Shown here: positions 1 through 31,597 of the stretch, piece by piece
Numbering within the stretch: the first letter of the stretch is position 1
Layout: each line of letters begins with the position of its first letter
Virus record (IMG/VR): IMGVR_UViG_3300027114_000007
Coordinates: 1 to 31,597 of that record
DNA length: 31,597 bases
Reading direction: 5' to 3' (one strand)
DNA from: a virus
Notes under the pieces: model-generated
Databases searched by the model: none
Told to the model about the DNA's origin: nothing
Seen by the model: the letters and a program-made list of their open reading frames with translations, nothing else
Translations under genes and position numbers: made by a program

Positions 1-1188
1 AATATGTTCCACGATATGTATGTCACCGCTAAAAGAGCTAGAACCCAACGGGCTATTTTTTGTGGCTGGTGGCGCAATGAACTCTATAGCCTAGATCCCG
101 AAGGTCAAACCTACAAAGTGTATTGGGATGGCAAGCTCACAGGCGAAGAAAAAGAATGGGTACGGGATATTAAGAAGCTGTACGACTTTGAAATCAATAG
201 CCGTCAAATAGCCTGGTGGCGTTGGAAGCTCTATGAAGGCATTAAGGATGACAGCTTAATGTACCAGGAGTTCCCACCGACCGAGGACTACGCTTTCGTG
301 ATGACGGGAACTTCTTTCTTTTCTAATGCAAGGTGTACAGATGCCGTCAAAAAGATTAAGCGAATGGATTGTGAATACTTTAGATACAGCTTTGGAGTTA
401 ACTTCCAAGATACTGAAGTCCTTAAATCCACAGAAAGATTGGCTACACTCAAAGTTTGGGAGCAGCCTGTTGATACTGCTTACTATGTTATTGGCGCTGA
501 TCCCGCTTACGGCAGTTCTGATTGGGCTGATCGCTTCTGTATTCAAGTTTATCGGGTATATGCTGATGGGCTGGAGCAAGTAGCTTCCTTTGCAACTTCG
601 GAACTAAACACTTACCAGTTTGCTTGGATCATTGCCCACTTAGCGGGTGCATACAAAAACTCGACCCTAAACCTTGAAGTGAACGGTCCAGGTCAAGCCG
701 TGATTAACGAACTTAAGAATTTAAGACGACAGGCTGCCAACATGGGTAGCGCATTGGGCAAAGACCTGATGGATGTGTACGCCAATATGCAAAACTACAT
801 TTGGCGCAGAAATGACACCTTGGGCGGAATATCCAACAGCATTGGCTGGCTGACTACGGCAGCGACTAAGGAACGGATGCTCACCTACATGAAAGATTAC
901 TTTGAGCGTGGCATGATGGACATTTACGACATGGACACCATTGAAGAAATGAAAACCATGGTGCGTGATGGTGGCTCAATCATGGCTTCTGGGCGTAATA
1001 AAGATGACCGAGTAATTGCTTCAGCCTTAGCGTGTGCAGCTTACGCAGAGCAAGTACAACCTAGGCTAATAGCCCAAAAGATTACCCGCAATATCTCACG
1101 GGTGCAAGACGACTTTACTCCAGAACAATTAACCGTTGGGCGTAATGTATCGGATTACTTAAAACGCATTGGGGTGTATGGACAATGA
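1..1188 (+). CDS. terL: Terminase large subunit, C-terminal part (5' partial)
   Basis: Open from the window edge; the first ATG at 4 is probably internal, because the N-terminal ATPase (Walker A/B) is missing and lies outside the window. About 395 residues remain. The C-terminal RNase H-like nuclease is seen as a beta-strand with an acidic residue, IGADPAYG (Asp codon at 499-501), and a late acidic pair in KDDRVIASALA near residue 335, the usual layout of large terminase nucleases. The protein would cut concatemeric phage DNA and, with the portal, power its packaging into the prohead. It overlaps the next gene by 4 nt (ATGA), and the portal gene is two genes downstream. The family call rests on motifs plus context; the exact terminase subfamily cannot be given without the ATPase half. 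Confidence 0.88.
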   Translation, partial: NMFHDMYVTAKRARTQRAIFCGWWRNELYSLDPEGQTYKVYWDGKLTGEEKEWVRDIKKLYDFEINSRQIAWWRWKLYEGIKDDSLMYQEFPPTEDYAFVMTGTSFFSNARCTDAVKKIKRMDCEYFRYSFGVNFQDTEVLKSTERLATLKVWEQPVDTAYYVIGADPAYGSSDWADRFCIQVYRVYADGLEQVASFATSELNTYQFAWIIAHLAGAYKNSTLNLEVNGPGQAVINELKNLRRQAANMGSALGKDLMDVYANMQNYIWRRNDTLGGISNSIGWLTTAATKERMLTYMKDYFERGMMDIYDMDTIEEMKTMVRDGGSIMASGRNKDDRVIASALACAAYAEQVQPRLIAQKITRNISRVQDDFTPEQLTVGRNVSDYLKRIGVYGQ

Positions 1189-1580
1189 AACCCACGATTC
1201 CAAAGCGTGATTTAAAAATTATCATGCACCGATTTTTGTCAGACAAAGATCGAGGAATTAGTATTCCTTTGTTTTCGGATTTGTGTGGCGTATCCATTAA
1301 CCAGATACGGGATGTGTTTTTAAACAACACCGAACCCTTGAGTGAGTATGTGCAAAGGCGGGTTAGCAAAGCGTACAACGAGTGGAAAGATGGCGAAGTT
1401 GCCATTATGCAAAACCGAGATACCAGCAAGTTTGTGCAGTACCGCAAAGAATCCAAGCCAGCTTTAGAGAAAGTAACCAAGTTGCAAGTGGTTAATGGAG
1501 AGATTAAGATTAAGTTAGGTATTAATAAGAAGTATGATTATTCAGATAGTACATTAGATGAACAGTTAGGAAGGGGATGA
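1185..1580 (+). CDS. Conserved phage protein with possible helix-turn-helix
   Basis: 131 residues, starting in a 4-nt ATGA overlap with the terminase gene, so translation is probably coupled. Residues about 20-65 (IPLFSDLCGVSINQIRDVF, then EYVQRRVSKAYNEW) look like a helix-turn-helix: a 'DLCGVSINQIRDVF' segment has the spacing of a recognition helix pair. The C-terminal third is lysine-rich. It lies between terminase and portal, where some phages keep packaging-associated DNA-binding proteins, so a DNA-recognition role in packaging is possible but is inference. I do not recognise a named family, and it is not clearly a small terminase. Confidence 0.7.
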   Translation: MKPTIPKRDLKIIMHRFLSDKDRGISIPLFSDLCGVSINQIRDVFLNNTEPLSEYVQRRVSKAYNEWKDGEVAIMQNRDTSKFVQYRKESKPALEKVTKLQVVNGEIKIKLGINKKYDYSDSTLDEQLGRG

Positions 1581-1581
1581 T

Positions 1582-2136
1582 ATGGCTGTAAAAAATGATT
1601 ACAAATGCCCAACACACGGGTACTTTGAAAGCAACAAGGCAAAATGCCCAATGAAAGGATGTCAAGATGAAGTTTTTATCGTTTTTCTCCAAGCTCCAGC
1701 AATGCTTTCAGCAAAAACTCGGTTTACCGACAAGTCAACCAAGCAACTTGCCATCGAGTTTGATATGTCAAACATCAAAACCACCAGAGAAGGCGAAAAC
1801 CAAAGCGGATACCTTACCCGTAAAAACAAGTTCTCCGAAAAAGAATACGCAGAAGTCGAAAAGTACGCTACCCGCAAAAGAGGTAACAAGGACAAGCTCA
1901 AACCTGAATCGATCCCGCAAGCGCAGCCAAAAGAAGCCCGCCCTGGTGATGCAGCGATCTGGGGTGGCGGATTCCAAGGACTAAATATGCAATCCCTACT
2001 TGCTGGTCGAGGTATTCAACCAGTACGGGATGAAGCGGTGGGCTTGACACCTTCTCAAGCTGGCATACAATCAGGACCTAGGGTTGATCCAAAATCTACT
2101 CTGCGTGATCCTGACAACTTAAAGATTAAGACATGA
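1582..2136 (+). CDS. Hypothetical protein with N-terminal zinc-ribbon-like motif
   Basis: 184 residues, starting 1 nt after the preceding stop and overlapping the portal gene by 4 nt. The N-terminus has a metal-site-like pattern, C-P-T-H (Cys9/His12) followed by C-P-M-K-G-C about ten residues later, suggesting a small zinc ribbon. The middle is basic (KRGNKDKLK) and the C-terminal half is low-complexity and Gly/Pro/Gln-rich (GGGFQGLNMQSLLAGRG), probably disordered. Its place between terminase and portal suggests a role in DNA packaging or head assembly, but function is unknown. Two other-frame ORFs in this stretch are shadows. Confidence 0.7.
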   Translation: MAVKNDYKCPTHGYFESNKAKCPMKGCQDEVFIVFLQAPAMLSAKTRFTDKSTKQLAIEFDMSNIKTTREGENQSGYLTRKNKFSEKEYAEVEKYATRKRGNKDKLKPESIPQAQPKEARPGDAAIWGGGFQGLNMQSLLAGRGIQPVRDEAVGLTPSQAGIQSGPRVDPKSTLRDPDNLKIKT

Positions 2137-3758
2137 GAATCCCATCAAACGCACAAGAACGAGAAGATTTTTATTTAGAAACCTTGCAAAAATGCTTGGT
2201 ATCCAAGGAGGAAAGGCGGGCGGATTACCATACCCTACGGGCGTATTACTTGTTTGGCGCTGGTCCAGAAGAACCACCAGCTTACTTTAATAAAATTAAT
2301 CCGCACCTTGACCAGCTTTCTTCTTTCTTGTATTCGGCAGACACTACTCGGTTTTCTATTCAGCTTGGTGCGTCAGTCAATCACATTGAACACCGCAAAA
2401 CACCATCTTTAACCAATGCCTTAAATGATGAGTGGCTAAATTCCAATGCCGACCAAGTGTTCTCGCAAGCCTTAAATTGGTCTTTGGTGTACAACACCAC
2501 TTATCTAAAGTTAGTGGTGAATAACGGCATACACCCGTACATGATTGAACCATCCTCCGTAGGCGTACTGCGGGAGGACACCCCTTATACAGACAGGCAA
2601 GAAGCCATCGTTCAGACCTATTACATTACTAAATCGGACCTCTACGCCCGTCTGTATTCCCATCCCAAGCGGGATGAACTAGTCAAGCGTGTTACGACTG
2701 GCTCTGGTCCACAAGATAGCGACATTCCTGATGCGGTCAATCGCATTGTTACAAGCCAAACCAACCCAACCATTTACGGTAATGTGAACATGGATTTGTA
2801 TGGCGAGATGCGCTATCAAGCCAGACTAGCCGAAGATACCGTTGAAATGCACGAATTATGGGTATGGAATGATGATATTGGTGACTATCAGGTGGTCACC
2901 ATTGCCCAGCCCAATGTGATTATTTACGATAGACCTGGCGAATCCTTGTTTATGAAGGGTGAATGTCCATTTATCCAGCTCTGTCCGAACCCTTTATACG
3001 ATTATTACTGGGGTGAATCGGAGTGCCAGAAGCTCATTTTGCTTCAATCCTTGCGCAATAACCGCATGACCGAGATTTTGGACTTGCTTAGTAAGCAAGT
3101 TAGCCCTCCTACAGCCCTGACAGGCTTTACGGGCATACTCGATGAGAAGAATTTTGCCTTAAATCGGGCGGGTGGACTGCTCGCTTCGGATATGCCCAAC
3201 GCTAAAGTGGATCGTTTAGCACCCAATTTGCCCAATGATTTGTTTGATATGCTGCGAGAAATTGATGCGATGTTTGCCGAGGTATCAGGAATCTCCAATG
3301 TTCTGTCTGGGCGTGGCGAATCAGGCGTTAGAAGTCAAGGTCATGCTAGCCAATTGGCACGATTAGGTAGCTCACGGGCTAAGAAACGGGCATTAATTAT
3401 TGAGGATGCGCTTGAAAAGGTCGCTACCATGTACCTCAAGCTCATGCAATTTTATGATCCTACCCATTACACCGATACTGAGGGTAATCCCTTTATTGCA
3501 GACCAATTTACACGGGATTTTGTGGTTAAGGTCGATGCCCATAGCAATAGCCCAATCTTTACCGAGGATTTAAAGAACTTAGCGTTTAACTTGTTTAAGG
3601 CGGGAGCAATTGACCAAGAAGCATTGCTTGATATGCTAGAACCTCCAATGAAGCAGTTGTTAAAAGATAAATTAAAGACTAAGATGGCAACAGGTGGTGG
3701 TGGAAGCCTACCCGCTTCTGCAACCTCAGGTGGTCCAAGTGAACCAATAGTGGGGTAA
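2133..3758 (+). CDS. Portal protein
   Basis: 541 residues, a usual size for podovirus portals. The protein would form the dodecameric ring at the unique capsid vertex through which DNA enters and leaves. Evidence is its position after terminase, the length, and features common to portals: an N-terminal helical region with LFGAGPEEPPAYFNKINPH, a mid-region linking strand and helix around residues 260-330 (GECPFIQLCPNPLYDYYWG), an Arg-rich segment with SGVRSQGHASQLARLGSSRA near residue 390-410 and a C-terminal helical tail ending in a Gly/Ser linker. It starts in a 4-nt overlap with the upstream gene. No active site is expected. An internal minus-strand ORF here is a shadow. Confidence 0.85.
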   Translation: MRIPSNAQEREDFYLETLQKCLVSKEERRADYHTLRAYYLFGAGPEEPPAYFNKINPHLDQLSSFLYSADTTRFSIQLGASVNHIEHRKTPSLTNALNDEWLNSNADQVFSQALNWSLVYNTTYLKLVVNNGIHPYMIEPSSVGVLREDTPYTDRQEAIVQTYYITKSDLYARLYSHPKRDELVKRVTTGSGPQDSDIPDAVNRIVTSQTNPTIYGNVNMDLYGEMRYQARLAEDTVEMHELWVWNDDIGDYQVVTIAQPNVIIYDRPGESLFMKGECPFIQLCPNPLYDYYWGESECQKLILLQSLRNNRMTEILDLLSKQVSPPTALTGFTGILDEKNFALNRAGGLLASDMPNAKVDRLAPNLPNDLFDMLREIDAMFAEVSGISNVLSGRGESGVRSQGHASQLARLGSSRAKKRALIIEDALEKVATMYLKLMQFYDPTHYTDTEGNPFIADQFTRDFVVKVDAHSNSPIFTEDLKNLAFNLFKAGAIDQEALLDMLEPPMKQLLKDKLKTKMATGGGGSLPASATSGGPSEPIVG

Positions 3759-3760
3759 AT

Positions 3761-3922
3761 ATGGAAAATCAACAGATACAACCAAGAGCCGATCAGCCGA
3801 TTGTGAGTACCGAATCCCTCAAGCGAGGTGATGCACCAGCCCAACTGCAATATCGGAATCAAGGATTTCAGAATTACTCTCGTTCACCTAGTACACGGGT
3901 GTACGGGCGTGATGTGCGTTAA
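3761..3922 (+). CDS. Small hypothetical protein (53 aa)
   Basis: An ATG 2 nt after the portal stop opens a 53-residue frame, ending at TAA 3920-3922. It begins MENQQIQPRADQPIVSTE and ends in a basic, aromatic tail (YSRSPSTRVYGRDVR). The upstream GGGGTAA within the portal stop region could serve as a ribosome site. The product is hydrophilic, without membrane segment or cysteine. It fills an otherwise empty gap in a densely coded operon, which is the main reason to call it. No family recognised. Confidence 0.55.
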   Translation: MENQQIQPRADQPIVSTESLKRGDAPAQLQYRNQGFQNYSRSPSTRVYGRDVR

Positions 3923-3927
3923 TTTTT

Positions 3928-3933
3928 AAGGAG
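3928..3933 (+). promoter_or_regulatory. Strong Shine-Dalgarno AAGGAG
   Basis: AAGGAG followed by a 6-nt spacer (ATTGAT) and ATG at 3940. It is a near-ideal ribosome binding site in front of a 14-codon frame, and is the reason for listing that micro-ORF. Confidence 0.6.
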
Positions 3934-3939
3934 ATTGAT

Positions 3940-3984
3940 ATGTACGGTAAGAAAATGAAGCGTGGTCGTAAAGCCTGTCGATAA
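3940..3984 (+). CDS. Possible 14-residue basic micro-ORF
   Basis: Reads MYGKKMKRGRKACR then TAA. It is supported only by the well-placed AAGGAG upstream and by a resemblance of its KKMKRGRK core to the basic tail of the small protein at 26256-26423 (SGRKMKR). It may be a real basic micropeptide, a leader peptide for the regulatory gap that follows, or the residue of a decayed gene. Confidence is low because a frame this short is easily open by chance. Confidence 0.35.
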   Translation: MYGKKMKRGRKACR

Positions 3985-4005
3985 GTTCCTTCACGGGATT
4001 TCCTC

Positions 4006-4034
4006 GGGTAGCGGGAATTAAAATACAGCTACCC
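4006..4034 (+). repeat. Inverted repeat GGGTAGC/GCTACCC
   Basis: Perfect 7-bp arms (4006-4012 and 4028-4034) with a 15-nt AT-rich loop. It could form an RNA hairpin after the head-gene group, but no run of T follows, so it does not look like a classical intrinsic terminator. It sits directly upstream of the TTGACA box at 4037. Confidence 0.5.
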
Positions 4035-4036
4035 AC

Positions 4037-4064
4037 TTGACAACTTATAGATTAGGTTTAATCT
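4037..4064 (+). promoter_or_regulatory. Candidate sigma70-type promoter
   Basis: A perfect -35 hexamer TTGACA (4037-4042), a 16-nt spacer and a weak -10 candidate TAATCT (4059-4064) that keeps the first T, second A and last T. It is in the largest intergenic gap of the plus-strand block (3985-4090) and would drive the scaffold/capsid genes starting at 4091. The -10 box is poor and overlaps a palindrome, so activity or host-factor control is inference. Confidence 0.45.
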
Positions 4065-4066
4065 AT
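4047..4066 (+). repeat. Inverted repeat overlapping candidate promoter
   Basis: Perfect 7-bp arms ATAGATT (4047-4053) and AATCTAT (4060-4066) around a 6-nt loop AGGTTT. It covers the spacer and -10 of the candidate promoter, so it could be an operator for a dimeric regulator or a small hairpin in the 5' leader. Confidence 0.5.
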
Positions 4067-4090
4067 GCAGTAATTTGATAGGAAAAATGT

Positions 4091-4576
4091 ATGGCTGTGC
4101 CACAACAAGACCTGATGAAAATGATTAAAAGCCAACGGGATGGAGCAACCCCAGGCGGAATGGTCGAAGTAAAAGATGAGGAAGCGGTGCTGTCCGATGT
4201 GACAACCCCACCCATGGCAGCTCCCATGTCAACACCCGAACCCAAGATGGGCAGTAAAGAATCCGCTATGTTGAATTTATCCATGGCGATGGATTTGCTC
4301 AATCAAAGTTTGCCTGGCATTGGTGTGAACTCTGCGGAAGGCAAGCGTGTCTTAGATGCAATCCGTGTGATTACAGGGATTCTTGGACCAAACAAAGAGC
4401 GTACCGATGAATTGCAACCGACTGAAATTTTAAATATGTTGCAAACTTTACCTCAAGCGGGTGGCGCAACACCTGAGAGTAAAGCAATGACCTCTGCGCC
4501 AGCGATTCCTGGCATGATGCCAACCCCGCCAGCAATGCCTAGCGGTGGCGGTATGCCATTACCTCAACCCATGTAA
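4091..4576 (+). CDS. Hypothetical head-region protein, Pro/Met-rich
   Basis: 161 residues. The ends are low-complexity: residues about 25-55 are Pro/Met/Thr-rich and the C-terminus (from about 125) is Pro/Gly/Met-rich (GMMPTPPAMPSGGGMP). Between them is a compact helical stretch (SAMLNLSMAMDLLNQSL, then GKRVLDAIRVITGILG). A helical core with disordered arms fits a scaffolding or capsid-assembly accessory, but the true scaffold is more likely the coiled-coil gene at 4792. The start is the second of two nearby ATGs; the one at 4087 is in another frame. Function unknown. Confidence 0.65.
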   Translation: MAVPQQDLMKMIKSQRDGATPGGMVEVKDEEAVLSDVTTPPMAAPMSTPEPKMGSKESAMLNLSMAMDLLNQSLPGIGVNSAEGKRVLDAIRVITGILGPNKERTDELQPTEILNMLQTLPQAGGATPESKAMTSAPAIPGMMPTPPAMPSGGGMPLPQPM

Positions 4577-4587
4577 AGGAAATTATT

Positions 4588-4773
4588 ATGGAACTGTTTA
4601 AACCCCGTGGTGCTTCTGCTCCTCGCAAACCAACCGACAACAACCAAAAGAACGGACAAGTAATCAATACTCCCCGTTATTCTCAATTTGGTGGCTTGTC
4701 TGCATCAAACAAAGCTGGCAGCAAAAACATGATGACCATGAGCCAGCCTGGTGATACCAAAAAAGTCATCTAA
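4588..4773 (+). CDS. Small hypothetical protein (61 aa)
   Basis: 61 residues, basic and hydrophilic, rich in Asn/Ser/Lys (DNNQKNGQVINTPRYSQFGG). A ribosome site AAGGAA lies in front of the ATG, and the gene sits 11 nt after its neighbour and 18 nt before the next one in the head-assembly operon. No membrane segment, no cysteines, probably disordered. Not recognised; a minor head component is possible from position alone. Confidence 0.55.
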   Translation: MELFKPRGASAPRKPTDNNQKNGQVINTPRYSQFGGLSASNKAGSKNMMTMSQPGDTKKVI

Positions 4774-4791
4774 CGAAAAAAGGGGATAAAG

Positions 4792-5322
4792 ATGAGCTTA
4801 GAAGATATTAGTTTAGAACAGCGGGATGAATTAGCCCTCTTGATGAAAGAGTTGGCTGAGAATCCTTCTACTCGTAAAGAAGCATTGCGTTTAACAAAAC
4901 GCTTGCGCCCAAACTTGCCCATACCTGAACTTGAAATCGAGGACTATACTGAGCAAAAAGTAAGCGCTGCTGAAGATCGTGTCATGCAATTGGAAGCCAA
5001 GCTGAAAGAAAAAGAAGCGTTGGAAGAATTGCAAAAGCGCAGAGATAGATTGATTAAAAAAGGTTTGGCTAGTTCGGATGATGATATTCAACAGATCGAG
5101 AAAATTATGCTTGAGAAGAACATATCAAACCACGAAACGGCTGCCGAGTATTTTGATTGGATGAAACAAGCTGCTGTGCCTACACCATCTGGCTACAACC
5201 CAAGTCCGTTAAAAGGTTTTGACCTGAATAACTATTGGAAAAATCCAGTACAAGGTGCTAGAAACGAAGCAGCAAAAGCATTGGCTGAATTGCGTAAAAA
5301 CACTCGACCAATTGGTATTTGA
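4792..5322 (+). CDS. Probable capsid scaffold protein
   Basis: 176 residues directly upstream of the major capsid gene, the usual place of a scaffold. The centre (about residues 50-115) is a charged heptad-like helix typical of coiled coils (EDRVMQLEAKLKEKEALEEL), and a short basic C-terminal helix (ARNEAAKALAELRKNTRP) resembles the capsid-binding tail of scaffolds. Scaffolds template prohead shell assembly and then leave or are degraded. A good AGGGG ribosome site precedes the start. The call is from architecture and position, not from a recognised family signature. Confidence 0.65.
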   Translation: MSLEDISLEQRDELALLMKELAENPSTRKEALRLTKRLRPNLPIPELEIEDYTEQKVSAAEDRVMQLEAKLKEKEALEELQKRRDRLIKKGLASSDDDIQQIEKIMLEKNISNHETAAEYFDWMKQAAVPTPSGYNPSPLKGFDLNNYWKNPVQGARNEAAKALAELRKNTRPIGI

Positions 5323-5369
5323 AGTTTGCAGTAATAGGGGATATTTAGATTTTTGTTTGGAGATAAACT

Positions 5370-6380
5370 ATGCCTATAGGCGGCGGTATTCTTCCAGCAG
5401 CGGGTACATCGCAATATAACGAACTTACTTATGTAACTCGTAGAGCGTTTATCCCCAAACTGGTCGTACAACTTTATAACAGCACACCCTTGATGGCTGC
5501 GTTGATTGCAAATAGTCAACAGGCTTCAGGTGGTGTATCCCAGGTAACTGTGCCAGTACAAGGCGCTCAGTTCGTTAACGCACAATGGTCTGATTACTCT
5601 GGTAGCTTTACGCAACCATCAGTACAGCAAGGTGCATACAACGCTGAGTTCAACCTTAAACTGATGATTGCTCCTGTACCATTCCTCGGGATGGAAGGTG
5701 CTGTACAGCAAGACTATGCAATTATTCCTCTCATTGAAGCTCGTATGAACGATGCAACCAATGTGATGATGGATGCAATGGCGACTGCTTTGTACACCAA
5801 CTACACGAACACTCAACAATTTATTGGTTTGCCAGGCGCAATTGACGATGGTACTAACATGGGTACATACGGTAACATTAACCGTAGCACCTATACTTGG
5901 TGGCAATCGAAGGTTTACAACGCTGGATCAGTCAACCCAACTCGTCAAAATATCCTTCAGTACATTTCTGGAACTGTTAAAAACGGTGCAGAAGTGCCTA
6001 CTTTTGGTGTTTGCGGATTTGGTACTTGGACACTATTGGCTCAAGACTATGTTGGTCAAGAGCAGTATGTGATTACCCCAGGTAGCGGTTTTGACAGCGA
6101 TACCAATGGACCACAAGCAGCTTTCCGTGCTTTGATGGTCGCTGGTGTACCTATTTATCCAGACCCTTATTGCCCAGAGGGTGTTGTCTATTTCATTAAC
6201 TCGAACTACTTGAGCTTGTATATTCACGATCAAGGTAGCTTTGTGTTTACTGGATTTGAAAGCACTTTACCAAACTGGCAGATTGGTTATGTTGGCGCTG
6301 TCTTGATGATTGCCGAATTGGTAAGCACCAAGCCGAAGTCAATGACCAGAGTGTCTGGCTACAACTCTATTTCTTTATAA
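5370..6380 (+). CDS. Major capsid protein
   Basis: 336 residues, matching HK97-fold capsid proteins in size. The N-terminal arm is followed by TRRAFIPKLVVQLYNSTPLM, a long helix/loop with Trp- and Gly-rich beta segments (SQVTVPVQGAQFVNAQW), and a C-terminal region with beta strands and a closing ALVS-type tail (GAVLMIAELVSTKPKSM), a pattern common to phage major capsid proteins. Good ribosome site GGAG at 5359-5362 with a 7-nt spacer. The gene follows portal and scaffold and precedes small decoration-like genes, which supports the call. No N-terminal prodomain needing cleavage is obvious. Confidence 0.85.
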   Translation: MPIGGGILPAAGTSQYNELTYVTRRAFIPKLVVQLYNSTPLMAALIANSQQASGGVSQVTVPVQGAQFVNAQWSDYSGSFTQPSVQQGAYNAEFNLKLMIAPVPFLGMEGAVQQDYAIIPLIEARMNDATNVMMDAMATALYTNYTNTQQFIGLPGAIDDGTNMGTYGNINRSTYTWWQSKVYNAGSVNPTRQNILQYISGTVKNGAEVPTFGVCGFGTWTLLAQDYVGQEQYVITPGSGFDSDTNGPQAAFRALMVAGVPIYPDPYCPEGVVYFINSNYLSLYIHDQGSFVFTGFESTLPNWQIGYVGAVLMIAELVSTKPKSMTRVSGYNSISL

Positions 6381-6392
6381 GGAGAACTAGTC

Positions 6393-6731
6393 ATGGCACT
6401 CGGCTTAAATAAAATCCTGATCTCAGGTAGCGCAACCAATACGCCTGGAGCTTATTGGCAACTTACAACCATTGATGCAACTACCGCTGGTACAACCGTT
6501 CCCGCTGGTACTTACATCATGTTTGCAACTGCTAATGTGATTATCCAAGCAGTATCGGCATATAACACAACTACAAGCACAGCAACCTACAGCAATGTGG
6601 GCGCTATTAATGTGGGTGGTGTTGTGATCTCCGATGGTGTAAATGTACGCTTGCTTGCTACAACTAACGCTACAGTAACCTTGGCTACTGTAAACGGTGG
6701 TGAAGCTGCTTCTGGCACTTACAACGATTAA
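6393..6731 (+). CDS. Small beta-rich structural protein, candidate head decoration
   Basis: 112 residues, dominated by Thr, Ala, Val and Gly, with alternating beta-strand patterns (TTIDATTAGTTVPAGTYIMF; NVRLLATTNATVTLATVNGG) and almost no charged residues. Immediately after the capsid gene with a strong ribosome site (AAGGAGAAC). Such small beta proteins after the capsid gene are often head decoration or cement proteins, but no family signature was recognised, so this is by position and composition. Confidence 0.6.
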   Translation: MALGLNKILISGSATNTPGAYWQLTTIDATTAGTTVPAGTYIMFATANVIIQAVSAYNTTTSTATYSNVGAINVGGVVISDGVNVRLLATTNATVTLATVNGGEAASGTYND

Positions 6732-6742
6732 GGAGAGAAACA

Positions 6743-7204
6743 ATGGCTAACCCCAACGCAGTAGGTAATCTTTACCTAAACAGTTTTGGATACGGCTTAA
6801 TTGGAAAATTAACTGCGCAATCCCTAGCAACAACGGGAACTGCGCAGATTAAGATTCCTCTCGTATCAGGCGGGTTAACCAACGGTGGTGCAACTGGCAA
6901 TTCTGGTGGGGTGATTATCCGTCAAGTCACGGTGCAAAACCCTTCTGGAACTGTTGCAAGTGCAGATATTGGTATTAGTATCTCTAGTGCTGGAAACATG
7001 GGAGCAGCCAATGTGGTTGTTGCCAATGTAACCTTAACGGCAGTAAGCGCTGCTGGCAAATACCAAGATTTAACTATTGCATATCCAGCGAACACCGTTG
7101 TTTCTGGCGCATCAACTCAAGCTCTATATGTAAATGTCAATACCGCTTCTGGTAATGCCAACACCGTAGATATTTGTGTGTTTGGACAAGTGGTGAGCTT
7201 CTAA
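6743..7204 (+). CDS. Small beta-rich structural protein, candidate decoration or head protein
   Basis: 153 residues, again beta-rich and Gly/Ala/Ser/Val/Asn-rich (GTAQIKIPLVSGGLTNGG, SADIGISISSAGNMG), with very few charges. Preceded by AAGGAGAG. Composition is close to that of the previous gene, but no clear sequence repeat between the two was seen. The stop shares one base with the next start (TAATG). A decoration, spike or head-tail accessory protein is plausible; which one cannot be decided here. Confidence 0.6.
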   Translation: MANPNAVGNLYLNSFGYGLIGKLTAQSLATTGTAQIKIPLVSGGLTNGGATGNSGGVIIRQVTVQNPSGTVASADIGISISSAGNMGAANVVVANVTLTAVSAAGKYQDLTIAYPANTVVSGASTQALYVNVNTASGNANTVDICVFGQVVSF

Positions 7205-7536
7205 TGATTTATGTAACCAATAACTCCGACCAAGACCTAAGAGATGGCTTCGGTGGAGTATTTTATGACTTTAAAAAGGGTGCAACTGTAGAGATTTCAG
7301 AGGAAGCTGCCCGTCATATTTTTGGTTACGGTAAAGAAGATAAGACCACCCACTTGGCTAGATTGGGTTGGATAAAAACCGCTAATGATTTTCAAGAAGG
7401 TTTGGATCGTTTAGCAAAATGGGATTTATCTACTCAAGCGCCTAAAAAGAACCAATCGTTATCCCCGTTGGTGGAAAGAGTACCCCTACCTTCCCAAAAG
7501 AGGGCGGGGGGAAAAGTCCTCTCGGTGGCAGCATGA
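7204..7536 (+). CDS. Conserved phage structural-region protein
   Basis: 110 residues. The start at 7204 was chosen because ATG overlaps the upstream TAA by one base (TAATG); an earlier in-frame start at 7174 would lie inside the neighbouring gene. The N-terminal half reads like a small beta domain (IYVTNNSDQDLRDGF, FKKGATVEISEEAARHIFGYG) followed by LARLGW, a pattern I know from small proteins between capsid and adaptor genes in many aquatic phages. The last 35 residues are basic and disordered. Exact role unknown; a head-completion or connector accessory is possible. Confidence 0.6.
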   Translation: MIYVTNNSDQDLRDGFGGVFYDFKKGATVEISEEAARHIFGYGKEDKTTHLARLGWIKTANDFQEGLDRLAKWDLSTQAPKKNQSLSPLVERVPLPSQKRAGGKVLSVAA

Positions 7537-7550
7537 CTTATGGAGTTTAA

Positions 7551-8435
7551 ATGGCAACTCTATCGACTTACATTACGGAAGTCAGACGATTACTCCATGA
7601 TGCAAACGGAAACTTTTATACCGATTCACAATTAACGGATTACATTAATAGCTCTAGAGAAAGAGCTGTTCGTGATACGGGCTGTTTGCGCACTATTCAA
7701 ATTGTACAAACTCCTTGTAAAGTACCAAGCTCGTCTGCTTTAAATGGAGCAGTTCCTACCAATCCCGTGGCGTGGACAGCTAGTACACCAGTAGCTTTAA
7801 ATGATTTTATTTTTAGTAATATTTTTATTTATCAGGTTACTCTTGCTGGAACAACGGATACAATTCCTCCGCCATACCCACAAAGTCAACAAAACAATAT
7901 TACCAATTACCCACCCTCTACCCAATTTTTAAACGGTACGGCTGGTTTGACTTATGTAGGCAATTGCGAAAACATTTACTACGCAGCAATGCCATCGGGC
8001 GACCAAACCCTTGATATTGTTAATATCAACTTATATTGGGGTAACACCCGTGTACCGTTAGATTACTTAGCTTGGTCAGACTTTAATGTACGCTTGCGTT
8101 TTTGGCAGAATTATCTTGGCAGACCATTGGCTTTTAGTAACTATGGACAAAGCAATATTTATATTGGACCAATACCCGACCAAGCCTACCAGCTAGAGAT
8201 TGATACGGTTATTTTGCCAAGTCCTTTAGTATTAGCTACTCCTGGTATTACCGATTCCATTAAAGACCCATACACTAGTTCAGTCAAATTCTATGCTGCG
8301 TATCTCGCTAAATACTATGAACAAAGTTATGGTGAAGCAGAGATTTATAAACAGGAATACATGAAACAAACCTCTGCGGTTCTTACCTCAGTATTTACCC
8401 GTAGAATTCCAACCCCTTATAGCTCACCTTATTAA
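7551..8435 (+). CDS. Head-tail adaptor / tail connector-type protein
   Basis: 294 residues. The N-terminus (TYITEVRRLLHDANGNFYTDSQLTDYINSSRERAV) is helical and of the type found in podovirus head-tail adaptors, which bind below the portal ring. The middle (about residues 75-165) is a beta-rich insertion, and the C-terminus returns to helix (KFYAAYLAKYYEQSYGEAEIYKQEY). It lies between capsid and large tail-protein genes, as expected for an adaptor. The call is from resemblance of the N-terminus plus context; alternative: another tail-tube or nozzle protein. Confidence 0.65.
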   Translation: MATLSTYITEVRRLLHDANGNFYTDSQLTDYINSSRERAVRDTGCLRTIQIVQTPCKVPSSSALNGAVPTNPVAWTASTPVALNDFIFSNIFIYQVTLAGTTDTIPPPYPQSQQNNITNYPPSTQFLNGTAGLTYVGNCENIYYAAMPSGDQTLDIVNINLYWGNTRVPLDYLAWSDFNVRLRFWQNYLGRPLAFSNYGQSNIYIGPIPDQAYQLEIDTVILPSPLVLATPGITDSIKDPYTSSVKFYAAYLAKYYEQSYGEAEIYKQEYMKQTSAVLTSVFTRRIPTPYSSPY

Positions 8436-8437
8436 CC

Positions 8438-10441
8438 ATGGCAGCAGCGGAACAGAAAAAGTCCTATGCCGTTGTTAAACAGTTTAGAGGGCTAAACACC
8501 AAAGCTAATCGCACAGCGATTGACGAAAACGAATTTAATTGGATTGAAAATGCTCAACCGATTGGGTACGCCAATATTAAAATTATTCCCAACAGCGAGA
8601 TTGTTACTGATTCTAGTGGTAATGCCGTAGTTTTTTCTAATACGGTTACCCATTTAACCAATGTCAATATTGGCTTGAATGATTATGTTGTTGCTTTTAT
8701 GGACAATGGTTCGGCTCAGTATTACAACATTAATACCGATACCTTTGGCAATGTGGCATCCTCTGGCACTTTTAGCGCTACAGGCATTAATACTACCCAA
8801 TGGAATAACGAGCGTATGCTCATCCTTGATCCGACTAAAGGGTACTTTTCGTGGGATTCTAATAATGTTGTAACTATCGGTTCTGTTGGATTGATAGGAA
8901 TTGTTAATCAAGGTACAGGCTATACCGAAGCGCCAACCGTTACGATTAGCGCTCCAGACCAAACGGGTGGAGAACAGGCTAATGCAACAGCTACTATCTC
9001 TACAGCTAATGTAGTAACTTCAGTAGCAGTTGTAAATGCGGGTACTGGCTACACTAATGCTGCTAATTTAACGGTCACTTTTAGCGGTGGCGGAGGTGGT
9101 ACGGGTGCTAATGCCGTAGCCCAATTATTTAACTTTCAAACAGGCACGCTCTCTTTGGTGGTTATTAACGAAGGATCGGGCTACATCAACGCAGCCAATA
9201 CGATTGTGACTATTTCAGGCGGTGGCGGTGCGGGAGCTACGGCTGTACCGATTGTCCTAGGTAATGTCGTCACTCAGGTCATTATGACCAACCAAGGATC
9301 GGGTTACACCAATGCTGCCAATGTGACAGCCACGGTGTCTGGTGGCGGTGGTAATGGCGCTGTCTTGCAAGCCATTGTCAATTCTGAGCCGAATGTGGGC
9401 ATAGCGAGCTTCTCAGGGCGTGTTTGGATTGCGGCTGGTCGCACAGTCTATTACAGCGCTGCGGGGTCGTATAGCGACTTTACGAGCGTTTCTGCGGGAT
9501 CGGTTACCCTAACGGATTCTACGCTGCATGGCAACATTGTCCAGTTACTTAGCGCTAACAACTTTTTGTACATTTTTGGTGATAACTCCATTAATGTGTT
9601 TTCGGATGTACGGGTAACCAATGCTGGACTTACCTTGTTTACCAATACCAATGTGAGCGCATCGGTGGGTTCGGAGCTTAAAAACGCTATATTCCCGTAC
9701 TTCCGATCTGTTTTATTTATGAATGACTATGGGGTGTACGCCCTAGTCGGATCAACCACTTCTAAATTATCTGATCCCCTAGATGGGGTTTTCCCTAATA
9801 TTGACTTTGCAAACCCCGTTTACGCTGGTCAGGTTTTGTTAAACAACATCCTTTGCGCAGTCTTTAATTTCAGATATTTTGATGCAGTATTTACCAATAG
9901 CTATCGGTTTATCCAAGCTGTTTTCTTTGAAAAGAAATGGTTTATATCTAGCCAAGGTAACAACATTAAATACATCACTTCTGTGCCAGAGGAAGGGCAG
10001 ATTTTGGTGTATGGCACTTCAGGCAATAACCTATATCGTTTGTATGCCGATAACACCAGCTCAATTACAAGCCGTGTAAGAACTGCCTTAATGCCAATGA
10101 CCGATCCAATTCGGACTAAGCAAGCCCTTAAAATTGGTATTGAAGCGACTGCGCCCGCCAACGGCACTATTACGATGTTGGCTACGGTGGACAATGAAAA
10201 CCGTTCTAGCACGCCTTATACCTTGACTTCTGTAATTAATTGGCAAAACAATAACTTGCAAATTATTCCTTGGAACAATAACTCAGGTACAAATATTGGC
10301 TGGGGTACAACGGGGTATTCTTTATATAAAACTGATGCTCAACAGTATGGTAAATACTTAGGAATTACAGTAACATCTACTAACCCAGGGTTTGTAATCA
10401 ATGGCTTTGAGTTTGAGCATGAACTAAGAGTGAGGTTCTAG
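8438..10441 (+). CDS. Large tail hub/nozzle-type protein with internal repeats
   Basis: 667 residues, largest protein of the tail block. It opens with VVKQFRGLNTKANRTAIDENEFNWIENAQP, a beginning typical of podovirus tail proteins next to the adaptor (nozzle, or P22 gp10-like DNA-stabilising tail proteins). From about residue 155 to 316 it carries four approximately 42-residue repeats, each with a G-[TS]-G-Y-x-x-A motif and a glycine-rich turn. The C-terminal half resumes a beta-propeller-like pattern (ASFSGRVWIAAGRTVYYSAAG; FRSVLFMNDYGVYALVG) and ends GFEFEHELRVRF. Likely role: extension of the DNA exit channel, with the repeats as a surface-exposed insertion. Confidence 0.65.
   Translation: MAAAEQKKSYAVVKQFRGLNTKANRTAIDENEFNWIENAQPIGYANIKIIPNSEIVTDSSGNAVVFSNTVTHLTNVNIGLNDYVVAFMDNGSAQYYNINTDTFGNVASSGTFSATGINTTQWNNERMLILDPTKGYFSWDSNNVVTIGSVGLIGIVNQGTGYTEAPTVTISAPDQTGGEQANATATISTANVVTSVAVVNAGTGYTNAANLTVTFSGGGGGTGANAVAQLFNFQTGTLSLVVINEGSGYINAANTIVTISGGGGAGATAVPIVLGNVVTQVIMTNQGSGYTNAANVTATVSGGGGNGAVLQAIVNSEPNVGIASFSGRVWIAAGRTVYYSAAGSYSDFTSVSAGSVTLTDSTLHGNIVQLLSANNFLYIFGDNSINVFSDVRVTNAGLTLFTNTNVSASVGSELKNAIFPYFRSVLFMNDYGVYALVGSTTSKLSDPLDGVFPNIDFANPVYAGQVLLNNILCAVFNFRYFDAVFTNSYRFIQAVFFEKKWFISSQGNNIKYITSVPEEGQILVYGTSGNNLYRLYADNTSSITSRVRTALMPMTDPIRTKQALKIGIEATAPANGTITMLATVDNENRSSTPYTLTSVINWQNNNLQIIPWNNNSGTNIGWGTTGYSLYKTDAQQYGKYLGITVTSTNPGFVINGFEFEHELRVRF
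8897..9385 (+). repeat. Four imperfect protein-level repeats in the tail protein
   Basis: Each unit of roughly 42 codons reads approximately VVxxGxGYxxAAxxxVTxSGGGGxGAxAxA. The units start near residues 154, 197, 241 and 283 with GTGYTEAP, GTGYTNAAN, GSGYINAAN and GSGYTNAAN. DNA copies have diverged, so this is a protein repeat rather than a recent tandem duplication. Confidence 0.75.
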
Positions 10442-11016
10442 TGACAAAACCAGTATCCGCAGTTCCAAATGTATTCCAAAATGCTACAACCACCTTACCG
10501 TTGTCGCAGTTGGATAGCAATTTCACAACAATTACAAACGAACTTAACGATTTAAACAATTACAGCAATTTTAGCCCTGATACTGGCACAGCCAACGCTA
10601 TTGTTTGTAACTTTCCAGCGGGTATTACGACTACTACAATTGCTACGGGTTGCGAAATTAGCTTTGAAGCAGCCAACGCTAACACGGGCGCTACCACTTT
10701 ATTGGTCCAAGTCAATTCCGTTACCATTTTAGCTGCTACTGCGGTCAAAAATGAAGATGGATCAGCGTTATCGGGTGCTGAATTTAGGCTTGGCGGTATT
10801 TATACGGTAGTGTATGACGGTACTTATTGGGTTTTAGCGGGTGGTGGCGGTGGTGGCGGTGCTGAAGCTGGTGGTGCAATCTATGAAAACACCCAGTCAA
10901 TCAATGCAAACTACACCATAACCACAAATAAAAATGGTTTTAGCGTAGGACCGATCACCGTAGCGAGTGGAGTTACGGTTACCGTGCCGTCTGGCTCACG
11001 CTATGTAATTATGTAA
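10441..11016 (+). CDS. Tail fibre / tail-associated protein with conserved C-terminal motif
   Basis: 191 residues, GTG start overlapping the preceding TAG by one base. The N-terminus includes LPLSQLDSNFTTITNELND, a leader seen in many phage fibre proteins that attaches the fibre to the tail. A beta-rich middle and a polyglycine hinge (GGGGGGG at about residues 137-143) follow. The last 35 residues, ending ITVASGVTVTVPSGSRYVIM, form a common fibre C-terminus also present in the long fibre at 15396. The protein may be a short fibre or the tail-proximal part of a split fibre. Confidence 0.65.
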   Translation: MTKPVSAVPNVFQNATTTLPLSQLDSNFTTITNELNDLNNYSNFSPDTGTANAIVCNFPAGITTTTIATGCEISFEAANANTGATTLLVQVNSVTILAATAVKNEDGSALSGAEFRLGGIYTVVYDGTYWVLAGGGGGGGAEAGGAIYENTQSINANYTITTNKNGFSVGPITVASGVTVTVPSGSRYVIM

Positions 11017-11026
11017 AGGACAATAT

Positions 11027-11587
11027 ATGAGCATTGTTTTAGTAGGTTCAACTTCAGGTAGCGTTACATTACAAGAACCAGCCGTTGCTGGTACTACTGT
11101 ATTAGACTTGCCAGCCGTATCAGGAACAGTTCTTACTACAGGCACTACTGGTCAAGTTATTGCTAGTGGTGCTTTACCAATAGGTAGTGTATTGCAAGTG
11201 GTTAATGCTACTTACGGAACTGCAACAACAACTGCATCAGGAACTTATACCGACACAGGATTGACTGCAACCATTACTCCTAAATTTGCAACAAGCAAAA
11301 TTCTTGTTTTGGTCAATCAAGCTGGTTGTAACGCACAAACAAACACAAATGGTGTAAATGTCCAACTTGTAAGAAATTCAACAGGATTAGGCACTTTTGC
11401 GGCTTATTATTCATATACTACTGGTGGTTCAATTTGTGGTGCATCAATTAGCTATTTGGATAGTCCAGCCACTACTTCTGCTACAACCTATAAAACTCAA
11501 CAAGCTAGGGCGTCAGGAGCAGGAAATGTGCAAACACAATCTAATGATGCTTTATCTACAATTACTTTAATGGAGATTGCCGCATGA
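11027..11587 (+). CDS. Fibre-like protein A (first fibre cassette)
   Basis: 186 residues, beta-rich and Thr/Ser/Ala/Gly-rich with little charge. The N-terminus (MSIVLVGSTSGSVTLQEPAVAG, DLPAVSGTVLTTG) is a recurring phage fibre leader; the C-terminal half (residues about 65-186) looks like a globular beta receptor-binding head (TGLTATITPKFATSKILVLV, STGLGTFAAYYS). It overlaps the following small gene by 4 nt (ATGA), which suggests coupled production of fibre and partner. Receptor unknown. Calling it a receptor-binding protein is inference from composition and place. Confidence 0.65.
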   Translation: MSIVLVGSTSGSVTLQEPAVAGTTVLDLPAVSGTVLTTGTTGQVIASGALPIGSVLQVVNATYGTATTTASGTYTDTGLTATITPKFATSKILVLVNQAGCNAQTNTNGVNVQLVRNSTGLGTFAAYYSYTTGGSICGASISYLDSPATTSATTYKTQQARASGAGNVQTQSNDALSTITLMEIAA

Positions 11588-11862
11588 TTGATTTATCTTC
11601 AGCAATTTTAAAACTTTATCAACAAGTCGTTGTTGTTCGTGGCGATGTCGCTTACGATGCAAACGGCAACGAAGTCGCATACGATAAAGCCGCAGTTCAG
11701 GCTTATGTAGATGCTCATGCTTATATTGCTAAACGAGCCGCAGAATATCCGCCAGTCACAGACTACCTCGATGCAATAGTAAAGGGCGACCAAGCACAGA
11801 TTGATAAATACATTGCTGACTGCTTGGCGGTCAAGGCTAAGTATAAAAAGGGAGTAGCATAA
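11584..11862 (+). CDS. Small fibre-associated protein, candidate assembly chaperone A
   Basis: 92 residues, starting in an ATGA overlap with fibre-like protein A. The C-terminal half has the pattern YPPVTDYLDAIVKGDQAQID then ADCLAVKAKYKKG, which I recognise from small proteins encoded after phage fibre genes (similar to the XkdW-like or tail-fibre-assembly groups). It has no signal or membrane segment. The likely job is folding, trimerising or attaching the neighbouring fibre, but this is inferred from family resemblance and synteny. The GIY-YIG gene follows directly with no gap. Confidence 0.6.
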   Translation: MIDLSSAILKLYQQVVVVRGDVAYDANGNEVAYDKAAVQAYVDAHAYIAKRAAEYPPVTDYLDAIVKGDQAQIDKYIADCLAVKAKYKKGVA

Positions 11863-12612
11863 GTGTTCTTTACTTACGCACACTACAAGCCTGAAGGCGG
11901 TCTTTTCTACATAGGAAAAGGCAAGCGTAGGCGTGCGTATGCTATGGATGGGCGTAACTCTCATTGGCAGAATATTGTCAATAAATACGGCAGACCCCAT
12001 GTAGAACTGCTTGCTCGTTGGGATACTGAACAGGAAGCACTTGACCACGAAAAGCTGTTGATTTCATGCTTTAGGGATATGGGCTATCAGTTAGCTAACA
12101 AAGCCGATGGCGGTACGGGTGCATCAGGTTACAAGTTTACCGATGAGCAAAAGAAAAATTTATCATTAGCCCACATGGGTCAAGTCGCTTGGAATAAAGG
12201 CAAAAAGTCAAATACTGTTATTTGGAACAAAGGCTTGCCAATGGCTAAAAATGCCGCACAAGCACTTTCTGTAAAAGTTAGTTGTGTAAATTGCCGCAAA
12301 GAGGGCAGGATTGGCAATATTCTTGGTGCACACGCAAAGTGGTGTAACAATGTAAAGCCGTATAGAGCAAGGGCTACCATTAACGGAAAGCGTATAACTA
12401 TTGGTCGTTTTGAAACCAAAGAAGAAGCACAAACATTTCAAGATAATTATTACAAAGAACACAATATTGTTCGCACATCTTGGAACAAAGGCACTAAAGG
12501 TGTAATGACCGCATGGAATAAAGGAATACCAATGTCTGAAGCATCTAAACAAAAATTAAGCGAATCTCAACTTAAACGATTCAGAAAGGCTCTACAATGC
12601 CAAGTGTCATAA
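11863..12612 (+). CDS. GIY-YIG homing endonuclease with NUMOD3-type repeats
   Basis: 249 residues, GTG start immediately after the upstream TAA. The GIY-YIG nuclease is at residues about 1-85: Y-A-H-Y near position 5, FYIGKG (15-20), an Arg cluster (22-24), catalytic-type Glu in DHEKLLI (63) and Asn in LANKADGGTG (79). Four WNKG motifs of the NUMOD3 type occur at about 110, 121, 207 and 218. Between them are a CxxC...H...C zinc-finger candidate (Cys141, Cys144, His157, Cys161) and an AP2-like stretch (about 167-198). The last 16 nt overlap fibre-like gene B. Probable free-standing homing endonuclease cutting a related fibre region in competing phages. Confidence 0.85.
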   Translation: MFFTYAHYKPEGGLFYIGKGKRRRAYAMDGRNSHWQNIVNKYGRPHVELLARWDTEQEALDHEKLLISCFRDMGYQLANKADGGTGASGYKFTDEQKKNLSLAHMGQVAWNKGKKSNTVIWNKGLPMAKNAAQALSVKVSCVNCRKEGRIGNILGAHAKWCNNVKPYRARATINGKRITIGRFETKEEAQTFQDNYYKEHNIVRTSWNKGTKGVMTAWNKGIPMSEASKQKLSESQLKRFRKALQCQVS

Positions 12613-13229
12613 ATGCCACAACCACCAATGGGGTGACAGTTCAGGGCGATAACTCAGGCTCATTACAGTTAGCAACCAATAACGGCACGACTGCTTTAAC
12701 GATTAACACCTCGCAAGGTGTGTCGGTATTAAACTGTTTAGGTGTGGGTAACGCTACCCCATCTACTAGCGGTGCTGGTATTACATTCCCAGCTACTCAA
12801 TCAGCAAGCACAGACGCTAATACGCTAGATGATTATGAGGAAGGGAGCTGGACACCAACAATTAAAGGTGCTTCTACTGCTGGAACTTCTACTTATTCGG
12901 TTCAAACTGGTAAATATATAAAAATTGGAACGCTTGTTTTTATAACTTGTTATGTAACATGGAATACTGCTAATGGAACTGGAAATTTAAGAATTGGTGG
13001 TTTACCTTTTGCTGGTTCAAATGCTGGTGTGTATCAAGGGCTTACTTTATCGGGAATTTCAAGTGTTAGTGGTTCTACATCAGGTTACACATGGTTTGGA
13101 AGAATTAACAATGGCGAAAGCGAAATTTCTATTAAATATGCAAATTTTGCAACAACCACTCCTAATGATGGCGATATTGCTGTATGTAATTCAGGAACTC
13201 TTTTATTTACTGGAACATACACTATTTAA
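12597..13229 (+). CDS. Fibre-like protein B (second fibre cassette)
   Basis: 210 residues; start inside the end of the GIY-YIG gene (CTACAATGCC), with AGAAAGG upstream as a weak ribosome site. The N-terminal segment (QGDNSGSLQLATNNGTTALTI) and the central LDDYEEGSWTPTI followed by TGKYIKIGTLVFI are both modules I recognise from many phage fibre proteins; the second usually begins a C-terminal beta domain used in receptor contact. Low charge, beta-rich throughout. It is followed by a small partner gene after 9 nt, as in cassette A. Confidence 0.7.
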   Translation: MPSVINATTTNGVTVQGDNSGSLQLATNNGTTALTINTSQGVSVLNCLGVGNATPSTSGAGITFPATQSASTDANTLDDYEEGSWTPTIKGASTAGTSTYSVQTGKYIKIGTLVFITCYVTWNTANGTGNLRIGGLPFAGSNAGVYQGLTLSGISSVSGSTSGYTWFGRINNGESEISIKYANFATTTPNDGDIAVCNSGTLLFTGTYTI

Positions 13230-13238
13230 GGAAATAAA

Positions 13239-13502
13239 ATGGCACTTTCAGAATCAACAAAAATTGACCAAATCGAAGTCGTAAACGATTGGAGTATTCA
13301 TGTTCGTCAGGCTACCATTATTGAAAGAGATGGTGAGTTTGTATCTCGCACCTTTCATCGTTGGGTATTAACTCCTGATTCCGACATTAGCGGTCAAGAA
13401 CAAAAGGTTCAAGACATTGCTAATGCCGCATGGACACCCGAAGTTCGCCAAGCATACGAAACATTTAAGGCTGAACAAGCCAATAGATTAGGAGTCGCAT
13501 AA
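13239..13502 (+). CDS. Small fibre-associated protein, candidate assembly chaperone B
   Basis: 87 residues. The sequence IDQIEVVNDWSIHVRQATII, FVSRTFHRWVLTPDSDISGQ and the helical tail TPEVRQAYETFKAEQAN match a small protein type common next to phage tail or fibre genes. Good AAGGAAAT ribosome site. It shares its last base with the start of the HNH gene (TAATG). Role unknown, but the repeated arrangement fibre then small protein in three consecutive cassettes points to a fibre partner or assembly factor. Confidence 0.6.
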   Translation: MALSESTKIDQIEVVNDWSIHVRQATIIERDGEFVSRTFHRWVLTPDSDISGQEQKVQDIANAAWTPEVRQAYETFKAEQANRLGVA

Positions 13503-14014
13503 TGCCTATAACCTTAGACGGCACAGCACAACGCTTTAATGAAGCGTTTGAGTACCGCAATGGCGAACTGTATTGGAAAATTAATACCAATCCATCAAAG
13601 CGTCTAATCGGTAAGCGTGCTGGTTGTATGTCTAGTATGTATGGTGTAGTAAACCTAGATGGTCAGGCTTACTGTATCCATAAGGTAATTTTCTGTATGC
13701 ATCATGGTTATATGCCTGAAGTGGTTGACCATATTAACGGAGTTAAAAAAGACCACAGAATTGAAAACTTGCGTGCCGCCAATCACCAATCGAATAATTG
13801 GAACAAGACTGTGCAAAGCAACAATAAGTTAAGAATGAAGAACATTAGTTGGCACAAGCAAAACAAGAAGTATTGGGTGCAGATTACCCAAAATAGAAAG
13901 AAAGTTTACAGTCAAATGTTTGATGATTTAGAACTTGCCGAACTTGTAGCTGTCATGGCAAGAGAAAAATATCATGGTAAGTTTGCTAATCATGGAGAAT
14001 TTAAATGCCAGTAA
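13502..14014 (+). CDS. HNH homing endonuclease with AP2-like domain and fibre-like leader
   Basis: 170 residues. The first eight residues, MPITLDGT, resemble the starts of fibre genes. Residues about 14-45 (FEYRNGELYWKINTN, IGKRAG) are a usual N-terminus of phage HNH endonucleases. The HNH core is at about 60-95: His60, the VVDHING motif with His77, and Asn89 in RIENLRAANHQSN. The C-terminal part (about 115-165, WVQITQNRKKVYSQMF then AREKYHGKFAN) resembles an AP2 DNA-binding domain. The final 10 nt overlap the next fibre gene. It is likely a free-standing homing endonuclease targeting fibre loci. Confidence 0.85.
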   Translation: MPITLDGTAQRFNEAFEYRNGELYWKINTNPSKRLIGKRAGCMSSMYGVVNLDGQAYCIHKVIFCMHHGYMPEVVDHINGVKKDHRIENLRAANHQSNNWNKTVQSNNKLRMKNISWHKQNKKYWVQITQNRKKVYSQMFDDLELAELVAVMAREKYHGKFANHGEFKCQ

Positions 14015-14835
14015 TTATTGATGGTACAAACGGGGTCAACACACCCAATACCTTTGCATTCAAGAATCGCATCATTGATGGCGGTTTCACCATAAACCAG
14101 CGTGGCTATACATCAGGCACTTCACTATCGTCAGGTTCTTACGGACACGACAGATGGAAGGGCGGTGCAAGCGGTGGCACATATACCTTTACACAAGGCT
14201 CTACTGGTGTTAATACGACCATTACAATTACTGCTGGTTCTATTATTCAAGTCATTGAAGGTGCTAACTTACCCGAAGGTGGCACTTATGTTTTATCGTG
14301 GACAGGCACAGCACAAGGCAAGATTGGTGCTGGTAGCTTTGGTGCAAGCGGAATAACAGGAACAATTACTGCGGGAACAAACACTAACATTGAGTTCAAC
14401 ACAGGAACTTGTGGCAATGTGCAATTAGAGGTAGGCTCTACAGCTACTAGCTTTGATTACAGACCTTATGGAACTGAATTGGCTTTGTGTCAGAGGTATT
14501 ATGAAAAGTCTTTTAACATCGGAACTGCACCAGCAAACGGAATTGAATCTCCTGATAGAAGGCAAATGGTTGCCTATGCCACTACTGAAATTGGCTATCA
14601 ATCTATGTTTCAAGTTTCAAAACGCACTAGCCCAACAATGACTTTATTCATAGATTTAAACGCAGGCACAAACGGACAATGGTCTTACTATAATGGTAGT
14701 GCTTGGACAACTATGACAACTTCTGGTTTTAGAAATACAACACAAGAGTTTCGTATTGATTTTATTGTTACTGGTAGAACTTTTGGGCAAGCCTTAATTG
14801 GTGCTGGTAATTGGACAGCAAGTGCGGAGTTATGA
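14005..14835 (+). CDS. Fibre-like protein C (third fibre cassette)
   Basis: 276 residues. Opens with MPVIIDGTNGVNTP, a classic fibre leader, then FKNRIIDGGFTINQRGY, the start of a jelly-roll, carbohydrate-binding-like domain seen in many phage fibres; that domain ends at about residue 150 with CGNVQLEVGSTATSFDYRPYG and LCQRYYEK. Residues 160-276 form a further beta-rich head (RTSPTMTLFIDLNAG, SYYNGSAWTTM). Probably recognises surface sugars of the host. The start overlaps the end of the HNH gene (TTTAAATGCCAG) and the stop lies just before or overlaps its small partner gene. Confidence 0.75.
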   Translation: MPVIIDGTNGVNTPNTFAFKNRIIDGGFTINQRGYTSGTSLSSGSYGHDRWKGGASGGTYTFTQGSTGVNTTITITAGSIIQVIEGANLPEGGTYVLSWTGTAQGKIGAGSFGASGITGTITAGTNTNIEFNTGTCGNVQLEVGSTATSFDYRPYGTELALCQRYYEKSFNIGTAPANGIESPDRRQMVAYATTEIGYQSMFQVSKRTSPTMTLFIDLNAGTNGQWSYYNGSAWTTMTTSGFRNTTQEFRIDFIVTGRTFGQALIGAGNWTASAEL

Positions 14836-14837
14836 TT

Positions 14838-15044
14838 ATGTATAAACTATTAAAAAATAAATTAAGCAATACAGAAACAAGCGTTCAACGTTTAGCTGAT
14901 GGTGCTTTAATTCCATTCGACCCCGCCAACACCGACTACCAAAACTTTAAAAAACAAGTTTTAGATGGTGCAGAACTGCAAGATGCCGATGGGAATGTGA
15001 TGACACAAGCTGAAGCGGATGCCTTTATAGCCACGCTGCCATAA
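14838..15044 (+). CDS. Small fibre-associated protein, candidate assembly protein C
   Basis: 68 residues from ATG 14838; I prefer this start because GGAG (14826-14829) then has a usable 8-nt spacer, while the alternative ATG at 14832 overlaps the fibre stop and sits only 2 nt from GGAG. Sequence features are VQRLADGALIPFDPANTDYQ and FKKQVLDGAELQDADGNVMT, a pattern known in small proteins encoded after fibre genes. Acidic, soluble. Proposed role is help in fibre folding or attachment, inferred from the position and the repeated cassette layout. Confidence 0.6.
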   Translation: MYKLLKNKLSNTETSVQRLADGALIPFDPANTDYQNFKKQVLDGAELQDADGNVMTQAEADAFIATLP

Positions 15045-15053
15045 GGAGAGATC

Positions 15054-15386
15054 ATGGGAATCAATGCCTTTACCAAGACTGGCAACACAGTAACTTTCCT
15101 AGCGAATACTACGCAACCAGCACCCGTTCAATGCCTATCATCAACGCTTGGTGGTAACCAGTATCGCATTATTAATACGAGTTCTAATGTAATCGTTTTT
15201 TTGGCGTATGGCACAACTTCTGCGGAAGCCAATGCAAACTGTCAGATTATTACCAGTTCGCAAAATGCTTTACCCATTCTGCCGACAACCGATGAGATTC
15301 TAACTTTTGTACCCAATGCGTATTTCACAGGAATTACGGCTTCTGGCAACGCAACAATTTACATCACTCCTGGTGATGGACTGTAA
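15054..15386 (+). CDS. Small beta-rich protein, paralogue of the 23860 gene
   Basis: 110 residues, strong AAGGAGAG ribosome site. Beta-sandwich-like: NQYRIINTSSNVIVFLAYGTTS then GITASGNATIYITPGDGL. The same framework occurs in the 116-residue product at 23860 (NQLRIHNGTAGEVFIRCGTTS and GTATVYVTPGEGL), so the two are diverged paralogues. It lies between fibre C cassette and the long fibre. Probably a structural or adhesion-linked protein; precise role unknown. Confidence 0.6.
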   Translation: MGINAFTKTGNTVTFLANTTQPAPVQCLSSTLGGNQYRIINTSSNVIVFLAYGTTSAEANANCQIITSSQNALPILPTTDEILTFVPNAYFTGITASGNATIYITPGDGL

Positions 15387-15395
15387 GGAGAATAA

Positions 15396-16670
15396 ATGCT
15401 CAAGGTCGCTGGATCAGGTGGTGGTGGTGGCGTAGCGGGTGGTGTCATTTATCGTGGCACATGGGATGCTGCGACTAACGATCCTACGCTTACTTCTGGT
15501 GTCGGCACTAAAGGCGACTACTATGTTGTTTCCGTTGCTGGATCAACAAACCTAGACGGAATAACCGATTGGCAACCTGGCGACTGGGCTATATTTAACG
15601 GCACAGTTTGGCAAAAAGTCGATAACACCGAAGCTGTTTATGTCAGCAATGTAGCGACAGGAACAGGCTTAACGGGTGGTCCAATTACCACCACAGGCAC
15701 TATTTCAATTGCCAATACGACTGTTACGGCTGGTGTGTATGGTAGCGCTAGTGAAGTCGCTCAAGTTACCGTTAATGCGCAAGGTCAACTTACAGGCGCT
15801 TCCAATGTCGGCATTACGATTGCCGTAGCCAATGTATCTGGAGCAGTACCTAATACCATTAATGTGCTTGCTGGCACAGGCTTATCAGGCGGTGGCGCAC
15901 TTACAAGCAATGTCACATTAGCAATTGCAAACACGACAGTATCAGCGGGGAACTATGGCTCATCTACTGAAGTCGGTACATTTACTGTTGGTGCTGATGG
16001 TCGCCTTACTGGTGCTAGTAATGTCACAATATCTGGAACTTCCCCTGGCGGTAATGCTGGTGGTGACCTTAGTGGCACTTACCCCAATCCTAGTCTTAAT
16101 GTTTCTGGCGTTATAGCTGGCACTTATGGTAATGCAACCAATGTAAGCCAGATAGCTGTTGACAGTAAAGGGAGAGTTACAAGTGCATCCAATGTTACGA
16201 TTTCTGGTGTTAGTCCTGGTGGTAGCGCTGGCGGTGATCTTTCTGGTACTTATCCAAATCCTTCGCTTAACACTACTGGGGTTATTGCGGGTATCTATGG
16301 AAATGCAACAACTGTTAGCCAAGTTACGGTCGATGCAAAAGGCAGAGTAACTACGGCTGCCAATGTCAGCATAAGCCTAACCAATGCAAACCTACAAAAC
16401 GCTAGCACCACCCTTGGTAACACCACCCTAACCCTTGGCAGCACCGAAACTGCCGTAGGCAACTTAACCCTGAACAACACTACCATTACTAGCGGTAACG
16501 CCAATGTAACGCAAGTAACTGCTATGAATGGCTTATTTTACAACTCCAATGTCGTTAGCTCAAACGCTACCGTTGGTTCTGGCTATAACGCCATGTCTAC
16601 TGGCAATGTCACAGTAGCCAATGGTGTAGTTGTTACCGTTTCTTCTGGATCACGATGGGTAATTATTTAA
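15396..16670 (+). CDS. Long repetitive tail fibre protein
   Basis: 424 residues. After a Gly-rich start comes a small domain (GGVIYRGTWDAATNDPTLTSG, YYVVSVAGSTNLDG, WQPGDWAIFNGTVWQ), common in phage fibres. Residues about 85-325 carry repeated shaft units with the core xxAGxYGxxxxVxxxxVxxxGRxTxxxNVxI (four copies) and two GGDLSGTYPNPSL motifs 57 residues apart. The C-terminus GYNAMSTGNVTVANGVVVTV, SSGSRWVII matches the end of the fibre at 10441. The repeats would form a trimeric beta shaft. Its last base overlaps the ATG of the next gene. Confidence 0.75.
   Translation: MLKVAGSGGGGGVAGGVIYRGTWDAATNDPTLTSGVGTKGDYYVVSVAGSTNLDGITDWQPGDWAIFNGTVWQKVDNTEAVYVSNVATGTGLTGGPITTTGTISIANTTVTAGVYGSASEVAQVTVNAQGQLTGASNVGITIAVANVSGAVPNTINVLAGTGLSGGGALTSNVTLAIANTTVSAGNYGSSTEVGTFTVGADGRLTGASNVTISGTSPGGNAGGDLSGTYPNPSLNVSGVIAGTYGNATNVSQIAVDSKGRVTSASNVTISGVSPGGSAGGDLSGTYPNPSLNTTGVIAGIYGNATTVSQVTVDAKGRVTTAANVSISLTNANLQNASTTLGNTTLTLGSTETAVGNLTLNNTTITSGNANVTQVTAMNGLFYNSNVVSSNATVGSGYNAMSTGNVTVANGVVVTVSSGSRWVII
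16041..16366 (+). repeat. 57-residue fibre shaft repeats
   Basis: Two adjacent units begin with SPGGNAGGDLSGTYPNPSLN (from 16041) and SPGGSAGGDLSGTYPNPSLN (from 16212), an offset of 171 nt, or 57 codons. Each is followed by a VIAGxYGNATxVSQ segment. Many third codon positions differ between the copies. Confidence 0.8.
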
Positions 16671-16849
16671 TGGAAACTGCACAACTTTTAATTGACGAAA
16701 CAAAGGCTAAATTGAACACCCATGAAGCCGTCTGTGAGATTCGTTATGACAGTATTTGCGCCCGATTAAAGCGGATTGAGCAGATTTTAATTGGCTCGGC
16801 AGCTTTTATTGTGGCTTCTTTGGCTGCTATTGCCTTAAAGATAAACTAA
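16670..16849 (+). CDS. Small tail-anchored membrane protein, XhlA/holin-associated-like
   Basis: 59 residues from ATG 16670, which overlaps the fibre TAA by one base; an in-frame ATG at 16655 would lie inside the fibre gene. Residues 1-35 are an amphipathic, charged helix (LLIDETKAKLNTHEAVCEIR, ARLKRIEQI), and residues about 38-57 are one membrane segment (LIGSAAFIVASLAAIAL). This layout resembles the XhlA-type haemolysin/holin-partner proteins of phages, which sit in the inner membrane and assist lysis. The position amid tail genes rather than in the lysis block is atypical, so an inner-membrane or ejection-related role is also possible. Confidence 0.6.
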   Translation: METAQLLIDETKAKLNTHEAVCEIRYDSICARLKRIEQILIGSAAFIVASLAAIALKIN

Positions 16850-17187
16850 TGAACTTTGAAACACTCTCTACTGTCAAATTTGGGGATGTTGATTCCCTAG
16901 GAGAGTTTCTTTTTGAGAACGGTACGCAACATAAGCTGTTTCAAGAAACCTTTATGGACTTAGGTATCTCTGTACCCATTTATCCAATCACCGATGCTAG
17001 CGTGGACAACCTAGATGACTGGTTATTGGCTCACCAGGTCGAACATCAAGCATTTTCAACCCTTTTAGGGCTTAATAACCCCTTTAATATGCTCGATGTG
17101 GACTTCAATAACGAGGAAGATTTCTACGATTGGATCGCTTCACACCTCTATATTCATCAACAAATTGCTGCTGGACTAGGACTATAA
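16849..17187 (+). CDS. Hypothetical protein with three His-containing repeats
   Basis: 112 residues, acidic, starting in a one-base overlap with the previous gene. It is built from three imperfect helical units: DSLGEFLFENGTQHKLFQ, DNLDDWLLAHQVEHQAFS and EDFYDWIASHLYIHQQIA, each with an acidic-aromatic start and a conserved His near the end of the helix. The last two also have a His four residues earlier. I have seen this type of protein in phage structural regions but know of no function. No membrane segment or cysteine. Confidence 0.6.
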   Translation: MNFETLSTVKFGDVDSLGEFLFENGTQHKLFQETFMDLGISVPIYPITDASVDNLDDWLLAHQVEHQAFSTLLGLNNPFNMLDVDFNNEEDFYDWIASHLYIHQQIAAGLGL

Positions 17188-17190
17188 ACT

Positions 17191-17571
17191 ATGGCTACGA
17201 AACCACTTTCCCCCTCCCCAGAAAAAATGGAAAATGACGCACCGCAACAAGTTGACACGGATGTCATGGCTTTAATCAAGCGCAAAGAATCTCCAGAGCA
17301 ATCTCCTGAGGTCTTAAAAGCAAAGAACGACTTACGCAGAATTATTAAGCAAGTAGGTATTGATCCAATGCGTATTGTGATGGCGGGTAAATATGCAGAA
17401 GAAGCCTTAACCAATCCAGCTATGTACCCTATTGCTATTGAGGTTGCAATTAGAGAAAATCTTATATCAGAGAAAGACATAGAACCAGGTGGGATTAATT
17501 ACAAGTTATTAGCTGCTGGGATAACGGCTGGTAAGTTAACACAAGAGTTATTAGATGAAGGAGCGCTCTAA
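17191..17571 (+). CDS. Hypothetical protein before the ejection-protein block
   Basis: 126 residues. N-terminal 25 residues are Pro/Ser/Glu-rich and probably disordered; the rest is helical (VLKAKNDLRRIIKQVGIDP, EEALTNPAMYPIAIEVAIRE) with an acidic end. It ends in a one-base overlap with the next gene, the first of four large candidate ejection proteins, so it may belong to the same virion-interior group. No family recognised and no membrane segment. Confidence 0.6.
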   Translation: MATKPLSPSPEKMENDAPQQVDTDVMALIKRKESPEQSPEVLKAKNDLRRIIKQVGIDPMRIVMAGKYAEEALTNPAMYPIAIEVAIRENLISEKDIEPGGINYKLLAAGITAGKLTQELLDEGAL

Positions 17572-18374
17572 TGGGACAAGCCACACCCGTAATTTTTGCC
17601 GTAGTAGCTATAGTTGCTACTGTTTACGCTGGACCAGCCGTAGGTGCTGCCATTATGAACAGCATGGGCGTAGCTGGAGCTAGTGCAGCGACTACCGCTG
17701 CTGTTGGTGCTGCTGCCATTAGTGGTGCAACTAGCGCTGTCAATACTGCCGTAGCTGGTGGAAATATTGGCGATGTCTTAAAAGCGGGCGCAATTGGCGC
17801 TGCTGCGGGTGGAGCTGGCGGTGCTGCTGGATCACAGCTTGGTGCTGGTGCAAGCGCAGCGGCTAGAGGTGCTGTATCTGGCGCTACTAGCGGTGCAGTA
17901 GGATCAGCTTTGCGTGGTCAAGATGTTGGGCGTGGCGCACTCATAGGGGGTGTTTCTGGCGGTATAGCGGGTGCTGTAACAAGCGGTCTTACCGATACCA
18001 GCATTGGCGATGTCGAAGCCCAAGAAGGTGGGTTTTACGGAGAAGAAGGCGTTGCTGGCACAAGCACGGGATTAAGCCCAGAATTAGCCCGCTTTGTGGG
18101 TAGTGCTGCTGGTCGTACAGCAGCCCAATTCACAGCGCAAAACTTAGCTCCTAGCCAAACTGGAACTCAAGCACCTCCGCCAACGGGTCAAGTGTCAACC
18201 CCACCACCCATGGGGGATGCAACCACTACAGGACAACCATCACCAGGATCATCAGCATTAGCCCAAGCGCTAAGAGCTGGCTCTCCCGTGATCGGTGGCG
18301 GTGGAGAACAAACTACTGGTCGCCCAGTTTGGAATATTGCTTCATTGCGTGTTAAAGACGAAACAGGGAGTTAA
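17571..18374 (+). CDS. Ala/Gly-rich internal virion protein candidate (with GDVEAQEGGFYG motif)
   Basis: 267 residues. Residues about 5-140 are extremely Ala/Gly-rich with glycine-zipper-like spacing and hydrophobic runs (VIFAVVAIVATVYAGPAVG, GALIGGVSGGIAGAVTSG), suggesting membrane insertion or tight helix packing, as in ejected pore-forming phage proteins. Residues 146-157 hold GDVEAQEGGFYG, also found in the next gene product. The C-terminal 80 residues are Pro/Thr/Gln-rich and disordered, with a short end IASLRVKDETGS. It would be packaged and ejected with the DNA to build a channel; this is inferred from composition and order. Confidence 0.6.
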   Translation: MGQATPVIFAVVAIVATVYAGPAVGAAIMNSMGVAGASAATTAAVGAAAISGATSAVNTAVAGGNIGDVLKAGAIGAAAGGAGGAAGSQLGAGASAAARGAVSGATSGAVGSALRGQDVGRGALIGGVSGGIAGAVTSGLTDTSIGDVEAQEGGFYGEEGVAGTSTGLSPELARFVGSAAGRTAAQFTAQNLAPSQTGTQAPPPTGQVSTPPPMGDATTTGQPSPGSSALAQALRAGSPVIGGGGEQTTGRPVWNIASLRVKDETGS

Positions 18375-18376
18375 TA

Positions 18377-19429
18377 ATGGCTAAACTTTTAATGAAATCT
18401 TTGAGTGCTGATTTACCAGCATTAGCAGAGTTAATCCGTTCTCAAGGTCGTGGAAGGGATACGGTTTTAGCCCACATTACCCCTCAAGAAGCAGCCCTTT
18501 TAAAGAAGCGTGGTGGTTCAGGATCAATGAATCCGTCAACGGGATTACCTGAGTTTCAAGAAGATTACAGCTATGACATTGGCTTTGGTGAAGGTGTTTA
18601 TAACCCGCCTGTAGAATCATACGACACTCAGGGAGCAGACTTTACTCCTCAACAAGTGCAAGATTATGGCTATACCACGCCCATGGATTACTATTCTGGT
18701 GGCGCTGGCGCTGGTGGTTTTACTCCAGCTCCAGGTGTGGCAGAGGATATTTTTCAAGCGCAAGCTCCCGCATTTGGCGGTGATGTAGAAGCGCAAGAGG
18801 GTGGTTTTTATGGTGGTCGTACCCCAACGGCTGCTGAATTTGCAAGAGCGCAGCCAGGGTTTGAGGAAGCTGTTGCGCCATCACGAAGCGTAATGGATCG
18901 CTTGGGCATTAGCCAAAAAGATTTACCTCGCCTTGGTTTAGGTGCATTGCTAACAGGCGGCTTAACTGCTCAAAACCTAGCAAGAACCCGTCAAGCCCAA
19001 CAACAAGCAGAAGCATTCAAGGAAGAATTAGCAGCCCTTGGCAGACCATATCAGCAAACTGGCGCACAACTTAGGGGTGCTGCCGAGCGTGGCGAACTAA
19101 GCCCAGTCAACCGCCAAATATTAAATGCTGCTAGAGCGCAACTTCAACAAGGTGTTGCAACCCGTGGTGGTGTAGGTGCTGCTCAAGCTCAAAACCAAAT
19201 AGCCGATTTAACGCAGCGTTTGGTTCAAAACCAATTTGACCTAGGATTGCGGATTAGTAATATTGGCGATCAATATATCCAAGGTGCTATTCGTACTGGT
19301 TTACAGGCAGATCAAGCCATCAATGCTGCAAATCAACAGTTTTATAGCCAATTAGCACAGATGGCTGCTCCGTTTATTCTTGGTCAAGCACCCGTTTACC
19401 AAGTAACCACGCCAGTTAGGAGAGGGTAA
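18377..19429 (+). CDS. Internal virion/ejection protein candidate with two shared motifs
   Basis: 350 residues. N-terminus is a basic helix (MAKLLMKSLSADLPALAELI). Low-complexity acidic/aromatic stretch follows, with DIGFGEGVYNP at about 67-77 (shared with the start of the next protein) and GDVEAQEGGFYG at 135-146 (shared with the previous protein). Residues about 190-350 are Gln/Ala-rich helices (TRQAQQQAEAFKEELAALG, RAQLQQGVATRGGVGAAQAQ), a composition common to podovirus internal core proteins. It lies between two similar genes with 1-2 nt spacing. No enzyme motif seen. Confidence 0.6.
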   Translation: MAKLLMKSLSADLPALAELIRSQGRGRDTVLAHITPQEAALLKKRGGSGSMNPSTGLPEFQEDYSYDIGFGEGVYNPPVESYDTQGADFTPQQVQDYGYTTPMDYYSGGAGAGGFTPAPGVAEDIFQAQAPAFGGDVEAQEGGFYGGRTPTAAEFARAQPGFEEAVAPSRSVMDRLGISQKDLPRLGLGALLTGGLTAQNLARTRQAQQQAEAFKEELAALGRPYQQTGAQLRGAAERGELSPVNRQILNAARAQLQQGVATRGGVGAAQAQNQIADLTQRLVQNQFDLGLRISNIGDQYIQGAIRTGLQADQAINAANQQFYSQLAQMAAPFILGQAPVYQVTTPVRRG

Positions 19430-20760
19430 TGGCAGAAATGGACATCGGTTTTGGTCCTGGAAAGTTTAATCCAGACTTAAATACTCAAATGGGTGGAATT
19501 GATCCTTTGCTTCAAAAGGCATCAAGCATTAAAAGCCCAAAAGAAGGTATTGGTGTAGCCGTTGAATTGGCTGGAGAAGAAAGGCGTTTACAGGAAAGAG
19601 AAACTGAAGCCAAAATTGCTAAAGAAAAGGCATTGCCTGAGATTGAAGCTGCTTACCGTGCCGAAGAAGGCAAGTTTGTCAAAGAAGCCCGTTCCCGTGA
19701 GCAAGGCATTATGGATGAAGCAGAACGAGCCATGAGCCAGTTTACCGTTAGCAAAGAAACCCTTGGTGGTATGGCTACACTTGCCAGCATTATTGGGGTT
19801 GTAGGTCAAATTGCGGGTAATACGGGTGGTAAACAAGCTGGTTTAGGTGCTATCAAGTCAATGACTGGCATGATGTCTGGATACCAACGAGGTCGTGCTG
19901 ATGAGTTTAAGCGGGATCAAATTGAGTTTGACAAACAATACAAAATATTACAAAGCAAGCTAGATCGTGCTAGCAAAGAGTTTGACCGTTCTATTGCGAT
20001 GATGCCGTACAACATGGCTGAAGCTCAAAAAATTAGAAGTACGGCTATTGCTGGACTAGGAAGCGACATTATTAGAGCTGTGGATGCTAAACAGGGAATT
20101 GTGCGTGCTAACACCATTTTAAAACAATCCATTGATGTTCTTGATAAAGAATTAGGCAGAGCCAATGCGTTAAAGATTGCTGAAATGAAAAGTGCTGGCG
20201 CTGGTGGTGGAAAGATTCCTATAGTAATGATTCAAGCGCATAGCCTTAGAGAAAAAATAGTTCCGCAACTTCAAGAAGCATTGCCAATATTGACAAGATT
20301 GCAAAATGAAGGCAAGTGGGATGAGCTTTCTGGCTTAATTGGTATTGATAATCGTCTTGCAGAATATAACTTTAGAGATGATCCAGAAGCTATTAAGCTA
20401 ATTAGAACTCTAGCTCTATTTAGAAGTTCTGAATTTGAAACTGCTGGTAAGGCTTTGACCAAGGTTGAGAACAAGATTCTTGCTCCCCTTTACCAAGCTG
20501 GTTTTAGACCTTATGAAGCAATTAATAATGCTATTAATCAAAGTTTAACGGAAATGACTAAGGAACAATTGCGTTTAGAGCGTCAATATCCTAATTTAAG
20601 ACCGCAAGAAGATAATTTGCCACAGTCGCCACAAGCGCCAACACAAGCACAGGCAAAGCCAATGCCAACTGGCGATAAGCTAAAAACCTATGCGGATGAG
20701 AATTTTGATGGCAACGAACAAGATGCAAAGGATTATTTAGCTAGTCAAGGGTACAGATAA
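19429..20760 (+). CDS. Internal virion/ejection protein candidate, coiled coil
   Basis: 443 residues, starting in a one-base overlap with its neighbour. DIGFGPGKFNP is found at residues 5-15. Residues about 45-95 are a highly charged coiled coil (LAGEERRLQERETEAKIAKE), followed by a Gly/Met-rich hydrophobic segment (LGGMATLASIIGVVGQIAG) and a second long helical region (FKRDQIEFDKQYKILQSKLD). The C-terminus contains a Gln/Pro linker and a small acidic domain ending DAKDYLASQGYR. Architecture fits an ejection or core protein; function not proven. Confidence 0.6.
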   Translation: MAEMDIGFGPGKFNPDLNTQMGGIDPLLQKASSIKSPKEGIGVAVELAGEERRLQERETEAKIAKEKALPEIEAAYRAEEGKFVKEARSREQGIMDEAERAMSQFTVSKETLGGMATLASIIGVVGQIAGNTGGKQAGLGAIKSMTGMMSGYQRGRADEFKRDQIEFDKQYKILQSKLDRASKEFDRSIAMMPYNMAEAQKIRSTAIAGLGSDIIRAVDAKQGIVRANTILKQSIDVLDKELGRANALKIAEMKSAGAGGGKIPIVMIQAHSLREKIVPQLQEALPILTRLQNEGKWDELSGLIGIDNRLAEYNFRDDPEAIKLIRTLALFRSSEFETAGKALTKVENKILAPLYQAGFRPYEAINNAINQSLTEMTKEQLRLERQYPNLRPQEDNLPQSPQAPTQAQAKPMPTGDKLKTYADENFDGNEQDAKDYLASQGYR

Positions 20761-23210
20761 TGGTTGACATTAGCGATCTACCAAAACCAGTAAAAACAGA
20801 TATTTCTGATTTACCCACGCCAAAAGGTAAGGGTTTTGATGATTCTGGATTGCCAACTGTTCCAGAAGTAAAGGTTGAAGAACCAAAAGCTCCAAGAAAA
20901 ACATTACTTGATAAAGGAAAAGATGTTCTAGGTGCTATGGGCGCTGGTGGAGTTGTTGGATATGCAATGCCAGAAATTATGACTGGCGCTGGAATGGTAG
21001 CTCCCGCTGTACCTGGTGGTGCTGCTGTTGCTCCATTTTTATTAGCTGGTGGTCAATTAGCAAGAAGCGCACGATTGCGTGGTGCTGCTGCTGGTACGAT
21101 TTCAGGTGGTGGCGCTGAATTGGCTGGAAAGATAGTTCCTGGTGGTGAAAAGGTGGTTGCAGATATTCCTGGCGTTCAAGTAACTCGCAAGAATATAGCT
21201 GAAACGGTTGGTGGTTTTTTAGGACCAGGAGCATTTACGGCTGCAACTACCCTAATGCAAGCTCCTACTGGCATTAAAACAATGCTAGCTGGCGCTAAAA
21301 AGCTAATTGGTGGTGAAAGTGAGTTTGTAGAAGCTGCTACACGGGAATTGGAAAACTTTAGAAACAAAGTACCCCTGAATCAATTTTTACAATCCGATAG
21401 GCTACGAGTATCTAAAACAGATACCGATGCGTACCGTCAAGTATTTGATACATTAAAAAATGCCGATCAAAAGATACAGTCTGAAGTATCTGAAAACATT
21501 ACTAAAGCCCAATCCCAAGCTAATCAGGTGCTTTCTGAATACCGAACCCGTGCAGAAAAAGCATTACTTGTAAGCCGTGATGAAGCAAAACGCATACGGG
21601 ATGAGGGAGATGCTAGAGCCAAGTCTATTATTGATTCTTCCATTGTTCAGGCGCAGCAAAAGCTCGGTATTTCAGGTAGAGCTAGGGCTGCTGGTGAACA
21701 AGCCACAGGTAGAGCAAGAGATTCCTTATCCCAGATTGGCGATATTAATGTGCCGTTGTCAAACATTGGATCATCCTTGCAAAATCGTGTTGTTCAGGTA
21801 GTTGGTGATGAGCAAAAAGCCATCAACCAAGCCTATGAAATCGCTAGAAAAGGGGTAGATGACTTAGTTCGTGGTAAAGAAGCACAGGGAATTGGTATTC
21901 AAACCACGCCAGCCTTTACCGAATTAAAAGACTTTTTAAACAAACAGTTGGTGCGTGGTAAGCCTGGTAAGGATGTGAAGTTTGCACCCGTTACAGAAAC
22001 GCAATTAAAAGGTACTTATGAAAATATCCTTAAATCTATTGACGATCAAGTTATTTTTGAAGGAATTGATGCTCAAACTGGACAAGCTATTTCTCGCAAA
22101 GTTCCGACTGCGTTTGAAGCAATGGACCACATCCGTAGGCGCTTGGGCGAAGTCTTTAATGGCAAGGAAGTAGCTGGCTTTAAGGGTTTGCAAAAGCAAC
22201 AAGCTGCCGATCTGTATGACAAAATCCGCAAAGCTCAAGTTCAATATGCGGGTGGTACAGACGGGCAGTTTGATTCTTTATTGAAAAACTATGCAGAAAG
22301 CACCGAACTCTTAAATGCCCTCAAGATACCCGCTGGCAAGAAGCTCATTAAAACCGATCAAATTAACCCAGAATACTTAACTTACGATCCTTCTGGCTTG
22401 CCAGGAGAATTCTTCTCTAGCCGTAAAAAAGTTCAAGATTTGTTAAATCTGACTAGAGATCAAAATTTAGTAGAGAAATCCGCTTCTGACTTTGTAGCAA
22501 GAACCTTGCGGGATAGCAATGCTAAACAAGTGGAGAAGTTTGCTTTTGATAATAAAGAGTGGTTAGACTTATTCCCCAACCTATCAGGGCGTGTTAATAA
22601 CCATTTGGCAGCCATTACCCGTGCTGAATCCGTTGTACCAAAGACAACCGCCTTGGCACAAGGCTTAAAAACCGAGATGAAGGCATTGCCTGGCGCTGCA
22701 CAAACCGCAGCAGACAAAGCTAAATCAGACGCAGAAAAAGCTGCTAATGCCGCCTTAGTCGAAGGTCAAAAAAGCGCCAAACAGATTGCCAAAGAAGGTG
22801 AGCAAAAAGCAAAAGAGTTAATGGGCGCTGCTGGCAAACTACGGCAATTAGGTATGACTGGCGATCCAGTTAGGGAAATTGAAAAGATTATCCTTGGTGG
22901 ACAAACTGAACGATTAAATCAATTAGCGCCCTTAATTCGTCAAGATAAAGATGTATTAGCTGCGTTTAACGAAGCCATTAATACAACCCTATCCAGAGCA
23001 GCTCCAGGCACAGTTGGTGATAACTGGAATCGTTTAATTAAACCAGCTTTAGAAAACAACCAGTTAATTACACCCGCTAAATCTAAGCAAATATCAGACC
23101 GTATTCGTGTTGTCGAAATGACACTTGAGCCAAGTTCTGCTGCCCAAACCGCACGCTGGATCATTAGGACTAGTTTGACCACCGCTGCTGGCGCAATGGC
23201 TGGAGATTAA
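20760..23210 (+). CDS. Large internal virion/ejection protein candidate (816 aa)
   Basis: 816 residues, the largest gene in the window, in a one-base overlap with the preceding gene. The N-terminus repeats a short ISDLPxP motif (DISDLPKPVKTDISDLPTPK). Residues about 58-115 are Gly/Ala-rich and hydrophobic (VLGAMGAGGVVGYAMPEIMT, PGGAAVAPFLLAGGQLA). Long charged coiled-coil stretches follow (EKALLVSRDEAKRIRDEGDA; about 630-690 also Ala/Lys-rich), and a hydrophobic C-terminus (WIIRTSLTTAAGAMAGD). No lytic transglycosylase motif was recognised. Likely a core or ejection protein travelling into the cell envelope; inference. Confidence 0.65.
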   Translation: MVDISDLPKPVKTDISDLPTPKGKGFDDSGLPTVPEVKVEEPKAPRKTLLDKGKDVLGAMGAGGVVGYAMPEIMTGAGMVAPAVPGGAAVAPFLLAGGQLARSARLRGAAAGTISGGGAELAGKIVPGGEKVVADIPGVQVTRKNIAETVGGFLGPGAFTAATTLMQAPTGIKTMLAGAKKLIGGESEFVEAATRELENFRNKVPLNQFLQSDRLRVSKTDTDAYRQVFDTLKNADQKIQSEVSENITKAQSQANQVLSEYRTRAEKALLVSRDEAKRIRDEGDARAKSIIDSSIVQAQQKLGISGRARAAGEQATGRARDSLSQIGDINVPLSNIGSSLQNRVVQVVGDEQKAINQAYEIARKGVDDLVRGKEAQGIGIQTTPAFTELKDFLNKQLVRGKPGKDVKFAPVTETQLKGTYENILKSIDDQVIFEGIDAQTGQAISRKVPTAFEAMDHIRRRLGEVFNGKEVAGFKGLQKQQAADLYDKIRKAQVQYAGGTDGQFDSLLKNYAESTELLNALKIPAGKKLIKTDQINPEYLTYDPSGLPGEFFSSRKKVQDLLNLTRDQNLVEKSASDFVARTLRDSNAKQVEKFAFDNKEWLDLFPNLSGRVNNHLAAITRAESVVPKTTALAQGLKTEMKALPGAAQTAADKAKSDAEKAANAALVEGQKSAKQIAKEGEQKAKELMGAAGKLRQLGMTGDPVREIEKIILGGQTERLNQLAPLIRQDKDVLAAFNEAINTTLSRAAPGTVGDNWNRLIKPALENNQLITPAKSKQISDRIRVVEMTLEPSSAAQTARWIIRTSLTTAAGAMAGD

Positions 23211-23417
23211 ATGGTCAAGAAATCTAAGGGTTTGAACCCAGAACTTGAAAGCGCCATCGAAGTCTTGCTGGCGGATGTGATGAATGATCCAGAAGCATCC
23301 CTAACGGACAAGTGCAAGGTGCTAGACCGTGCCATTAATGTGGAAAAGCTCAAACAGAAGATTTCTGACGATGAATGGGGTAGTGGGTTTATTGCAACAG
23401 ATGATGAGGAAGGTTAA
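23211..23417 (+). CDS. Small acidic conserved phage protein
   Basis: 68 residues, beginning directly after the previous stop. It is helical: LNPELESAIEVLLADVMNDP, ASLTDKCKVLDRAINVEKLK and an acidic tail DDEWGSGFIATDDEEG. I recognise the type (…DPEASLTDK…VLDRA…DDEWGSGF) from several phages, usually near lysis or packaging genes, but know no demonstrated function. No membrane segment. A role as small DNA-binding or regulatory protein cannot be excluded. Confidence 0.6.
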   Translation: MVKKSKGLNPELESAIEVLLADVMNDPEASLTDKCKVLDRAINVEKLKQKISDDEWGSGFIATDDEEG

Positions 23418-23451
23418 ACTATGAACTTGTTTAATCATTCAGGGGATAATT

Positions 23452-23673
23452 ATGGAAGCAGTCGCATTAATACGCCTAGCATTAAAGGTCATCTCAGACC
23501 GCTTGATGGTGATTTTGGCTTTAGCTTTAACCTTCAGCCTAGCGTGCTGGACAATGTACGAACCAACTCTGGAAAGACTAGGAACTATGGCGTTTTTCTG
23601 CCTTTTCAGTTATCTTCTACTCAACACACGAAAGAGAGAACCAAATGAAAGCTCCGTTAACAAAACCGAATAA
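23452..23673 (+). CDS. Small two-TM membrane protein, putative holin
   Basis: 73 residues. Two membrane segments: about residues 17-33 (DRLMVILALALTFSLACW) and 43-57 (LGTMAFFCLFSYLLL), with a basic, charged C-terminus (NTRKREPNESSVNKTE). The size and topology fit class II phage holins or holin-like regulators, and the gene begins the lysis block. AGGGG lies 7 nt before the ATG. It is preferred over a competing frame at 23421-23648, which would give a composition-poor soluble product. It overlaps the next gene by 29 nt. Confidence 0.6.
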   Translation: MEAVALIRLALKVISDRLMVILALALTFSLACWTMYEPTLERLGTMAFFCLFSYLLLNTRKREPNESSVNKTE

Positions 23674-23860
23674 AGGCTATGACTACACTTACGCTTGCCG
23701 ACCACAAGCACCATCGGATACAACGGGTGGTGGAGTAGCTTGGAGTCCAGGACAATTGCCTAATGGTGGCTATCGCTCCATGTTTAACTTTGGTGGTACA
23801 GACCCTAAAAAATCACCGACTTCCAAGCCTGGCAACGCTGGTGGGAAGGACATTATCTAA
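23645..23860 (+). CDS. Small Gly/Pro-rich hypothetical protein
   Basis: 71 residues. ATG at 23645 is preceded by GAGAGAACCAA, an acceptable ribosome site, and its beginning overlaps the last 29 nt of the holin-like gene in another frame. The sequence is Gly/Pro/Lys-rich with aromatic residues (KGYDYTYACRPQAPSDTTGG, GGYRSMFNFGGTDP). One cysteine and no membrane segment. It ends in a one-base overlap with the next gene, which supports it as a real gene. No family recognised. Confidence 0.55.
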   Translation: MKAPLTKPNKGYDYTYACRPQAPSDTTGGGVAWSPGQLPNGGYRSMFNFGGTDPKKSPTSKPGNAGGKDII

Positions 23861-24210
23861 TGGCGAACAATATCCCATTTCAAGAGATGGGCAAAACGGT
23901 TCGAATAAATGTAGCTACATCCGCTAACACCGTAGCTATAACAGCCGATTCCCCATGCAATCAACTCCGTATCCACAACGGTACGGCTGGCGAGGTGTTC
24001 ATTCGTTGTGGCACAACATCCACATCCAATGTTGCCATTCCTGTCGCTGGAACGCCAAATTACGGAACAGTCCTACATAATAATCAAACAGCTATTTTTA
24101 CTGCACCTCGCATACCAACTACTGAAGGTGGCTATGTATTCTATGTATCTGCAATCGTAGCGACTGGAACTGCAACCGTATATGTCACGCCAGGTGAAGG
24201 CTTGCAATGA
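23860..24210 (+). CDS. Small beta-rich protein, paralogue of the 15054 gene
   Basis: 116 residues; start overlaps the preceding TAA by one base. Beta-strand pattern NQLRIHNGTAGEVFIRCGTTS and ATGTATVYVTPGEGL parallels the product at 15054-15386, so the phage keeps two diverged copies, one in the fibre block and one beside the lysis genes. Two cysteines are present (Cys33 and Cys47 approximately). Likely a virion surface or tail accessory protein; function unknown. Confidence 0.6.
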   Translation: MANNIPFQEMGKTVRINVATSANTVAITADSPCNQLRIHNGTAGEVFIRCGTTSTSNVAIPVAGTPNYGTVLHNNQTAIFTAPRIPTTEGGYVFYVSAIVATGTATVYVTPGEGLQ

Positions 24211-24213
24211 TGT

Positions 24214-24666
24214 ATGTCAGACGAACTGGGGTTATCTGCTGGCGCTAAAGGCATCAGCGAGGGGATCAAAACAGGTCGTGAAGCTGGTCGGGAGATTGGC
24301 AAGAACATTGAAGAAGTACAGAAAGAAGCAGTTGATGTAGCAAGACAAAGAGCGCAAGCAAAGATTCGTGAGCGCAGAGAAGCAGAGTTAAAGAAGGAAC
24401 GGGCAATATTTAAAGCCCTTGAGGAGTACAAATACCGTAAACAAATTACGGATGAGGAGTACAAACTAAGGGTAGATTTTGTCAAGAAGTACGGCACTAA
24501 AGAGTGGGATAAGTTAATACAGATTAAGACTGAAATTGAGAAGCTGGAAAAGGCAGACAAAGATTATTTTGATGCCGAGTTGTCAAAGGTTCGCTCGGTA
24601 CAGTTTTGGTGTTTTATGGCAGCAGCTTGGATTGCTTATTTTATTGTATGGGGGAGTAAAAAATGA
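24214..24666 (+). CDS. Coiled-coil, C-terminally membrane-anchored protein
   Basis: 150 residues. Residues about 10-120 are a long, highly charged helix (IKTGREAGREIGKNIEEVQK, AKIRERREAELKKERAIFKA, IQIKTEIEKLEKADKDYFD); residues about 127-146 are a single membrane segment (VQFWCFMAAAWIAYFIVW) followed by GSKK. A tail-anchored coiled coil within a lysis cassette could be a holin regulator or spanin-like element, but an inner-membrane spanin normally has an N-terminal TM, so this is uncertain. It overlaps the following holin gene by 4 nt (ATGA). Confidence 0.6.
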   Translation: MSDELGLSAGAKGISEGIKTGREAGREIGKNIEEVQKEAVDVARQRAQAKIRERREAELKKERAIFKALEEYKYRKQITDEEYKLRVDFVKKYGTKEWDKLIQIKTEIEKLEKADKDYFDAELSKVRSVQFWCFMAAAWIAYFIVWGSKK

Positions 24667-25076
24667 TTCCGCTAATGGCACTAGTCGATGTTGGGATGAA
24701 AGTCCTAGACAAGTTTATCCCCGATCCTGAAGCCAAAGCCAAGGCTCAAAAAGAACTCTTACAGATGCAACAAGAAGGCAGACTAGCAGAGCTTAATGCC
24801 GACAATATAGAAACCCAAGAACTTACTAAACGGGCGCAAGCGGATATGGCTAGTGATTCTTGGCTATCCAAGAACATTAGACCAATGACCTTAATCTTTA
24901 TTTTGTTTGTTTACACCAGTTTTGCTGGCTTATCCGCTGCCGAAATTGAAGTCAACAATAACTATGTAGAACTGCTTGGTCAATGGGGTATGCTCATTAT
25001 GAGCTTTTACTTTGGTGGTAGAACCCTCGAAAAGATTATGGACATGAAAGCTAAGAAAAATGATAACCCCGCTTAG
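24663..25076 (+). CDS. Holin of the three-TM (Holin_3TMs) family
   Basis: 137 residues. N-terminal helix with a hydrophobic start, then KVLDKFIPDPEAKAKAQKEL and a charged middle; residues about 75-95 (SKNIRPMTLIFILFVYTSF) and 108-123 (GQWGMLIMSFYFGGRTLEKI) are membrane segments. The NIRPMT and YFGGRTLEKI signatures are those I know from the Holin_3TMs family, first described for gene transfer agent release. It would open the inner membrane to let the endolysin out. Overlaps the endolysin gene by 17 nt, so the two are translated together. Confidence 0.8.
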   Translation: MIPLMALVDVGMKVLDKFIPDPEAKAKAQKELLQMQQEGRLAELNADNIETQELTKRAQADMASDSWLSKNIRPMTLIFILFVYTSFAGLSAAEIEVNNNYVELLGQWGMLIMSFYFGGRTLEKIMDMKAKKNDNPA

Positions 25077-25494
25077 TCTGCACTTTACTCTTGAGGAGTT
25101 AACCCATACCGATCATCGGCAGTTTGACAACACCCCAAACGCAGACGAACTAGCAAACCTTACCCGCCTTGCTAAGTTCTTAGAGCAAGTTAAAACTGCA
25201 CTAGGTGGTAAGCCAGTAATGATTAATTCCGCTTTCCGTAGTAAAGCCGTGAATGATGCTGTTGGAAGCCGAGATTCCAGCCAACACCGAATTGGGTGCG
25301 CTGCTGACATTCGTGTGCCAGGCATGACCCCTGATGAGGTGGTCAAGGCTGTGATGGCTGCTGGCTTAGGATACGATCAAATCATTCGGGAGTTTGACCG
25401 CTGGACACATATCTCGATCCCTAACAACCCAGAGGACAAGCCACGCCAACAGGCTTTAATTATTGATCGGACTGGTACTAGACAATATGCCTAA
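25060..25494 (+). CDS. M15-type peptidase endolysin
   Basis: 144 residues, a single-domain enzyme. Zinc-binding layout of the M15 (Peptidase_M15_3) group: His76 in SSQHRIGCAADI, Asp83 in the same stretch, and His117 in RWTHISI; the preceding SAFRSKAVNDAVG is also characteristic. It would cleave peptide cross-links of peptidoglycan at the end of infection. No signal peptide, so release depends on the overlapping holin gene upstream. Slightly shorter than many M15 endolysins and without a cell-wall-binding domain, as is usual for Gram-negative hosts. Confidence 0.85.
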   Translation: MITPLSLHFTLEELTHTDHRQFDNTPNADELANLTRLAKFLEQVKTALGGKPVMINSAFRSKAVNDAVGSRDSSQHRIGCAADIRVPGMTPDEVVKAVMAAGLGYDQIIREFDRWTHISIPNNPEDKPRQQALIIDRTGTRQYA

Positions 25495-26104
25495 CGATTC
25501 TGAAATGATGACCATGGTTGCGCAAGACCGTGATCTAACACCACCCGCAATGGACTATGGTGTTATGGACATGGTTGCCAAACAGAATGATCCAATGCTT
25601 TTAGAGCAAGCTAGAAAAGAATACCCAATTTTAAAAGACCTGGATATTGGTTATAAGTATTCTCCTGGTGCTGGTAAAGGATTTTTAGAATATTACCCCC
25701 CAGACGAGGTTGGCTCACCTGATTATCCAAGACCAAAAGACTTACCAATGGGCAAGCCTGGCATTGAAATATTTGATCCAAAGACTAGACCAATTGATGT
25801 ATTAGGCGATATTGCATCGCACTATATGATTTACAACGATCCAAAAATGATTGACTATTATCAACAGTTTGGAAAGTCTTTATCTCCAGAGCAGCAAGAG
25901 TTTATGCAAAACAAGTATTTGTTTGAAAAAGAGCAGTATGGAGAAAATAGACCATACGAACAATGGTACGAAACGAGTGGTTTACCTGGTTACTTTAGAG
26001 CGTATCCATTTTCTCAATGGTCGCCAGAGGATATTCAGCGTTCTTATAGCCCAGAACAAATTGAATTGCTAGACATGGTTAAACAATACTTAGGAGTTAA
26101 ATAA
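25487..26104 (+). CDS. Conserved phage protein of unknown function (205 aa)
   Basis: 205 residues from ATG 25487, which overlaps the endolysin stop by 8 nt; an in-frame ATG at 25463 lies deeper inside the endolysin and is less likely. Distinct core: [56 protein letters not shown], then [13 protein letters not shown] recall related sequences in aquatic phages, often attached to structural proteins, but know no activity. The strictly shaped core with acidic and His residues suggests a folded, possibly enzymatic domain. The C-terminal part is helical and acidic ([18 protein letters not shown]). Confidence 0.6.
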
Positions 26105-26256
26105 TGCCACTTAAAAAAGGTAGTAGTGAAAAGACCGTATCCGCTAACATTAGCAAAATGGTCAAAGAAGGTCGCCCACAACCGCAAGCAATTGCGATTG
26201 CGTTGCGTACTGCTGGAAAACCAAAACCCCGTCAAATGAGAAAAGGAACTAGATAA
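26104..26256 (+). CDS. Small basic phage protein (50 aa)
   Basis: 50 residues, from ATG 26104 in a one-base overlap with the upstream TAA. It reads [20 protein letters not shown] then [20 protein letters not shown] and ends in a basic tail. This small family (start MPLKKGSS, then GRPQxQAIAIAL) is common in phages, and usually has no assigned function. Strongly basic, so nucleic acid binding is plausible. First in a chain of four basic small genes. Confidence 0.7.
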
Positions 26257-26423
26257 TGGAAGATAAAAAGCAAATGCAACCCGTTGAGGATCGTGGCAAG
26301 TCTGCCCGTCAAATGGAGAAAGAAGGTGGTGAGCGTGAAGCTGCTGCTGGTCGTATGTACTCCGATGCAGCGATGAAGCGTGATGCCATGAAGAAGGCTT
26401 CTGGTCGTAAGATGAAGCGTTAA
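26256..26423 (+). CDS. Small charged hypothetical protein (55 aa)
   Basis: 55 residues, ATG 26256 in TAATG overlap with the previous gene and TAA 26421-26423 overlapping the next start. Sequence is charged, Lys/Arg/Glu/Ala-rich (SARQMEKEGGEREAAAGRMY) and ends KRDAMKKASGRKMKR. One helix with a basic tail is expected. No family recognised; grouping with the other basic small genes is the main clue. Confidence 0.6.
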   Translation: MEDKKQMQPVEDRGKSARQMEKEGGEREAAAGRMYSDAAMKRDAMKKASGRKMKR

Positions 26424-26686
26424 TGGCTAAGAAGAATCCTAGTCTGTCTGTTGGGCGTGGAGAGAAGCTATCTGTAAAGGCTGGCGCTGGCTTGACTGCT
26501 AAAGGTCGAGCCAAGCTAAACCGAGCTACAGGCAGCAATCTCCAAGCACCAGCACCTAACCCTCGTACCAAGTCTGACAAAGGGCGTAAGGCATCATTCT
26601 GCGCTCGTATGGCTGGAGTTGTGCGTAAGGCTAAAGGTCCAGCGACTAGGGCTAAAGCATCATTAAGGAGATGGAAATGCCGATAA
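26423..26686 (+). CDS. DUF6321-type basic phage protein
   Basis: 87 residues, strongly basic. The pattern GLTAKGRAKLNRATGSNLQA, APAPNPRTKSDKGRKASFCA and ASLRRWKC matches the phage family DUF6321 as I know it, with conserved Cys59 and near-terminal Cys. Its function is unknown; the charge suggests DNA or RNA contact, for example in packaging or DNA condensation. Starts in a one-base overlap and its end overlaps the next gene by 10 nt. Confidence 0.75.
   Translation: MAKKNPSLSVGRGEKLSVKAGAGLTAKGRAKLNRATGSNLQAPAPNPRTKSDKGRKASFCARMAGVVRKAKGPATRAKASLRRWKCR
26665..26670 (+). promoter_or_regulatory. Shine-Dalgarno AAGGAG inside the DUF6321-type gene
   Basis: AAGGAG with a 6-nt spacer before ATG 26677; it fixes the start of the last plus-strand gene, which is otherwise embedded in the end of its neighbour. 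Confidence 0.65.
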
Positions 26687-26823
26687 AGAAGGGTTTGTAC
26701 TACAACATCAATAAGCGCAGAGAGAAGGGCTTACCGCCTAAAGAGCCAGGACAGAAAGGCTATCCAACCAAGGAAGCCTTTGTCCGTTCCGCTAAGACTG
26801 CCAAGCGCAAGACTAAGCGCTGA
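26677..26823 (+). CDS. Small basic phage protein (48 aa), last plus-strand gene
   Basis: 48 residues: MPIKKGLYYNINKRREKGLP, then PKEPGQKGYPTKEAFVRSAK and a Lys/Arg tail. About a third of the residues are Lys or Arg. It begins within the 3' end of the DUF6321-type gene with a good ribosome site and ends by overlapping, tail to tail, the last 11 nt of the minus-strand methyltransferase gene. Likely nucleic-acid-binding; no named family recognised. Confidence 0.65.
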   Translation: MPIKKGLYYNINKRREKGLPPKEPGQKGYPTKEAFVRSAKTAKRKTKR

Positions 26824-27526
26824 TATAGCTCATTACGCCTTGACCTAGATTATCAACATCCTGGTCTTGGCAAATAAGTAAGTCAAGGTAATACATAGTT
26901 ACTTGGGATTTGCCGTGTTTCATTCGATCAACATACGAGTTTAAGGTGTTGACCATATCCCAATCCTTTGTAAATCCAATTAGGCAGCCAAAGTTATCAA
27001 ACATCCAGATATTGTTATATCCAAGTTCTGATAGCTTTTCATTCATTGCATAGTATTTAGCATATTGATCGGGCAACTTAAAATCTTCTTCAATGTAGAT
27101 GGGTGGCTTTTGGCTAAACGAGTAACTGTCAATCACATCCCAATCGTAACCATCCACATCAATCTTGAGTAAGCCAATATCCTTTACCTCAAACTGCTCG
27201 ATTACCTTGTCTAGTAATTTATATTGCGTACCAATCTTAGCCCGATCTACCTGAACTCTGTTGCTAATCTGCAACACATTCTTGTGCAAGTGCTGTAGGT
27301 GCTTATCTTCTGGCTCAATGCACACAAACTCTAGGGCTGGATTCTTAACTCCCATGGCTACCGCTAATGCACCACAGTTCGCACCGACATCCACCACAGT
27401 ACCCTCTAGGTAACTGGCTAAGTGTGGCAAGAAACGGTCATACAAACGGTACTTCTCCTGGTACACCGCCACTAAGTTCTCATCATTAAACTCTAATTGC
27501 TTACCTTCTACTGTATGTATTTTCAT
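26813..27526 (-). CDS. FkbM-family methyltransferase
   Basis: 237 residues. S-adenosylmethionine-binding motif I is VVDVGANCG (44-52), the acidic end of strand 2 is CIEPE (69-73), and the FkbM hallmark is GLLKIDVDGYDWDVI (118-132). FkbM enzymes usually methylate hydroxyl groups of sugars or other small acceptors. Here it follows a glycosyltransferase 2 nt upstream with no separate ribosome site, so the two are probably coupled and act on the same glycan. Target (virion, host surface or DNA modification) unknown. Its 3' end overlaps the last plus-strand gene by 11 nt. Confidence 0.85.
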   Translation of the reverse strand: MKIHTVEGKQLEFNDENLVAVYQEKYRLYDRFLPHLASYLEGTVVDVGANCGALAVAMGVKNPALEFVCIEPEDKHLQHLHKNVLQISNRVQVDRAKIGTQYKLLDKVIEQFEVKDIGLLKIDVDGYDWDVIDSYSFSQKPPIYIEEDFKLPDQYAKYYAMNEKLSELGYNNIWMFDNFGCLIGFTKDWDMVNTLNSYVDRMKHGKSQVTMYYLDLLICQDQDVDNLGQGVMSYISA

Positions 27527-27528
27527 AG

Positions 27529-28287
27529 TTATGCCGTTGGTGTAAGTTGACCTTCAAAGGCATAAGTGCCAATGTGCGATAGCTGACACCATGGCGCAGC
27601 ATGAACTTGCCCTCCCGCTTCACGCCAGATACGGCAAAAGTGGTAATCCTCGGAGAGCAGACGATTAGTGCCTGGCTCAATGGAAGTGGTAAAGAACTCT
27701 TTGATCGGTTCAGACTGTTGCATCTTGCCACCTAGATCAACCACATCATTGGAGTAGCTCGGTACTGATTCTCCGAGCTTGCCAAAGACCTCACGCTTAA
27801 TCAGCATAAAGCCTGTACCGCCATTGAATATCTCGACTGGCACATTGACTGGTACAGTCACCTCGCCCACATAATTGACTAGGTTCACAACAAAGCTACC
27901 CGTATGGCTTTTAAGCTGATCGAATGGCACACCCCGATCCATGGCTGCCTTGACCGAGTGCCAGTTAATCTCCTTCTTCGGATAGATTCCACAGAGTATG
28001 TCCTTATCAGCTCGGATCATGTGGATTACATCCTCGGCTCGAAACTTAATGTCCGAATCAATGAACATTAAATGCGAACAATCCGTCTTTAAAAAGGTAT
28101 GAGTTAATGAGTTCCTAGCTCTAGTGATTAGGCTTTCATTAAACATAAAGCTAAACTCTGCATCCACGCCATTAGCCTGGCAAGTGGTAAGTAATTGAAT
28201 GATTGACTGGGTATAAAAACCAGCGCACATCCCACCATACATGGGTGTAGCTATAAAAATCTTAGGCTTCTTGTCGTTCTCTTGCAT
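27529..28287 (-). CDS. GT-A-type glycosyltransferase
   Basis: 252 residues from ATG 28287; a TTG at 28302 is possible, but GAGGA lies 8 nt upstream of the ATG, which decides the start. The nucleotide-sugar domain starts with KIFIATPMYGGM, and the metal-binding DxD motif is LMFIDSDIKF (Asp77, Asp79). A probable acceptor/catalytic region follows with GGTGFMLIKREVF and SEDYHFCRIWREAG, ending LSHIGTYAF. This type is frequent in phages. It probably works with the FkbM gene next to it. The start overlaps the 3' end of the nuclease gene by 26 nt. Confidence 0.8.
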   Translation of the reverse strand: MQENDKKPKIFIATPMYGGMCAGFYTQSIIQLLTTCQANGVDAEFSFMFNESLITRARNSLTHTFLKTDCSHLMFIDSDIKFRAEDVIHMIRADKDILCGIYPKKEINWHSVKAAMDRGVPFDQLKSHTGSFVVNLVNYVGEVTVPVNVPVEIFNGGTGFMLIKREVFGKLGESVPSYSNDVVDLGGKMQQSEPIKEFFTTSIEPGTNRLLSEDYHFCRIWREAGGQVHAAPWCQLSHIGTYAFEGQLTPTA

Positions 28288-28762
28288 TTTTAAATTCCTC
28301 AATGGGTGTTAATTGTTCGGGTGTCATCACATGGTTATCGCCATAACCTAAGTTTTTAATTTGACTGTGCTTAACAAAGTCATCCCGTGTGACTGCGCCT
28401 ACAATCTCCACAATAAAATCCTTGTGGTAGCGCACTAGAATGGCTGCATCGGCTTTGAAGTTAGAGAGCTTGGTAAACAATAAGAACTTAGCCCGTGTGG
28501 TCTTAACATCGACCTTTAGACCTCGATATTCAAAATCGTATCCCTTGTCACCCCCCAAATAATTTTCGGTATTTACGGGTAAATCCAAATATTTGCTGAC
28601 CGCCCACTCGCCCGTTAGTCCTTCTCTGGCAACGGCAAAGTTATCCCGCACTCGGTCAACCCGCTTATAGTTGATAAGCCCATGATCCCGCTTGAACTTA
28701 CAGCGCTCTGCGGCTGCCCAAGCAATCTCATAAGTATCTAGGCTGGATAAGAAGTAGATCAT
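28262..28762 (-). CDS. PD-(D/E)XK-type nuclease-like protein
   Basis: 166 residues. A probable PD-(D/E)XK core: Glu52 in LTGEWAVSKYLDLPV, Asp76 in GGDKGYDFEYRG, then VDVKTTRA (Asp85, Lys87) and a following strand DAAILVRYHKDFIVEIVGAV. The architecture matches small phage nucleases that act in recombination or DNA processing. It starts in a 4-nt ATGA overlap with the tiny membrane gene upstream and lies in the recombination operon. Specificity is unknown, and the last residues are charged (EEFKNARERQEA). Confidence 0.7.
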   Translation of the reverse strand: MIYFLSSLDTYEIAWAAAERCKFKRDHGLINYKRVDRVRDNFAVAREGLTGEWAVSKYLDLPVNTENYLGGDKGYDFEYRGLKVDVKTTRAKFLLFTKLSNFKADAAILVRYHKDFIVEIVGAVTRDDFVKHSQIKNLGYGDNHVMTPEQLTPIEEFKNARERQEA

Positions 28763-28872
28763 GTTCTAGCAATAATCCAATTAATCAGAAAGGCAAGCAG
28801 AATCACTATAAAAATGATGAGTAGCTTGCAAACGGTATCCATGAAGCTATCGTCTTTTTGATTAAAGTCCAT
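28759..28872 (-). CDS. Tiny single-TM membrane protein (37 aa)
   Basis: 37 residues, MDFNQKDDSF followed by one membrane segment about 14-33 (CKLLIIFIVILLAFLINWII). I chose the start at 28872 because it lies just after the stop of the upstream gene with GAGGT in front; a longer in-frame reading to 28965 would overlap that gene heavily. It overlaps the nuclease gene start by 4 nt (ATGA). Function unknown, perhaps a membrane-anchored regulator or antiholin-like peptide. Confidence 0.55.
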   Translation of the reverse strand: MDFNQKDDSFMDTVCKLLIIFIVILLAFLINWIIART

Positions 28873-28874
28873 GG

Positions 28875-29081
28875 CTACCTCAATGCCATCAACGAAATGA
28901 TGCACAGCAACAAAGCCAATAAGTAAGAAATCCACTTGACTTGCGCCAAGCGCTCTCTTTCCCACAAGCCTAGCACCACGCTTTGAATGAACTCGCTATC
29001 CTCATCCATGTAGTTAATCGGTGGTGGTACATACTTGCTGCCAATCATGACCTTGCCTGTGTTGTATGGAACTGGTTTCAT
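28875..29081 (-). CDS. Small membrane protein (68 aa)
   Basis: 68 residues. The N-terminal 45 residues are hydrophilic (KPVPYNTGKVMIGSKYVPPP, NYMDEDSEFIQSVVLG), and the end (about 48-66, KWISYLLALLLCIISLMAL) is one membrane segment. A strong ribosome site, AAGGAG, lies 5 nt upstream of the ATG (29087-29092 on the plus strand reads CTCCTT). A second, nested small membrane gene follows. Tail-anchored, topology suggests most of it is cytoplasmic. No family recognised. Confidence 0.6.
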   Translation of the reverse strand: MKPVPYNTGKVMIGSKYVPPPINYMDEDSEFIQSVVLGLWERERLAQVKWISYLLALLLCIISLMALR

Positions 29082-29086
29082 GGTAT

Positions 29087-29092
29087 CTCCTT
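29087..29092 (-). promoter_or_regulatory. Shine-Dalgarno AAGGAG for the 68-aa membrane protein
   Basis: CTCCTT on the plus strand is AAGGAG on the coding strand, with a 5-nt spacer to ATG at 29081-29079. It decides that this small gene is real. The 57-nt gap around it (29082-29138) also holds an imperfect GCCAGC/GCTGGC inverted repeat (29099-29104, 29120-29125) of unclear meaning. Confidence 0.6.
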
Positions 29093-29138
29093 GTTAGTGC
29101 CAGCTTGCTCAAAGAGATGGCTGGCGCACCTTACCTAA

Positions 29139-29501
29139 CTATCCTTGCGGATTCTCCTCTGAGCTAGAGGGGATTACTTCAATCATTACTTGGCAGCCAC
29201 CGCCTTTAATCTGCTTGCCACGCTCGATTAGTAGCTTTTGCACCTGGACATCCGAACTGAAAACGCCCGCACTCTCTAAGCTATCTAAAATTGCTTTGGC
29301 GCAGTTATCAATATCCATCAACTTCTTATTGCGTGGTTGCAAAATAATGTGAACCATGAGCGACTGTGAACCCAATTTTGGTACTCTCCCTTGTAAACAC
29401 GCTACCATTACTTCTTGGCGGAATAACTGCCCACGCTTACTAATAAACCTACGATGCCCACTCGCTATCCAATAGTTATTAATGGATGGCGGGTAGGGCA
29501 A
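29139..29501 (-). CDS. rusA: RusA-type Holliday junction resolvase
   Basis: About 120 residues. RusA signatures are LPYPPSINNYW at the start, the acidic catalytic cluster MDIDNCAKAILDSLESAGVF (three Asp around residues 63-73) and a further Asp in SSDVQVQKLLIERG. The enzyme cuts branched DNA during replication, recombination or packaging. The start is uncertain: no ATG or GTG exists between an in-frame stop and the conserved region, so TTG 29501 is given, but the in-frame codons before it read ILIKLD, as a typical RusA first strand would, implying an earlier unusual start (29507-29519). Follows a small gene whose stop lies in that same stretch. Confidence 0.85.
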   Translation of the reverse strand: MPYPPSINNYWIASGHRRFISKRGQLFRQEVMVACLQGRVPKLGSQSLMVHIILQPRNKKLMDIDNCAKAILDSLESAGVFSSDVQVQKLLIERGKQIKGGGCQVMIEVIPSSSEENPQG

Positions 29502-29512
29502 GTCCAGCTTAA

Positions 29513-29776
29513 TCAGAATGGTACTTCACCGTCATTGGCATTGGTTTCTCTGGGGTACTGCTGGGGGTTTTGTGGTTTCCAAGTATCCTCAGACAAGCTA
29601 ATCAACTGCCCTTTAGGGGTGTTCTTAGTCCAGCCAGCAATCTTGAGTGTTTGACCCGCTTTGTAGTCCTCAGAAAGCAAGAGTGTACCCTTCCAATCGG
29701 GTGCTTTCTCATGCTTCTTATCAGCGTTACCAAACAATACGCCTTTGCCCATCTGGGCGATATGTCCATTACTCAT
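29513..29776 (-). CDS. Small protein, possible ssDNA-binding or DUF736-like
   Basis: 87 residues from ATG 29776, which overlaps the RecT stop by one base (TGATG) and has AGGAGAG in front. Beta-rich: KGVLFGNADKKHEKAPDWKG, then LKIAGWTKNTPKGQLISLSE and an acidic end (NANDGEVPF). An acidic terminal tail and small OB-like size fit a ssDNA-binding protein partner of RecT and exonuclease, while the KAPDW and GW motifs recall the DUF736 group. Neither assignment is firm. Confidence 0.6.
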   Translation of the reverse strand: MSNGHIAQMGKGVLFGNADKKHEKAPDWKGTLLLSEDYKAGQTLKIAGWTKNTPKGQLISLSEDTWKPQNPQQYPRETNANDGEVPF

Positions 29777-30615
29777 CAATCTCTCCTTATTTCAGCTATT
29801 TTGGTTAAAAACTTCGATGTTTGCGTACCACTAAATGTCTTTGTAAAGGCATCATTGGCAGCACGCAATTGGTTGTACTTCTTGGTTTTCTCTTTATCGT
29901 CATACTTACTTGAGTTTTGGATACGACTAAAGATGTCTAAAAACCCCTCAATCCAATCCTCTAGGGATAAGTAGGTTGCATAGGGTTCTTCTTGACCTGG
30001 CACATACAGATGGAGTTTATGGACATGGGCAGCAAAGTTACCCTTGACCATGGGTGGTGCTACTTCCCCGCTATCTTCGTCAATGGTAAGCTCATCGCTT
30101 TTAATCTCTGAGAGGTTGACAGCCTTTCCCATGTCTTTGGGTTCGAAATCAGCCACTTCTTCAGGGCTGTAGAACCCTGTAACTGATCCAGGAAAGACGC
30201 TTCGTATACCTTCTGAAATGCACCTGGATCGTAGCATTGCCCTTGGGAACTTTTGCCAGCCCGAGCCTGGTTTGACCAGCCCGATCTTGCTTGCTTGTTC
30301 GATTGTCCAGGTAACGGCAAGCTCTCCACCGTTGGGGTGACTAAATACGCCTGTAACTTGTTCATCTGTGTAATCCTTCCATTGAACTTTACCGCCCGCA
30401 TTTTGAAACCTTGCTAGCATCGCATCGGCTTTTAATGCTGGTCTGCCTTGAATGATATGAAAATCCCGTGCTGCTGTGGCGGGGTGCATACCTTCCGCTT
30501 GTGCTACTGCCATTAGCGCTAGTACGCTATTGGTATCCTTCATGCCGAATAAACCGCTTTTGGCTATTGCTTCTGCCATCTGCGACATATCGGTAAAACT
30601 CACAATATTGCTCAT
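29776..30615 (-). CDS. recT: RecT-type single-strand annealing protein
   Basis: 279 residues from ATG 30615, which has AAGGGGATAAG right in front; another ATG at 30630 is less well placed. The core EGMHPATAARDFHIIQGRPA, then ALKADAMLARF and AMLRSRCISEGIRSVFPGSV, is typical of the RecT/Bet-like recombinase superfamily. It would anneal homologous single strands made by the exonuclease encoded just upstream in transcription order. C-terminal 90 residues are helical and charged (KYDDKEKTKKYNQLRAANDA). Part of an exonuclease, RecT, small binding protein, RusA order. Confidence 0.85.
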   Translation of the reverse strand: MSNIVSFTDMSQMAEAIAKSGLFGMKDTNSVLALMAVAQAEGMHPATAARDFHIIQGRPALKADAMLARFQNAGGKVQWKDYTDEQVTGVFSHPNGGELAVTWTIEQASKIGLVKPGSGWQKFPRAMLRSRCISEGIRSVFPGSVTGFYSPEEVADFEPKDMGKAVNLSEIKSDELTIDEDSGEVAPPMVKGNFAAHVHKLHLYVPGQEEPYATYLSLEDWIEGFLDIFSRIQNSSKYDDKEKTKKYNQLRAANDAFTKTFSGTQTSKFLTKIAEIRRD

Positions 30616-30639
30616 CTTATCCCCTTTCATTAGGTGTCT

Positions 30640-31542
30640 TTACTTCACTAAAAATCTACGACTGCCAGGCTGCTCAATCACAAACTGCTCGTAAATGTCG
30701 GGCATTGCTTGTTTAAAGAGATCACTTGAGAAGCGCTTACTGCTCTTACTACTGCGCCAGGTTACTAAGGTATCTCCTGAGATGGATACGATCTCACCCT
30801 TATCTCCCATGGTGTTGCGGATTGCTACCTCTATTGCTTCGCTCTGATCCTCAAGCGCTTTGATGCTAGCCTTGTATTGCTTGAGCTGGGCGACTGCTAC
30901 CTCTACATTTTGCGTTGCAACAATCGTTTCATCGGTGCTGGTTGGATATACCAGTTTGGTTTGCTCTATGGTTTCTGCGGGTGGTAGGGTGTCGGTCTTG
31001 CAATACGCCCATAACTTCGCCATACGCTGCACCAGGTCATCTTTCATACCCTCGGTGATGTCAAACTCAATGGTTACAAATTCGTTTCCACCAAATAGAA
31101 CAGCCAAAAATATACGATGGATATTATGACAAGCAGATTCGTGTATGAGCTGGGCAAGGTCAGCATCAGGAATCCGATTAGCATCGGCATCAAACTTATT
31201 ACGAACTCCAGCATTATAGTTTTTAGCTTCAACAAGCACAGTACCATCTGCGCTAATGAAATCAAAATGAGAACGCATCCAATTGTGTTTGGGGTGAGTG
31301 AGAGCATAGTCCGCTTCCTTTAACTCCATCTTATGTTTGTCTTGAAACAAGCGCCCAATGACAGGCTGCATGATATGACCCATCTGTACCGCTTCCACAT
31401 CGGATAAGTCAGGCGCTTCTCGTTTACCTTGCTTGGTGAGTATGACATCCACCGCACGACCATTGGCAGCCATGCGGGAATCACCAGACCACCAGGCGCT
31501 ATTGCGTACCTCTGGCGCAAAGTCTGTTTGAGCATTAGCCAT
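30640..31542 (-). CDS. YqaJ-type viral exonuclease
   Basis: 300 residues. Second of two adjacent ATGs chosen (31542), because AGGGG is then 6 nt away; 31545 is the alternative. The nuclease fold has QMGHIMQPVIGRLF (about 54-67), the acidic residue in RSHFDFIS (about Asp94) and VLVEAKNYN (Glu105, Lys107), followed by a helix with DLAQLIHESACHN. This is the YqaJ/lambda-exonuclease-like layout. It degrades 5' ends to give single strands for RecT, 24 nt downstream. The C-terminal 100 residues are helical with a coiled-coil-like stretch (VAQLKQYKASIKALEDQSEA). Confidence 0.85.
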   Translation of the reverse strand: MANAQTDFAPEVRNSAWWSGDSRMAANGRAVDVILTKQGKREAPDLSDVEAVQMGHIMQPVIGRLFQDKHKMELKEADYALTHPKHNWMRSHFDFISADGTVLVEAKNYNAGVRNKFDADANRIPDADLAQLIHESACHNIHRIFLAVLFGGNEFVTIEFDITEGMKDDLVQRMAKLWAYCKTDTLPPAETIEQTKLVYPTSTDETIVATQNVEVAVAQLKQYKASIKALEDQSEAIEVAIRNTMGDKGEIVSISGDTLVTWRSSKSSKRFSSDLFKQAMPDIYEQFVIEQPGSRRFLVK

Positions 31543-31597
31543 CATGCACCCCTAGTAATGATATTGAGTAGTGCAATTAGATGATTAACTTGCTTAC
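31542..31597 (-). CDS. Partial upstream gene, 3' end (frame uncertain)
   Basis: Reading from the right edge on the minus strand, one frame stays open (KQVNHLIALLNIITRGA) and ends at TGA 31544-31542, which shares its last base with the exonuclease start. This TGATG junction is the same as others in this operon, so it may be the end of an upstream gene. Only 17 codons are visible and no product can be named. Confidence 0.35.
   Translation of the reverse strand, partial: KQVNHLIALLNIITRGA

Follow-up and report, generated by a model that had tools for sequence, protein, structure and literature searches.

A three-slot fibre array shared by unrelated freshwater phages, with candidate homing endonucleases at its slot boundaries

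Introduction

Several described systems combine mobile endonucleases or mobile fibre genes with exchange between phages. In HEG-islands, homing endonuclease genes (HEGs) lie at exchange boundaries, and otherwise dissimilar phages share high nucleotide identity (Barth, Dunham and Seed 2023, PMC10448857). The free-standing enzymes of T4 cut at a distance that ranges from hundreds to thousands of bp (PMC2988022). In the ShiLan element of a mycobacteriophage methylase, an HNH gene lies within a phage coding gene without an intron or intein (PMC11855218). Finally, in the Alteromonas phages A5 and V22, a fibre passes between unrelated phages along with its downstream partner (PMC10579305).

Here we describe a block of eight genes from an uncultured phage, within a window of 31,597 nucleotides, which is the whole stretch of DNA that we analysed. 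The block consists of three fibre genes (fibA, fibB and fibC), three small partner genes (parA, parB and parC) and two endonuclease genes, of the GIY-YIG and HNH classes.

The block shares some features with each of these systems. As in HEG-islands, the class of HEG is interchangeable at one location, HNH-3 HEGs are found in tail operons, and two HEGs bracket a cargo, as fibB and parB lie between the GIY-YIG and HNH genes. However, the bracketed cargo of HEG-islands is more than 90% identical over more than 10 kb, whereas fibB is not near-identical to its relatives (63% at most) and the DNA that is shared here, about 1 kb, lies outside the bracket. Furthermore, the cargo here is predicted receptor-binding fibres and the HNH ORF opens with a captured fibre start. 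As in the intronless homing of the T4 Seg and Mob genes (PMC2988022), a free-standing HEG lies between genes, with apparent flank co-conversion and with HEG-less alleles in relatives, but the insertion point is a conserved coding motif that the HEG splits, which is nearer to intron-type homing sites. The HNH of ShiLan does not share the frame of the gene that contains it, while ours continues the frame of the fibre start, and a complete fibre gene comes after it. The A5/V22 module has one fibre, an endonuclease is not reported for it and its chaperones (195-240 aa) have been tested; here there are three fibres with HEGs, and the partners, of about 50-110 aa, are putative assembly aids. HEG-associated exchange is a known kind of system, of which our locus appears to be a new variant that pairs a HEG with a fibre shaft.

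Results

Layout of the block

We find all eight genes, on the plus strand, where a sequence-only reading of the window had placed them: fibre A with a 92-aa partner, GIY-YIG, fibre B with an 87-aa partner, HNH, and fibre C with a 68-aa partner (Table 1). An assembly error is an unlikely source of this order, because a second contig of 5415 bp (L083) is 100% identical to the window over positions 9440-14854. Both endonuclease genes abut or overlap each neighbour by a few bases.

The phage is not T4-like, its nearest relatives being spring phages of 34-36 kb, and its 667-aa tail protein has a homologue in MW202753 (68% identity). The C-terminal motif of p191 recurs in the gene that precedes the array of a T7-like phage (L178) and on other unrelated backbones; a pattern for a putative docking motif of the adaptor was too strict, and the adaptor was judged by gene order instead. 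The genome contigs with fibA relatives, which we looked at for host identification, are mostly metagenome bins.

Table 1. Positions of the block, its flanking genes and the recombination genes in the window
Feature	Position	Strand	Remarks
Conserved tail protein, 667 aa	8438..10441	+	Left anchor of block; conserved in relatives
Adaptor protein p191	10441..11016	+	Last ~45 aa are a motif common to unrelated backbones
fibA, slot-1 fibre, 186 aa	11027..11587	+	
parA (partner A), 92 aa	11584..11862	+	phrog_9114/2687
GIY-YIG + NUMOD3 endonuclease, 249 aa, GTG start	11863..12612	+	Free-standing
fibB, slot-2 fibre, 210 aa	12597..13229	+	
parB (partner B), 87 aa	13239..13502	+	phrog_6228
HNH_3 endonuclease, 170 aa	13502..14014	+	Free-standing
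Captured fibre start ATGCCTATAACCTTAGACGGCACA (MPITLDGT)	13502..13525	+	In-frame fusion to HNH ORF; left half of candidate homing site
Near-identical tract, HNH + fibC shaft	13502..14481	+	Common to contigs of otherwise unrelated phages
fibC, slot-3 fibre, 276 aa	14005..14835	+	
fibC conserved hinge YRPYGTELALCQRYYEKS	14426..14506	+	Right border of shared tract
parC (partner C)	14838..15044	+	phrog_20370/34019; 68 aa from ATG, 77 aa from upstream TTG
Conserved 110-aa protein	15054..15386	+	Right anchor of block in this phage group
RecT-like annealing protein	29776..30630	-	phrog_561, E 2.3e-27; candidate recombinase for mosaic exchange
RecE-like exonuclease	30640..31545	-	phrog_434, E 5.4e-44

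Fibres and partners

The fibA protein has a slot-specific N-terminus (~45 aa), a head (residues 53-186) and a conserved C-terminal TLMEIAA. In the model this head folds like a TNF-like lectin, and a profile match links it to the C-terminal region of orf22, a 658-aa protein of solved structure (9efk); a search of domain and PHROG profiles gave no family match for fibA. The fibB protein has an N-terminus of the class 'D(N)SG.LQL', a conserved DDYEEGSW hinge and a unique head. Its own PHROG matches are to families of unknown function only, and a B-like relative matches a tail-fibre PHROG. The fibC protein, which matches a tail-fibre family (phrog_4492, E 3.4e-39), starts with MPVIIDGTNG, has a shaft conserved to about residue 165 and a variable head with no relative among the loci compared. 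The homology of fibC and the modelled fold of fibA, to known fibres and lectins respectively, lead us to predict that all three are receptor-binding fibres.

Each partner has matches in a PHROG set of its own, and the function of the families in all three sets is unknown. The partners are probably an assembly aid. Partner A follows A-class fibres on several backbones. The model of partner B is b-b-b-a-a (pLDDT 92), for which a fold search gave no significant match; sequence searches of the PDB with partner A, HNH and fibC gave no matches. The partners track fibre classes, not individual heads. The idea of one partner per individual head was rejected, as DNA comparison shows that partners are conserved where heads differ.

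Three slots in a fixed order

Across a comparison set of about 450 loci, unrelated freshwater phages have a three-slot fibre set in common, in a fixed order. Exactly three fibres are found in 26 of the 29 complete blocks from related phages. The ordered N-terminal classes are concordant in 60/78 cases, while the permutation maximum is 40. The first 50 residues are slot-locked, with the nearest neighbour coming from the same slot in 70/72 cases, and this match drops outside the N-terminus (51/78 for the rest of the fibre, 36/53 for the partner); heads and partners mix between slots. In held-out loci we count 84 N1>N2 and 71 N2>N3 transitions and eight in reverse order, although the class patterns were written after part of the data had been seen, a bias that the unsupervised and held-out tests lessen but do not remove. 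The order is also kept on a T7-like backbone. The slot-specific N-terminal peptide is probably the docking part.

The block is not one fixed unit. In one relative (L003) the upstream tail protein is 97% and four downstream proteins are 92-100% identical to those of the window, yet the cassettes are different and there is no endonuclease. The earlier picture of stacked, exchangeable cassettes stands with regard to exchange, but the stack does not grow: the number is fixed at three slots, whose N-termini are slot-specific.

Endonucleases at slot boundaries

The HNH protein matches phrog_99 (E 8.7e-55) and Pfam HNH_3 (PF13392, 44.3 bits versus a cut-off of 24.8). The GIY-YIG protein matches the homing endonuclease family phrog_314 (E 4.7e-16) and NUMOD3 (32.7 bits versus a cut-off of 20.4), and scores below the cut-off for the Pfam GIY-YIG model (LEM-3). 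The HNH gene does not lie inside an intron or intein; parB and fibC are both complete ORFs that overlap it by 1 and 10 nt, the latter being the overlap of the fibC ATG with the HNH stop.

HEGs of the two enzyme classes that we searched for are optional, being present in 17 of 51 arrays. We rejected the hypothesis that shuffling depends on HEGs: the other 34 arrays are shuffled as well, and because most shuffled arrays carry no HEG, none is needed for exchange. When present, HEGs keep to slot boundaries, as had been proposed for this block. None of 42 distinct insertions lies between a fibre and its partner, though these junctions make up 228/493 of the unoccupied ones (p 5e-12). Moreover, each subfamily is confined to one boundary, the GIY-YIG subfamily to that between slots 1 and 2 (6/6) and the HNH subfamily to the position before slot-3 fibres. 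For each of the two genes, alleles that lack it exist: in L175 and L191 the slot-2 fibre start comes directly after partner A, with no GIY-YIG gene between them, and L263-L288 have HNH-less slot-3 starts that can be paired with occupied sites.

A captured start and a shared tract

In endonuclease-free phages, slot-3 fibre genes open with exactly the 24 nt that begin the HNH gene, a fact that came to light only through comparison with those phages. Together with up to 15 nt upstream, these 24 nt agree with the fibre genes at 95-100%, and alleles correspond across different contexts. HNH is thus an in-frame insertion after fibre codon 8, and a second complete fibre start follows it. Other fibre starts have been captured in frame independently in L183, L185 and L235. 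The start beside HNH, that of fibC, is spelled MPVIIDGT, and the invaded one MPITLDGT. At the HNH of the window the two flanking starts belong to different types of fibre, so an original duplication is not preserved there, and a local DNA alignment for a target duplication was not significant. The candidate homing site for HNH is the DNA that spans the junction of ACCTTAGACGGCACA and AACGGAATAAC in the slot-3 start, with a predicted cleavage site there.

An empty, endonuclease-free slot-3 start reads GGAGTCGCATAATGCCTATAACCTTAGACGGCACAAACGGAATAAC.

HNH and the first 480 bp of fibC form a tract of 0.98 kb that is near-identical to the window in phages whose backbones have no homologous capsid or portal matches (99.3% in L175, L178 and L181, 99.1% in L179, about 98% in L176 and L177, 97% in L180). 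Only some four distinct phages are known to carry it, and the count is biased towards HNH since L175-L184 were fetched with an HNH query; a fibC query is the fairer test. Endonuclease-free relatives of fibC are at most 81% identical and, as a control, relatives of fibA and fibB outside this phage reach at most 64% and 63%. Mismatches are rarer in HNH (11/2052) than in fibC (53/1868, p 7e-9), which gives the tract a gradient. Both ends of the tract lie at fixed islands, from the HNH start to the fibC hinge. The fibC head is outside the tract and not common to its carriers. The proposal that an endonuclease carries neighbouring fibre genes along thus holds for the shaft half of fibC, while the head and partner C are left behind. 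HNH appears to have spread between very different phages with a fibre shaft half, not a whole cassette.

Discussion

We propose, with a probability of roughly 0.7, that the block is a three-slot fibre array and that its free-standing endonucleases home to sites at the slot boundaries. In each slot, a short peptide specific to that slot would form the N-terminus, the shaft and head behind it could be swapped, and a small partner would usually come next. Reshuffling of heads, fibres and partners would rely mostly on homologous recombination at short islands of conservation (the N-terminus, hinge and partner), possibly helped by the RecE and RecT of the phage. HNH would invade the 5′ end of the slot-3 fibre, in frame after codon 8, borrowing the start codon of the fibre. 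On its 3′ side it would bring a second, differently spelled fibre start and a shaft, and therefore the invaded fibre gene would stay whole. Homing into HNH-less phages may in this way have replaced slot-3 shafts across phage groups, with different heads left in place.

Could the endonucleases be mere passengers, with exchange by ordinary homologous recombination at the islands (through RecET or host RecA) and boundary positions surviving since any other insertion would disrupt a fibre or partner? The equally shuffled endonuclease-free arrays, the conserved islands, the RecE and RecT that the phage encodes, and lysis genes that are also common to an otherwise unrelated phage would all fit. However, HEG subfamilies keep to single boundaries, the exact captured start occurs in several contexts, and the sole long near-identical tract found between backbones, in loci that were fetched with an HNH query, includes HNH, which is less diverged than its flank. 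We consider the passenger explanation unlikely. More improbable still is that the three genes encode other virion decorations. The lack of a family match for fibA and the unknown-function matches of fibB would allow this, but the tail-fibre matches of fibC and the B-like relative, the lectin-like fibA head with its match to orf22, and the hypervariable heads argue for fibres.

A further possibility adds to homing instead of replacing it. The endonucleases may serve the phage by cutting the fibre genes of competitors in co-infection (marker exclusion), so that the shaft of the carrier wins while the recoded start protects the carrier itself. The different spellings of the fibC and invaded starts are consistent with this, and precedents are marker exclusion in T4 (PMC2988022) and interference in PhiPA3 (PMC11620839). 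From genomes, however, it gives the same pattern as selfish homing, and we regard it as somewhat doubtful. The block may, as had been suggested, serve to gain or replace receptor-binding modules, but a selfish element that exploits the conserved starts of fibre genes accounts for the same observations. Returning to the homing array, we tentatively put forward, at a little short of even odds, a more general picture. A shared three-slot docking standard may allow a trade in fibre parts between unrelated phages, and the conserved, slot-specific starts may have become homing sites for boundary-specific endonucleases. HNH would then be a 'home-and-rescue' drive that breaks the start of a competitor and supplies a recoded start and shaft, the head being kept.

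It has long been asked how phages alter their host range through the exchange of fibre parts. In this array the points of exchange can be seen, as slot-locked N-termini, hinges and partner genes, on several backbones of environmental phages. With HNH sites known both empty and occupied, there is a concrete candidate for a homing site inside a fibre gene, and the slot rule offers a route to annotation for many genes of freshwater phages that are now called 'hypothetical'. An HNH gene that moves with half of a fibre gene may be one way in which phages reshuffle their host-recognition parts.

A block with exchangeable content between conserved flanks

The window is a viral contig of 31.6 kb, and its closest annotated relatives are two Manatee Spring phages of 34-36 kb; a second contig (L083) is identical to it over 5415 bp. 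It codes for a distant portal protein and for a capsid protein with remote likeness to that of Myxococcus phage Mx8. The sequence-only reading described three cassettes, each a fibre gene and a small partner gene, separated by two homing endonuclease genes (HEGs). This eight-gene order is confirmed with exact coordinates (see table), and the HNH and GIY-YIG assignments are strong.

Coordinates of the features discussed
Feature	Record	Position	Strand	Remark
Upstream tail protein	window	8438-10441	+	667 aa
Fibre A (slot 1)	window	11027-11587	+	
Partner A	window	11584-11862	+	
GIY-YIG endonuclease	window	11863-12612	+	
Fibre B (slot 2)	window	12597-13229	+	
Partner B	window	13239-13502	+	
HNH endonuclease	window	13502-14014	+	
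Fibre C (slot 3)	window	14005-14835	+	
Partner C	window	14838-15044	+	
Adjacent proteins	window	17571-18374, 18377-19429		identical 12-residue stretch in both
Holin and endolysin	window	24663-25494		
Holin and endolysin	L290	4927-5752		
RecT-like annealing protein and RecE-like exonuclease	window	29776-31545	-	complete phage recombination pair
Tail protein homologue	L001 (MW202753)	4960-6948		annotated 'baseplate wedge initiator'
HNH of different family	L186	4819-5580		slot-3 partner 3' end
HNH of different family	L189	2684-3442		slot-3 partner 3' end
HNH of different family	L191	4828-5577		slot-3 partner 3' end
HNH opening with METKLYR	L146	5278-6064		

Relatives found through their upstream tail protein do not carry the block as a fixed unit: the flanks are kept and the content between them differs. 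Locus L003, for example, matches the window at 97% identity in this protein and at 92-100% in four proteins further downstream, but its cassettes are different ones and it lacks an endonuclease. Of the two endonucleases L005 has the GIY gene only, and MW202753 has neither. The annotation of the tail protein in MW202753 is doubtful, because most family matches of the window protein involve repeat regions.

Across the loci compared, DNA similarity to the window is restricted to islands: the fibre A N-terminus, the last codons of fibre A with partner A, the fibre B hinge, partner B, the HNH gene, fibre C to base 14500, and partner C. Almost no DNA relatives of the heads of fibres B and C, the parts behind the hinge, turn up in these loci. 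The partners therefore follow fibre classes, not single heads. Judged by the DNA, the pattern is compatible with exchange through recombination at short conserved stretches, which the RecE/RecT pair of the window could support.

Three ordered slots

We demonstrate that the fibre genes follow a slot rule. In the phage group of the window, 26 of 29 complete blocks hold exactly three fibre genes (four in 2, two in 1), and the N-terminal signatures run in the order N1, N2, N3 at 60/78 positions, against a permutation mean of 20 and a maximum of 40. A pattern-free test, with nearest neighbours drawn from blocks with a diverged backbone, places the first 50 residues in the same slot in 70/72 cases, the rest of the fibre in 51/78 and the partner in 36/53. 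The signature patterns came from the first set of loci, which makes a later set a fair test; this later set gave 84 N1>N2, 71 N2>N3 and 13 N1>N3 transitions and only 8 in reverse order, with several loci coming from the same contigs and hence not independent. After deduplication, 55/99 distinct arrays read N1 N2 N3, and most others are incomplete.

In the model of fibre A (mean pLDDT 82), confidence is low for the N-terminus and high for a beta-sandwich at residues 53-186. Among solved structures the model is closest to the Pgp3 C-terminal domain and to TNF-like lectins, and among viral proteins to uncharacterised ones of phages. A profile search matched the C-terminal region of 9efk orf22. 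Partner B has a confident predicted structure, for which the fold search found no match. We infer that the N-termini dock the fibres, and the partners probably help assembly.

Endonucleases respect the cassette boundaries

Endonuclease-neutral queries recovered 51 arrays, 17 with at least one endonuclease and six with two. Not one of the 42 distinct insertions of an HNH or GIY gene into arrays separates a fibre from its partner, while junctions of that type account for 228 of the 493 that are unoccupied (p 5e-12); this demonstrates a boundary rule. The window's GIY type occupies the boundary of slots 1 and 2 in 6/6 cases and its HNH type the 5' side of slot 3 in 8/8; other families precede slot 1 or slot 3 or follow slot 3. 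Outside this array type, L051 and L072 have GIY genes placed between a fibre gene and a small gene.

A captured fibre start

The HNH reading frame opens with MPITLDGT, a captured fibre start. A pattern search of viral contigs returned 26 records with this same DNA at the start of a fibre gene and no HNH. Paired empty and occupied sites (for example, empty first, L275/L266 with L182, L277 with the window, L287/L284 with L177 and L180, and L278 with L176) match along as much as 39 bp and all part at one position, 3' of GACGGCACA; allele differences inside the captured 24 nt, ATGCCAATTACC or ATGCCTATAACC, agree with context. The HNH was therefore inserted in frame after codon 8 of the slot-3 fibre gene, and a complete fibre start, MPVIIDGTNG in the window, follows 3' of the insertion. 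The HNH would cut at the motif it splits, and it probably homes. In L285 and L286, whose fibre also starts MPITLDGT, the slot-3 gene ends at codon 33 and is either degraded or split by an unrecognised insertion.

Other HNH genes open with other fibre N-termini, as in L183 (MTYGTVQANAIQGS...), L185 (MSQVRVNTIVDANSGNTAQINGMTPTADSL) and L235 (MTVSISGTGGVTFPDNSVQATAATGL, 90% over 20 aa to fibres of L216-L218). In L186, L189 and L191 an HNH of a different family is followed, 3' of its stop, by a repeat of about 46-51 nt of the slot-3 partner end, which looks like a gene end restored by the element; the repeat is clearly above both controls in L189 only. Taking over the end of a gene and rebuilding that gene seems typical of these elements. 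The HNH start in L146 resembles a small non-fibre gene directly 3', and start capture may thus extend beyond fibres.

A tract shared across backbones

The HNH gene and the first 480 bp of fibre C form a tract shared between different backbones, with an identity of 99.3% in L175, L178 and L181, 99.1% in L179, 98% in L176 and L177, and 97% in L180. In every case the borders lie just 5' of the HNH start codon and at the hinge (~14480-14500), beyond which identity is background. Fibre C relatives without the HNH reach up to 81%, and relatives of fibres A and B outside this phage up to 64% and 63%; 3' of the hinge no relatives of the heads were found among the loci. Over four distinct phages the HNH has 11 mismatches in 2052 bp versus 53 in 1868 for the fibre C part (p 7e-9), and the HNH of L177 is base-for-base identical to that of the window. 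A gradient of this sort is what conversion with the endonuclease at its centre predicts; stronger purifying selection on the HNH would give one in the same direction.

L178 has the same three-slot array in a genome that matches head-tail adaptor, capsid and tail families which we take to be of T7 type, and L182 has one beside DNA polymerase, primase-helicase and ribonucleotide reductase genes; neither has a counterpart of the window's capsid or portal protein. Genomes G001, G007, G013 and G005 have little in common with the window except the fibre block and a few lysis-region genes. G007, which is without the window's capsid or portal protein, encodes a holin and an endolysin with 87% and 66% identity to those of the window, and lysis genes seem to be exchanged between phages as well. 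Among the loci, the record of Limnohabitans phage DC33 (PQ492659, L289) files it under Inoviridae; its particle has been described as icosahedral and tailed (PMC12195039).

Discussion

Free-standing HEGs are known for co-conversion in T4 (PMC2988022); in HEG-islands, HEGs bound the DNA exchanged between dissimilar phages and one HEG class can stand in for another (PMC10448857); and overlap of HEGs with neighbouring start and stop codons has been described elsewhere (PMC8861465). Neither the slot rule nor the capture of fibre starts is described in the literature searched, which is weak evidence of novelty because most subscription papers lie outside the search coverage. The observation made in the sequence-only reading stands, and its inference of a system for the gain or replacement of receptor-binding modules holds in part only. 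The block adds a new form to the known cases of HEG-associated gene exchange, and its array of three fibre slots is of interest in its own right.
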